The notes under the pieces are model-generated. The model was not told where the DNA came from. It searched no databases and saw only the letters and a program-made list of their open reading frames with translations. The translations under genes and the position numbers were made by a program. Shown here one piece after another: positions 1 through 46,285 of a stretch of DNA of 46,285 nucleotides. The stretch is from Lachnospiraceae bacterium (lineage in GTDB: Bacteria > Bacillota > Clostridia > Lachnospirales > Lachnospiraceae): the NCBI GenBank assembly GCA_022781985.1, contig JALESH010000032.1, positions 1-46,285 on the forward strand, given 5' to 3'. Numbering within the stretch: position 1 is the stretch's first letter; every line of letters starts with the position of its first letter.

Positions 1-402
1 CCGAAGTCAATCACAAAGATGAAGAATAAAATCAGAGAACTGACAGACAGAAATAATGGCATGAGCAATGCGAAAAGAGAAGAGAAATACCAACAGTTTG
101 TGCGAGGATGGGTAAATTATTTCAAACTTGCAGACATGAAAGGACTTCTGACAAGAGTGGATGAATGGGCAAGGCGCAGAATCAGAGCGGTCTATTGGAA
201 ACAATGGAAAAGGGTAAGGACACGATATCGTATACTTAGAAAACTAAAACTAGAACATTGGCAAGCAATAAAACTTGCGAATAGTAGATGTGGGTATTGG
301 AGAATGGCAGAAATGTTAAACACAATACTTACAAAGAAAATAATAACCAAGTTGGGATATACATCCATGCTTGACTATTATCGGATAGTCTATGAAAACT
401 AA
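1..402 (+). CDS. ltrA: Group II intron reverse transcriptase/maturase, C-terminal fragment
   Basis: The reading frame is open from the first base, so this is the C-terminal part (about 133 codons) of a longer protein that begins upstream of the window. It matches the maturase (GIIM, domain X) end of group II intron proteins: a basic helix, the segment FVRGWVNYFKLADMK, then WARRRIRAVYWKQWKR and a C-terminal GYWRMAEM motif, ending YRIVYEN. This domain binds the intron RNA and promotes splicing, while the missing N-terminal part carries the reverse transcriptase. The stop codon lies just two bases before domain V, the usual arrangement. The in-frame ATG at 19 is internal to the protein, not a start. 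Confidence 0.88.
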   Translation, partial: PKSITKMKNKIRELTDRNNGMSNAKREEKYQQFVRGWVNYFKLADMKGLLTRVDEWARRRIRAVYWKQWKRVRTRYRILRKLKLEHWQAIKLANSRCGYWRMAEMLNTILTKKIITKLGYTSMLDYYRIVYEN

Positions 403-404
403 GG

Positions 405-482
405 AACCGCCTTGGTACCGAACGGTATGCCAGGTGGTGTGAGAGGACGGCTAATCAACTAATGGTTAGTCTCCTACTCGAT
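405..482 (+). ncRNA. Group II intron domains V and VI
   Basis: Positions 405-438 fold as a 34-nt hairpin of domain V type: lower stem 406-412 with 432-438, a two-base bulge (TG) on the 3' side, and a GAAC tetraloop at 420-423. A two-base linker follows. Domain VI is 441-479: outer stem 441-447 with 472-479, inner stem 449-456 with 464-471, and A476 bulged as the branch-point nucleotide. Domain V is the catalytic core and domain VI supplies the lariat adenosine. Pairing was worked out by hand. Confidence 0.8.
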
Positions 483-511
483 TATTCGTTTCCAGGGAAA
501 GGAGTAAGACT

Positions 512-3500
512 ATGTTTGATGTAGAAATGACAGTACCCAAAGCACCGCTTTACAGGTCAGAGTTTGAGCACGACAACTGCGGGATCGGTGCCTGTGTAAA
601 TATTAAGGGAAAGAAGAGCCACAGCACAGTGGAAAATGCTTTGAAGATCGTGGAGACTCTGGAGCACAGAGCAGGAAAGGATGCAGAGGGGAAGACCGGT
701 GACGGTGTAGGCATCCTGACTCAGATTCCTCACAAGTTTATGGTGAAGGTGACGAAGCCCCTGGGCATCGAGCTGGGAGAAGAGAGAGAGTATGGTGTAG
801 GTATGTTTTTCTTTCCCCAGGATGAAATGAAAAGAAGCCAGGCTATGAAGATGTTTGAAATCATCGTGGAAAAGGAAGGACTGGCCTTCCTGGGCTGGAG
901 GAAGGTGGATATCGTCCCCTCTGTGCTGGGCCACAGGGCTTTGGAGTGCATGCCCTTTATCATGCAGGGATTTGTGAAAAAGCCCCGGGATACAGAAAAG
1001 GGGCTGGATTTTGACAGAGCGCTTTTCATCGTGCGCCGGGTATTCGAACAGTCCGGCGACAATACCTATGTGGTATCCTTATCCAGCAGAACCATCGTAT
1101 ACAAGGGCATGTTTCTGGTAGGGCAGCTCCGCACCTTCTTTGCGGATCTGCAGGACGGGGATTATGAGTCTGCTATTGCTATCGTACACTCCCGTTTTTC
1201 CACCAATACCAACCCAAGCTGGGAGAGGGCCCATCCCAACCGCTTCATTGTCCACAACGGTGAGATCAACACCATCCGCGGCAATGCGGATAAGATGCTG
1301 GCCAGAGAGGAAAATATGGAATCCGAGCACCTGCATGGACAGCTTCACAAGATCCTTCCGGTGGTAAACACTGCGGGCTCTGATTCGGCCATGCTGGATA
1401 ATACGCTGGAGTTTTTGGTGATGAGCGGGATGGACCTGCCCCTTGCAGTGATGATCACCATTCCGGAGCCCTGGGAGAACAACAGTGCCATGAGCCAGCA
1501 TAAAAAGGATTTTTACCAGTATTATGCCACCATGATGGAGCCCTGGGACGGCCCTGCTTCCATTTTATTTTCCGACGGGGACATCATGGGGGCGGTACTG
1601 GATCGAAACGGCCTGCGTCCCTCCAGATATATGATTACCGAGGATGACCAGCTTATTCTATCCTCCGAGGTGGGGGTACTGGATATTGCCCCCGGGAAAA
1701 TCGTAGTAAAAGAGAGGCTGCGTCCGGGCAAGATGCTGCTGGTGGACACGGTCAGGGGGGAGGTCATCGATGATGATGAGCTAAAGGAGAAATATGCCTG
1801 TGCCCAGCCCTACGGTGAATGGCTGGACAGAAACCTGGTGGCCCTGAAGGATCTGAGGATTCCAAATGAGAGGGTGCCGGAGTTCACCTATGAGGAAAGA
1901 CAGAGGATGCAGAAGGTTTTCGGCTATACCTATGAGGAACTGAAAAACACCATCCTGCCTATGGCCAGGGACGGCGGGGAGGCCATCGCGGCCATGGGCG
2001 TGGATACGCCCCTGCCGGTACTCAGTAAAAGCCATCATCCCCTGTTCCACTATTTTAAACAGCTTTTTGCCCAGGTTACCAATCCTCCCATTGATGCCAT
2101 CAGGGAGGAGGTAGTGACCTCTGCCACGGTTTACATCGGTACAGAGGGGAATGTGCTGGAGGAGACGCCGAAGAACTGCAACGTCCTGAAGATAAAAAAT
2201 CCCATTCTCACCAATACGGATATTATGAAGATCAAGAGCATGAAGGCCGAGGGCTTCCGGGTGGAGGTGGTGCCCATCACCTATTATAAAAATACCAGCC
2301 TGGAAAGGGCCATTGAGCGTCTGTTCGTGGAGGTGGACAGGGCATTCAGGGAGGGGGTGAATATCCTGATTCTCTCCGACCGGGGCGTGGATGAAAATCA
2401 TGTGGCCATTCCCTCGCTGCTGGCAGTGTCCGCCCTGAACCAGCATCTGGTGAAGACCAAGAAGAGAACCAGCGTGGCGCTGATCCTGGAATCCGGAGAA
2501 CCCAGGGAGGTGCATCATTTTGCCACCCTGCTGGGCTATGGAGCCTGCGCTGTCAACCCTTATCTGGCCCAGGATTCCATCCGGGAGCTGATAGAAAACA
2601 AAATGCTGGATAAGGATTATTATGCAGCGGTAGAGGACTACAATGCTGCAGTGCTCCACGGCATCGTCAAGATCGCCTCCAAGATGGGTATCTCCACCAT
2701 TCAGTCCTACCAGAGCTCCCAGATTTTTGAAGCGATAGGCATCGACTACGATGTGATCCATAAATATTTTACCAATACGGTATGCCGTGTGGGAGGCATT
2801 ACGCTGAGGGATATTGAAAAAGAGGCGGACGAGCTGCATTCCCAGGCGTTTGATCCCCTGGGGCTGGAGACGGATCTGACCCTGGACAGCCTGGGACATC
2901 ACAAGATGAGGAGCGGCTCCGATGAGCATCTGTACAATCCTGCTGTCATCCATCTGCTACAGGAATCCACCAAGCGGGGCGACTATGAGATGTTCAAGCA
3001 GTATACCGCCCTGGTCAATGATGAGGAATCCGCCAAGAATCTGAGAGGGCTGATGGACTTTGTCTATCCGGCCAAAGGCGTGCCTCTGGAGGAGGTGGAA
3101 AGCGTGGATTCCATTGTGACCAGATTCAAGACCGGTGCCATGTCCTACGGCTCTATCTCCAAGGAGGCCCATGAGACCATGGCCATAGCCATGAATATCC
3201 TGAAAGGAAAATCCAACTCCGGGGAGGGGGGAGAGGAACTGGAGCGATTGAGCATAGGCGCAGACGGGCTCAACCGCTGCTCGGCCATCAAACAGGTGGC
3301 CAGCGGACGGTTCGGTGTGACCAGCCGTTATCTGGTCAGCGCCCAGGAGCTGCAGATCAAGATGGCCCAGGGAGCAAAGCCCGGAGAGGGCGGTCATCTG
3401 CCCGGAGGAAAGGTATACCCGTGGATCGCCAGGACAAGGCATTCAACCCCGGGAGTAGGCCTGATCTCTCCTCCGCCCCATCATGATATCTACTCCATTG

Positions 3501-5059
3501 AGGATCTGGCGGAGCTGATCTATGACCTGAAAAATGCCAATAAGGATGCCCGGATCTCTGTAAAGCTGGTATCCGAGGCAGGAGTGGGGACAGTAGCTGC
3601 CGGCGTAGCCAAGGCAGGGGCTCAGGTCATCCTGGTGTCCGGCTATGACGGTGGCACCGGAGCGGCGCCGGGTAACTCCATCCACAATGCGGGCCTTCCC
3701 TGGGAACTGGGACTGGCAGAGACTCATCAGACCCTGATCATGAACGGGCTGCGCAGCAAGGTGAGGATCGAGACCGACGGAAAGCTGATGAGCGGCCGGG
3801 ATGTGGCTATTGCAGCCATCCTGGGGGCAGAGGAATTCGGCTTCGCTACAGCTCCCCTGGTGACCATGGGGTGTGTGATGATGAGAGTCTGTCATCTGGA
3901 CACCTGCCCTGTGGGTGTGGCTACCCAGAATCCGGAGCTGCGTAAAAACTTCCGGGGAAAACCGGAATACGTGGTGAACTTCATGAGGTTTATCGCAGAG
4001 GAGCTGAGGGAATACATGGCCAGGCTGGGAGTCCGCGCCCTGGATGAGCTGGTGGGACGGACCGACCTGCTCAAACGGAAGGACAGCTTAAGTGAAAGGC
4101 TGCAGAAGGTGGATTTGGCCAATATCCTTTCCAACCCTTATCAGGGGACGAAGGAAAGGGTCATCTTCGACCCGAAGCAGGCCTATGACTTTGGGCTGGA
4201 GAAAACACTGGATGAAAAAGTGCTGTTAAAGCAGCTTTCCCCCGCCATTGCAAAAGGGGCGAAGAGAAGCATAGAGGTGGATGTGAAGAATACCGACCGT
4301 GCCTTTGGCACGATCCTTGGTTCAGAAATCACAAAAAGGCTGGGCGACCGGGTGGAGGAGGATACCTACAGGGTACTCTGCAGAGGGGCGGGAGGACAGA
4401 GCTTCGGTGCCTTCATCCCCAGGGGCCTCACCCTGGAGCTGGCAGGAGAGAGCAACGATTATTTTGGGAAAGGACTGTCCGGCGGCAAGCTGATCGTCTA
4501 TCCTCCGGCAGGCAGCAGATTCAGGGCAGAGGACAACATCATCATCGGCAATGTGGCCCTCTACGGAGCCACCGGCGGCAAGGCCTTTATCAACGGTGTG
4601 GCAGGCGAACGTTTCTGCGTACGCAACTCCGGCGCCTGTGCGGTAGTAGAGGGAGTGGGTGACCATGGCTGCGAATATATGACCGGAGGAAGGGTGGTGG
4701 TTCTGGGCCCTACCGGAAAGAACTTTGCAGCCGGCATGAGCGGCGGCATCGCTTATGTATTGGATGAAAACCGGGATCTGTATGTCCGGCTGAATAAGGA
4801 AATGGTTTCTTCCGGCGAGCTGGACAACAAGTATGATGTGCTGGAGCTGAAGGAGCTGATCAAGGAGCATGTGGCCCTGACCAATTCTCCGAAGGGAAAG
4901 GAAATCCTCAGCAGCTTCAAGGATTATCTTCCAAAGTTCAAGAAGATCATACCCCATGACTATGAAAGAATGCTGCGGGCCATCGTCCAGATGGAGGAAA
5001 AGGGGCTGAGTGCTGAGCAGGCGCAGATTGAAGCATTCTATGCCAACAGGGCGCAGTGA
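512..5059 (+). CDS. gltB: Glutamate synthase, large (alpha) subunit
   Basis: Catalyses the amidotransfer from glutamine to 2-oxoglutarate with GltD as the electron-supplying subunit. At 1515 aa it is full length. Domains in order: an N-terminal Ntn-type glutaminase whose catalytic Cys would be Cys23 (HDNCGIG) after removal of a 22-residue propeptide; a central linking domain; the FMN/synthase domain (about 800-1180) with the 3Fe-4S ligands Cys1121, Cys1127 and Cys1132 in C-x5-C-x4-C spacing; and a C-terminal glycine-rich GXGXG beta-helix domain (about 1240-1490). The start follows an AAAGGAG ribosome binding site at 498-504. gltD follows at once. The unusual upstream neighbour is a group II intron ending 29 nt before the ATG. 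Confidence 0.97.
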   Translation: MFDVEMTVPKAPLYRSEFEHDNCGIGACVNIKGKKSHSTVENALKIVETLEHRAGKDAEGKTGDGVGILTQIPHKFMVKVTKPLGIELGEEREYGVGMFFFPQDEMKRSQAMKMFEIIVEKEGLAFLGWRKVDIVPSVLGHRALECMPFIMQGFVKKPRDTEKGLDFDRALFIVRRVFEQSGDNTYVVSLSSRTIVYKGMFLVGQLRTFFADLQDGDYESAIAIVHSRFSTNTNPSWERAHPNRFIVHNGEINTIRGNADKMLAREENMESEHLHGQLHKILPVVNTAGSDSAMLDNTLEFLVMSGMDLPLAVMITIPEPWENNSAMSQHKKDFYQYYATMMEPWDGPASILFSDGDIMGAVLDRNGLRPSRYMITEDDQLILSSEVGVLDIAPGKIVVKERLRPGKMLLVDTVRGEVIDDDELKEKYACAQPYGEWLDRNLVALKDLRIPNERVPEFTYEERQRMQKVFGYTYEELKNTILPMARDGGEAIAAMGVDTPLPVLSKSHHPLFHYFKQLFAQVTNPPIDAIREEVVTSATVYIGTEGNVLEETPKNCNVLKIKNPILTNTDIMKIKSMKAEGFRVEVVPITYYKNTSLERAIERLFVEVDRAFREGVNILILSDRGVDENHVAIPSLLAVSALNQHLVKTKKRTSVALILESGEPREVHHFATLLGYGACAVNPYLAQDSIRELIENKMLDKDYYAAVEDYNAAVLHGIVKIASKMGISTIQSYQSSQIFEAIGIDYDVIHKYFTNTVCRVGGITLRDIEKEADELHSQAFDPLGLETDLTLDSLGHHKMRSGSDEHLYNPAVIHLLQESTKRGDYEMFKQYTALVNDEESAKNLRGLMDFVYPAKGVPLEEVESVDSIVTRFKTGAMSYGSISKEAHETMAIAMNILKGKSNSGEGGEELERLSIGADGLNRCSAIKQVASGRFGVTSRYLVSAQELQIKMAQGAKPGEGGHLPGGKVYPWIARTRHSTPGVGLISPPPHHDIYSIEDLAELIYDLKNANKDARISVKLVSEAGVGTVAAGVAKAGAQVILVSGYDGGTGAAPGNSIHNAGLPWELGLAETHQTLIMNGLRSKVRIETDGKLMSGRDVAIAAILGAEEFGFATAPLVTMGCVMMRVCHLDTCPVGVATQNPELRKNFRGKPEYVVNFMRFIAEELREYMARLGVRALDELVGRTDLLKRKDSLSERLQKVDLANILSNPYQGTKERVIFDPKQAYDFGLEKTLDEKVLLKQLSPAIAKGAKRSIEVDVKNTDRAFGTILGSEITKRLGDRVEEDTYRVLCRGAGGQSFGAFIPRGLTLELAGESNDYFGKGLSGGKLIVYPPAGSRFRAEDNIIIGNVALYGATGGKAFINGVAGERFCVRNSGACAVVEGVGDHGCEYMTGGRVVVLGPTGKNFAAGMSGGIAYVLDENRDLYVRLNKEMVSSGELDNKYDVLELKELIKEHVALTNSPKGKEILSSFKDYLPKFKKIIPHDYERMLRAIVQMEEKGLSAEQAQIEAFYANRAQ

Positions 5060-5079
5060 GAAAGGAGCAGAGGATCAGG

Positions 5080-6573
5080 ATGGGAAAGCCAACAGGGTTT
5101 ATGGATTATAAAAGAGAGGTTTCCACGGCTGCAGAGCCGAAGGAGAGGATTAAAAACTACAAGGAGTTTCGTCAGCATCTGTCCTGGGAGAAGCAGAGGC
5201 TGCAGGGAGCAAGATGTATGGACTGCGGAGTTCCCTTCTGCCAGTATGGCATGGATATCTGCGGGATGACATCGGGGTGCCCGCTGCATAACCTGGTGCC
5301 GGAGTGGAACGATCTTGTGTATACAGGCAACTGGAAGCAGGCCTATAACAGGCTCAAGAAGACCAACAGCTTTCCGGAATTTACGGCAAGGGTATGTCCG
5401 GCACTGTGTGAGGCGGCATGTACCTGCGGCCTTCATGGGGAGCCGGTGGCTACCAAGGAAAATGAATATGCGATTATAGAATATGCCTACCAGCAGGGCT
5501 ATGCGGCAGCCTGCCCGCCCAAGGTACGCACCGGCAAGAAGATAGCTGTCATCGGCAGCGGCCCGGCGGGCCTGGCAGCGGCAGACCAGCTCAACAAGAG
5601 AGGCCATTCGGTAACTGTCTATGAGCGCTCCGACCGGGTAGGGGGGCTGCTGATGTATGGCATCCCCAATATGAAGCTGGAAAAGAATATCATAGAGCGG
5701 AAGGTGAGGATCATGGAGGAGGAGGGAGTCGCCTTTGTCACCGGAACCGATGTGGGAAAGGATGTGAAGGCAGAGGCGCTACTGAAGGAATACCACAGAG
5801 TAGTGCTGGCCTGCGGGGCTTCCAATCCAAGGGATATCCATGTGCCCGGCAGGGATGCCAGGGGCATCAGCTTTGCGGTGGACTATTTAAAGGCCGTTAC
5901 CAGGAGTCTGCTGGATTCCCATCCGGAGGATGGCGGGCTCATCCAGGCAAAGGATAAGAATGTTGTGATCATCGGAGGCGGCGACACCGGCAACGACTGT
6001 GTGGGCACGGTGATCCGTCAGGGCTGCAGGTCTGTCACCCAGATTGAGATGATGCCCAAGGCTCCCGATACCAGGGCGGAGAGCAATCCCTGGCCGGAAT
6101 GGCCTAAGGTATGCAAGACCGATTACGGACAGGAGGAGGCCATTGCCGTATTCGGCCGGGATCCCCGTATCTATGAATCCACAGTAAAGGAGTTTATCAA
6201 GGATAAGAACGGCAGTCTGAAGGGGGTCAGGATCGTGAAGCTGGCCTGGGAGAAGGAGGAGAAAACGGGCAGACTTTCCCCAAAGGAGGTGCCGGGCAGC
6301 GAAAAGACTCTCCCGGCAGAAATCGTCCTGATTGCCGCAGGCTTCCTGGGCAGCCAGAAGTATGTCACCGATGCCTTCAAAGTGGAGCTGGACGGACGCA
6401 CCAATGTGAAGACCCGGCGGAACAGCTATGAAACCAGTGCAAAGGATGTATTCGTGGCAGGCGATATGCGAAGGGGCCAGTCTCTGGTGGTATGGGCCAT
6501 CAGAGAGGGCCGGGAAGCGGCCCGGGCAGTGGATGAGAGCCTGATGGGGTATAGTAATCTGATGATCCGTTAG
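5080..6573 (+). CDS. gltD: Glutamate synthase, small (beta) subunit
   Basis: NADPH-dependent FAD/Fe-S oxidoreductase that feeds electrons to GltB. The ATG at 5080 is chosen because it gives the usual family N-terminus MGKPTGFMDY and follows AAAGGAG at 5061-5067. A GTG at 5056 overlapping the gltB stop would add eight residues. Visible features are N-terminal cysteines (CMDCGVPFC, then CPALCEAAC) for the 4Fe-4S clusters, an FAD-binding GSGPAGLAAA, an NADPH-binding GGGDTGND and the C-terminal FAD motif around FVAGDMRRGQSLVVWAI. The length of 497 aa is normal. The gene is translationally close to gltB and convergent with the lipoprotein gene downstream. Confidence 0.96.
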   Translation: MGKPTGFMDYKREVSTAAEPKERIKNYKEFRQHLSWEKQRLQGARCMDCGVPFCQYGMDICGMTSGCPLHNLVPEWNDLVYTGNWKQAYNRLKKTNSFPEFTARVCPALCEAACTCGLHGEPVATKENEYAIIEYAYQQGYAAACPPKVRTGKKIAVIGSGPAGLAAADQLNKRGHSVTVYERSDRVGGLLMYGIPNMKLEKNIIERKVRIMEEEGVAFVTGTDVGKDVKAEALLKEYHRVVLACGASNPRDIHVPGRDARGISFAVDYLKAVTRSLLDSHPEDGGLIQAKDKNVVIIGGGDTGNDCVGTVIRQGCRSVTQIEMMPKAPDTRAESNPWPEWPKVCKTDYGQEEAIAVFGRDPRIYESTVKEFIKDKNGSLKGVRIVKLAWEKEEKTGRLSPKEVPGSEKTLPAEIVLIAAGFLGSQKYVTDAFKVELDGRTNVKTRRNSYETSAKDVFVAGDMRRGQSLVVWAIREGREAARAVDESLMGYSNLMIR

Positions 6574-6584
6574 GCGGCGGATGC

Positions 6585-7097
6585 CTATTCGCTGTGGGAA
6601 ACAGAGGGATGCAGAAAGGAATATTGGAGGGCATGCGCTTCCTGTGTGGACAAAACGGACAGCAGCACGTTGCCCTCTTTTCGTGTCCATTTTTCCCCGC
6701 TGTTGTGTCCGGCGGTTTCAGAGTGGATGCTTTCGCCAAACGCCCGGGCAGCCAGAGGGTAAATTTTGTCATACAGCTCCTTTACCTGGGAGGCATCCGA
6801 GCCTTCGTAGAAAAAGGCGATGGCCACCAGCTGATCCCTGTCATCATACATGTACTTTACCTTTCCGCTGTAATCCAGATAGGAAGCGGGAAAAATATAA
6901 GAGCTGCCGCCATAAACGGAAGCCGTGGTTTCGTACTCTGTCTGTTCCAGCTCCCACAGATCCTGCAGGGTGCTGCTCCAGAGGGCCCGGCTGAAGGGAG
7001 CCGGAGGGGCGGAGGATGGTTCGGAGGCACCGCAGGCAGATATAAAGAAAATCAGGGCACAGACACAAAGAAAATGAAGTTTATTTTTGAGGGACAT
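6585..7097 (-). CDS. Small lipoprotein of unknown function
   Basis: 170 aa. The N-terminus is a lipoprotein signal: basic start (MSLKNK), hydrophobic stretch and the lipobox FISAC, giving a lipidated Cys at about residue 22, followed by a short Ser/Pro/Ala-rich linker. The rest is a soluble alpha/beta-looking domain of about 130 residues exposed on the outer face of the membrane. I do not recognise the family. It lies 43 bp downstream of the AraC-type gene on the same strand, so the two may share a transcript. AAAGGA precedes the ATG. Convergent with gltD; only 11 bp separate the stops and no terminator hairpin is evident. Confidence 0.75.
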   Translation of the reverse strand: MSLKNKLHFLCVCALIFFISACGASEPSSAPPAPFSRALWSSTLQDLWELEQTEYETTASVYGGSSYIFPASYLDYSGKVKYMYDDRDQLVAIAFFYEGSDASQVKELYDKIYPLAARAFGESIHSETAGHNSGEKWTRKEGNVLLSVLSTQEAHALQYSFLHPSVSHSE

Positions 7098-7140
7098 CTT
7101 TTTTTCCTTTCTCAGATCAGATTGTTATTGCCGGGGGCAG

Positions 7141-7998
7141 CTATTTGCAGAAATTGGCCTTCATAAATTGCTTTGGGGTGATTCCCTTATATTTGCGGAA
7201 GGTTTTGATAAAATAGCTTTCATCGTTAAAGCCGCAGGAAATGGCCGCATCCCGGATGGAAATATCCTTGGTGGAGAGCATTTCGCAGGCACACTCGATG
7301 CGGTAGTAGTTCAGGTAATCGATGGGCGTGCGCTCTGTCATGCTGCGGAAATAGCGGCAGAAGTATTTGGGATTCATGCCGGCCACCCGGGACAGGCTGT
7401 CCAGGGTGATATTGCTGTAATAATTGTCGGCGATATAGGCCAATACATTTTTGAGGGAGGCCAGCCGCTGGGAGGAAACACTGTCCTGCCTGGCTTCCTC
7501 ATAGAGGTGCTCATTCAGGATGATGCCCAGCAGATGATACAGGTATCCCTGTACCATAAATTCATATCCGGTCTGCCTGCTGCTGAGGGATTCACACAGC
7601 TGTGTTACTATGGGCAGAACCTTCTCACTCCTGGCAGACAGATGGGTGTGGACAGTGATCTTCTGATCCATCACATCTCGGATGACCCTTGTGCAGGCAT
7701 GGTTGTCCTTCAGGAGGATCTGAAGGTCAAACACAACACACTCATAGATGCAGTCACAGGGGATGCCTCCGTGGAACATGCCGCTGCTGATGAATATCAC
7801 ATCACCGGGATGGTATACCCGGGTATCCTTTTCCAGATTCAGGTGGAAGGAGCCGGAAACGATACGGATCAGCTCGTAATGAGGATGCCAGTGGTACGGC
7901 ATATGATAGCGGGGGCTGCGGGGGGTCTGGTGGTAAAAGGCAATGGGAAAATTGAAGGTTCCCTGGATCTTGCGTTCTTTATAGTCAATATATTTCAT
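7141..7998 (-). CDS. AraC-family transcriptional regulator
   Basis: 285 aa. The N-terminal half is a cupin (jelly-roll) sensor, with the HWHPHYEL motif at about 40-50 and a glycine-rich turn. The C-terminal 100 residues form the double helix-turn-helix of the AraC/XylS family (LDSLSRVAGMNPKYF, then DISIRDAAISCGFNDESYFIK, ending GITPKQF). It is transcribed divergently from the fucose isomerase gene, 121 bp away, so it most likely activates that gene in response to the sugar or a derivative. The shared TCACTTTT elements nearby are candidate binding sites. The inducer is not deducible. Confidence 0.92.
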   Translation of the reverse strand: MKYIDYKERKIQGTFNFPIAFYHQTPRSPRYHMPYHWHPHYELIRIVSGSFHLNLEKDTRVYHPGDVIFISSGMFHGGIPCDCIYECVVFDLQILLKDNHACTRVIRDVMDQKITVHTHLSARSEKVLPIVTQLCESLSSRQTGYEFMVQGYLYHLLGIILNEHLYEEARQDSVSSQRLASLKNVLAYIADNYYSNITLDSLSRVAGMNPKYFCRYFRSMTERTPIDYLNYYRIECACEMLSTKDISIRDAAISCGFNDESYFIKTFRKYKGITPKQFMKANFCK

Positions 7999-8014
7999 AG
8001 GCTTTCCAAATCAA

Positions 8015-8081
8015 AAAAGTGAATATTCTACAGTTTTTTTATATTATATCACTTTTGTTTTAAAATACCAATGACTATAAT
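8015..8081 (+). promoter_or_regulatory. fucI promoter with inverted TCACTTTT elements
   Basis: A perfect -10 hexamer TATAAT sits at 8076-8081, but the -35 region (about 8053-8058, TTTTGT) is poor, as expected for an activator-dependent promoter. An inverted repeat with 8-bp arms, AAAAGTGA at 8015-8022 and TCACTTTT at 8049-8056, lies 34 bp apart (arm to arm). The downstream arm overlaps the -35 position, the normal place for an AraC-type activator site. The same TCACTTTT recurs at 10215-10222 before the transporter genes. Assignment to the AraC protein is inference. Confidence 0.55.
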
Positions 8082-8119
8082 AGAATTAAAATGCAACAGA
8101 CATAAAGGAGGAGTTTCAG

Positions 8120-9922
8120 ATGGCAGAGAGCAGATTGATTGGCGGATATCCGGTAATTGGAATCAGACCCACCATTGACGGGCGCAGGGGGGTTCTGAAG
8201 GTGCGGGAATCCCTGGAAGTACAGACCATGAATATGGCAAAATCCGCTGCAGAATTATTTCAGAAAAACATAAAATATTCTAATGGAGAGCCTGTAAAGG
8301 TGGTGATTGCAGACACCACCATAGGCCGTGTGGCAGAAGCGGCAGCCTGTGCGGAAAAGTTCAAAAAAGAGGGTGTGGACATTACGTTAACCGTAACGCC
8401 CTGCTGGTGTTACGGAGCGGAGACCATGGATATGGATCCTATGACCATCAAGGGTGTATGGGGCTTCAACGGCACAGAAAGGCCCGGCGCGGTATATCTG
8501 GCTTCCGTTTTGGCAACTCATTCCCAGAAAGGGCTTCCTGCCTTCGGTATTTACGGACATGATGTCCAGGAGGCGGATGACACCTCCATTCCGGCAGATG
8601 TTGAGGAAAAGCTCTTAAGATTCGGACGTGCGGCGGTGGCGGCTGCTACCATGAGAGGAAAGTCCTATTTGCAGATCGGCTCCATCTGCATGGGCATCGG
8701 AGGCTCTATTATCAGTCCTGAATTTATCGAGGAATATCTGGGCATGCGTGTGGAATCCGTGGATGAGGTAGAGATCATCCGCCGTATGACAGAGGGCGTC
8801 TACGATAAGGATGAGTATGAGAAGGCTCTGGCATGGACCAGGGAAAAGTGTATCGAAGGCTTTGACAAGAATCCAGAAGAGCTGCAGAGAACCAGGGAGC
8901 AGAAGGATGCGGACTGGGAGTTTGTGGTGAAGATGATGGTCATCATCAAGGATCTGATGAACGGCAATCCCAACCTTCCCGAGGGCTGTGAGGAGGAAAG
9001 GGTGGGACACAATGCCATCGCAGCCGGCTTCCAGGGACAGAGGCAGTGGACCGATTTCTATCCCAACTGTGATTTCCCCGAGGCCATGCTGAATACCTCC
9101 TTCGACTGGAACGGAGCCAGGGAGCCTTATATCCTGGCAACAGAGAATGATGTTCTGAACGGGCTGGGGATGCTGTTTATGAAGCTGCTGACCAACCGCC
9201 CGCAGATGTTTGCCGATGTGCGTACCTACTGGAGCCCGGAGGCGGTGAAGAAGGCTGCAGGCTATGATCTGGAGGGCGTTGCAAAGGAGTCCGGCGGATT
9301 CATTCATCTGATCAACTCCGGTGCCTGCTGTCTGGATGCCAACGGAGAGGCGAAGGATGAAAACGGCAATGGGGTTATAAAGCCCTGGTATGAGGTGACC
9401 CGGGAGGATCAGGATGCGATTCTGGCCAACAGCACCTGGAACTATGCTGACCTGGGATATTTCCGCGGCGGAGGATATTCCTCCAGATTTGAGACCAGGG
9501 TTCAGATGCCTGCTACCATGATCCGCCTGAATCTGGTAAAGAACTTGGGCCCCACGCTTCAGATCGCAGAAGGCTGGACGGTGGATCTGCCTGCGGAGGT
9601 GTCCGATAAATTATGGAAGAGAACCGATTATACCTGGCCCTGCACTTGGTTTGCGCCCAGGACAACCGGTGAGGGTGCCTTTAAGACAGCCTATGACGTG
9701 ATGAACAACTGGGGGGCTAACCACGGAGCGATTTCCTACGGCCATATCGGCGCGGACCTGATCACACTCTGCTCTATGCTGAGGATTCCTGTGTGCATGC
9801 ACAATGTACCGGAAGACAAGATCTTCAGACCCAGCGCATGGAACGCCTTTGGCATGGATAAGGAGGGACAGGATTACAGAGCCTGTCAGGCCTATGGACC
9901 TCTGTACAAGACGATCCGATAA
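8120..9922 (+). CDS. fucI: L-fucose isomerase
   Basis: Converts L-fucose to L-fuculose in the cytosol with a divalent metal (Mn2+ in the family). At 600 aa it is close to the E. coli enzyme (591 aa). The diagnostic active-site segments are present: Glu342 in [10 protein letters not shown] and Asp366 in FADVRTYW, which correspond with a constant offset to the E. coli metal ligands Glu337 and Asp361. A histidine in [11 protein letters not shown] (His535) is the likely third ligand. The start follows AAAGGAGGA at 8104-8112. It is the first gene of the fucose cluster, separated by a 400-bp leader-like gap from the transporter genes. Confidence 0.95.
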
Positions 9923-10330
9923 AAGGGTTTGAGTGGACCTTTACAGGGAAGGTATCTGTTACCGGCCGGAAGCCTGCTTCCGGCTGCATAAAAGGGGCTG
10001 CTGCATCGGGCTAGGGGACTGTTGATTTAAGCTTTGAATTTAAAGATGAAGAGACAGGACAGCCCGGGCGGCAGTCCCTTTATCTGCCGCAGAGCTGTGC
10101 GGAATGCAGCTGAAATAAAAACCAGAGAAAACCTCGTTTAAAGCCATATACTGCCTAAGCTGTATTGACGAAAAAGGAGACATGTGTCATAATATGCTTA
10201 AATAACCAATAATTTCACTTTTTTTTCGTGCATATTTGGTAAATCTGCCGATTGCTGTCGGAAAAAGGCATAAATGTGGGATTTTGAGGTGTCTATGGAT
10301 TACAAAGCTATCAAGTTGGGAGGAAGAAAG
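9923..10330 (+). other. 408-bp non-coding interval with hairpins between fucI and transporter
   Basis: No supported gene. It contains a perfect 8-bp hairpin, GCCGGAAG (9965-9972) with CTTCCGGC (9977-9984) and a four-base loop, and a 7-bp hairpin GCGGCAG (10068-10074) with CTGCCGC (10084-10090). Neither is followed by a U tract, so they are not canonical terminators; RNA stabilisation or 3'-end processing is possible. The right end holds the promoter described separately. No known riboswitch class was recognised. Confidence 0.5.
10165..10222 (+). promoter_or_regulatory. Promoter of the sugar ABC transporter operon with TCACTTTT element
   Basis: TTGACG (10165-10170) and CATAAT (10188-10193) are spaced by 17 bp, a reasonable sigma-A promoter. 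The sequence TCACTTTT at 10215-10222 repeats the element seen in the fucI promoter, here just downstream of the expected transcription start. That position suits repression or a different promoter than the one drawn here. The shared motif suggests common control of isomerase and transporter. Confidence 0.5.
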
Positions 10331-11329
10331 GTGGAAAAAATCAAACAAAACCCAATCATCAAGAAGATCGGATTCAACCGTATCGTTCTGGTTGGCGTAT
10401 TAATTTTAATGTATCTGATGTTCGGAGCCTTATGCGCAATTAAAGGAAGAGCTTCCTTTTTTAATATATCCCATATCTACAGTGCCCTGAACTATACCTA
10501 TTTTCTCGGATTTCTGGCACTGGGCGTTACATTTGTGATCGCAACGGGCGGCATCGACTTTTCCATCGGGCCGGTGATGTTCTGCTCGGCCTTGATTTCG
10601 GGGTATATGCTCATGCAGATGGAAGTGCCCTTGATTGTATGTCTGCTGGTTTCTGTTGCAGTGGGCACCCTGTTTGGTGTATTAAACGGATGCCTGGTTG
10701 CCTATCTGGATATGCCCTCCTTTATTACGTCCATGGCCAGTATGATGCTGGCAAAGGGGATCGGCTCCGTATTTACAAAAACCCAGTCCGTGAACTGGCC
10801 CCAGGCGGCTCAGGAAAACGGATGGTACAGAAATCTGGTAAAGATCATGTCCGGCACATCTATCATTCCTACAGGTCTGGTCATTTTTATCGCAGCTTCT
10901 GTCATTTGCGCCATTGTACTGAATAAAACCAAGGCCGGACGTTACATATTATGTCTGGGCAGCAATAAGGAGGCAGTCCGGCTCTCCGGTGTGGATGTGA
11001 AAAAATGGGAGGCCCTTGCCTATATCCTCTGCGGCATGCTGGCGGGCATTGCGGCGATCTTCTATGTAGGTGCATACACCACCGTTCAGCCGGGGCTGGG
11101 AGATACCTTTAATAACGAGGCCATTGCGAGCTGCGTTATGGGAGGTACGTCCATGGCGGGAGGCATTGCCTCCATCGGAGGTACTTTTATCGGTGTTCTG
11201 ATTATTTCCATATTGCAGGTGGGTATTCTGGCAGCAGGATTTCAGATCGATCTTCAGTATATCATTACCGGCATTATCGTTCTGGTAGCCGTATATGCTG
11301 ATATTCGGAGCAGAAAGAGAAGAAATTGA
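10331..11329 (+). CDS. Monosaccharide ABC transporter permease 1 (RbsC/AraH type)
   Basis: Integral membrane subunit of a CUT2-type sugar importer. About eight to ten hydrophobic helices begin at residue 14. Family landmarks are GVTFVIATGGIDFSIG early and ILCLGSNKEAVRLSGVDVKKWEALAYILCG in two parts (the EAA-like loop contacting the ATPase), then GGTSMAGGIASIGGT. I place the start at GTG 10331 because GGGAGG lies seven bases upstream; an ATG at 10274 would add 19 unusual residues. It is followed by the ATPase gene, whose usual ATG is 32 bp downstream. A second permease gene follows the ATPase, suggesting a heterodimeric channel. Confidence 0.9.
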   Translation: MEKIKQNPIIKKIGFNRIVLVGVLILMYLMFGALCAIKGRASFFNISHIYSALNYTYFLGFLALGVTFVIATGGIDFSIGPVMFCSALISGYMLMQMEVPLIVCLLVSVAVGTLFGVLNGCLVAYLDMPSFITSMASMMLAKGIGSVFTKTQSVNWPQAAQENGWYRNLVKIMSGTSIIPTGLVIFIAASVICAIVLNKTKAGRYILCLGSNKEAVRLSGVDVKKWEALAYILCGMLAGIAAIFYVGAYTTVQPGLGDTFNNEAIASCVMGGTSMAGGIASIGGTFIGVLIISILQVGILAAGFQIDLQYIITGIIVLVAVYADIRSRKRRN

Positions 11330-11361
11330 GTGAGAAGCAGGAAAGGATCAGAGGTGAAAAC

Positions 11362-12855
11362 ATGGGTGAGATTATTTTGACCATGAAGGGTATTGATAAA
11401 TCCTTCCCGGGTGTACATGCGCTGGATCATGTGGATCTGGAAGTGAGAAAGGGCGAGGTTCTGGCTCTTATGGGGGAAAACGGAGCCGGTAAGTCCACAT
11501 TGATGAAGGTTTTGACAGGAATTTATACAAAGGATGCCGGAACCATTACTTATGAAGGAAAAGAAGTAGAATTTGAAAATCCCAGGGCAGCTCAGGCGGC
11601 CGGTGTGGTTATTGTGCATCAGGAGCTGAACATGCTGAGCCACTTAACGGTAGCACAGAACATCTTTATCGGCCGGGAGCTTATGAACGGCAAGCTCATT
11701 GATGACACAAGGATGAATGAGGAGTCAAAAAAGCTGTTTGAAAAGCTGAACATCGACATAGACCCCACGGAGACCATGGGCAATCTGACTGTAGGAAAGC
11801 AGCAGATGTGTGAGATTGCAAAGGCTATTTCACATGAGGCCAAGGTTATCATCTTTGACGAGCCCTCTGCGGCACTGACGGAGGCTGAGATAGAGGAGCT
11901 GTTCAAAATCATCCGTGATTTGAAAAAGAAGGGAATGGGCATCGTTTATATTTCTCACCGTATGGACGAAATCAAGGTGATTACGGATCGTGTGACAGTT
12001 ATGAGGGACGGCACCTATGTAGGGACGCTGATCACCAAGGACTGTACCAAGGATGACATTATCAACATGATGGTGGGCCGTGTGATTTATGAGGATCCCA
12101 AGGCGGAGAGCGCAGTTCCCCAAAATGCTCCGGTTGTCCTGAAGGTAGAGCATCTGAAGGCAGGCAAGATGGTAAGGGATGTCAGCTTTGAGCTGCGGAA
12201 GGGAGAGATTCTGGGCTTTTCCGGTCTGATGGGAGCAGGAAGGACAGAGACGGCCCGTGCCCTCTTCGGAGCAGATCCGAAGGAGAGCGGGGACATTTAT
12301 ATAAACGGGAAAAAGGTAGAGATCAGAAATCCCATGGATGCGGTGAAAAACGGGATCGGATATCTGTCAGAGGACAGGAAGAGATACGGTATCGTAGTGG
12401 GCAAATCCGTGGCGGAAAATACAACCATGGCATCCCTGCAGAATTTTGTGAAGGGACTGTTCATTGATAAGAAAAAGGAAGACCAGACAGCTTGGGAGCA
12501 TGTAAGATCCCTGAAGACGAAGACTCCTGCCGTAGATACGGAGGTGGTGAATCTTTCCGGCGGCAATCAGCAGAAGGTGGTTATTGCGAAATGGCTGACC
12601 CGTGACTGTGACATCCTAATCTTCGACGAACCTACCAGAGGTATTGACGTGGGTGCCAAGAGCGAGATCTACACCCTGATGAACGAATTGGTGGCTCAGG
12701 GCAAGTCGATTATCATGATTTCTTCGGAAATGACGGAAATCTTAAGAATGAGTGACCGTATTGTGGTGATGTGTGAGGGCAAAAAGACGGGAGAGCTGGA
12801 TATCTCTGAAGCGACCCAGGAAAACATCATGCATATGGCTACCCAGAGAAAGTAG
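11362..12855 (+). CDS. Monosaccharide ABC transporter ATPase, two nucleotide-binding domains (RbsA/MglA type)
   Basis: 497 aa with tandem nucleotide-binding domains, typical of CUT2 sugar importers. Domain 1 has Walker A GENGAGKST at residues 38-46 and the Walker B FDEPSAAL. Domain 2 has a degenerate Walker A (GLMGAGRTE), the signature LSGGNQQK and Walker B IFDEPTRGID. Degeneracy in one site is normal for this family. The ATG at 11362 follows GAGGTG; a TTG at 11326 overlapping the permease stop is less likely. It powers uptake with the flanking permeases and the lipid-anchored binding protein. Confidence 0.95.
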   Translation: MGEIILTMKGIDKSFPGVHALDHVDLEVRKGEVLALMGENGAGKSTLMKVLTGIYTKDAGTITYEGKEVEFENPRAAQAAGVVIVHQELNMLSHLTVAQNIFIGRELMNGKLIDDTRMNEESKKLFEKLNIDIDPTETMGNLTVGKQQMCEIAKAISHEAKVIIFDEPSAALTEAEIEELFKIIRDLKKKGMGIVYISHRMDEIKVITDRVTVMRDGTYVGTLITKDCTKDDIINMMVGRVIYEDPKAESAVPQNAPVVLKVEHLKAGKMVRDVSFELRKGEILGFSGLMGAGRTETARALFGADPKESGDIYINGKKVEIRNPMDAVKNGIGYLSEDRKRYGIVVGKSVAENTTMASLQNFVKGLFIDKKKEDQTAWEHVRSLKTKTPAVDTEVVNLSGGNQQKVVIAKWLTRDCDILIFDEPTRGIDVGAKSEIYTLMNELVAQGKSIIMISSEMTEILRMSDRIVVMCEGKKTGELDISEATQENIMHMATQRK

Positions 12856-12869
12856 GAGGAGAGGAAGAA

Positions 12870-13874
12870 ATGACAGGAAAGGATAATAATAAGAGCGCTG
12901 GGGCGGTCAATACATTAGTGGCAAAAATTGGCGGCCAGCGTCTGGTGGTGCTGCTGGTAATCATTACCCTGTTTTCCTTCTTTTGCATTAAAAGCGGGGC
13001 GTTCAGACAGTATTCCACAGTGCTGAGTATTCTGGATTATTCATATTATATTACCTTTATGGCGATCGGTGTTACCTTTGCCCTGATTACCGGGGGCAAT
13101 GACTTATCCATCGGAACGGGCATGGTGTGCTATGGGCTGATCGGCGGATTTTTGGTTACCAAAATGGGAATGCCCATAGGGGTGGGACTCCTGGTGACCC
13201 TCCTCTGCGGAGTGATCATGGGAGTTTTGAACGGTACTCTGGTAGCGATTCTGGAAATTCCGCCCTTTATCGCGACGCTTTGTACAATGATGATCGCCAG
13301 GGGGCTGGGCTCTATTGTGACAGGCAGCATGAGTATCACCTGGCCTCCAGCGGCGTCAGACCAGGGCTGGTTCAGAAGCATTTTTAAGATCACCATCGGG
13401 GATACAAAATATCCTCTGGGATTTTTATGGGTTATACTTTTGATCATCATAATGACTGTGGTGCTGAACAAGACCAGGCCGGGACGGTACATAATAGCTA
13501 TCGGCAGCAATAAGGAAGCCACTAGACTTTCCGGTGTCAATGTGGTAAAATGGCATATGCTGGCCTATATCATCTGCGGACTGTTTACCGGGTTTGCGGG
13601 CATCGCTTATGCGGCTACCTTCCAGGCAGTAGCACCGGGAACCGGAGCCGGATTGGAGCTGGATGCGATCTGCGGAGCGATCATAGGCGGAACCTCCATG
13701 AAGGGAGGCTCCGGCAGCATCGTTGGTACCCTGCTTGGCGTATTTGTCATGTCCATGCTCAAGACAGGACTTCCCTATATCGGGCTGCAGGCCAACTGGC
13801 AGCAGATTATCACAGGTATCGTTTTGATTGTAGCGGTGCTGATCGATGTAATGCGCAGCAAGAAGAGAAAGTAG
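12870..13874 (+). CDS. Monosaccharide ABC transporter permease 2 (RbsC/AraH type)
   Basis: 334-aa membrane permease paralogous to the one at 10331: both share GVTFALITGGNDLSIG-like and IAIGSNKEATRLSGVNV-like segments and GGTSMKGGSGSI. The start ATG follows AGGAGGAGAGG eight to ten bases upstream. Two distinct permeases flanking one double-domain ATPase imply a heterodimeric membrane channel rather than the homodimer seen in the ribose importer. The substrate is presumably L-fucose (or L-rhamnose), from context only. Confidence 0.93.
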   Translation: MTGKDNNKSAGAVNTLVAKIGGQRLVVLLVIITLFSFFCIKSGAFRQYSTVLSILDYSYYITFMAIGVTFALITGGNDLSIGTGMVCYGLIGGFLVTKMGMPIGVGLLVTLLCGVIMGVLNGTLVAILEIPPFIATLCTMMIARGLGSIVTGSMSITWPPAASDQGWFRSIFKITIGDTKYPLGFLWVILLIIIMTVVLNKTRPGRYIIAIGSNKEATRLSGVNVVKWHMLAYIICGLFTGFAGIAYAATFQAVAPGTGAGLELDAICGAIIGGTSMKGGSGSIVGTLLGVFVMSMLKTGLPYIGLQANWQQIITGIVLIVAVLIDVMRSKKRK

Positions 13875-13940
13875 TACATAGCCTGAGGGATATGTAAGTC
13901 AATCAATGACTTCATATAGAAAGCAAAGGAGGATATGAAA

Positions 13941-15077
13941 ATGAAAAAGAAAGTTTTAGGTACACTTTTAAGTGTAGCAATGGCCGCAACCCTTTTGGCA
14001 GGCTGCGGTGCTAAGCCTGCAGCAACAGAGGCTCCAGCAGAGACAGAGGCTCCTGCGGCAGACGCTCCAGCAGAGACAGAGGCTCCTGCAGCAGAGGCTC
14101 CTGCAGCGGGTGGTTTCCATTTTGAAATTGTTTCCAAAGGCTTCCAGCATCAGTACTGGCAGGCAGTATTGAAGGGGGCTGAGGAGAAGGCGGCTGAATT
14201 AGGAGATAGCATGAACTTTGTCGGCCCCAACTCTGAATCAGACATTGCGCCCCAGGTACAGATGCTGGATGCGGCGATTGCTGCAAATCCGGCTGCGATC
14301 GGTCTGGCAGCTCTTGATACAAGTGCTTGTCTGGATGCAATTACAGCAGCACAGAATGCGGGTATTCCCATTGTTGGTTTTGACTCCGGTGTTCCGGGTG
14401 CTCCCGAAGGAGCTATCGTTGCTAATGCGGCAACAGACAACTATGCAGCCGGTGCTCTGGCAGCAGAGGAAACCTTCAAATTAATTGAAGAAAAAGTGGC
14501 AGCAGGCGTTCGTATCGGTGTGCTGAGCCAGGACGCTACTTCTGAGTCTATCGTTAACCGTGGTTTAGGTTTTGTAGACAAGATGGCTGAGCTGGTGGTT
14601 GCCAAGGGACTTACGGTGAACGTAGAAGGCAATGACAAATTTGTGGCTGACTCCAAGGCTGAGAAGACAGCAGGAGCTGACGTTGTGATCGAGGTGCTGG
14701 TTCCCTCTCAGGTAACATCTGAGCTTTCTACCATCGACTGCCAGACCCTGTTAAATAAAGCAGATACAATCTGCATCTATGGCTCCAATCAGCACTCTGC
14801 AGAGGCTATGGTTACGGCTGATGAGAATATCGGCAAATTCGGCAAGGATGTTGTGGGTGTAGGCTTTGATTCCGGTACAGTTATCAAGGCAGCAGTTGCA
14901 GACGGTACATTCGCAGGTGCCATCACCCAGGCTCCGGTAGCTATGGGTGCAAAGGTAGTGGAGCTGCTTCATGCAGCCGCAAGCGGCCAGACAGTATCTG
15001 ATGTGGATACCGGCTGCCAGTGGTACACAGCTGAGAACATGAATGATCCTGAAATCGCTCAGAACTTATACGACTAA
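13941..15077 (+). CDS. Sugar-binding lipoprotein of the ABC importer
   Basis: 378 aa. Lipoprotein signal with lipobox LLAGC (Cys at about residue 21), an Ala/Pro/Glu-rich flexible linker with an 11-residue repeat, then a periplasmic-binding-protein type 1 fold (ribose/galactose family) starting near FHFEIVSKG. Typical features are the GPNSESD and AANPAAIGLAALD segments and NAATDNYAAG at the hinge. The ATG at 13941 has AAGGAGG eight bases upstream; an ATG at 13935 is too close to it. It captures the sugar outside the membrane for the two-permease transporter. The ligand is inferred from the neighbouring fucI, fucU and kinase genes. Confidence 0.93.
   Translation: MKKKVLGTLLSVAMAATLLAGCGAKPAATEAPAETEAPAADAPAETEAPAAEAPAAGGFHFEIVSKGFQHQYWQAVLKGAEEKAAELGDSMNFVGPNSESDIAPQVQMLDAAIAANPAAIGLAALDTSACLDAITAAQNAGIPIVGFDSGVPGAPEGAIVANAATDNYAAGALAAEETFKLIEEKVAAGVRIGVLSQDATSESIVNRGLGFVDKMAELVVAKGLTVNVEGNDKFVADSKAEKTAGADVVIEVLVPSQVTSELSTIDCQTLLNKADTICIYGSNQHSAEAMVTADENIGKFGKDVVGVGFDSGTVIKAAVADGTFAGAITQAPVAMGAKVVELLHAAASGQTVSDVDTGCQWYTAENMNDPEIAQNLYD
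14031..14108 (+). repeat. 33-bp tandem repeat in the binding-protein linker
   Basis: Two near-identical 33-bp units start at 14031 and 14064, with a partial third. They encode APAETEAPAAD and APAETEAPAAE followed by APAAG. The repeat lengthens the tether between the lipid anchor and the sugar-binding domain. Such units expand or contract easily by slippage. Confidence 0.85.
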
Positions 15078-15116
15078 TGGAAGGTCATATTGGGTGTCCT
15101 TTACAGAACATTCCTG

Positions 15117-15150
15117 ACAAGAAGTGCCCCTTTACAGGGGCACTTCTTGT
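15117..15150 (+). terminator. Perfect 15-bp stem-loop between binding-protein gene and fucU
   Basis: A 15-bp perfect inverted repeat with a TTAC loop: arms 15117-15131 and 15136-15150. The 3' arm ends TTCTTGT, but no long U tract follows (AAATTAAAAT). It may terminate partially, or protect the 3' end of the abundant binding-protein mRNA while letting some transcription continue into fucU and the kinase. Confidence 0.6.
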
Positions 15151-15191
15151 AAATTAAAATAAATCTAAAAATGATAAAGGAGGAACATATT

Positions 15192-15632
15192 ATGTTAAAA
15201 GGTATTCCTAAGATCTTGTCCCCGGAGCTGTTGAAGGTATTGGCGGAAATGGGGCACAGCGACAGGCTGGTTATATCTGACGGAAATTTTCCGGCTGCAT
15301 CCATGGGGAAAAATGCTGTTGTGATCAGAATGGACGGCCATGGGGTTCCTGAGATCCTGGACGCTGTTTTGCAGCTGTTTCCACTGGACACCTATGTGGA
15401 GAAGCCGGTCAGGCTGATGGAGGTGATGAAGGGGGACAATGTGGAAACACCCATCTGGGATACATATAAGGAGATAATTGCAAAGTATGACGGCAGAGGT
15501 GCGGAGGCCGTAGGCAATCTGGAGCGCTTTCGCTTTTATGAGGAGGCCAGAACCGCATATTGTATTATAGCAACAGGAGAGTCGGCGCTGTATGCCAATG
15601 TGATGCTCCAGAAGGGCGTAGTTACTGATTGA
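15192..15632 (+). CDS. fucU: L-fucose mutarotase (RbsD/FucU family)
   Basis: 146 aa, the usual size for FucU, which speeds interconversion of the alpha and beta anomers of L-fucose so that the isomerase gets its substrate. The N-terminus MLKGIPKILSPELLKVLAEMGHSD carries the conserved GHSD (His22), and Asp30 lies in VISDGNFPA, both typical active-site residues. The ATG at 15192 is chosen because AAAGGAGG lies eight bases upstream; the ATG at 15171 has no such site. It is the first gene after the strong stem-loop and lies in the order fucU, unknown protein, kinase. Confidence 0.93.
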   Translation: MLKGIPKILSPELLKVLAEMGHSDRLVISDGNFPAASMGKNAVVIRMDGHGVPEILDAVLQLFPLDTYVEKPVRLMEVMKGDNVETPIWDTYKEIIAKYDGRGAEAVGNLERFRFYEEARTAYCIIATGESALYANVMLQKGVVTD

Positions 15633-15669
15633 GAACAGCGGGCAGAAGTGGGATGACCGGAGGAGATTC

Positions 15670-16107
15670 ATGTTAGAACAGGCAGCGACGATGTTTGATG
15701 GGATGCAGCGGATGATGAAAAGGCTGAAGAAGGCATCTTATGAGACGAATATGAAGGAATTTCGAAAAAAAAACCAGGAATTCCTGAAGGAAATGACGGA
15801 TTATGTGGAAGGAAGAGAAGACAAGGAGACAGCTGCCGGAGAGATTGCAGAGGTTTTCGTAGAAAGGATAAAGGATGCCTTCGAGAGGAAGGGGAAAATC
15901 AAAGGGACAACCCAGACAGATCTAAATTTCTTTATGATCTACTATGTATTTCCTGCCATCCTGCTGACAGAACATGAGGATGCCGGGACAGTGGCCGATG
16001 CCCTCTGTGAGAGCTGGGGGGCAGGCTTTAAAAACAGTAAAATCGGATATACAGATTACGGGACTCTGTACAAATCCTTCAGGGAAAAGATATTCGGCAT
16101 ATTCTAG
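15670..16107 (+). CDS. Conserved-looking protein of unknown function in fucose cluster
   Basis: 145 aa, mostly alpha-helical and highly charged, with no signal peptide or membrane segment. The first 60 residues look like a basic amphipathic helix pair (RMMKRLKKASYETNMKEF), followed by a helical domain with TDLNFFMIYYVFPAILL and a C-terminal FREKIFGIF. GGAGGAG precedes the start. It sits between fucU and the kinase, 14 bp before the latter, so it is translated from the same message. I do not recognise a family; a role in sugar metabolism or its regulation is suggested only by position. Confidence 0.8.
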   Translation: MLEQAATMFDGMQRMMKRLKKASYETNMKEFRKKNQEFLKEMTDYVEGREDKETAAGEIAEVFVERIKDAFERKGKIKGTTQTDLNFFMIYYVFPAILLTEHEDAGTVADALCESWGAGFKNSKIGYTDYGTLYKSFREKIFGIF

Positions 16108-16121
16108 AAAGGAAGATGAGG

Positions 16122-17519
16122 ATGAGCAGCTATTTTTTGGCAATAGATATAGGGGCTTCCAGCGGAAGGCATATTCTTGGAAGTGTGGAAGACGGGAAAA
16201 TTGTGTTGGAAGAGGTGTATCGCTTCTGGAACGGCATGGATGAGGAGGATGGCACCCTGTACTGGGATACAGACAGGCTCTTTGGTGAGATTCTGGCAGG
16301 GATGAAAAAGTGCAAAGAGATGGGTAAGATTCCGGTCAGCGTAGGAGTAGATACCTGGGGCGTGGATTTTGTGCTTCTGGATGAGGAGGATCAGATCGTA
16401 GGAAAGGCTGTGGGCTATCGTGATCACAGGACAGAGGGCATGGATGAGGAGGTATATCAAATCATATCGGAGGAGGAGCTTTATGCCAGAACCGGGATCC
16501 AGAAGGCTATTTATAATACCATCTATCAGCTCATGGCTTTGAAGAAAAGGAGACCGGCGGATTTGGAGAGGGCGGCTTCCCTGCTGATGATACCGGACTA
16601 TTTCCATTACAGGCTCAGCGGAAAGAAGGTACAGGAGTACTCGGAGGCAAGCACCAGCCAGCTGCTGAATCCTGAGACAAAGGACTGGGACTATGAACTG
16701 ATAGAGATGCTGGGCTTTCCCACAGGCATTTTCCAGAGCATCCGGATGCCGGGAACTACCGTGGGCTGTCTGACGGAAAAGGTGCAGGAGGTGGTGGGAT
16801 ATAACTGTAAGGTGGTGCTGCCGCCCTCCCATGACACAGCTTCTGCAGTGATGGCTGTACCTTCCAATGAAGAGGATACCTGTTATATCAGCTCCGGTAC
16901 CTGGTCTCTGATAGGAGTGGAGAGAGGAGAGCCGGACTGCTCCCCCAAAAGCAGGGCGGCCAACTTTACCAATGAGGGAGGCTATGGAGGCAGGATCACC
17001 TATCTGGCCAATATCATGGGCCTGTGGATGATTCAGTCCGTGAGGAATCAGCTGGCGCCGGACATGTCCTATGGAGAGCTTTGCCGTCAGGCATCCCGGG
17101 AAAAGATCGCTTCCCTGGTGGACTGTCAGGATGAAAGCTTCCTTTCCCCCAGGGATATGGTAAAGGCGGTGCAGTCATACTGTGAAAAAACAGGCCAGGA
17201 GGTACCTCTTACCCTCTCCCAGCTGGCCTGTGTCATCTACAATTCCCTGGCAAAATGCTATGGAGAAAAGCTGCAGGAGATTCGGAAAATCACCGGAACC
17301 CAATATGATAAGATCCATATTATCGGGGGCGGCTCCAATGCGGTGTATCTGAATGAGCTGACGGCGAAATACACGGGGATCTCCGTACATGCGGGTCCCG
17401 GTGAGGCCACTGCCATCGGCAATATTCTGGCCCAGATGCTGGAGGAGGGTGAGTTCGGGGATCTGAGGGAGGCCAGACGCTGTGTGGCAGATTCCTTTGA
17501 AATCATGATTTATGGGTAA
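16122..17519 (+). CDS. FGGY-family sugar kinase, rhamnulokinase-like; probable L-fuculokinase
   Basis: 465 aa, two-domain FGGY kinase that phosphorylates a ketose at C1 to give the aldolase substrate. The N-terminal phosphate loop reads DIGASSGR (residues 9-16), the form typical of rhamnulokinase RhaB rather than fuculokinase FucK. Also visible are DTWGVDF, the substrate-domain YRDHRT, SSGTWSLIG and the adenosine motif IIGGGSNA. It may accept L-fuculose, L-rhamnulose or both; no rhamnose isomerase gene is in the window, so fuculose is the best guess. The ATG at 16122 has AAAGGA eight bases upstream. Its end overlaps the ParA gene by 8 bp. Confidence 0.9.
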   Translation: MSSYFLAIDIGASSGRHILGSVEDGKIVLEEVYRFWNGMDEEDGTLYWDTDRLFGEILAGMKKCKEMGKIPVSVGVDTWGVDFVLLDEEDQIVGKAVGYRDHRTEGMDEEVYQIISEEELYARTGIQKAIYNTIYQLMALKKRRPADLERAASLLMIPDYFHYRLSGKKVQEYSEASTSQLLNPETKDWDYELIEMLGFPTGIFQSIRMPGTTVGCLTEKVQEVVGYNCKVVLPPSHDTASAVMAVPSNEEDTCYISSGTWSLIGVERGEPDCSPKSRAANFTNEGGYGGRITYLANIMGLWMIQSVRNQLAPDMSYGELCRQASREKIASLVDCQDESFLSPRDMVKAVQSYCEKTGQEVPLTLSQLACVIYNSLAKCYGEKLQEIRKITGTQYDKIHIIGGGSNAVYLNELTAKYTGISVHAGPGEATAIGNILAQMLEEGEFGDLREARRCVADSFEIMIYG

Positions 17520-18330
17520 AATGAAAGTACAGGAAAACAACCAGAGGATCACACAAACTATCTGCTTTGCCAATAATAAGGGCGGGAGCGGGAAAACAAC
17601 TGCCTGTGCCAATCTGGGCTTTGAGCTGGCAGCTGCAGGAAAAAGGGTTCTGCTGATCGATGGCGATATGCAGCTCAATCTTTCTCTTTCCTTTTTTGAT
17701 GAGGTAAGGGTGCTGGATATGGCGGCCCGGAAGCAGAATCTGTACTATGCTGTGAGGGAGAAGCGGGACCTGGCGGCTTATATCGTTCCTACCCCCTATG
17801 AAAACCTGGAGCTGGTTCCTTCCTCCACCCTGATGAGCCAGATAGAGTATGAGCTGTTTCCCATGCTTCGGAGGGAGTATGTGCTTAAGGGCTGCCTGAG
17901 ACAGGTGTATGAGTCCGGGCGGTATGATTATGTACTGATTGATGCGCCTCCCACCCTGGGAGCCTGGGTGATCAATATTCTTTGCGCCTCTGACTACGTG
18001 ATCGTTCCGGTGGAGGCATCTCCCTGGGGGCTGTTCGGACTGGCGAATATGTTTGATTTTCTGCAGGAGATGAGGGAATTAACGGAAGCCAGGGTTATGG
18101 GTGTCTTGATCAGCAAGGTGGATGAACGGAAAAATTATTATCGGCAGACCAGGGAGATTTTGAAGGAATATGCCAATATTCATGTATTTGATGTCTGCAT
18201 TCATGTGGACAGTTCTGTGGAATGGGCCCAGGATGGGTCGGTTCCCGTAGCGGTTTACAGGAAGGGAACCAGAAGTGCAAAGGAGTTTCGGGAATTGGCA
18301 AAGGAGGTAATGAGCAATGGCAGTAGGTGA
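17512..18330 (+). CDS. ParA-type ATPase (candidate microcompartment-positioning protein)
   Basis: 272 aa. A deviant Walker A motif with signature lysine, NNKGGSGKTT (Lys23, Lys28), Walker A' LLIDGDMQLNLS and Walker B YVLIDAPPTLG mark the ParA/MinD/Soj family, which forms ATP-driven gradients on the nucleoid or membrane. No ParB gene or parS-like cluster is near and this is not a plasmid region. Instead it is coupled to the fucose kinase gene (overlapping its stop) and to a 73-aa disordered protein, in the same locus as a microcompartment operon. McdA of carboxysomes is the closest functional parallel. Start could also be ATG 17521. Family assignment is firm; the compartment role is inference. 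Confidence 0.9.
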   Translation: MGKMKVQENNQRITQTICFANNKGGSGKTTACANLGFELAAAGKRVLLIDGDMQLNLSLSFFDEVRVLDMAARKQNLYYAVREKRDLAAYIVPTPYENLELVPSSTLMSQIEYELFPMLRREYVLKGCLRQVYESGRYDYVLIDAPPTLGAWVINILCASDYVIVPVEASPWGLFGLANMFDFLQEMRELTEARVMGVLISKVDERKNYYRQTREILKEYANIHVFDVCIHVDSSVEWAQDGSVPVAVYRKGTRSAKEFRELAKEVMSNGSR

Positions 18331-18538
18331 AGGCAGTATGGCAAGGGCCGGCAGGGCAGCGGATGCCGGGACGGAAAGGGCAGAGGCAGATAGGGCAGAA
18401 GAAAAGAAGGAAGCCGTAAAAAAAACTGCCCCCCGGAAAAGGGCAGCAGCAAAGCCTGTACCAAAATCAGAGACAGCAGGCCCGGCGGGGAATGAAAGCG
18501 TCCAGGTGGGAGAGGCCATGCCCATCTATTATTATTAG
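18317..18538 (+). CDS. Small disordered Ala/Lys/Arg-rich protein, possible ParA partner
   Basis: 73 aa, starting inside the ParA gene end (14-bp overlap) with AAGGAGG at 18301-18307, nine bases before the ATG. The sequence is low complexity: Ala, Glu, Lys and Arg dominate, with no hydrophobic core, then a basic stretch (KKTAPRKRAAAKPVPK) and an abrupt aromatic tail MPIYYY at the C-terminus. This looks like an intrinsically disordered adaptor with a short terminal binding motif. Its coupling to ParA suggests it stimulates or recruits the ATPase. No homology is claimed. Confidence 0.72.
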   Translation: MAVGEGSMARAGRAADAGTERAEADRAEEKKEAVKKTAPRKRAAAKPVPKSETAGPAGNESVQVGEAMPIYYY

Positions 18539-18541
18539 CTA

Positions 18542-19270
18542 TCAGGGCTGACAGAGCATCTGCCGGAGAAGGGCAGGGTCTGAATTCAGGACAAGGGAGG
18601 GAGGAAAACGGCATTCCTCCAAAAGGGAGAGGGCATAGCCCATGTCGCCTACATGCCCTTTTCCGTGACTGTCGCTGGAAAGCAGGATGGGGAGGTGTAT
18701 GTCTCTGCAGATTTTCAGAATCTTGCGGCAGTTTTCCGGTCCGCCCTCACGGTAGGCCTGAGGGGACAGGGAACCATTGTTGATTTCAGGATAGATACCG
18801 GCTGTCTGGGCCTCCCGCAGCAGCCGTTCAAAATCTACCGGAAAGCGTGCATCGTCGATGTGGCCTAAAATCCGTACCCGGGGGTGGCGGAAGGCAGACA
18901 GATAGGCACCGGTCACATCGGGGATTTCTCTGGGAGTAAAAAAGGGAGGATGAATGCTGATGATAGCATAATCCAGCCGGGACAATATCCGGGGAGGGAG
19001 ATCTACGTCTCCCTTCAGATTTAAAATATTCAATTCTGCACCATAGAGAAAATCTACACCGAACCGTTTCCTGGGAGCCAGTCTGAGACCGGAAAAGTAA
19101 GAGGGGGAGGCCGAGCCCCGGGTAGCAGGTCCATGATCGGAAATCCCCATAAGCCGAAGTCCTGCCAGAGAGGCTCTCCCTGCCATTTGCGTGATGGTAT
19201 CGGAAGAGCCGTGGCCGCTGCTGATACTATGGGTGTGAAGGTCTGCCAAAACAGGATATTGAGTCATCAT
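18542..19270 (-). CDS. PHP-domain phosphoesterase (YcdX-like)
   Basis: 242 aa, a single polymerase-and-histidinol-phosphatase (PHP) domain with the metal ligands in order: DLHTHS, SDHG, GAELNI, SIHP, GHIDD and SSDSHG. This pattern fits the stand-alone YcdX-type phosphatases with a trinuclear metal site. The start ATG at 19270 follows a purine-rich GGAAGGGGAAG; an upstream ATG at 19402 would overlap the LysR gene and add a poorly conserved-looking leader. The stop is 3 bp from the stop of the convergent small ORF, with no terminator between them. The substrate is not predictable. Confidence 0.87.
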   Translation of the reverse strand: MMTQYPVLADLHTHSISSGHGSSDTITQMAGRASLAGLRLMGISDHGPATRGSASPSYFSGLRLAPRKRFGVDFLYGAELNILNLKGDVDLPPRILSRLDYAIISIHPPFFTPREIPDVTGAYLSAFRHPRVRILGHIDDARFPVDFERLLREAQTAGIYPEINNGSLSPQAYREGGPENCRKILKICRDIHLPILLSSDSHGKGHVGDMGYALSLLEECRFPPSLVLNSDPALLRQMLCQP

Positions 19271-19385
19271 ACTTCCCCTTCCTTTCCTGCAGCCTGTGTT
19301 TTTGAGAGTCTGCTGCTTCTGTTCAAAATCATAACATCCTGCCGCCCGTCTGGCAAGCTTCTTCCCGATTTTATGGTACTCCGGA

Positions 19386-20240
19386 TCAGCGGAACCGTTC
19401 AAAAATCTCTACCGATTTTCCTGCATCTGTATGGGGCAGAAAGACATAGTGAAACGCTCTTTCTATTTGCCATCCTTCTACCCGAAATTCTGCCAGCAGG
19501 GGATTTTGTCCTCCTGCAATCTGGTAAGCAAAGGTTATACCGCAGCTTCTGGCCACTAATTGCTCCAATAATGCCAGATTGCCGATGCTGATGATCCGGT
19601 GAAAGTCATACAGGGAATGATTTTCCGCCAGCAGCATCCGTTCCAATATGCTTCTGGATCCGGAGCCCTTTTCCCTCACAACAATGGTTTCTTTCCACAG
19701 ATCTGCCAGGGCAACTGTCCGGCCTGCAAAGGGATGCTGTCTGCTGCAAAAGCCGATATAAGGCTCTGTCCTGTAGAGCCTGTGGTCGTACAGCTTCCGG
19801 TCGAAAAAACCTTCAATCAAAGCAAAGTCTATCCTGCCCTCATCCAATAATTCAAGAATACGCAGGGTGTTGTCTGTTTCAATAGATAAGCGGTTGGCCG
19901 GTTCTGCCAAAAAACGTTCCACCTGGCCGGCGATCACATACTCACCGATTGTTTTTGTAGTTCCTATCGAAAAATGGCAGCCTGACGGGGCTCCCATATT
20001 TTCTATGAGCTTCTGCTCCTGGTAGTGCTGGCTGTAGGCATAACGCAGCAGCAGCCTGGCATGGCAGGTCATGGACAGCTTCCGCTTCTCATAGGAAAAC
20101 AGCCGGCAGCCATAATGCTCCTCCAGATATTTTATATGCTGGGTGACTGCCGGCTGTGTGATATTCAGGGCTTCTGCCGTCCGCCGGTAATTCATGGTCC
20201 TGCATAGGGTGACAAAGGTTTCCATTCTGTAATCAAGCAT
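19386..20240 (-). CDS. LysR-family transcriptional regulator (YeiE-like)
   Basis: 284 aa from the ATG at 20240. An N-terminal winged helix-turn-helix (FVTLCRTMNYRRTAEALNI then TQPAVTQHIKYLEEHYG) is followed by the periplasmic-binding-like effector domain, with the CysB/YeiE-type RIDFALIEGFFDRK segment and REKGSGSR. It is divergent from a YeiH-family exporter gene, an arrangement found for yeiE-yeiH, so the two are probably regulator and target. An ATG at 20267 would add nine residues. Confidence 0.9.
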   Translation of the reverse strand: MLDYRMETFVTLCRTMNYRRTAEALNITQPAVTQHIKYLEEHYGCRLFSYEKRKLSMTCHARLLLRYAYSQHYQEQKLIENMGAPSGCHFSIGTTKTIGEYVIAGQVERFLAEPANRLSIETDNTLRILELLDEGRIDFALIEGFFDRKLYDHRLYRTEPYIGFCSRQHPFAGRTVALADLWKETIVVREKGSGSRSILERMLLAENHSLYDFHRIISIGNLALLEQLVARSCGITFAYQIAGGQNPLLAEFRVEGWQIERAFHYVFLPHTDAGKSVEIFERFR

Positions 20241-20284
20241 AATATATCCATCATATTTTGTTATCATTTAATCAGTATTCATAA

Positions 20285-20314
20285 TTATACTTTATCATTC
20301 TTCCTTGATATAAT
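20285..20314 (+). promoter_or_regulatory. Probable promoter of the YeiH-family gene
   Basis: TATAAT at 20309-20314 with a weak -35 (TTATAC at 20285-20290, 18-bp spacing). The flanking sequence is AT-rich and contains ATAATTAT (20281-20288). A weak -35 is consistent with activation by the divergent LysR protein, but no exact operator can be claimed. Confidence 0.4.
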
Positions 20315-20348
20315 CAACCTATCTTCTTATAGAAAGGCTGATGTGAAT

Positions 20349-21377
20349 ATGAAAAAGTATGTAAAAATTATTCCGGGATTTGCCGTTTCCCTCGCTATTG
20401 CTTTGGCTGCCAGATGGGCAGAAGCCCTTCTTCCTGTCCACTTCATAGGGGCTTCGGTCCTTGCCCTGTTTATAGGGATGCTGATCAATTATTTCCGTAA
20501 GCCGGGAGACGCAATGATGGTGGGATTGAAATTTACTTCGAAAAGAATCCTAAAGTTCGCCATCATTTTATTAGGTGCCTCACTCAGCATGGGTACGGTT
20601 CTGGAGGTAGGGAAGTTCTCCCTTGCCGTGATGGTCGTTACCCTTTTGACCTGCTTTGGAGGCGGCTATTTTATCGGCAGGAGCCTGGGGCTGAACTGGA
20701 AGCTCTCTAATCTGATCTCTGCCGGCACCGGGATCTGCGGAGGCTCTGCCATTGCCGCCATTGCTCCGGTGATTGATGCGGAAGACAGCGATATCGCCTA
20801 TGCAATGTCTGCCACCTTCCTGTTTGACATTGCCATGATCGTCCTTTTCCCGATCATGGGGCATGCCCTGGGACTGAGCGATATGGCCTATGGCCTGTGG
20901 TCAGGAACTGCTGTCAATGACACCTCCAGCGTTGTGGCTGCCGGGTATGCCTTTTCTGAGGCTGCCGGAGACTTTGCCACCATGGTGAAGCTGACCCGTA
21001 CCCTGGCGATCATTCCCACAGTTATTATATTTGCTTTTATCGGACTGAATATACAAAAGAAGGAAGCCGCAGCCAGGGGAAATGCAGCAGGAGAAACGGC
21101 CCGGATCCATATCCTGTCCATTTTTCCCTGGTTTATCCTGGGTTTTCTGGGACTGGCGGCTGCCAACAGCCTGGGCCTTGTTCCCTACGCCCTTTCCCTG
21201 GCAGCAAAGGATTTGAGCAAGCTGCTGATGGTCTGCGCCCTGGCAGCCATCGGACTGAACACAAGCCTGAGAGATTTCAAAAAATCAGGCGTTGCCCCCA
21301 TGCTTCACGGATTTATCATCTCTGCCCTGGTAGTGGTGGCAGCCATCGCTGTAGAATATGCTATTGGAATTATATAG
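20349..21377 (+). CDS. yeiH: YeiH/UPF0324-family membrane protein, putative sulfate/sulfite exporter
   Basis: 342 aa polytopic membrane protein with about ten hydrophobic helices. Family hallmarks: HFIGASVLALFIGMLIN near the start, LKFAIILLGASLS, GTGICGGSAIAAIAPVI in the middle and AAIGLNTSL near the end. Annotated in databases as a putative sulfate exporter; the transported substrate is not established. The ATG at 20349 is preferred over GTG 20343. It is divergent from the LysR gene and does not belong functionally with the sugar or shell genes on either side. Confidence 0.9.
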   Translation: MKKYVKIIPGFAVSLAIALAARWAEALLPVHFIGASVLALFIGMLINYFRKPGDAMMVGLKFTSKRILKFAIILLGASLSMGTVLEVGKFSLAVMVVTLLTCFGGGYFIGRSLGLNWKLSNLISAGTGICGGSAIAAIAPVIDAEDSDIAYAMSATFLFDIAMIVLFPIMGHALGLSDMAYGLWSGTAVNDTSSVVAAGYAFSEAAGDFATMVKLTRTLAIIPTVIIFAFIGLNIQKKEAAARGNAAGETARIHILSIFPWFILGFLGLAAANSLGLVPYALSLAAKDLSKLLMVCALAAIGLNTSLRDFKKSGVAPMLHGFIISALVVVAAIAVEYAIGII

Positions 21378-21451
21378 GAAATAATAGTTCCCCGAGTGAC
21401 TGAAACGAATCATTAAAACAACACAAAACCAACATCGAATAAAATATAAAA

Positions 21452-21471
21452 CAAAGAAAAACAAAAGAAAC
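21452..21471 (-). promoter_or_regulatory. TTTC-repeat element, possible DeoR-family operator
   Basis: On the minus strand this reads as spaced TTTC/TTTT blocks (GTTTCTTTTGTTTTTCTTTG), similar in style to repeated-TTTC operators described for DeoR/AgaR-type regulators. It lies about 45 bp upstream of the -35 hexamer of the microcompartment promoter, and a DeoR-family gene is in the operon. Low complexity makes chance a real alternative. Confidence 0.3.
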
Positions 21472-21515
21472 ACCAAAAAAACTGATAAATAAAGATGGTG
21501 AATGTTTGTTTCTTG

Positions 21516-21544
21516 TTGACTTGTATGCAGAAACATACTATAAT
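21516..21544 (+). promoter_or_regulatory. Strong promoter of the microcompartment operon with palindrome in spacer
   Basis: TTGACT (21516-21521) and a perfect TATAAT (21539-21544) with a 17-bp spacer. Within the spacer lies the palindrome GTATG (21523-21527), six bases, CATAC (21534-21538). A near-consensus promoter with an operator between -35 and -10 indicates control by repression; the DeoR-type regulator encoded in the operon is the obvious candidate. Confidence 0.7.
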
Positions 21545-21598
21545 CAGTTTATCAGAATAGTGAGCTTATGGTGGGGAAAGGCAGGAGAGGGCAGCAGT

Positions 21599-21952
21599 AT
21601 GGAAAACAAGCAACGAATCATTCAGGAGCTGGTACCGGGAAGGCAGATCACCCTGGCACATATCATAGCCAATCCGGATAGTGTATTATATGAAAAGCTG
21701 GGACTGAACCCTTCCGTGGAGGCTGTAAGGTCAGCCATCGGGGTTCTGACTGTCAGTCCGGCGGAAACCGCCATCATTATGGCCGACATCGGAATCAAAG
21801 CCTCAGGCGCAGCCCTGGGCTTTGTAGACCGGTTTTCCGGGTCAGTGATACTGACTGGGACTATATCTGAGGTGGAGGCCTCCCTCCAGGCCATCCTGGA
21901 TTATGTGGCCCATACCCTGGGGTACAGCACATGCCCCATTACAAGGACTTAG
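21599..21952 (+). CDS. pduU: BMC shell protein, PduU/EutS-like (circularly permuted BMC-S)
   Basis: 117 aa single BMC domain of the permuted type. The N-terminus RIIQELVPGRQITLAHIIANP is the segment that forms the small beta-barrel capping the hexamer pore in PduU and EutS, followed by AIGVLTVSPAETAIIMADIGIKASGAALGFVDRFSGSVILTG in two stretches. It forms a hexameric tile in the facets of the compartment. The ATG at 21599 lies 55 bp after the -10; GGAGAGG upstream is a somewhat distant ribosome binding site. First gene of the shell operon; the next gene starts 1 bp after its stop. Confidence 0.93.
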   Translation: MENKQRIIQELVPGRQITLAHIIANPDSVLYEKLGLNPSVEAVRSAIGVLTVSPAETAIIMADIGIKASGAALGFVDRFSGSVILTGTISEVEASLQAILDYVAHTLGYSTCPITRT

Positions 21953-21953
21953 T

Positions 21954-22403
21954 ATGAAGAGGCTGATCTTGATCGGCCGCAGTGGGGTCGGTAAAACCAC
22001 ACTGGCGCAGGCGCTGAGGGGGGAAGCTGTCTGTTACAAAAAAACACAGTATGTGAGCTATTCTGATGTGATCATCGACACCCCGGGAGAATATCTCCAG
22101 ACCGCCGGTCTGGGAGCGGCGCTTGCCCTGTATTCCTATGAGGCTGATGTGGCAGGGCTGCTGGCTGCGGCGACGGAGCCCTATTCCCTGTATCCGCCCA
22201 ATATTACCTGTATGGTAAACCGGGATGTGATAGGTATCGTCACTCAGATCGACAGGCCGGAGGGCAATGCAGAGCAGGCGGAGAATTGGCTGAGGCTGGC
22301 AGGCTGTAAAACAATTTTTCATGTGAATGCCAAAAGCGGCGAAGGCATAACAGAGCTTCTCAGATATTTAAGAGAGCCGGGAGAGGAAGGGGCTCCGGTA
22401 TGA
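21954..22403 (+). CDS. PduV/EutP-family GTPase-like protein
   Basis: 149 aa with a P-loop GRSGVGKTT (residues 8-16), a DTPGEY switch motif and TQID / NAKSGEG segments fitting a small Ras-like GTPase fold. This is the EutP/PduV family, found in catabolic microcompartment operons; PduV has been reported to associate with the shell and to affect compartment movement, while EutP has kinase activity in one study. The start follows directly on the PduU-like gene. Its exact task here is open. Confidence 0.9.
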   Translation: MKRLILIGRSGVGKTTLAQALRGEAVCYKKTQYVSYSDVIIDTPGEYLQTAGLGAALALYSYEADVAGLLAAATEPYSLYPPNITCMVNRDVIGIVTQIDRPEGNAEQAENWLRLAGCKTIFHVNAKSGEGITELLRYLREPGEEGAPV

Positions 22404-22487
22404 GAGGCGGAGCGGACTATTTTATATTACATATAAAATAAGGAAGGTACCAGTACCGGAAAAAAGACAAGAAAAGGAGAATGAGAG

Positions 22488-23288
22488 ATGGCACTGAATG
22501 AATACGAAATCAAAAAAATGATCTGCGATGTGGGCAAAAGGATATACGACCGCAACATGGTGGCGGCAAATGACGGAAATATTTCCGTAAAATTAAACGA
22601 TAATGAGTTCTTATGCACCCCCACCGGTGTGTCCAAGGGCTTTATGACACCTGAGTTTATCTGCAAGGTGGACGCCAGGGGCAATGTGATACAGGCCAAT
22701 AAGGGCTTTAAGCCCTCCTCCGAGATCAAAATGCATATGCGGGTATATGCGAAAAGACCGGATGTAGGAGCGGTAGTACATGCCCATCCTACCTTTGCCA
22801 CCAGCTTTGCCATTGCGGGGATTCCGCTGACTCAGCCGATCATGCCGGAGGCAGTCATTGCTCTGGGCTGCGTACCCATCGCACCCTACGGTACTCCCTC
22901 TACCAATGAGATTCCCGATGCAGTAGAGCCTTATCTGGAGCATTTTGATGCCGTATTATTGGAGAGCCATGGGGCACTGACCTGGTCTACGGATCTGATG
23001 GCCGCATATATGAAGATGGAATCCGTAGAGTTTTATGCAGAACTGCTGTACAAGGCAAAGCAGCTGGGCGGGCCTAAGGAATTTGACAAGGAGCAGATCC
23101 AGAAACTGTATGAGATCAGGAGGCAGATGGGACTCCCGGGACGCCATCCGGCAAATCTCTGCCAGAACAAGGGTAAGGAAAACTGCCACAACTGCGGCGG
23201 CGGATGCAGCACCTCTCCCCAGAAGGATGACAGTCAGGAGCTGGTAGCGGCAATTACCAAAAAGGTGCTGGAGCAGTTGGGCAAATAA
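22488..23288 (+). CDS. fucA: Class II aldolase (L-fuculose-1-phosphate aldolase type) with encapsulation helix
   Basis: Splits the ketose 1-phosphate into DHAP and L-lactaldehyde. The FucA/AraD fold occupies residues 1-215: catalytic Glu79 (SSE) and zinc ligands His98, His100 (VHAHP) and His161 (ESHGA). Beyond the fold is a linker with four cysteines (Cys225, 233, 236, 240; C-x7-C-x2-C-x3-C) and then a C-terminal amphipathic helix ELVAAITKKVLEQLGK, a typical encapsulation peptide that should carry the enzyme into the shell. At 266 aa it is about 50 longer than E. coli FucA. AAAGGAG precedes the start. It lies inside the shell operon, away from fucI and the kinase gene, fitting a compartment that takes the sugar phosphate. 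Confidence 0.93.
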   Translation: MALNEYEIKKMICDVGKRIYDRNMVAANDGNISVKLNDNEFLCTPTGVSKGFMTPEFICKVDARGNVIQANKGFKPSSEIKMHMRVYAKRPDVGAVVHAHPTFATSFAIAGIPLTQPIMPEAVIALGCVPIAPYGTPSTNEIPDAVEPYLEHFDAVLLESHGALTWSTDLMAAYMKMESVEFYAELLYKAKQLGGPKEFDKEQIQKLYEIRRQMGLPGRHPANLCQNKGKENCHNCGGGCSTSPQKDDSQELVAAITKKVLEQLGK

Positions 23289-23291
23289 GCT

Positions 23292-23771
23292 ATGGAGGAT
23301 TGCAGACTGGAAAAAATCATAAAGAGGGTTGTGGAGGAGGCCATTGTAAAAGAGGTAATGTCCCTGAAGCTGGCAGTGGCTCTCATCACAGCGGTAGAGG
23401 AAAAGGCCGGGGAGATGGGGGTTGCGGTAGTGACTGCAGTCTCCGATGCTTCCGGCAGGCCCGTAGCCGTACACTGTATGGACGGAGCCTATCATGGAAG
23501 CTTCGATGTTGCCTTGCAGAAGACCTATACCTCTACGGCCTTTCAGATGTCCACACAGAAGTTATCCGGGCTGTGCCAGCCGGGAGGGGAGCTGTACGGA
23601 CTGCAGTTTTCCAACCAGGGCAGGGTCATGATATTGGGAGGCGGCGAGCCTCTGATGGCAGGAGATACCATGATAGGCGCCCTGGGAGTGTCCGGAGGGA
23701 CGGCGGCTCAGGACAGTGAACTGGCAGCCTATGGCAAAGCCGTATTAAAGGAGGTAATAAAGTGTCTGTAG
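23292..23771 (+). CDS. GlcG/HbpS/PduO-C-like protein with N-terminal helix
   Basis: 159 aa. After a short amphipathic helix (CRLEKIIKRVVEEAI, looks like an encapsulation peptide) comes a DUF336-type domain: LKLAVALITAVEEKAGEMG, DASGRPVAVHCMDGA, and a glycine-rich end with GGGEPLM and GALGVSGGTAAQD. Members include the heme-binding HbpS and the C-terminal domain of PduO. Its role in glycyl-radical compartments is not established; heme or flavin binding is possible. It starts 3 bp after the aldolase stop and overlaps the aldehyde dehydrogenase start by 10 bp. Confidence 0.87.
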   Translation: MEDCRLEKIIKRVVEEAIVKEVMSLKLAVALITAVEEKAGEMGVAVVTAVSDASGRPVAVHCMDGAYHGSFDVALQKTYTSTAFQMSTQKLSGLCQPGGELYGLQFSNQGRVMILGGGEPLMAGDTMIGALGVSGGTAAQDSELAAYGKAVLKEVIKCL

Positions 23772-25153
23772 ATGAACGCATGGTACATGACATTGTGCAG
23801 AAGGTCATGGCCAATATGCAGATCACAGGGGAGGTGTCCGGGATGCACGGCGTATTTAAGGATATGAATGCGGCAGTGGATGCCTCTATTGAGGCACAGA
23901 AAAAGGTTCGTGTCATGCCCCTGGATCAAAGAGAAAAAATTATTTCCGTAATCCGGAAAAAGGTCCATGAAAATGCGGAAATGCTGGCCAATATGGGAGT
24001 CAGTGAAACAGGGATGGGAAATGTAGGGGATAAGATCCTGAAGCATCACCTGACGGCGGAGAAAACACCGGGTACAGAAGATATCACCACCACCGCCTGG
24101 TCCGGGGATCGGGGACTGACTCTGGTGGAGATGGGGCCCTTTGGGGTTATCGGGGCCATCACCCCGGCGACCAATCCCTCGGAAACAGTAATCTGTAACT
24201 GTATCGGGATGCTGGCAGGAGGGAATACGGTGGTATTCAACCCCCATCCCAATGCAAAAAAAACCACCATTTTCACCATCAACCTGATCAATGAGGCTTC
24301 TCTGGAGGCAGGCGGACCGGACAATATCGCAGTGACTGTAGAAGAGCCTACCATGGAGAGCAGCGGGATCATGATGAAGCACCCGGCCATCCACCTGCTG
24401 GTGGCCACAGGAGGACCGGGAGTAGTGACAGCGGTACTGTCCTCAGGAAAAAGAGCTATTGGTGCAGGCGCGGGCAATCCTCCGGTGCTGGTGGATGAAA
24501 CGGCAGACATAAGGAAGGCTGCACGGGATATCATCAACGGCTGCACCTTTGACAATAATCTTCCCTGCATCGCAGAGAAGGAGATCGTAGCAGCAGACAG
24601 CATTGCCGATGAGCTGATGCACTACATGATTTCGGAAAACGGCTGCTATCTGGCAGACAGGGAGATCCAGGAGAAGCTGGTACAGACCGTATTGACGCCC
24701 AAGGGAGGGCTGAATCGGAAGTGCGTGGGAAGAAGTGCCAGGACATTGCTGTCCATGGTGGGTGTAGAAGCAGGGCCGGAGATCCGCTGCATTGTATTTG
24801 AGGGGGAGAAGGAGCATCCCCTGATTTCCGAAGAGCTGATGATGCCCATTCTGGGACTGGTTCGGGTAAAGAGCTTTGAGGAGGGAGTGGAAACCGCGCT
24901 TTGGCTGGAGCACGGCAACCGTCACTCCGCCCATATCCATTCCAAAAACGTAGACCATATTACCGCTTACGCAAAGGCGCTGGATACGGCTATTCTGGTA
25001 AAGAACGGCCCCAGCTATGCGGCGCTGGGATTTGGGGGAGAGGGATATTGCACTTTCACCATAGCCTCCCGGACGGGAGAGGGCCTCACCAGCGCACAGA
25101 CCTTTACAAAGAGAAGGCGGTGCACAATGTCTGACAGCCTGTGCATCAGGTAG
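23762..25153 (+). CDS. pduP: CoA-acylating propionaldehyde dehydrogenase
   Basis: 463 aa. Oxidises propionaldehyde to propionyl-CoA with NAD inside the compartment. The N-terminal helix (DERMVHDIVQKVMANMQ) is the classic PduP encapsulation signal, followed by a linker and the aldehyde dehydrogenase fold. Catalytic Cys269 lies in NNLPCIAEK, the same position as in Salmonella PduP; GAGAGNPPV and the substrate-binding ALGFGGEGYCTFTIAS segment are also family features. The start is GTG at 23762, supported by AAAGGAGG seven bases upstream and by the in-frame helix. Unusual C-terminal tail: RRRCTMSDSLCIR with two cysteines. Confidence 0.96.
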   Translation: MSVDERMVHDIVQKVMANMQITGEVSGMHGVFKDMNAAVDASIEAQKKVRVMPLDQREKIISVIRKKVHENAEMLANMGVSETGMGNVGDKILKHHLTAEKTPGTEDITTTAWSGDRGLTLVEMGPFGVIGAITPATNPSETVICNCIGMLAGGNTVVFNPHPNAKKTTIFTINLINEASLEAGGPDNIAVTVEEPTMESSGIMMKHPAIHLLVATGGPGVVTAVLSSGKRAIGAGAGNPPVLVDETADIRKAARDIINGCTFDNNLPCIAEKEIVAADSIADELMHYMISENGCYLADREIQEKLVQTVLTPKGGLNRKCVGRSARTLLSMVGVEAGPEIRCIVFEGEKEHPLISEELMMPILGLVRVKSFEEGVETALWLEHGNRHSAHIHSKNVDHITAYAKALDTAILVKNGPSYAALGFGGEGYCTFTIASRTGEGLTSAQTFTKRRRCTMSDSLCIR

Positions 25154-25169
25154 AAAAGGAGAATGAAAA

Positions 25170-26387
25170 ATGGCAGTGAAAGAACAGGATGTTGCAGCAA
25201 TCGTAAGACAGGTTCTTCAGCAGATGTCCGGCAGCCCCACTAGTCAGTCCGGCGGCTGCAGTCCCCGGGAGACGGCTGCAGGGATCCCCTCTACGGCCAG
25301 GGTGGCTGTCCTGACCGGCTTGGAAAGGTTTGAGATCAGGGAATACCCCATGCCTCAGGTAGGGGATGACGATATTCTGGTCAGGGTAGAGGGCTGCGGT
25401 GTATGCGGAACCGATGCGCATGAATATAAAAGAGATCCCTTTGGTCTGATTCCCGTTGCCCTGGGACATGAGGGGACCGGAGAGATCGTAAAAATGGGTA
25501 AGAATGTAAAGAAGGACAGTGCCGGCAAGGATCTGAAGGTAGGAGACAAGGTGGTCACCTGCATGATCTTTAAGGACAATCCGGATATCACCATGTTTGA
25601 TATGAATAAACAGAATGTGGGAGATGCGGATGTGTACGGACTGCTTCCGGATGATGATATTCATCTGAACGGATGGTTTGCGGACTACCTTCTGGTGAGA
25701 AAGGGCTCCACCATCTTTAATGTAAGTGATCTGGATCTGGATTCCAGGATTCTGATTGAGCCCTGCGCCGTACTGATCCATGCGGTGGAAAGGGCGAAGA
25801 CCACCAATATCCTCCGCTTTAACAGCAGAGTGGTGGTACAGGGCTGCGGTCCCATCGGCCTGATCTGCATTGCCGTGCTCCGCACCATGGGAATTGAGAA
25901 TATTACCGCTGTAGACGGAAACAGGGCAAGGCTGGAATTTGCAGAGAGGCTGGGAGCGACCCATACGGTAAGCTTTCAGGAGCACAGCGGCATTGAGGCT
26001 TTGACAAAGGCAGTGGAGGACTCCTTCGGCGGGCATCTGGCGGATTTTGCTTTCCAGTGTACGGGCAATCCTATGGCCCATGCCAATATCTATAAATTTA
26101 TCAGGAATGGCGGAGGACTTTGTGAATTGGGCTTCTTTGTCAACGGCGGGGATGCTTCCATCAATCCCCATTTCGATCTGTGCGCCAAGGAGATCACCCT
26201 GGTAGGCTCCTGGGTATACACACTGAGGGATTATGCAACCACCTTTGATTTCCTGAAGAGGGCAAAGGCCATCGGGCTTCCCATGGCAGAGCTGATCACC
26301 CATAAATATCCGCTGGAGGAAATCAATGAGGCACTGTGTAAGAACCTGGAAATGACCGGCTTAAAGATTGCAGTGGTGAACGGATAG
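25170..26387 (+). CDS. Zinc-type (MDR) alcohol dehydrogenase with N-terminal encapsulation helix
   Basis: 405 aa. Residues 3-19 (VKEQDVAAIVRQVLQQM) form an amphipathic helix like those of PduP and PduL, followed by a flexible Ser/Gly/Pro linker (20-42). The rest is a medium-chain dehydrogenase: catalytic-zinc ligands Cys79 (GVCGTD), His100-Glu101 (GHEGTGE), a Cys in IEPCAVLIHAV, and the Rossmann motif GCGPIG. The usual four-cysteine structural-zinc lobe is absent. It probably reduces propionaldehyde to propanol, or lactaldehyde to 1,2-propanediol, regenerating NAD in the lumen. This differs from iron-type PduQ/FucO used by well-studied systems, and no iron-type gene is in the window. Confidence 0.93.
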   Translation: MAVKEQDVAAIVRQVLQQMSGSPTSQSGGCSPRETAAGIPSTARVAVLTGLERFEIREYPMPQVGDDDILVRVEGCGVCGTDAHEYKRDPFGLIPVALGHEGTGEIVKMGKNVKKDSAGKDLKVGDKVVTCMIFKDNPDITMFDMNKQNVGDADVYGLLPDDDIHLNGWFADYLLVRKGSTIFNVSDLDLDSRILIEPCAVLIHAVERAKTTNILRFNSRVVVQGCGPIGLICIAVLRTMGIENITAVDGNRARLEFAERLGATHTVSFQEHSGIEALTKAVEDSFGGHLADFAFQCTGNPMAHANIYKFIRNGGGLCELGFFVNGGDASINPHFDLCAKEITLVGSWVYTLRDYATTFDFLKRAKAIGLPMAELITHKYPLEEINEALCKNLEMTGLKIAVVNG

Positions 26388-26409
26388 ACAGGTCAGACAG
26401 AAAGGGATA

Positions 26410-26778
26410 ATGGTTATTAGTATGGAAAACCTTGCATTACAGGAAGCGGGCAAGACCTGTGGACAGCAGGAGGCAGTGGGATTGCTGGAGGTGTTTGGGC
26501 TGGTGTGTGCTTTTCTGGCCGCAGATGCAGGCTGCAAGGCAGGCAATGTAAGGCTGGAGGTCTTTGATAAGAATAAGCCGGCCAATGCCGACGCGCTGCC
26601 TGTTCCCCTGCTGGTTACCGTCAAGTTCAGGGGAGGTATTGCGGATGTGGAGGAGGCGATGCGGGCGGCAGAGGCGGTTGCGGCAGCCCATACCGGAATC
26701 GTATCCAGGCATATCATTCCAAGACCTACACAGGATACAGAAAAGATGCTGAAAATCAGCGCATTGGATAAAAATTAA
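26410..26778 (+). CDS. Divergent BMC-S shell protein with extended pore loop
   Basis: 122 aa with a BMC domain: [27 protein letters not shown] at the start and [15 protein letters not shown] at the end match the EutM/PduA frame. Where PduA-type proteins have the short pore loop KIGSG, this protein has a much longer Pro/Asn/Ala segment ([14 protein letters not shown]) before [11 protein letters not shown] 17-residue N-terminal leader is also present. The altered loop should change the size or chemistry of the hexamer pore. It opens a run of four consecutive BMC-S genes. An AGAAAGGG site precedes the chosen ATG. Confidence 0.85.
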
Positions 26779-26806
26779 AACGAATTATATTATGGAGGAT
26801 GAGAGG

Positions 26807-27088
26807 ATGGCACAGGAAGCATTAGGAATGGTAGAAACAAGAGGACTCACAGCAGCCATTGAGGCAGCGGATGCAATGACCAAGGCAGCGGAGGTTGCAC
26901 TGGTGGGAACGGAAAAAATCGGTTCCGGACTGGTAACGGTTATGGTTCGCGGGGATGTGGGTGCCGTGAAGGCGGCAGTAGAGGCTGGCACCAGCGCAGC
27001 CAGCAGGCTGGGAGAGCTGGTGGCAACCCATGTGATTCCCAGGCCCCACAATGATGTGGAAAAGATTCTTCCCAAATTCAAGGGCTAA
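26807..27088 (+). CDS. pduA: BMC-S shell protein, PduA/EutM type (copy 1)
   Basis: 93 aa, canonical hexameric shell tile: [21 protein letters not shown], the pore loop [23 protein letters not shown] and the C-terminal [16 protein letters not shown]. Pore-lining Gly-Ser suggests passage of small polar metabolites such as 1,2-propanediol, as shown for PduA. The ATG at 26807 follows GGAGG by seven bases; an upstream ATG at 26792 contains that site and is rejected. Very similar to the copy at 27497, with a different shell gene between them. Confidence 0.96.
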
Positions 27089-27113
27089 GGCAGGGATTTA
27101 AAGGAGAGGCGGC

Positions 27114-27494
27114 ATGGGTAACGCATATGGATTCATAGAAATCACAGGTGTTGTGGCGGCAATGGATGCTCTGGATATTATGTGCAAGGCGGCAGATGTT
27201 ACGCTGGCCACCTGGGAGAGAAAGCTGGGCGGCAGGCTGGTTACACTGGTGGTGGAAGGAGAGGTGGAGGCAGTCCGGCAGTCAGTGGAGGCTGCCGCAG
27301 CCAATGCTTTGAAACGGCCGGTATCAACAGGGATCCTGCCCAATCCACATCCGGAAATCATAAGGATGGTAGAGCTGTCGGCAAGCCGTTTTAAGGGAAA
27401 ACCGGAGCCCTCCTCCAAGTCCAGGCTGCTTGGAGAGGATCCCCCGGATTTCGTTCCCAAAGAGGAAAAACAGACGATCAATAAGGAGGAATAG
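27114..27494 (+). CDS. BMC-S shell protein with charged C-terminal extension
   Basis: 126 aa. Residues 1-90 are a BMC domain ([34 protein letters not shown]), with a pore loop ERKLGGR instead of EKIGSG. The last 35 residues are a hydrophilic, probably disordered extension rich in Lys, Glu, Ser and Pro ([10 protein letters not shown]...[11 protein letters not shown]). The extension may reach into the lumen to hold cargo or bind another shell tile. AAAGGAG precedes the start. It separates the two PduA-like copies. Confidence 0.92.
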
Positions 27495-27496
27495 TT

Positions 27497-27772
27497 ATGG
27501 CATTAGAGGCGTTAGGAATGGTAGAGACCAGAGGATTGGTAGCAGCGGTTGAAGCCGCAGATGCGATGTGCAAAGCGGCGAATGTAACCCTGGTGGGCAC
27601 AGAGAAGATCGGCTCCGGCCTGGTGACCGTCATGGTACGGGGGGACGTAGGAGCAGTAAAGTCAGCTGTAGAAGCAGGGGCAAACAGTGCCGGCTCCTTG
27701 GGAGAGCTGGTGGCAACCCATGTGATCCCCAGGCCCCACGGCGATGTGGAAATGATACTGCCCAAGGCATAG
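27497..27772 (+). CDS. pduA: BMC-S shell protein, PduA/EutM type (copy 2)
   Basis: 91 aa canonical hexamer subunit with EKIGSG pore loop and [17 protein letters not shown] end. It differs from the 26807 product at only a minority of positions, so it arose by duplication. Differences such as Cys in [10 protein letters not shown] for Thr lie away from the pore. AAGGAGG at 27483-27489 precedes the ATG. A 10-bp stem-loop lies just downstream. Confidence 0.96.
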
Positions 27773-27792
27773 GAAAGGCCGGCGGACGGCAC

Positions 27793-27816
27793 CGCTTTCT
27801 GCAGCGGCAGAAAGCG
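27793..27816 (+). other. Intra-operon 10-bp stem-loop after the shell genes
   Basis: CGCTTTCTGC (27793-27802), loop AGCG, GCAGAAAGCG (27807-27816): a perfect 10-bp hairpin 20 bp after the last PduA-like gene. No U tract follows, so it is probably not a terminator. Its place right after the block of shell genes suggests an mRNA-stabilising 3' end that keeps shell protein output above that of downstream enzymes. Confidence 0.6.
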
Positions 27817-27877
27817 CCGGAGCCGGAGAAAATGTTGCATGCGAATACCTTTCGCAGGGATTAGGATGGTGTGAAAC

Positions 27878-28522
27878 TTGAATACATATCAGAATATTGA
27901 AGAAATTACCAGGATGGTACTGCAGGCGATGGAAAGCTCCGGCAGCGGGAAAGGCGGTGTGAGAGTTCCTATCGGAGTGTCTGCAAGGCACATCCATCTG
28001 ACCCAGGAGGATGTGGAGAAGCTGTTTGGAGAGGGCTATCAGCTTACCAAAAAGAGCGAGCTGATGGGAGGGCAGTTTGCCTCCAATGAACAATGCACCC
28101 TGGTGGGACTGAAATTGCGGGCCATAGAAAATGTCCGCATCTTAGGGCCGGTAAGAAGCAGATCACAGGTGGAGATATCGGCCACGGATGCCAGAACCCT
28201 GGGCGTAAAGGCACCCATCCGGCAGTCGGGAGATATCCGGGGCTCAGCCCCCATTGCCCTGGTGGGTCCCAAGGGGGCCGTCTATCTGCAGGAGGGATGT
28301 ATCGTAGCGGCCAGACACATCCATATGTCAGCAGAGGATGCAAGGACGTCCGGCTATCGGGATGGAGACCTGGTCTCTGTGCGTATGGGGAATGAGAGAG
28401 GCGCAGTGCTGGATCAGGTGAAGATCCGGGTGGATGAATCCTTCACCCTGGAGATGCATATAGACACGGATGAGGCAAACGCCTGTCAGGTAAGGCAGGG
28501 CGACATGGCAACGATCATTTAG
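27878..28522 (+). CDS. pduL: Phosphate propanoyltransferase with encapsulation helix
   Basis: 214 aa. Converts propionyl-CoA plus phosphate to propionyl phosphate, releasing CoA inside the shell. Two PduL domains with zinc-binding His motifs SARHIHLTQEDV and AARHIHMSAEDA. The first 20 residues (NTYQNIEEITRMVLQAME) form an amphipathic encapsulation helix, followed by a Gly/Ser linker. I take the TTG at 27878 as start because it follows an in-frame stop at 27872 and gives this helix; the next ATG (27914) would cut most of the helix away. The ribosome binding site is weak, so expression may be low. Confidence 0.92.
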   Translation: MNTYQNIEEITRMVLQAMESSGSGKGGVRVPIGVSARHIHLTQEDVEKLFGEGYQLTKKSELMGGQFASNEQCTLVGLKLRAIENVRILGPVRSRSQVEISATDARTLGVKAPIRQSGDIRGSAPIALVGPKGAVYLQEGCIVAARHIHMSAEDARTSGYRDGDLVSVRMGNERGAVLDQVKIRVDESFTLEMHIDTDEANACQVRQGDMATII

Positions 28523-28555
28523 CGACAGCTTGGATTTGGGAAAGGGCACGGGGAT

Positions 28556-28825
28556 ATGATTATCGGGAAGGTTGTGGGAAGCTTATTTTCCACGAGAAAA
28601 AGTGAAAAATTAGTGGGCAACAAATTTATGATTGTAGAACCTGCAGAAACCATGGGATCAGCCGGGAGCCGTCTGGTTGCCATAGATATTATCGGAGCCG
28701 GAATCGGAGAATATGTGATGGTGGCACAGGGATCGGCTGCAAGGATCGGCTGCGACATGAAGGACGCTCCCATTGACGCAGCCATAGTAGGAATCATTGA
28801 TGAAGGACAGGATTGGAGCAGATAA
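28556..28825 (+). CDS. eutN: BMC vertex protein (EutN/CcmL family)
   Basis: 89 aa EutN/CcmL/PduN-type subunit that forms the pentamers closing the twelve vertices of the shell. Typical features: MIIGKVVGSLFSTRK at the start, ... KFMIVEP, AIDIIGAGIGEYVMVAQGSAAR and AIVGIID at the end. Its stop is 3 bp before the PduS start. Confidence 0.95.
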   Translation: MIIGKVVGSLFSTRKSEKLVGNKFMIVEPAETMGSAGSRLVAIDIIGAGIGEYVMVAQGSAARIGCDMKDAPIDAAIVGIIDEGQDWSR

Positions 28826-28827
28826 GT

Positions 28828-30156
28828 ATGCTGATCAATGAACTCAGGGAAATTGCAAGAGAAAGCGGTGTAGTGGGAGCCGGAGGAGCCGGTTTTCCGG
28901 CCTATGCCAAAATGACGGATCAGGCGGATACCATCATCCTGAATTGTGTGGAATGCGAGCCGCTGCTGAAGCTGCACAGGCAGCTTTTGGCAGCGTATAC
29001 GGAAGAAATCATTGGGATGCTGGATGCGGTGAGAGAGGCCTTCGGCGCCAAAGAAGCAGTAGTGGGAATCAAAAGGGAATATATGACTACCATCCGGGCA
29101 GTAAAAGAGGTTTTGGGAGATTACCCCGGGGTCAGGATCTGTGAATTGAGATCGGCCTATCCTATGGGGGATGAGGTAGTCTTGATTTATGAAGCCACCG
29201 GACGGGTGATCCGGCCGGGAGGGCTTCCTATAGATGAAAAAGTAGTGGTGTATAATGTAGAAACCATGTATAACCTGTACCGGGCAGTCTATGAGAAGGC
29301 TCCTGTGACAGATAAGCTGGTTTCTGTGGTGGGAGAGGTGGCCCGTCCTGCCACGCTCCGGCTTCCGTTAGGAACCACGGTAAAGCAGGCGGCGGCTATG
29401 GCAGGAGGGATAACCACAGAGAATCCCGCCTATGTCATGGGCGGGCCTATGATGGGACGGCTGGGAAGCGAAAGCACTGTGATCACAAAAACCACCAATG
29501 CCATCATTGTTCTGCCCGCAGATCACAGTCTGGCGGTGAGGATGACAAAAAACCTGGACATGGAAAGACGGCGGGCATCCTCCAGCTGCTGCCAGTGCAG
29601 GGCATGTACGGATCTGTGCTCCCGCCATGCCCTGGGGCATCCCATTGAGCCCCACAGGATCATGAGAGCCGTGGCAAATCAGGACATCAGTGATCTGAGT
29701 GTATATATCAATTCGGCTTATTGCAGCGGCTGCGGAATCTGTGAGAATTATGCCTGTCCCCAGGGACTGGCTCCAAAGTCCATCATACAGGAGTTTAAGG
29801 CGGGCCTGCGGGCGGCGGGTATCCGGGCGGAGAGGCTGGAGCCGGCACCGGTGGAGCCGGAACGGGAGTTCAGAAAGCTTCCTGTTCACCGTCTTGCGGT
29901 CAGGCTGGGTCTGGAACGGTATGATGTGGCAGCGCCCTTTGAGGATGGGGTACAGACTGTAGAATATGTGAAAATCCCTCTCAGCCAGCACATCGGAGCA
30001 CCGGCAAAGCCTTCTGTGAGCCCCGGGGATAGGGTGAGGAAGGGACAGAAAATAGGAGAAGCCGGAGAGGGACTGAGCGTGGCCATCCACTGTTCCGTGG
30101 ACGGTGTGGTAGAAAAGGCCGGCGCAAGGGAGATCGTGGTAAGAGCAAAGGATTGA
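28828..30156 (+). CDS. pduS: PduS-like flavin/Fe-S oxidoreductase (RnfC family)
   Basis: 442 aa. N-terminal NADH/FMN-binding domain with GAGGAGFPAYAK (residues 17-28), a soluble-ligand-binding beta-grasp (SLBB) domain near GEVARPATLRLPLGTTV, and two 4Fe-4S sites: Cys254/255, 257, 260, 264 and Cys299, 302, 305, 310. A C-terminal barrel-sandwich segment (SPGDRVRKGQKIGEA) follows. In the Pdu system PduS reduces cobalamin; here no B12 enzyme is present, so it more likely transfers electrons from NADH to another acceptor, perhaps through the Fe-S cluster of the adjacent PduT shell protein or to the glycyl-radical activase. Confidence 0.92.
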   Translation: MLINELREIARESGVVGAGGAGFPAYAKMTDQADTIILNCVECEPLLKLHRQLLAAYTEEIIGMLDAVREAFGAKEAVVGIKREYMTTIRAVKEVLGDYPGVRICELRSAYPMGDEVVLIYEATGRVIRPGGLPIDEKVVVYNVETMYNLYRAVYEKAPVTDKLVSVVGEVARPATLRLPLGTTVKQAAAMAGGITTENPAYVMGGPMMGRLGSESTVITKTTNAIIVLPADHSLAVRMTKNLDMERRRASSSCCQCRACTDLCSRHALGHPIEPHRIMRAVANQDISDLSVYINSAYCSGCGICENYACPQGLAPKSIIQEFKAGLRAAGIRAERLEPAPVEPEREFRKLPVHRLAVRLGLERYDVAAPFEDGVQTVEYVKIPLSQHIGAPAKPSVSPGDRVRKGQKIGEAGEGLSVAIHCSVDGVVEKAGAREIVVRAKD

Positions 30157-30196
30157 TGCGCGGGAGCATGGCAGCGTGGGAAGAAAGGGAGAGAGT

Positions 30197-30745
30197 ATGG
30201 CCAAAGCAATTGGTATGGTGGAATGTACTACGGTGGCCACCGGATTTAAAGCAGTGGATGGAATGGCAAAGGCGGCAGAGGTTGAGGTGCTGGAGGCAGA
30301 GGTGACCTGTCCCGGTAAATTTGTCATTCTGGTGAGCGGGGATCTGAGCGCGGTTCGCGCGGCGGTGGATTATGCAGCCGGAGCCTATGGGGAAAAAATC
30401 ATGGATACCTTTGTTCTGGGAAATCCTCATGAGGCAATTTTTCCTGCCATCTACGGAACAGCCCAGCCGGAAAAAATAGAAGCGCTGGGCATTTTGGAAA
30501 CCTATGATGTGGCTGCCCTCATTGTGGCGGCTGACCTAGCGGCCAAAACGGCCATTGTAGAGCTGATTGAACTGCGTCTGGCCAAGGGAATGTGCGGAAA
30601 AAGCTATATGCTGCTGACGGGCAGTGTATCCGCCGTGGAGGCTGCCATTGAAAAGGCCAAGGCAGAGGCGGGAGAGCGGGGCATGCTCCTGGACAGTTCC
30701 GTGATCGCCCGTCCCAGTGACAAAATCATGAAATATATTTTCTAA
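30197..30745 (+). CDS. pduT: BMC-T shell protein, PduT type with Fe-S ligand
   Basis: 182 aa with two tandem BMC domains (start KAIGMVECTTVATGFKAVDGM; second near EALGILETYDVAALIVAADLA), forming trimers. Cys38 in VTCPGKF corresponds to the cysteine that holds a 4Fe-4S cluster in the trimer pore of PduT, so an electron conduit across the shell is expected. It directly follows pduS, its usual partner. The ATG at 30197 follows GGGAGAG. Confidence 0.94.
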   Translation: MAKAIGMVECTTVATGFKAVDGMAKAAEVEVLEAEVTCPGKFVILVSGDLSAVRAAVDYAAGAYGEKIMDTFVLGNPHEAIFPAIYGTAQPEKIEALGILETYDVAALIVAADLAAKTAIVELIELRLAKGMCGKSYMLLTGSVSAVEAAIEKAKAEAGERGMLLDSSVIARPSDKIMKYIF

Positions 30746-30774
30746 AGCCTGAACAGGATTTTGGAGGAAGAACC

Positions 30775-31560
30775 ATGCTTGCAGTGGAACGACGGAAGAG
30801 AATACTGGAAAAAGTCTATGAGGAAAAGAAGGTTATTGTCAGCGGGCTGAGCAGGGAATTTAATGTATCGGAGGAAACCATCCGCAGAGATCTGGAAAAG
30901 CTGGCGGAGGAAGGGCATATTATTAAAAGCTATGGAGGAGCCGTCATCAATGAAAGGGGAAATATTGACCTGCCCTTTAATGTGAGATGGAAATCCAGTA
31001 CTTTGGGAAAACAGAAAATTGCGGAGCTGATCCGTGAGGAGATTCAGGACGGAGAGCATATTTTCCTGGATGCTTCCACTACAGCAGTTTTTATAGCGAA
31101 AAATATAAAATGTAAAAAGCATATGACAATTATCACCAATTCTATTGAAAACCTGCTGGAGCTGTCCGATGTGTCGGGCTGGGATATTATCAGTACAGGA
31201 GGGCTTCTGAAGGCAGGCTCCATGGCTTTGATAGGGAAAAAAGCGGCGGACGGCATCGAGTGCTACAATGCAGATAAGCTTTTTTTCTCCTGCAAGGGAC
31301 TGGATTTGGAGAAGGGGGTCCTGGAAGGCAATGATGAGATGGCCGGTATCAAACAGAGCATGATCCATTCTGCAGCCAGGGTGTATCTGGCGGCAGATTC
31401 CTCAAAGTTTGATAAGGTGGCTTTTTCCAGGATCTGTCCTCTCTCCCGTCTGGATGCCATCGTGACGGATCAAAGACCGGAGGAAAGATGGATGCAGGCT
31501 TTGGAGGAATATGGGATACAATGCATTTATCCCAGGCAGAAACCTCAAAAAACAGATTAG
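30775..31560 (+). CDS. DeoR-family transcriptional regulator
   Basis: 261 aa. N-terminal winged helix-turn-helix (VERRKRILEKVYEEKK, then VSGLSREFNVSEETIRRDLEKL) and a C-terminal sugar-phosphate sensor domain with FLDASTTAVFIAKNI and AADSSKFDKVAFSRICPL, typical of DeoR/GlpR repressors. Such regulators respond to phosphorylated sugars; fuculose 1-phosphate or a metabolite of it is plausible. It lies between pduT and the diol dehydratase gene, and GGAGGAAGA precedes the ATG. Probable repressor of the microcompartment promoter near 21520. Confidence 0.93.
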   Translation: MLAVERRKRILEKVYEEKKVIVSGLSREFNVSEETIRRDLEKLAEEGHIIKSYGGAVINERGNIDLPFNVRWKSSTLGKQKIAELIREEIQDGEHIFLDASTTAVFIAKNIKCKKHMTIITNSIENLLELSDVSGWDIISTGGLLKAGSMALIGKKAADGIECYNADKLFFSCKGLDLEKGVLEGNDEMAGIKQSMIHSAARVYLAADSSKFDKVAFSRICPLSRLDAIVTDQRPEERWMQALEEYGIQCIYPRQKPQKTD

Positions 31561-31586
31561 ACCAAGGAAAGGAATGGGAACAGGAG

Positions 31587-34118
31587 ATGGTTACATATAA
31601 CAGCACACCCGTTGCAAAATCCCACCGGATCGGCAGGCTGGTGGAACATTTGTTTGCGAAAATGCCCGAAATCGAAGCCTCCCGGGCAGAACTGATTACG
31701 GAAGCCTATCAGCAGACGGAGGGGCTGCCGACAATTATTCGCAAGGCCAGGGCACTGGAGCATATTTTGAAGAATCTTCCTATTATCATCCGTCCGGAAG
31801 AGCTGATCGTCGGGAGTACCACACTGGCCCCCAGAGGCTGTCAGACCTATCCGGAATTTTCTTACGAATGGCTGGAGGCAGAGTTTGATACAGTGGCGGC
31901 TCGAAGTGCTGACCCCTTCTATATTTCGGATGACACAAAGGAAAGATTATTGAAGGCCAATGCATACTGGAAGGGAAAGACAACCAGCGAATTGGCAACC
32001 TCCTATATGGCGCCCGAGACTCTGCGGGCAATGAAGCACAATTTCTTTACCCCCGGCAACTACTTCTACAATGGAGTGGGGCATGTTACCGTGCAGTATG
32101 ATCAGGTGCTCCGTCTGGGCCTGAAGGGCATCAGGGGCAAAGCGGAGAAGGAGATGGAGGAGTGCCGGTTCGGGGATCCGGACTATGCCACAAAGATGCG
32201 CTTTCTGGAAGCGGTGGTGATTTCCTGTGATGCGGTCATTGCCTATGCAAACCGCTACGCGGTATTGGCAGAGGAGATGGCCGGCCGGGAGAAGGATGCC
32301 GGCCGGCAGAAAGAATTGATGAGGATCTCGGAAATCTGCAGGAGAGTTCCGGAGCACCCGGCAGAGAGCTTTCAGGAGGCCTGCCAATCCTTCTGGTTTA
32401 TTCAGCAGGTGCTTCAGATTGAGTCCAGCGGACATTCCATTTCACCGGGACGTTTCGACCAGTATATGTACCCCTATTATGAGAAGGACCGGCAGGCCGG
32501 CACCCTGACCAGAGAGTACGCTCAGGAATTGATCGACTGTATCTGGGTAAAGCTGAACGATCTGAATAAATGCAGGGATGCAGCCAGTGCGGAGGGCTTT
32601 GCAGGGTATTCCCTGTTCCAGAATCTCATTGTAGGCGGGCAGACGGCGGACGGAAGGGATGCCACCAACGATCTCTCCTTTATGTGCATTGATGCTTCTC
32701 ATCATGTATTTCTGCCTCAGCCCTCTCTTTCCATCCGAGTGTGGAACGGCTCCTCCAAGGAGCTGCTGCTGAGGGCGGCGGAATTGACCAGGACGGGCAT
32801 CGGCCTGCCGGCCTACTATAATGATGAGGTGATCATCCCGGCACTGATCAACCGGGGCATATCCATGGATGATGCCAGAGGGTACAATATCATAGGCTGT
32901 GTGGAGCCTCAGGTTCCGGGAAAGACGGACGGCTGGCATGATGCGGCGTTTTTCAATATGTGCCGTCCCCTGGAAATGGTATTCTCCAACGGATATGATG
33001 GGGGAGAGCAGGCCAGCATACAGACGGGAGAGGTGGAGTCCTTCCGAACCTTTGAGGAGTTTTATGAGGCATATGAAAAGCAGATGAACTATAATATTTC
33101 CCTGCTGGTAAATGCAGACAATGCCATTGACCTGGCTCACGCGGCCCTCTGCCCTCTGCCCTTCCTTTCCTGCCTGGTGGATGACTGTATCAGAAAGGGG
33201 ATCAGCGTACAGGAAGGCGGTGCCGTATACAACTTTACAGGGCCCCAGGGCTTTGGCATCGCCAATGTGGCGGACTCCTTATATACCGTAAAGAAGCTGG
33301 TATTTGAGGAAAAGAAGGTAACCATGGGAGAGCTGAAACGTGCTCTGTCCATGAATTTCGGAAAGGGCTTTGATGAAATCACGGCCAGGGAAATCGCCCT
33401 GCAGGTGGGACGGGAGCTGGCTGCCCGGGGGCAGGAGGTCACAGAGGAAATGATCGCTGCCACTATCAGGCAGGTATTGGCCATGGAATTGCCGGAGGCA
33501 GAAAAGAAACGTTATCAGGAGATTCTGGATCTGATCGATGAGCTGCCCAAGTTCGGCAACGATCTGGATGAGGTGGACAGTATGGCCAGGGAGGCGGCCT
33601 ATCTGTATACCAGGCCGCTGCAGCAGTACAGGAATCCCAGGGGAGGGATATTCCAGGCGGGACTGTATCCGGTATCGGCCAATGTGCCCCTGGGCGCGCA
33701 GACCGGAGCCACACCGGACGGAAGGCTGGCCCATACCCCGGTAGCCGACGGCGTATCCCCTTCCTCGGGAAGGGATGTGAACGGTCCTACCGCAGCATGC
33801 AACTCTGTGGCGCGGCTGGATCACAGCATAGCCAGCAACGGCACCCTGTTCAATATGAAGATGCACCCTACGGCAATGTCCGGGCAGAAGGGGCTGGAGA
33901 ACTTTGTATCCCTGATCCGGGGCTATTTTGACCAGAAGGGCATGCATATGCAGTTCAATGTGGTGGATCGCCAGACCCTGCTGGATGCCCAGAAAAATCC
34001 GGAAAAATACAGTGGGCTGGTGGTGCGTGTGGCAGGCTATTCCGCGCTTTTTACAACTCTTTCCAAGTCTCTCCAGGATGATATCATCCGCAGAACGGAG
34101 CAGGCAGTGAATCGATAA
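31587..34118 (+). CDS. B12-independent 1,2-propanediol dehydratase (glycyl radical enzyme)
   Basis: 843 aa glycyl radical enzyme. The active-site loop is GCVEPQ with thiyl Cys438 and Glu440; the radical loop is RVAGYSALF with Gly817. His166 (GVGHVTV) and an Asp in GKTDGWHD complete the diol/glycerol dehydratase pattern. These positions match what I recall for the Roseburia inulinivorans propanediol dehydratase. It converts (S)-1,2-propanediol to propionaldehyde. The ATG at 31587 is adjacent to CAGGAG; longer in-frame starts (31488, 31521) lie in the DeoR gene and give no amphipathic helix. Unlike five other cargo candidates it shows no clear encapsulation peptide. Confidence 0.95.
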   Translation: MVTYNSTPVAKSHRIGRLVEHLFAKMPEIEASRAELITEAYQQTEGLPTIIRKARALEHILKNLPIIIRPEELIVGSTTLAPRGCQTYPEFSYEWLEAEFDTVAARSADPFYISDDTKERLLKANAYWKGKTTSELATSYMAPETLRAMKHNFFTPGNYFYNGVGHVTVQYDQVLRLGLKGIRGKAEKEMEECRFGDPDYATKMRFLEAVVISCDAVIAYANRYAVLAEEMAGREKDAGRQKELMRISEICRRVPEHPAESFQEACQSFWFIQQVLQIESSGHSISPGRFDQYMYPYYEKDRQAGTLTREYAQELIDCIWVKLNDLNKCRDAASAEGFAGYSLFQNLIVGGQTADGRDATNDLSFMCIDASHHVFLPQPSLSIRVWNGSSKELLLRAAELTRTGIGLPAYYNDEVIIPALINRGISMDDARGYNIIGCVEPQVPGKTDGWHDAAFFNMCRPLEMVFSNGYDGGEQASIQTGEVESFRTFEEFYEAYEKQMNYNISLLVNADNAIDLAHAALCPLPFLSCLVDDCIRKGISVQEGGAVYNFTGPQGFGIANVADSLYTVKKLVFEEKKVTMGELKRALSMNFGKGFDEITAREIALQVGRELAARGQEVTEEMIAATIRQVLAMELPEAEKKRYQEILDLIDELPKFGNDLDEVDSMAREAAYLYTRPLQQYRNPRGGIFQAGLYPVSANVPLGAQTGATPDGRLAHTPVADGVSPSSGRDVNGPTAACNSVARLDHSIASNGTLFNMKMHPTAMSGQKGLENFVSLIRGYFDQKGMHMQFNVVDRQTLLDAQKNPEKYSGLVVRVAGYSALFTTLSKSLQDDIIRRTEQAVNR

Positions 34119-34135
34119 GGAAGGTGAAGACCAGG

Positions 34136-34930
34136 ATGAAAGATTACATGAATGTTTCGGGCAGGATCTTTGATATCCAAAGATACTCCATTCATGACGG
34201 TGCAGGGATCCGAACCATTATCTTCCTGAAGGGCTGTGCCCTCCGATGCAGATGGTGCTGCAATCCCGAGTCCCAGTCCTTTGACATAGAGTCCATGACG
34301 GTAAACGGAAGGCGCAAAACCATGGGAAGGGATGTTACGGTGATGGAGGTGATGCAGACCGTAAAAAGGGATATGCCTTATTACAGCCGCTCTGACGGAG
34401 GCTTGACCCTGTCCGGAGGGGAATGCCTGCTGCAGCCGGAATTTGCAAAGGCCCTTCTGATGGCCGCTAAGGATATAGGGATCAATACGGCCATCGAGAG
34501 CATGGGATATGCCGGAGACGGGACAGTGGAAGGGATTCTTCCCTATCTGGATACCTATCTGATGGACGTTAAGCATATGAATCCCAAAAAGCATGCTGAA
34601 TTTACCGGAAAGGAAAATACCCGGATGCTGGAAAATGCAAAAAGGGTGGCAGAAAGCGGCCTGACGGAGCTGATTATCCGTGTGCCTGTGGTGCCGGGAT
34701 TTAACGAGACGGAGGAGGAGATTCTGGCAATCGCTTCATTTGCAGACTCTCTTTCCGGGGTAGAGGAGATTCATCTGCTGCCCTACCACAGCTATGGGAG
34801 GGGAAAGTATGAGGGGCTGGGCAGAGCCTATCCTATGGGGGATGTACAGACGCCCCCTCCTGAGCATATGCAGATGCTCAGGGCATCAGTGGAGCGGCAC
34901 ACAGGGCTGCGTTGTCAGATCGGAGGCTGA
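34136..34930 (+). CDS. Glycyl-radical enzyme activating enzyme (radical SAM)
   Basis: 264 aa. Installs the glycyl radical on Gly817 of the neighbouring dehydratase. The radical-SAM cluster ligands are Cys34, Cys38 and Cys41 (GCALRCRWC); SGGECLLQPEF is the SAM-binding GGE motif and IIRVPVVPGFN a later family motif. The insertion with two ferredoxin-like clusters common in glycerol and choline activases is missing: after Cys42 the sequence runs NPESQSFDIES with no further Cys run. ATG 34136 has GGAAGGTG upstream. Six bases or so separate it from the dehydratase stop region; last gene of the operon before a terminator. Confidence 0.94.
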   Translation: MKDYMNVSGRIFDIQRYSIHDGAGIRTIIFLKGCALRCRWCCNPESQSFDIESMTVNGRRKTMGRDVTVMEVMQTVKRDMPYYSRSDGGLTLSGGECLLQPEFAKALLMAAKDIGINTAIESMGYAGDGTVEGILPYLDTYLMDVKHMNPKKHAEFTGKENTRMLENAKRVAESGLTELIIRVPVVPGFNETEEEILAIASFADSLSGVEEIHLLPYHSYGRGKYEGLGRAYPMGDVQTPPPEHMQMLRASVERHTGLRCQIGG

Positions 34931-34956
34931 TTTTATATTGTATTTACACAGTTTCA

Positions 34957-34995
34957 GGGCAGTGATAGGCTTTTACAAGCTATCACTGCCCTTTG
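34957..34995 (+). terminator. Terminator of the microcompartment operon
   Basis: Stem GGGCAGTGATA (34957-34967) plus GCTT, one bulged G, loop TTAC, then AAGC and TATCACTGCCC (34977-34991), followed by TTTGT. A long stem with a modest U tract, placed 26 bp after the activase stop. Confidence 0.75.
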
Positions 34996-35102
34996 TAGTT
35001 ATAAAATTTTGAAATGGGATGAAACTTTTTGCCCTGTTCCAACATCTAATATACAGAAAGTCGGCGAATCAGAGTGCCGGGCATAGAAAGGCTGGAGAAA
35101 AT

Positions 35103-35801
35103 ATGACTAAAAATATTATCGTATTTTATAATGCAACAGGTGTTGCAGAGCTTATGAGGCCCTTCTTTGGGGGAGAAGGCTACCGGGTGTGTACAGTCCA
35201 AAAATTGCAGGAGGTCATAGAGATGATAAGCCGGGAAAATATCCATCTGCTGCTGATTGACATGGAATTAAAGGAAAGCGGATGGGACGGAGATGTGCAG
35301 ATGATCCGATCTCTCAGGGCAAGAACTCTCGCGCCCATTATCGTGGTGTCCCCGCAGACAGCAGAGACCGCCAAGATTACGGCACTGAATGTAGGCGCAG
35401 ATGATTATGTGGCAGCCGATGACAACCCGCTGGTATTGTTGGCGCGGGTCAAATCACAGTTAAGGAGATATGCGCAGCTGACGGGCAGCAAGGCAAACGC
35501 GGATCCGGTATACAGGGTGGGCAGCCTTGAGGTAGATGACAGAAGGCATATGGTTTCAGTGGGAGGCAGGGATGTGAAAATGACGCCTATTGAGTACAAG
35601 ATCCTGCGCCTTTTAATACAGGGACAGGGGAAGGTATTTTCCATTGAACAGATTTATGAATCTATCTGGCAGATGCGGGCAATAGGGGCAGATAACACGA
35701 TAGCAGTACATATCCGCCATATTCGGGAAAAAATTGAAAATAATCCTAAAAAGCCCAGCTATCTGAAGGTAGTCAGGGGAGTGGGCTATAAGGTGGGATA
35801 G
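35103..35801 (+). CDS. OmpR-family response regulator with degenerate receiver domain
   Basis: 232 aa: receiver domain (1-120) and OmpR-type winged helix (140-232, with MTPIEYKILRLLIQGQGKVFS and HIRHIREKIE). The receiver keeps a possible phospho-acceptor Asp53 (LLIDMEL), but the N-terminal acidic pair is replaced (VFYNATG) and the conserved Lys of the KPF motif is lost (GADDYVAADDNPL). No histidine kinase gene is adjacent. It is therefore probably controlled without standard phosphotransfer. The ATG at 35103 follows GGAG; the upstream in-frame ATG at 35019 lacks a ribosome site. Confidence 0.9.
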   Translation: MTKNIIVFYNATGVAELMRPFFGGEGYRVCTVQKLQEVIEMISRENIHLLLIDMELKESGWDGDVQMIRSLRARTLAPIIVVSPQTAETAKITALNVGADDYVAADDNPLVLLARVKSQLRRYAQLTGSKANADPVYRVGSLEVDDRRHMVSVGGRDVKMTPIEYKILRLLIQGQGKVFSIEQIYESIWQMRAIGADNTIAVHIRHIREKIENNPKKPSYLKVVRGVGYKVG

Positions 35802-35857
35802 CGATGAAAAATACGAGGCTGTATGGAACGTGCACAGCCATAAGGAGGTACAAGAGC

Positions 35858-36400
35858 GTGCAGGTTTTAGCTGGAAGAAGAAAGAAAAGCAATGAGAAAA
35901 TCATAGAGCAGGTCATCATGGAGCAGTACAATCAATATTACCGGTTAGCCTACAGCTATGTGCATAACGAGCCGGATGCCTGTGATATCGTGCAGAATGG
36001 CGCATATAAGGCTCTGCGGAGCAGTCATGCCTTACGGAAGCAGGAGTATGCGGCCACATGGGTATATCGGATTATGCTAAATGAGATATTCGGATATCTG
36101 AAACAGCCCAAATTTGAATCTTACGAACGGCTGCGGGAGGAACGGGGATATGAAGCGGGGTATATAGGGGAGGAGTATACAAAGATAGATCTGCAAAGGG
36201 CATTGGACTCACTGCCGGCACAGGATAAGGTTATTGTAACATTGAAATATTTTGAAGATAAAAAGCTGGATGAAATTGCTGATATACTCAATGAAAATAT
36301 CAGCACTGTTAAAAGCAAATTATACCGCAGCATGAAAAAGCTTCGTATTAAGCTGACAGATGAGCCGATTCATACAAAAGGCGGGGAGGGGATGATATGA
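35858..36400 (+). CDS. ECF-type RNA polymerase sigma factor (SigV-like)
   Basis: 180 aa. Region 2 (YYRLAYSYVHNEPDACDIVQNGAYKAL in two stretches) and region 4 (LDSLPAQDKVIVTLKYFEDKKLDEIADIL, NISTVKSKLYRSMKKLR) identify an extracytoplasmic-function sigma factor. I prefer the GTG at 35858, which has AAGGAGGT eight bases upstream; an ATG at 35804 just after the response-regulator stop is possible. It overlaps the RsiV-like anti-sigma gene by 4 bp, the usual coupling of ECF sigma and anti-sigma. Confidence 0.91.
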   Translation: MQVLAGRRKKSNEKIIEQVIMEQYNQYYRLAYSYVHNEPDACDIVQNGAYKALRSSHALRKQEYAATWVYRIMLNEIFGYLKQPKFESYERLREERGYEAGYIGEEYTKIDLQRALDSLPAQDKVIVTLKYFEDKKLDEIADILNENISTVKSKLYRSMKKLRIKLTDEPIHTKGGEGMI

Positions 36401-37275
36401 AGGATTTGAAAGCAGACTACTTAGAACCGAGGATGTCCCAGGCACAATTGGAGAGGCTGAAGCAGACCATAGACAGAGCCAAGAAAGAAAACAGAAAGGA
36501 GCGTCAAAAGGCCGGGCTGACCAGGCTGGCGGCATGCGCGGCTGCTGCGGCAATAGTATTTGTGGTATTGCCCAACATCTCTGCAGCGGCAGCATATGCC
36601 ATGGAGCAGCTGCCGGTCATAGGGCAGCTGGTAAAAATAGTAACATTCCGCAGCTATGAATATGAGGATGCCAAGCATGAGGCCGAGATTGAGGTTCCGG
36701 AATTAGGAGTAGAGCAGCTTATGGAGGATAAAGAGCTGCAGGCCAGCCTGGACAGTACAACAGGGGAAATCAATGAGGAGATCCGGAAAATTACCACAGA
36801 ATTACTTGAAGAATTTATGGTTTATGTACGGGATGAAATGGGATATAAGGAGGTCATGGTAAAGAGCGAGGTGCTGGCTGCAACCCCCCATTATTTTGCC
36901 CTGAAGCTCTGCTGCTATCAGGCAGAAGCAAGCGGCTATGAGGAGAATTATTATTATACCATTGATCTGATGAGTGGGGAACGTCTGCGCCTGAAGGATA
37001 TTTTTCTGGAGGGTTCTGATTACATTGCCAGGATCAGCGACAATATCAAGGAGCAGATGCTGCAGCAGATGGAGGAGGATGAGGGGAAGACCTATTGGCT
37101 TGATTCCGAATTTGAAGATATGGATTTTAAGGGCATTACAGAGGAAACCTCCTTTTATCTGAATGAAAAGAACAATGTAGTGATAGGGTTTAATGAGGGC
37201 GAGGTTGCGCCCATGTATATGGGGGCCGTAGAGTTTGAGATTCCCCCGGAGGTACTGAGTGATATCAGAAAATAA
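36397..37275 (+). CDS. RsiV-like anti-sigma factor (DUF3298)
   Basis: 292 aa. A cytoplasmic N-terminal segment (1-42), a single transmembrane helix (about 43-62, AACAAAAAIVFVVLPNI) and an extracellular domain. The C-terminal part (YYTIDLMSGERLRLKDIFLEG, then ETSFYLNEKNNVVIGFNEGEVAPMYMG) is the DUF3298 type found in RsiV, which in Bacillus subtilis binds lysozyme and releases SigV. By analogy this pair may sense lysozyme or cell-wall stress in the host gut. The start overlaps the sigma gene stop. Confidence 0.88.
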   Translation: MKDLKADYLEPRMSQAQLERLKQTIDRAKKENRKERQKAGLTRLAACAAAAAIVFVVLPNISAAAAYAMEQLPVIGQLVKIVTFRSYEYEDAKHEAEIEVPELGVEQLMEDKELQASLDSTTGEINEEIRKITTELLEEFMVYVRDEMGYKEVMVKSEVLAATPHYFALKLCCYQAEASGYEENYYYTIDLMSGERLRLKDIFLEGSDYIARISDNIKEQMLQQMEEDEGKTYWLDSEFEDMDFKGITEETSFYLNEKNNVVIGFNEGEVAPMYMGAVEFEIPPEVLSDIRK

Positions 37276-37316
37276 TGAAATAATATAGGAAGCTGGTCTT
37301 CCGGAAAAGAGGGTAT

Positions 37317-37715
37317 ATGAAGAAAAAAATGTTTCTGGTAATGACAATTATGGCTGTAAACGGAGGTGTGATGGCCGGATGCTCGGCTGCTGCCCCTCAG
37401 GAGACAGTCAGTGAAGAGGCGCTGCAGACAGAAGAAGGGGGAACACAGTCAGAGCCTGCTGCCGGCACGGAGGAAAATGCCTCTGAAACAGATGGTCAGG
37501 TGTCTACAGTCACCGGCGTTATGGAAGAGGTAAAGGATTTTATGTTTATCCTGACAGATGAAAACCAGGTGAGCTACGCTTTTTCCTTTGAGGAAAAGCC
37601 AGAGGGGCTGGAGGAGGTAAGCGCAGGAGACAGCGTGACTGTTACCTACACAGGTACGATATCGGAAATAGATCCTTTTGTGGGCGAGGTTCTTTCGGTG
37701 AAGAAGCAGCCCTGA
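37317..37715 (+). CDS. Small lipoprotein of unknown function
   Basis: 132 aa. Signal with lipobox VMAGC, a Glu/Ala/Thr-rich linker, then a compact beta-rich domain of about 70 residues (VTGVMEEVKDFMFILTDENQ; AGDSVTVTYTGTISEID), probably an OB-like barrel. It follows the anti-sigma gene by 41 bp and may belong to the same regulon. A strong hairpin follows. No function is known to me. Confidence 0.75.
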   Translation: MKKKMFLVMTIMAVNGGVMAGCSAAAPQETVSEEALQTEEGGTQSEPAAGTEENASETDGQVSTVTGVMEEVKDFMFILTDENQVSYAFSFEEKPEGLEEVSAGDSVTVTYTGTISEIDPFVGEVLSVKKQP

Positions 37716-37731
37716 CAGCATTATAGTGAAA

Positions 37732-37761
37732 GAAGGGCAGTCCCCCCCGGGACTGCCCTTC
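37732..37761 (+). terminator. 13-bp hairpin after the lipoprotein gene
   Basis: GAAGGGCAGTCCC (37732-37744), loop CCCC, GGGACTGCCCTTC (37749-37761). No U tract follows, but position at the end of the sigma/anti-sigma unit suggests a terminator or 3'-end stabiliser. Confidence 0.6.
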
Positions 37762-37792
37762 CTCGTACGGCAGAATCCTTGTTGTAAAGAGG

Positions 37793-37864
37793 TTGACAAA
37801 TATACTTGTCGATGTTATATTAGAAATGAAAAATATATTTGTCAGAATGACGAGTTTATATGTC
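37793..37864 (+). promoter_or_regulatory. Promoter of the ABC exporter operon with three TATATTTGTC-like repeats
   Basis: TTGACA (37793-37798) and TATATT (37816-37821), 17-bp spacer. The palindrome GACAA/TTGTC spans the -35 and the spacer (37795-37810). Related elements ATATACTTGTC (37800-37810), ATATATTTGTC (37833-37843) and TTATATGTC (37856-37864) recur at about two or three helical turns. This looks like a multi-site operator for a small repressor, which is not encoded next door. Confidence 0.65.
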
Positions 37865-37927
37865 GAAAATTCCGTAGGAGTGAGATAAGGAGAAAACTGA
37901 CAAATAGAAGGGAGAAGGGATATCATA

Positions 37928-38821
37928 ATGAAATTGGAATTAAAAGGTATTCAAAAGAGCTTTGGTGAGAAGAAGGTTCTGCAGGACATTTCCTTTTCCG
38001 CAGAGGGAGGAGGGGCCTTCGGACTGCTGGGCAGAAACGGAGCAGGGAAAACCACCACCATCCGCATCCTTATGGGGGTATTTCCCCCGGATGAGGGAGA
38101 GGTGGTATTTGACGGCAGTCCCATCGGCCCTGCTCCCTCAGGAATGGGCTATCTGCCTGAGGAGAGGGGGCTGTATCCCAAGAAAAAGATCCTGGATCAG
38201 CTGGTTTACTTTGCCCGGCTCAAGGGCATGGGCCGTCAGGACGCTGTCAGGGCCGTAAACAACTGGCTGGAACGGCTGGATATGACAGAGTACCGCAGCA
38301 AGAGGCTGGATACCCTTTCTAAAGGTAATCAGCAGAAGATCCAGCTGATAACAGCTCTGGCCCATGACCCTCAGGTCATCATCCTGGATGAGCCATTTTC
38401 CGGACTGGATCCGGTGAACGCCATGCTTCTTAAGGATGTGGTGAAGGAGGAGATCGCCAGAGGCAAGATCCTGCTGTTTTCCAGCCATCAAATGAATTAT
38501 ATCGAGGAATTCTGCGACAGGATAGCCATCCTGAATCAGGGCCGCATTGCCCTGCAGGGAAGCCTCCATGACATCAGGAGAAACTACGTTCGGGATCGTC
38601 TGGTGGTTCATGCGGAGTGCCGGGAGAAAATCATGGCAGATCTTGGTGACTGCTGTACATCAGGCGAGAAGGGGGAGCTGCTGATCCGACTGGACTCACC
38701 GGAGGATAAGCAGAGGATGATGAGACTTCTGACGGAAAAATATAACCTGGACGGAATACGGGTCTTTGAACCCTCTTTGAACGACATTTTTGTAGAATAT
38801 GCAGGGGGGCCGGAATCATGA
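37928..38821 (+). CDS. ABC exporter ATPase (NatA-like)
   Basis: 297 aa single nucleotide-binding domain: Walker A GRNGAGKT (residues 35-42), signature LSKGNQQK, Walker B VIILDEPFSGLDP and switch His in LFSSHQM, plus a C-terminal DUF4162-type domain. This combination is typical of NatA/YhaQ-type ATPases of two-gene exporters. It overlaps the permease gene by 4 bp. Substrate unknown; sodium or antimicrobial compounds are common guesses for the family. Confidence 0.92.
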   Translation: MKLELKGIQKSFGEKKVLQDISFSAEGGGAFGLLGRNGAGKTTTIRILMGVFPPDEGEVVFDGSPIGPAPSGMGYLPEERGLYPKKKILDQLVYFARLKGMGRQDAVRAVNNWLERLDMTEYRSKRLDTLSKGNQQKIQLITALAHDPQVIILDEPFSGLDPVNAMLLKDVVKEEIARGKILLFSSHQMNYIEEFCDRIAILNQGRIALQGSLHDIRRNYVRDRLVVHAECREKIMADLGDCCTSGEKGELLIRLDSPEDKQRMMRLLTEKYNLDGIRVFEPSLNDIFVEYAGGPES

Positions 38822-40056
38822 AGCAGTTTACAACTATATTACGATTTGAGCTGGAAAACTATTTTAAAAACAAAATATTTCTGGGAATCACGCTGATTCT
38901 TGTAGCGCTGATCGCCGGTATTATGTTTTTTCCACGCCTGAGCGCAGGCTTTGGGAAGGGAGCGGAGCCTGTGGGGAAAGATCAGCCCGTCATGCTGGTG
39001 ATGCCGGCTGAGGGCATGGATGCTGATGCGGTCAGGGCGGCTTTTGCTGAGGCCTTTCCAGGCTATCAGGTACAGACTGGAGAGCAGGATGCCGATGGGA
39101 TGAGGACCCGGATCACCTCCGGCCAGGCAGAATGTGCCTTCGTCCTGGAAAGCCTGACCTCCTATACCTACTATGTGAATAATCTTTCCATGCAGGACTC
39201 CAAAACGTCACGAGCGGATGAGGCAATGCAGAAGCTCTACCGCATGGATGCCATGATGGAAAGCGGGATTTCTGCTGAGACTGCGGGGCAGATTCTGGCT
39301 GTTGGCATCGAGCACCGTACGGAGAGCCTGGGAAAGGATCAGGGGGAGAATTTCTTCTATACCTATCTGATGATCGTTGCCCTGTATATGGTGATCATCC
39401 TGTACGGCCAGATGGTTGCCACCAATGTGGCTGCGGAAAAAAGCTCCAGGGCCATGGAGCTGCTGATTACCAGCGCGGAGCCTGTCAGCATGATGTTTGG
39501 CAAGGTCATGGCTTCCTGCCTGGCAGGTCTGCTCCAGCTGGCTGTTATTTTCGGCTCGGCCTGCCTGTGCTTTAATCTGAATCGGGCTTATTTTGAAGAC
39601 GGCAGCATCATTTCTTCTGTCTTTGATATGCCTCTGAGCCTGCTGGTGTATATGCTGGTATTTTTTATACTGGGCTTCCTGATCTATGCCTTTCTGTTCG
39701 GAGCCATCGGCTCCACGGCATCCAAGGTAGAGGATATCAACACCTCCTCCATGCCCCTGACGCTGCTGCTGGTGGCGGCTTTTATGGTAGTGATGTTCTC
39801 CATGACCGGAGGCAGTGTAGACAATCCGGCAATGCTGGTCTTCTCCTACCTGCCCTTCACCTCTCCCATCGCCATGTTTGCCCGCATTGCCATGAGCACA
39901 GTGCCCTTTTATGAGACGGCCCTGTCCATTGCTGTTCTGGTGGTCTCTGTCTTCGGCATCGGAGTGGTAGCCGCAAAAATCTATCGGGTAGGTGTCCTGC
40001 TCTATGGCACACCGCCCAGGATAACTTCCATACTGAAAGCAATCAGGAGGGCCTAA
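38818..40056 (+). CDS. ABC-2 type exporter permease (NatB-like)
   Basis: 412 aa. One N-terminal membrane helix (about 20-38), a long extracytoplasmic domain (45-175) and a cluster of about six helices from residue 180 onward, the NatB/YhaP layout. The motif NVAAEKSSRAMELLITSAEP is the cytoplasmic coupling segment. It pairs with the ATPase directly upstream. Its stop codon lies within the loop of the terminator hairpin. Confidence 0.9.
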   Translation: MKQFTTILRFELENYFKNKIFLGITLILVALIAGIMFFPRLSAGFGKGAEPVGKDQPVMLVMPAEGMDADAVRAAFAEAFPGYQVQTGEQDADGMRTRITSGQAECAFVLESLTSYTYYVNNLSMQDSKTSRADEAMQKLYRMDAMMESGISAETAGQILAVGIEHRTESLGKDQGENFFYTYLMIVALYMVIILYGQMVATNVAAEKSSRAMELLITSAEPVSMMFGKVMASCLAGLLQLAVIFGSACLCFNLNRAYFEDGSIISSVFDMPLSLLVYMLVFFILGFLIYAFLFGAIGSTASKVEDINTSSMPLTLLLVAAFMVVMFSMTGGSVDNPAMLVFSYLPFTSPIAMFARIAMSTVPFYETALSIAVLVVSVFGIGVVAAKIYRVGVLLYGTPPRITSILKAIRRA

Positions 40057-40077
40057 TCAGCCCTCCTGATCCTTTTT
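40042..40077 (+). terminator. Rho-independent terminator of the exporter operon
   Basis: ATCAGGAGGGC (40042-40052), loop CTAATCA, GCCCTCCTGAT (40060-40070), then CCTTTTT. The 5' arm is part of the last codons of the permease gene. Confidence 0.88.
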
Positions 40078-40146
40078 CCGGTCTGTGGGGGAGAAGATTC
40101 GGAAATCCCGGGTCTGCTCCGGCTTTCCCATGAGAGAAAAAAATGG

Positions 40147-40152
40147 TATAAT
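40147..40152 (+). promoter_or_regulatory. Probable -10 element of the greA promoter
   Basis: TATAAT at 40147-40152, 52 bp before the greA start; the matching -35 region (TTTCCC at 40124-40129) is poor. Confidence 0.4.
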
Positions 40153-40203
40153 CAAAAAGGACAGAGAACAGGAAACAGATTCAGAGGATTTATCAGAAGG
40201 AGA

Positions 40204-40719
40204 ATGTCAATAAGTATGCACAATCAGTTGACCAAACAGGATATTAAGCGCATGGAGGAGGAGATCGAGTATCGGAAGCTGGTAGTCCGCAGGGAGGCCC
40301 TGGAGGCAGTGAAGGAGGCCAGGGCCCATGGGGATCTGAGCGAGAACTTTGAGTATTATGCGGCGAAGCGTGAGAAAAACAAAAATGAGAGCCGGATCCG
40401 TTTTCTGGAGAGGATGATCAGGACAGCAGAGATCATTTCTGAGGAATCCGGCGAGGATGAAATAGGTGTGAACAACACCGTTCAGGTTCAGTTTGAGGAG
40501 GATGGTTCGGTAGAGACCTATAAAATCGTCACCACCGTAAGGGGTAATTCCCTGGAGGGGCTGATCAGCACGGAGTCACCCATCGGCAGGGCACTGCTGG
40601 GCCATAAGGTGGGCGACCGGGTACTGGTACAGGTCAATCACACCTTCAGCTACTATGTGATTGTGAAGAAAATAGAAAAGACGGTGGATGATGGAAGCGA
40701 CAGGCTCAGGAGCTTTTAG
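40204..40719 (+). CDS. greA: Transcription elongation factor GreA
   Basis: 171 aa. An N-terminal coiled-coil hairpin (about 10-85, with the acidic tip ARAHGDLSENFEYYAAK, the GreA signature) reaches into the RNA polymerase secondary channel to rescue backtracked complexes. The C-terminal FKBP-like domain has SPIGRALLGHKVGDRV. AAGGAG at 40197-40202 is very close to the ATG at 40204 and distant from the ATG at 40216, so the exact start is uncertain by four residues. Its neighbour metF is 26 bp downstream. Confidence 0.94.
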   Translation: MSISMHNQLTKQDIKRMEEEIEYRKLVVRREALEAVKEARAHGDLSENFEYYAAKREKNKNESRIRFLERMIRTAEIISEESGEDEIGVNNTVQVQFEEDGSVETYKIVTTVRGNSLEGLISTESPIGRALLGHKVGDRVLVQVNHTFSYYVIVKKIEKTVDDGSDRLRSF

Positions 40720-40745
40720 CGGACAAAAAGGAGAAGGGATGTAAA

Positions 40746-41618
40746 ATGATCATAGAAAATTTATTTGCAGAAAAGAAGCCGGTGCTTTCTTTTGAGATCT
40801 TTCCGCCAAAAAAAGAAGCCGAATTAAAAAACATTGATGAGACCCTGAGGCTGCTTTCCGGGCTGCAGCCGGATTTTATCAGTGTGACCTTTGGCGCCGG
40901 GGGAAGCGGCGCGGACAATAAGACCCTGGAGCTGGCATCCAGGATCAAGCGGGAGTACGGCATTGAACCCCTGGTGCACCTTACCTGCATCAGCTACAGC
41001 AGGGAAGAGATCCGGGGCATCCTGGAGCGGATGGAGGAAGCAGGGCTGAAGAATGTGCTGGCCCTGAGGGGGGATAAGAATCCTCAGGCGCCGGTAAAGG
41101 AGGACTTTCAATATGCCAGTGAGCTGGTGGCCTTTATCAGGGAACAGGGAGACTTCCATATAAGCGGAGCCTGCTATCCGGAGGTCCATCTGGAGGCAGC
41201 GGATGGGGTGGCGGATATCCGAAACCTGAAAAAAAAGGTGGAAGCGGGTGTGGGGCATCTGATTTCCCAGTTGTTTTTTGACAATGAAATATTTTATGAT
41301 TTTCAGGAAAAGCTGAAAATTGCAGGCATTGATGTACCGGTGGAAGCAGGCATCATGCCGGTGACAAACAAAGCGCAGATCGAGAGGATGGTAAACCTGT
41401 GCGGAGCGGCCCTGCCGGAAAAATTCCGCAGGATACTGGATAAATACGGAGACAGGAAGGAAGCTCTTTTTGATGCGGGAATGGCCTACGCAGTGAATCA
41501 GATCGTGGAGCTGATCGCCCATGGTGTAGACGGCATCCACATATTTACAATGAACAATCCCATAGTGGCAGGCAGGATCTGCCAGGGAATCAAAAACCTG
41601 ATCTGGAAAGGGAAGTGA
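40746..41618 (+). CDS. metF: Methylenetetrahydrofolate reductase
   Basis: 290 aa FAD-dependent TIM-barrel enzyme reducing 5,10-methylene-THF to 5-methyl-THF. FEIFPPKK at 16-23 carries the catalytic Glu17; DFISVTFGAGGSG, VHLTCISYSREEI and NVLALRGDKNP are family motifs. In acetogenic Clostridia such enzymes serve the Wood-Ljungdahl methyl branch, but nothing else of that pathway is here, so methionine synthesis is equally likely. Start after AAAAGGAGAAGGG. Confidence 0.94.
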   Translation: MIIENLFAEKKPVLSFEIFPPKKEAELKNIDETLRLLSGLQPDFISVTFGAGGSGADNKTLELASRIKREYGIEPLVHLTCISYSREEIRGILERMEEAGLKNVLALRGDKNPQAPVKEDFQYASELVAFIREQGDFHISGACYPEVHLEAADGVADIRNLKKKVEAGVGHLISQLFFDNEIFYDFQEKLKIAGIDVPVEAGIMPVTNKAQIERMVNLCGAALPEKFRRILDKYGDRKEALFDAGMAYAVNQIVELIAHGVDGIHIFTMNNPIVAGRICQGIKNLIWKGK

Positions 41619-41622
41619 TGAG

Positions 41623-42339
41623 ATGGGAAAGAAAGCTTTGGTCAGCGGGGCATCCCGGGGAATCGGGCGGGCAGTGGCAGAGGTGCTGGCCAGGAGGGGA
41701 TATGACCTGTATCTCACCTGCCGCAGCAGGGAGGGACAGCTCCTGGAGTTAAAAAGGAAGCTGGAGGAGGAGCAGGGGATCAGCTGTACAGCCATGCTCT
41801 GTAATATGGGCAGCTATGAGGAGGTATGTCGGCTTTTTGAGAAAATAGACCGTCTGGATGTACTGGTGAACAATGCGGGAATCTCCTATGTGGGCCTGCT
41901 GTCAGATATGGAGGTAAGGCAGTGGGAGGAAATAATCAATACCAATCTGAATAGTATGTTCTATACCTGCAGCCAGGCCATTCCCCTGATGCTGAAAGAG
42001 CAGGCGGGCAGGATCGTCAACATTTCTTCCATATGGGGAAGGGTGGGGGCTTCCATGGAGGTGGCCTATTCTGCAGCAAAGGGTGGAGTGGACAGCTTTA
42101 CCAGGGCTTTGGCAAAGGAGCTGGCACCCAGCCATATCTGTGTCAATGCACTGGCCTGCGGGGTGATCGATACGGAGATGAATGCCTGCTTCAGCCGGGA
42201 GGAACGGGAGCTGCTTCGGGCAGAGATACCTGCAGACCGTTTTGGAAGGCCGGAGGAGGCCGCTGAGATGGTATGGCAGATCATAGAGTCACCGGAATAT
42301 ATGACTGGGCAGATTATAGGGCTGGACGGCGGCTGGTAA
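41623..42339 (+). CDS. Short-chain dehydrogenase/reductase (FabG-like)
   Basis: 238 aa Rossmann-fold oxidoreductase: SGASRGIGRA (8-17) for cofactor, NNAG, the catalytic Ser (ISSIWG), Tyr-x3-Lys in YSAAKGG, and C-terminal LDGGW. Closest in style to 3-oxoacyl-ACP reductase FabG, but it is not in a fatty-acid cluster, so the substrate is uncertain. It starts 4 bp after metF and is followed by the thioredoxin-reductase-like gene. Confidence 0.88.
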   Translation: MGKKALVSGASRGIGRAVAEVLARRGYDLYLTCRSREGQLLELKRKLEEEQGISCTAMLCNMGSYEEVCRLFEKIDRLDVLVNNAGISYVGLLSDMEVRQWEEIINTNLNSMFYTCSQAIPLMLKEQAGRIVNISSIWGRVGASMEVAYSAAKGGVDSFTRALAKELAPSHICVNALACGVIDTEMNACFSREERELLRAEIPADRFGRPEEAAEMVWQIIESPEYMTGQIIGLDGGW

Positions 42340-42369
42340 GGGCTGTCCGGCAGAAAGAGAGGATGTAAA

Positions 42370-43329
42370 ATGTATGATTTGGTGATCATAGGCTCGGGAC
42401 CGGCAGGCCTGTCGGCAGCTGTATATGCGAAAAGAGCCGGTTTGGATACCCTGGTATTGGAAAAAAGCAATATGAGCGGGGGGCAGGTGCTGACCACCTA
42501 TGAGGTGGACAATTATCTGGGGCTGCCCGGTGTCAATGGCTTTGATCTGGGCATGAAGTTCAGGGAGCATGCGGACAATATGGAGATCCCTTTTATGGTT
42601 GCGGAGGTAGAAAGGGTGGAAGCCCCGGGGCATATAAAAGCAGCAGAGCTGGTGAGCAGCGAGACAAGGGCAGCAGGGCATCGGATCATAACCAATAAAG
42701 GAGAGGTGGAGGCCAGAACAGTTCTGATCGCTACCGGAGCCAATCATGCCAGACTGGGAGTTCCGGGAGAAACGGAGCTGTCGGGCAAGGGGGTCTCCTA
42801 TTGCGCCACCTGTGACGGGGCATTTTTCCGAAATCGGACAGTGGCCGTTGTGGGAGGCGGAGATGTAGCCGTGGAGGATGCTGTCTTCCTGGCCAGAACC
42901 AGCAAAAAGGTGTTTCTGATCCACAGGAGGGATGAGCTGCGGGCGGCCAGGATCCTGCAGGAGAGCGTAAAGCAGCTTCCCAACGTGGAGATACTCTGGG
43001 ACAGTGTGGTAGAAGAGATTCAGGGAAAGGAGCATGTAGAAGGGCTTCTGCTCCGAAATCTGAAGTCGGGAGAGAGACGGTCTTTGGAGGCGGACGGTGT
43101 CTTCATTGCAGTGGGCATACATCCCAATACAGAGATATTCAGGGAAGTGGTGGATTGTGACGAAAAGGGATATATTGCAGCCGGAGAGGACGGACAGACC
43201 AGCGTGCCGGGAATCTTTGCGGCAGGTGATGTGAGGACCAAGCCCCTCAGACAGATCATTACTGCAGTTTCGGACGGAGCCAATGCGGTGACGAGTATAC
43301 AGAATTTTTTTATGGGCAGAACAAAGTAA
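42370..43329 (+). CDS. trxB: Thioredoxin-disulfide reductase-like flavoprotein
   Basis: 319 aa. FAD motif GSGPAG (8-13), redox-active CATC (Cys145, Cys148), NADPH motif GGGDVAVEDA and C-terminal FAD motif GIFAAGDVRTKPLRQI. This is the full low-molecular-weight TrxB architecture; it reduces thioredoxin or a similar partner. No thioredoxin gene is adjacent. Its start follows GAGAGGATG. A non-thioredoxin target cannot be excluded. Confidence 0.92.
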   Translation: MYDLVIIGSGPAGLSAAVYAKRAGLDTLVLEKSNMSGGQVLTTYEVDNYLGLPGVNGFDLGMKFREHADNMEIPFMVAEVERVEAPGHIKAAELVSSETRAAGHRIITNKGEVEARTVLIATGANHARLGVPGETELSGKGVSYCATCDGAFFRNRTVAVVGGGDVAVEDAVFLARTSKKVFLIHRRDELRAARILQESVKQLPNVEILWDSVVEEIQGKEHVEGLLLRNLKSGERRSLEADGVFIAVGIHPNTEIFREVVDCDEKGYIAAGEDGQTSVPGIFAAGDVRTKPLRQIITAVSDGANAVTSIQNFFMGRTK

Positions 43330-43369
43330 GGGTATGGGTATTTTGGAGAGTTGGTGAATGATCCTGCGG

Positions 43370-43398
43370 TTGACAAAAACAGGTTTAAATGCTATATT
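43370..43398 (+). promoter_or_regulatory. Promoter of the NlpC/P60 gene
   Basis: TTGACA (43370-43375), 17-bp spacer, TATATT (43393-43398). It lies 69 bp before the ATG. Several TAACAAAT copies follow in the leader. Confidence 0.75.
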
Positions 43399-43408
43399 AT
43401 TTAACAGA

Positions 43409-43425
43409 TGTAACAAATTTGTAAC
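43409..43425 (+). promoter_or_regulatory. WalR-like box, TGTAAC-N5-TGTAAC
   Basis: TGTAAC (43409-43414), five bases, TGTAAC (43420-43425), an exact fit to the TGTWAH-N5-TGTWAH box bound by the essential WalR (YycF) regulator of cell-wall genes in Bacillus and relatives. It lies just downstream of the -10, so binding would more likely repress. A further AGTAAC occurs at 43441-43446. Confidence 0.55.
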
Positions 43426-43466
43426 AAATATAGCATAGTCAGTAACAATTTGCGGAGGTCACATCA

Positions 43467-44675
43467 ATGAGACAAAAGAGCATGAAAATGGTAATGTGCG
43501 CGGCAGCAGCAGTTTTTACGTTTTCAGGTATGAATATAAATGCCGGCGCAGCAGGAGTTTCTTCGGTTCTGCCGTCAGCGGGAGTAGAGTACGCCCTGGC
43601 AACCAACGCCACTTCATTAAAAGGTATGAAGGAGGAAGTAGAGATTCCCCGGGAAAAGGTGATTGAAGAAACGAAAGAGGTGGATACATCCCGGCTCAGC
43701 GAGGATGTCATAAAGGATGTGGCCAAGAGGCTCAACAGAAAGGATGAGGAAGAAAACTTTAAAAGCCTGGTGATTGCGAAGGTAAATGATTACGTTAATG
43801 TAAGGAGCATACCCAGCGAGGAGGGAGAGATCCTTGGTAAGCTGTATGATAAATCGGTAGGGGCTTTCCTGTCAGAGCAGGATGGATGGTATGAGATCAG
43901 CTCCGGCTCGGTGACCGGATATGTAAAAGCAGAATACTGTGTAACCGGAGAGGATGCAGTTGCTCTTGCCAAAGAGGTCGGTACAAGAATCGCTACGGTT
44001 ACAACCACTACCCTGAAGGTAAGGGAGCAGCCGGGGCTGGATGCTGCTGTGCTGGGACTGGTGCCCATAGAGGATCAGCTCATCGTGACAGAGGAGCTGG
44101 AGGACTGGGTTAAGGTAAATATTGAAGAGGGTGACGGCTACGTTTCCACCGACTATGTAACCCTGACCACAGAGTTTATCCAGGCTGAGTCCAAGGAGGA
44201 AGAGGCAGCCAGACTGGCAAAAGAGGAAGCGGAAAGAAGAGCTGCTCAGGAAGCAGCAGCCAGGGCGGCAGGCAAATCCTCCAAGTCCAAGCCGGCACAG
44301 CAGGTTACCTATGCTTCCGGCGGCGGAAGTGAGATGGGACGTGCGGTTGCGGACTATGCCCTTCAGTTTGTGGGAAATCCCTATGTATACGGCGGAACCA
44401 GCCTTACCAATGGTGCGGACTGCTCAGGATTCGTTATGAGTGTATATGCTAATTTCGGTGTCAGCCTGCCCCATTCATCTGCTGCAGACAGAAATGTGGG
44501 TTCGGCGGTGAATGGTCTTGAGAATGCCCAGCCGGGAGACCTGGTCTGCTATTCCGGCCATGTGGCACTGTATATCGGAAATGGCCAGATTGTTCATGCC
44601 TCTACGGCAAAGACCGGTATCATTGTATCCAATGCCAACTACAGAACGCCTCTTTCCGTAAGAAGGATTTTCTAA
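43467..44675 (+). CDS. Secreted NlpC/P60 cell-wall endopeptidase with SH3 repeats
   Basis: 402 aa. Signal peptide with cleavage after about residue 26 (NINAGAAG), two bacterial SH3 modules (about 95-155 and 170-235; NVRSIPSEEGEILG, KVREQPGLDAAVLG), an Ala/Glu/Lys-rich helix, then an NlpC/P60 domain with Cys319 (GADCSGF), His365 (GHVALYIG) and His377 (VHAS). It hydrolyses peptide bonds in peptidoglycan stems outside the cell. GGAGG precedes the ATG by about eight bases. Regulation by a WalR-type system is suggested by the promoter. Confidence 0.93.
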   Translation: MRQKSMKMVMCAAAAVFTFSGMNINAGAAGVSSVLPSAGVEYALATNATSLKGMKEEVEIPREKVIEETKEVDTSRLSEDVIKDVAKRLNRKDEEENFKSLVIAKVNDYVNVRSIPSEEGEILGKLYDKSVGAFLSEQDGWYEISSGSVTGYVKAEYCVTGEDAVALAKEVGTRIATVTTTTLKVREQPGLDAAVLGLVPIEDQLIVTEELEDWVKVNIEEGDGYVSTDYVTLTTEFIQAESKEEEAARLAKEEAERRAAQEAAARAAGKSSKSKPAQQVTYASGGGSEMGRAVADYALQFVGNPYVYGGTSLTNGADCSGFVMSVYANFGVSLPHSSAADRNVGSAVNGLENAQPGDLVCYSGHVALYIGNGQIVHASTAKTGIIVSNANYRTPLSVRRIF

Positions 44676-44718
44676 GTTCTGTATTCAATGTAATGTCTTC
44701 ATGAACCCGTATATTGAC

Positions 44719-44744
44719 CGGATGCCCTTTCCGTGGGGCATCCG
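44719..44744 (+). terminator. Hairpin after the NlpC/P60 gene
   Basis: CGGATGCCC (44719-44727) and GGGCATCCG (44736-44744) with an 8-base loop, followed by CTTGTATT. Probable terminator 43 bp after the stop. Confidence 0.65.
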
Positions 44745-44791
44745 CTTGTATTATGCAGGATAAGGATTTTTTGGGGATGAGCTGTGCAGGG

Positions 44792-44863
44792 TTATCCACA
44801 GTTGCAGGGGCCGTAAAAGCAGGAATTATATGTTTATACACGGACTTATCCACAATATCCACA
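44792..44863 (+). promoter_or_regulatory. Cluster of DnaA boxes upstream of hpf
   Basis: Two perfect DnaA boxes TTATCCACA (44792-44800, 44846-44854) and two one-mismatch boxes, TTATACACG (44834-44842) and ATATCCACA (44855-44863), all in the same orientation within 72 bp. A strongly AT-rich stretch (about 44864-44926) follows. No dnaA, dnaN or rpmH gene is in the window, so this is probably a DnaA-binding cluster outside the origin, or a DnaA-controlled promoter region. Confidence 0.65.
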
Positions 44864-44926
44864 TGATTTTATGGAAAAAGATTGTATTTTTAAATGTCTT
44901 GAATATAAAACTATATTCTTAAATTG

Positions 44927-44956
44927 TTGCACAAGCTTATGGAAATATGATATAAT
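44927..44956 (+). promoter_or_regulatory. Promoter of hpf
   Basis: TTGCAC (44927-44932) and perfect TATAAT (44951-44956) with an 18-bp spacer, 36 bp before the ATG. It lies just after the DnaA-box cluster and AT-rich stretch. Confidence 0.65.
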
Positions 44957-44991
44957 GCTTGTACAATACTCCAATGGAAGGGATGAGTGAT

Positions 44992-45519
44992 ATGAAGTTT
45001 GTAATAGTGGGTAAAAATATCGATGTTACACCAGGATTAAAGACAGCAGTAGAGAATAAAATAGGTAAGCTGGAAAAGTATTTTAATCCGGATACGGAGG
45101 TGCATGTAACGCTAAGCGTGGAAAAGGACAGGCAGAAGATTGAAGTTACGATTCCGGTGAAGGGAAGTATCATTCGTTCGGAGCAGGTAAGCAATGACAT
45201 GTATGTTTCTATCGACTTGGTGGAGGAGATTATTGAAAGGCAGCTTAAGAAGTATAAGAAGAAGCTGGTGGATCAGAAGCAGTCGGCAGGATTCTTCAAG
45301 CAGGAATTCATTGAAAGGGATTATATGGATGAGGAGGAAGTAAAGATCATCCGCAGCAAAAAATTTGATATTAAGCCTATGTATCCCGAGGATGCATGTA
45401 TTCAGATGGAGCTTTTGGGCCATAATTTCTTTGTTTTCTGCAATGCAGAGACAGAACAGGTAAATGTTGTATATAAGAGAAAAGGTAATACATATGGATT
45501 GATTGAGCCAGAGCTGTGA
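44992..45519 (+). CDS. hpf: Ribosome hibernation-promoting factor, long form
   Basis: 175 aa. The N-terminal HPF/YfiA domain (MKFVIVGKNIDVTPGLKTAV; beta-alpha-beta fold, 1-95) binds in the decoding site of idle ribosomes. After a linker, the C-terminal domain (EVKIIRSKKFDIKPMYPEDAC ... NVVYKRKGNTYGLIEPEL) dimerises to form 100S ribosomes. The ATG at 44992 follows GGAAGGG by about nine bases; earlier ATGs at 44959 and 44983 are badly placed. Followed by a clear terminator. Confidence 0.95.
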   Translation: MKFVIVGKNIDVTPGLKTAVENKIGKLEKYFNPDTEVHVTLSVEKDRQKIEVTIPVKGSIIRSEQVSNDMYVSIDLVEEIIERQLKKYKKKLVDQKQSAGFFKQEFIERDYMDEEEVKIIRSKKFDIKPMYPEDACIQMELLGHNFFVFCNAETEQVNVVYKRKGNTYGLIEPEL

Positions 45520-45549
45520 GACTTTGGGATGGTGTAGATCAAATGAGAG

Positions 45550-45577
45550 GGTGTGCTGCTGCGGCGGCACACCTTTT
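45550..45577 (+). terminator. Rho-independent terminator after hpf
   Basis: GGTGTGC (45550-45556), 10-base loop, GCACACC (45567-45573), then TTTTG. Placed 30 bp after the hpf stop. Confidence 0.8.
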
Positions 45578-45635
45578 GTAATAATAAAGGGGAGGATTTT
45601 CATATATTGCTGTAAGGTGTGTAGGACGGTGTAAA

Positions 45636-46285
45636 ATGCGGTATTTGAAAAATCCTAGATGGGCCATGCTTTTGGAGGGACTCCTGCTCCTGGCACTGTG
45701 TATTGTATATATGCAGAGATGGCTGACGGGAGAGGAGGCTGCAGGAGAAAAGCAGGCAGTGGATGTGGAGGTTTTTGCAGAGCAGGAATATATCAAATGG
45801 GTGGATTTTAATGTATCCTATGAGGCTCTGTGTGAGGCCTATAAGTGGGATGTGGAAACCTATAAGGAGGCTTTGGAGGGAACAGAGACTGCCCATGTGG
45901 ACTGGATAGAGCTGCTGGCTTATGCTGCCACAAAGAACGGCGGGGAGTTTCCTTCGGGTACGGTAACGGAGATTGCAAAAACTGCAGAGAAGCTGCAGAA
46001 AAAAGAGACTACGATAAAAGAACTGACAAAGGGTATGAAATATTATCCCTATTATCTGGAGGCTTATCAGGCAGTGCTGGGCGGCTTTGTAGGAGAGTAT
46101 GAAATAGAAAAGCCCATGGAGGATGGAACCAAGAAGTGGCAGAAGTGCTATGGCCTGAAGGCCTTCTCTCCGGTGGCCAAGGGCTTTGAGTACAGTGACT
46201 ATGATGACTTTGGGGCTTCCAGAAGCTATGGCTATTCCAGACCTCATCTGGGACACGATATGATGGGGCAGGTGGGCACACCGAT
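45636..46285 (+). CDS. Membrane-anchored M23-family peptidase, N-terminal part (runs off window)
   Basis: The frame from ATG 45636 stays open to the right edge (216 codons). A membrane helix at about 10-27 (MLLEGLLLLALCIVYM) anchors the protein, followed by an extracytoplasmic helical region of about 150 residues (DWIELLAYAATKNGGEFPSG; KGMKYYPYYLEAYQAVLGG) and the start of a LytM/M23 domain: RPHLGHDMMGQVGTPI, where HxxxD gives the first two zinc ligands. Family members cut peptidoglycan cross-bridges or act as inactive scaffolds such as SpoIIQ. The remaining HxH ligands are beyond the window, so activity cannot be judged. Confidence 0.85.
   Translation, partial: MRYLKNPRWAMLLEGLLLLALCIVYMQRWLTGEEAAGEKQAVDVEVFAEQEYIKWVDFNVSYEALCEAYKWDVETYKEALEGTETAHVDWIELLAYAATKNGGEFPSGTVTEIAKTAEKLQKKETTIKELTKGMKYYPYYLEAYQAVLGGFVGEYEIEKPMEDGTKKWQKCYGLKAFSPVAKGFEYSDYDDFGASRSYGYSRPHLGHDMMGQVGTP

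Follow-up and report, generated by a model that had tools for sequence, protein, structure and literature searches.

A ParA-type ATPase and a small two-ended adaptor as a candidate positioning system for glycyl-radical microcompartments in Lachnospiraceae

Among the closest described parallels to the gene pair considered here is the McdAB system of the carboxysomes of Synechococcus elongatus and Halothiobacillus neapolitanus, in which a ParA-type ATPase is likewise followed by a small adaptor of low complexity. Like our adaptors, McdB is charged at the N-terminus and carries an aromatic residue at the C-terminal end, and the cargo of McdAB is a bacterial microcompartment (BMC). McdA binding was reported to depend on the first 20 residues of Halothiobacillus McdB, which are also enough for it (PMC12204374), and association with the carboxysome was reported to require the C-terminal aromatic residue of McdB (PMC11321042). 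In the literature compared here, carboxysomes are the only compartments for which experiments have demonstrated ParA-type positioning. McdAB-like pairs have been predicted for GRM and PDU compartments (PMC11321042), for EUT and PDU compartments (PMC13052382) and in several BMC operons (PMC8262871). The idea of such pairs at glycyl-radical microcompartment (GRM) loci is already in print in the first of these accounts, which describes Tyr or Phe at the C-terminus, within the last five residues, of the GRM and PDU McdB-like proteins. On the other hand, placement of the Salmonella PDU compartment was reported to be unchanged by loss of ParA, loss of MinD or addition of McdAB (PMC12866334), so that positioning of this kind is not common to all metabolosomes. 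The family described below bears on how catabolic microcompartments are placed and inherited.

The gene pair and its surroundings

The window, by which we mean the whole stretch of DNA analysed (46,285 nt from a Lachnospiraceae bacterium), encodes the pair on its plus strand. The first gene (17512-18330) specifies a 272-aa ParA-family ATPase, the proposed motor and nucleoid-bound gradient maker, matched by PF13614 at 166.7 bits in a profile search (cut-off 27). Its ATPase motifs are intact: the deviant Walker A reads NNKGGSGKTT, with the signature Lys23 named in the original prediction, and Lys23 and Lys28 are invariant in an alignment of 21 sequences. The second ORF (18317-18538, +) overlaps the 3′ end of the ParA gene by 14 nt and encodes the proposed McdB-like cargo adaptor, a low-complexity protein of 73 aa (17 Ala, 9 Glu, 7 Lys, 7 Gly and 6 Arg) ending in MPIYYY; length, overlap and ending are all as predicted. 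It has no match in Pfam or NCBIfam at an E-value of 0.001, nor in Pfam at an E-value of 1. Its N-terminal motif, MAVGEGSMARAGRA (18317-18358, +), is the putative ParA-binding end, with Glu5 in place of the usual Lys or Arg. Its tail, the final nine residues GEAMPIYYY (18509-18535, +), would be the shell-binding end, by analogy with the C-terminal aromatic residue of McdB (PMC11321042).

Upstream, the ParA gene overlaps by 8 nt a kinase gene (16116-17519, +) that had been taken for a fucose kinase. The overlap is real, and the fucose identity is not upheld, since the rhamnulokinase profile fits far better (TIGR02627, 532.1 bits, above its cut-off of 527.95), the fuculokinase profile TIGR02628 reaching only 139.1 bits (cut-off 470.9). 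No ParB gene lies nearby, as had also been noticed: the single PF02195 match in the window's genome (27.5 bits) is a fragment of 37 residues and lies on a different contig. This genome is about 91% complete, and therefore the absence of a ParB is not proven. A ParB with ParB_N, HTH and dimer domains, as in a ParABS system, was not found.

The shell operon of the original prediction is real; it begins about 3 kb downstream of the pair and spans 21506-34930 on the plus strand. The pair lies outside it, with minus-strand PHP and LysR genes and a plus-strand YeiH-family gene in between. The operon encodes five single-BMC-domain proteins, one double-domain protein and one EutN/CcmL protein, together with a glycyl radical enzyme, an activase, a PTAC and an aldolase. 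It begins with a BMC-domain shell protein (21506-21952; PF00936, 39 bits), a PduV/EutP-like GTPase (21903-22403; PF10662, 165.9 bits) and the class II aldolase with a C-terminal extension, used here as the GRM5 marker (22488-23288). Further on are four consecutive BMC-domain shell protein genes (26410-27772; PF00936 matches), a EutN/CcmL pentamer-type shell protein (28556-28825; PF03319, 101.3 bits), the double-BMC-domain shell protein (30176-30745; PF00936, 142.3 bits in two stretches), the compartment glycyl radical enzyme (31488-34118; TIGR01774, 795.6 bits) and its radical SAM activating enzyme (34124-34930; PF04055, 65 bits). Like the GRM5 loci of Clostridium phytofermentans and Roseburia inulinivorans, the window contains the aldolase, the glycyl radical enzyme with its activase, an RnfC/PduS-like protein, a DeoR regulator and shell genes of three kinds. 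The GRM5 ancillary genes listed in the excerpts of PMC4207490 do not name the pair, and the words ParA and positioning are absent from PMC6325248. In searches of one open-licence collection of papers, we recognised no description of this ParA/adaptor family in Lachnospiraceae GRM5 loci. Relative to the portions of earlier McdAB-like accounts compared here, the new elements are the definition of the family, its genome-wide co-occurrence with BMCs and its ParB_N-like adaptors.

An adaptor family with two conserved ends

The family has members in named species including Roseburia inulinivorans and Blautia wexlerae. Directly after the ParA gene, 74 of the 80 loci of named relatives carry an ORF with both adaptor ends, an N-terminus of the VGKGSIxRA type and a C-terminus of the [LM]Px[YH][LYF][LF] type; three of the other six loci are cut by contig ends and three have no adaptor. 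Among the other ORFs of at least 50 aa from the same loci, only 3 of 6379 finish with the tail pattern, and the pairing of ParA with a two-ended ORF is beyond chance. Two-ended adaptors were also found at 24 of 30 loci in a family survey and, with a relaxed pattern, at 9/9 loci in an order survey; 41 loci of other ParAs yielded none. That G4, S7, R10 and P(-5) are invariant is circular because these positions belong to the selection pattern, and a second set of conservation figures is biased in the same way; the non-circular figure is the 74 of 80 loci that pass the pattern, and the three contig-cut loci show its N-terminal part.

Among the 74 adaptors analysed (73 from named loci plus the window copy), the first 20 residues are positively charged overall in 71. 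Residue -3 is Tyr in 64 and His in 8, and an acidic residue lies within the five residues before it in 72. The aromatic tail pointed out originally is, in its triple-aromatic form, particular to some members, and the tail of the family as a whole follows the [LM]Px[YH][LYF][LF]-like pattern. Unlike McdB proteins with an invariant C-terminal tryptophan, the family has tails resembling LPxYLL or MPxYYF, with Trp within the last ten residues in 2/74. The arrangement follows the same idea as the pairs predicted for GRM, PDU and EUT loci, an McdA-like ATPase with an McdB-like protein carrying Tyr or Phe near its end, and the present family may overlap the sequences described in those accounts. Three quarters (75%) of the residues in the adaptor middle are A, K, P, E, T, S, Q, G or R and 16% are hydrophobic; by a crude charge-hydropathy rule, only 34 of the 74 adaptors count as disordered.

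The window copy is atypical. Position 5, which 62 of the 74 adaptors fill with Lys or Arg, is Glu, the N-terminal net charge of -1 is the lowest of the 74, and the ParA branch is long (0.34 against a median of 0.15 in a quick tree). For these reasons the window pair may be diverged or decaying. Elsewhere, an adjacent adaptor is missing in L081, in L157 and in one clade of eight ParAs, the latter seen in a quick tree with long-branch warnings from which 19 of 125 sequences were removed as near-duplicates at 97% identity and which kept only three other ParAs plus H1 and H2, the nearest plasmid-borne ParAs, used as outgroup because they have ParB-type partners. At the adaptor-less loci, a pattern search within the retrieved flanks found no moved adaptor.

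Co-occurrence with microcompartments

BMC shell proteins are encoded in all 53 ParA-positive genomes tested (52/52 without the window's own). Within the own family, BMC genes are present in 42/42 ParA-positive and 77/355 ParA-negative genomes (Fisher p = 2.6e-25, uncorrected for relatedness), and the GRM5 aldolase with the C-terminal extension in 39 of those 42. The possibility raised with the original prediction, that the pair is as common in genomes without a BMC locus, is thus contrary to what was found. Of 75 genomes that have both the GRM5 marker and a BMC, 36 lack the family ParA, so that this ParA is not needed by every such compartment.

A shell gene lies inside the retrieved flank at 36 of the 80 named loci. 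Among the 44 loci with at least 9 kb on both sides, the pair adjoins a BMC operon (at least two shell or enzyme matches) in 22 and is unlinked in the other 22. Where linked, it follows rhaB on the upstream side of the operon, a DeoR gene at the operon's 3′ end, or PduV; among 60 sequences of the tree, the position class, assigned by hand, changes at least 12 times. In two one-contig genomes, an unlinked pair co-occurs with BMC genes, the nearest listed lying about 91 kb (G1002) and 170 kb (G876) away.

Together with the family-wide pairing, this co-occurrence supports the proposal that the pair distributes the fucose microcompartment. We consider it likely, from the sequence comparisons, that the pair works as a ParA-type system akin to McdAB and places the fucose/rhamnose glycyl-radical microcompartment in the cell. 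In such a system, ATP-bound ParA dimers would coat the nucleoid. The N-terminal end of the adaptor, basic in nearly all relatives, would bind ParA and cause ATP hydrolysis and release, the low-complexity middle would act as a flexible tether, and the aromatic/leucine tail would dock on the shell. ParA would be depleted locally around each compartment, and compartments would be pulled apart and shared between daughter cells, as with carboxysome McdAB; unlike there, the cargo would be a catabolic compartment. The family offers a compact and well-delimited system for experiments, with an explicit prediction for either end of the adaptor. In our weighing, the atypical window copy, the GRM5-marker genomes without the ParA, the adaptor-less ParAs, the unlinked loci, the share of disorder calls, the profile ranking of Soj and 8ray (see below) and the Salmonella PDU result were counted against positioning.

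Theoretically, the pair may position some other cargo of the same sugar lifestyle, such as a transporter or enzyme cluster, its co-occurrence with compartments being indirect. This would fit the 22 loci not beside a BMC operon and the overlap of the window pair with rhaB rather than with shell genes. However, rhaB coupling is limited to part of the loci, BMC operon linkage is seen in several arrangements, and not one of the 53 ParA-positive genomes is BMC-negative; we regard such a role as unlikely.

Relation to DNA-partition systems and origin of the adaptor

Like plasmid and chromosome ParAB systems (H1 and H2; Soj/Spo0J), the family has a homologous ParA and, in seven adaptors, a ParB_N-like domain. 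The pair could accordingly be a DNA partition system of a plasmid, chromosome or integrated element and a chance neighbour of the sugar genes; H1 and H2 are 39-40% identical to the window ParA and have ParB-type partners. This is very unlikely given the BMC genes in every ParA-positive genome tested. Moreover, in a quick tree with long branches, a single branch (SH-aLRT 99) separates the 84 family ParAs from 20 other ParAs; the 20 were chosen from those available, and L003 (match too short), other distant ParAs and any McdA were left out. Clustering with ParB-partnered ParAs, which had been named as an outcome speaking against the prediction, is thus not seen. In tblastn searches with the ParA, no match in the best 5000 plasmid records or in the 177 phage records that were hit reaches 60% identity, and a plasmid or phage origin of the pair was rejected on this ground. 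In four ParB_N adaptors, 65-95 residues follow the GxxRxxA motif, compared with 195-207 in four true ParBs, so that the former are at least 100 residues shorter after ParB_N. The DNA-binding and dimer parts of ParB lie after ParB_N. Unlike in ParAB, there is no HTH_ParB match in the six ParB_N-bearing relatives scanned, a tail has been added, and the cargo would be protein. Against solved chains, the window ParA has profile scores of 135.2 bits for 8ray (an unnamed ParA family protein), 114.4 for Soj and at most 64.7 for McdA.

Least probable of all, the adaptor could be a compartment assembly or regulatory factor and the PduV-like GTPase (21903-22403), not ParA, the positioner, as proposed for PduV in PDU compartments (cited in PMC8262871), but the ParA and adaptor genes occur together even where the retrieved flank has no PduV match.

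The positioning reading also raises the question of where the adaptor came from. The McdB literature leaves this open, McdB being reported not to resemble known ParB proteins in any identifiable way (PMC6328274), whereas some adaptors of the present family hold ParB_N. The seven ParB_N-like adaptors, four of them above the Pfam cut-off, sit in five places of the ParA tree, which suggests descent from a DNA-partition ParB. We see about even chances that the adaptor is a domesticated ParB, which would have lost the DNA-binding and dimer parts, kept the ParA-activating N-terminus and gained a shell-binding tail, passing from DNA to organelle segregation. In that case ParB_N lineages such as L132, L155, L158 and L124 would be surviving intermediates, in which a CTP switch may still be used for compartment loading. 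If the link to ParB is true, the origin of at least one kind of organelle adaptor would be shown. ParB_N may have been retained from the ancestor or fused on repeatedly. A closest relationship of the adaptor ParB_N to the ParBs of H1 and H2 was considered and dropped, as ordinary ParBs of relatives score higher. For L158 and L124, ordinary ParBs give scores roughly as high. L132 and L155, in contrast, are each other's closest match, and so are L172 and L174 (one genus group), for which other adaptors come next.

The pair of ParA and proposed adaptor and its surroundings

The ParA gene of the window (17512-18330, + strand) encodes a P-loop ATPase (PF13614, 166.7 bits). As described in the original prediction, it carries the signature lysine in NNKGGSGKTT, overlaps the upstream kinase gene at its start and a 73-codon gene (18317-18538, + strand) at its end, and lies about 3 kb from a shell operon. 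The two overlaps measure 8 nt and 14 nt, and the operon, located downstream, is of the GRM5 type (fucose/rhamnose glycyl-radical microcompartment). The small protein, the proposed adaptor, ends in GEAMPIYYY and has no match in Pfam or NCBIfam. In the window's genome (a 2.4-Mb assembly of 89 contigs, 91% complete), ParB_N (PF02195) has one partial match only, on a different contig.

The upstream kinase had been called a fucose kinase. However, it exceeds the curated rhamnulokinase cut-off and is far under the fuculokinase cut-off. A FucU-like mutarotase is encoded nearby, the stretch with both genes being 15171-17519. Because the kinase is rhamnulokinase-like and the mutarotase FucU-like, these genes may be for rhamnose just as well as for fucose. 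Flanked by these two is a 145-aa protein without Pfam match (15670-16107, + strand), and proteins 48-62% identical to it are found at the equivalent place in rhaB-linked loci. In L065 and L068, two loci of related ParAs, a match to it lies upstream of the pair without an intervening rhamnulokinase match.

The shell genes of the operon comprise BMC-domain genes and a EutN/CcmL gene. The operon also encodes a PduV-like GTPase, an aldolase, aldehyde and alcohol dehydrogenases, a phosphate propanoyltransferase, an RnfC/PduS-like protein, a DeoR regulator, and a glycyl radical enzyme with its activase. The pair is separated from the operon by two genes on the minus strand and one of the YeiH family. 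Within this region, 19386-21377 encodes a LysR regulator and the YeiH-family (Cons_hypoth698) protein; among the 80 named loci, matches above 60 bits were found for YeiH in one only (L108) and for LysR in none.

A family of proposed adaptors with two conserved ends

In 60 relatives, two ParA proteins are more than 50% identical to that of the window (61% and 53%), and the others are at most 36% identical among the matches listed. A scan of named genomes gave 359 loci, and the best 80, with ParA 60-80% identical, are mostly from Lachnospiraceae, including Roseburia inulinivorans DSM 16841, Blautia wexlerae, Robinsoniella peoriensis and Diplocloster agilis. Overlapping or adjacent to ParA on its downstream side is an ORF of 61-224 codons conserved at both ends, roughly [AS]VGKGSIxRAAKA at the N-terminus and [DE][LM]P[VIT][YH][LYF][LF] at the C-terminus, with a middle rich in Lys, Ala, Pro and Glu. 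Both ends were recognized by pattern in 74 of these best 80 loci (73 in the first scoring, plus L121, initially hidden by an upstream start). Three others (L079, L107 and L110) show the N-terminal motif and lose the remainder to a contig end; the last three (L081, L096 and L122) have no ORF with both ends. The tail pattern ends only 3 of 6379 other ORFs of at least 50 aa in the same 80 loci, and no ORF with both ends was found in 41 loci around other ParAs.

The family-wide survey yielded loci for 30 of its 42 ParA places. Of these 30, 22 satisfy the strict pattern (both ends) and a further two do so once Ile is allowed at position -6 from the C-terminus. The adaptor is present in all nine order-survey loci if Ser is permitted at position 4; of the two members from outside the order, both found at class level, L158 has it and L157 lacks it. 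Mean pairwise identity is 0.60 for the first 14 residues, 0.47 for the last nine, 0.37 for the middle and 0.32 for shuffled middles (600 random pairs from 99 adaptors, chosen by a pattern that itself favours the ends). The window pair is not the best representative of its family, since its adaptor has Glu at position 5 (Lys or Arg in 62/74 adaptors) and the lowest N-terminal charge among the 74, and its ParA forms a long branch.

The six adaptor-less loci of the family-wide survey form one clade of eight (SH-aLRT 91) with L096 and L122; these six are L144, L146, L147, L149, L153 and L156. An AraC-like regulator ORF directly follows ParA in L096, L144, L153 and L156. In L122, a 93-aa ORF (9684-9965, + strand) immediately upstream of ParA is a possible replacement partner.

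Association with microcompartments

We surveyed 397 genomes of the window's own bacterial family (ParA profile, E <=1e-70; BMC shell domain, E <=1e-8). ParA was found in 42 and BMC in 119, and all 42, the window's genome included, are among the 119. Thus BMC is present in 42/42 ParA-positive vs 77/355 ParA-negative genomes (Fisher p = 2.6e-25, uncorrected for relatedness). The 42 genomes span 37 genus groups. Eleven more ParA genomes from the order and class (G037, G509, G682 and eight others) are also all BMC-positive. With BMC proteins in 53/53 ParA-positive genomes, the pair is not as frequent in genomes without a BMC locus. As a control, nine class-survey genomes were taken whose ParAs are more distant (at most 194 bits vs at least 414 for family members); two of these have BMC.

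As a GRM5 marker we took the class II aldolase of the window with its C-terminal extension (at least 382 bits, match reaching residue 240 or beyond). It occurs in 77 own-family genomes, 75 of them BMC-positive, and in 39 of the 42 with ParA; of the remaining three, G081 lacks it altogether, contig ends break it in G062, and the one in G119 is shorter or more distant. Among BMC-positive genomes, ParA is present in 39/75 with the marker vs 3/44 without it (p = 2.9e-7). Genomes with both BMC and marker thus often have the system but can do without it, since 36 of these 75 lack this ParA.

Co-transfer on a single island is a poor explanation for this co-occurrence, because even pairs that are not linked occur in genomes that have BMC genes. 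At least one shell gene lies in the fetched flank of 36 of the best 80 of 359 named loci, and 22 of 44 loci having at least 9 kb on each side are linked (at least two matches to shell or enzyme genes). The location of linked pairs varies. Some, like that of the window, have rhaB on one side and the operon on the other; others follow the DeoR gene at the operon's 3′ end or, where the GRM operon is of a more distant kind, follow PduV. On the ParA tree (60 rows, position classes assigned by hand), position class changed at least 12 times and linkage at least 5 times. In two one-contig genomes with an unlinked pair, about 91 kb (G1002) and 170 kb (G876) separate it from the closest BMC gene listed.

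Proposed positioning role, McdAB and ParB

By analogy with McdAB, the carboxysome positioning system, and from the anatomy of the pair, the most likely mechanism is as follows. ATP-bound ParA would sit on the nucleoid, and the adaptor would dock on the compartment via its C-terminal tail. Its basic N-terminus would stimulate ParA release, so that compartments would follow the ParA gradient and be spaced and shared out. In 74 adaptors (73 loci and the window), N-terminal charge is positive in 71, Tyr, Phe or Trp is among the last five residues in 66, and an acidic residue lies shortly before position -3 of the tail in 72. For McdA binding, the first 20 residues of Halothiobacillus McdB are described as both required and sufficient (PMC12204374), and carboxysome association as needing a C-terminal aromatic of McdB, with Trp largely replaceable by Tyr (PMC11321042). 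Not all metabolosomes use such a system, since Salmonella PDU compartments reportedly stay placed despite loss of ParA or MinD, or addition of McdAB (PMC12866334).

The adaptor layout, with N-terminal charge and C-terminal aromatic, matches that of McdB. In contrast, the invariant C-terminal Trp is missing (Trp in the last ten residues of 2/74 adaptors), and solved McdA matches the ParA profile less closely than do Soj and an unnamed ParA (8ray). We therefore infer that the pair works like McdAB yet falls outside McdAB as defined. McdAB-like pairs at non-carboxysome BMC loci are already predicted in print, for several BMC operons (PMC8262871), for GRM and PDU with other C-terminal aromatics (PMC11321042) and for EUT and PDU (PMC13052382); the present family may overlap with theirs. 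McdB itself is reported to lack identifiable similarity to known ParB proteins (PMC6328274).

What is new relative to the literature searched, where we found no published description, is a set of adaptors bearing ParB_N. The 207-aa adaptor of L158 has ParB_N between the usual ends (PF02195, 36.2 bits; cut-off 26.3). L124 (27.9), L132 (51.5) and L155 (39.5 bits) also exceed the cut-off, which L174 (22.2 bits, E 1.5e-4) and L172 (18.6 bits, E 0.002) do not reach; L173 is counted for its near identity to L172. A profile made from the four above the cut-off and two ParBs scored no better than E 0.48 on the remaining 96 adaptors (100 tested), among them that of the window. In ParB, the DNA-binding and dimer parts come after ParB_N. 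These parts appear to be gone in four of the ParB_N-bearing adaptors, because their GxxRxxA motif lies 65-95 residues from the C-terminus vs 195-207 in four true ParBs.

ParB_N-bearing adaptors occur at five places of the ParA tree, including the first-splitting branch, which is the same in both quick trees and where long branches meet. Repeated fusion of ParB_N to adaptors is the alternative; the distribution is most simply explained by descent from a ParB and several later losses of ParB_N. An HExKF block before the tail is common to L124, L132, L172-L174 and some adaptors without ParB_N. L124 is located at the end of a GRM5 operon.
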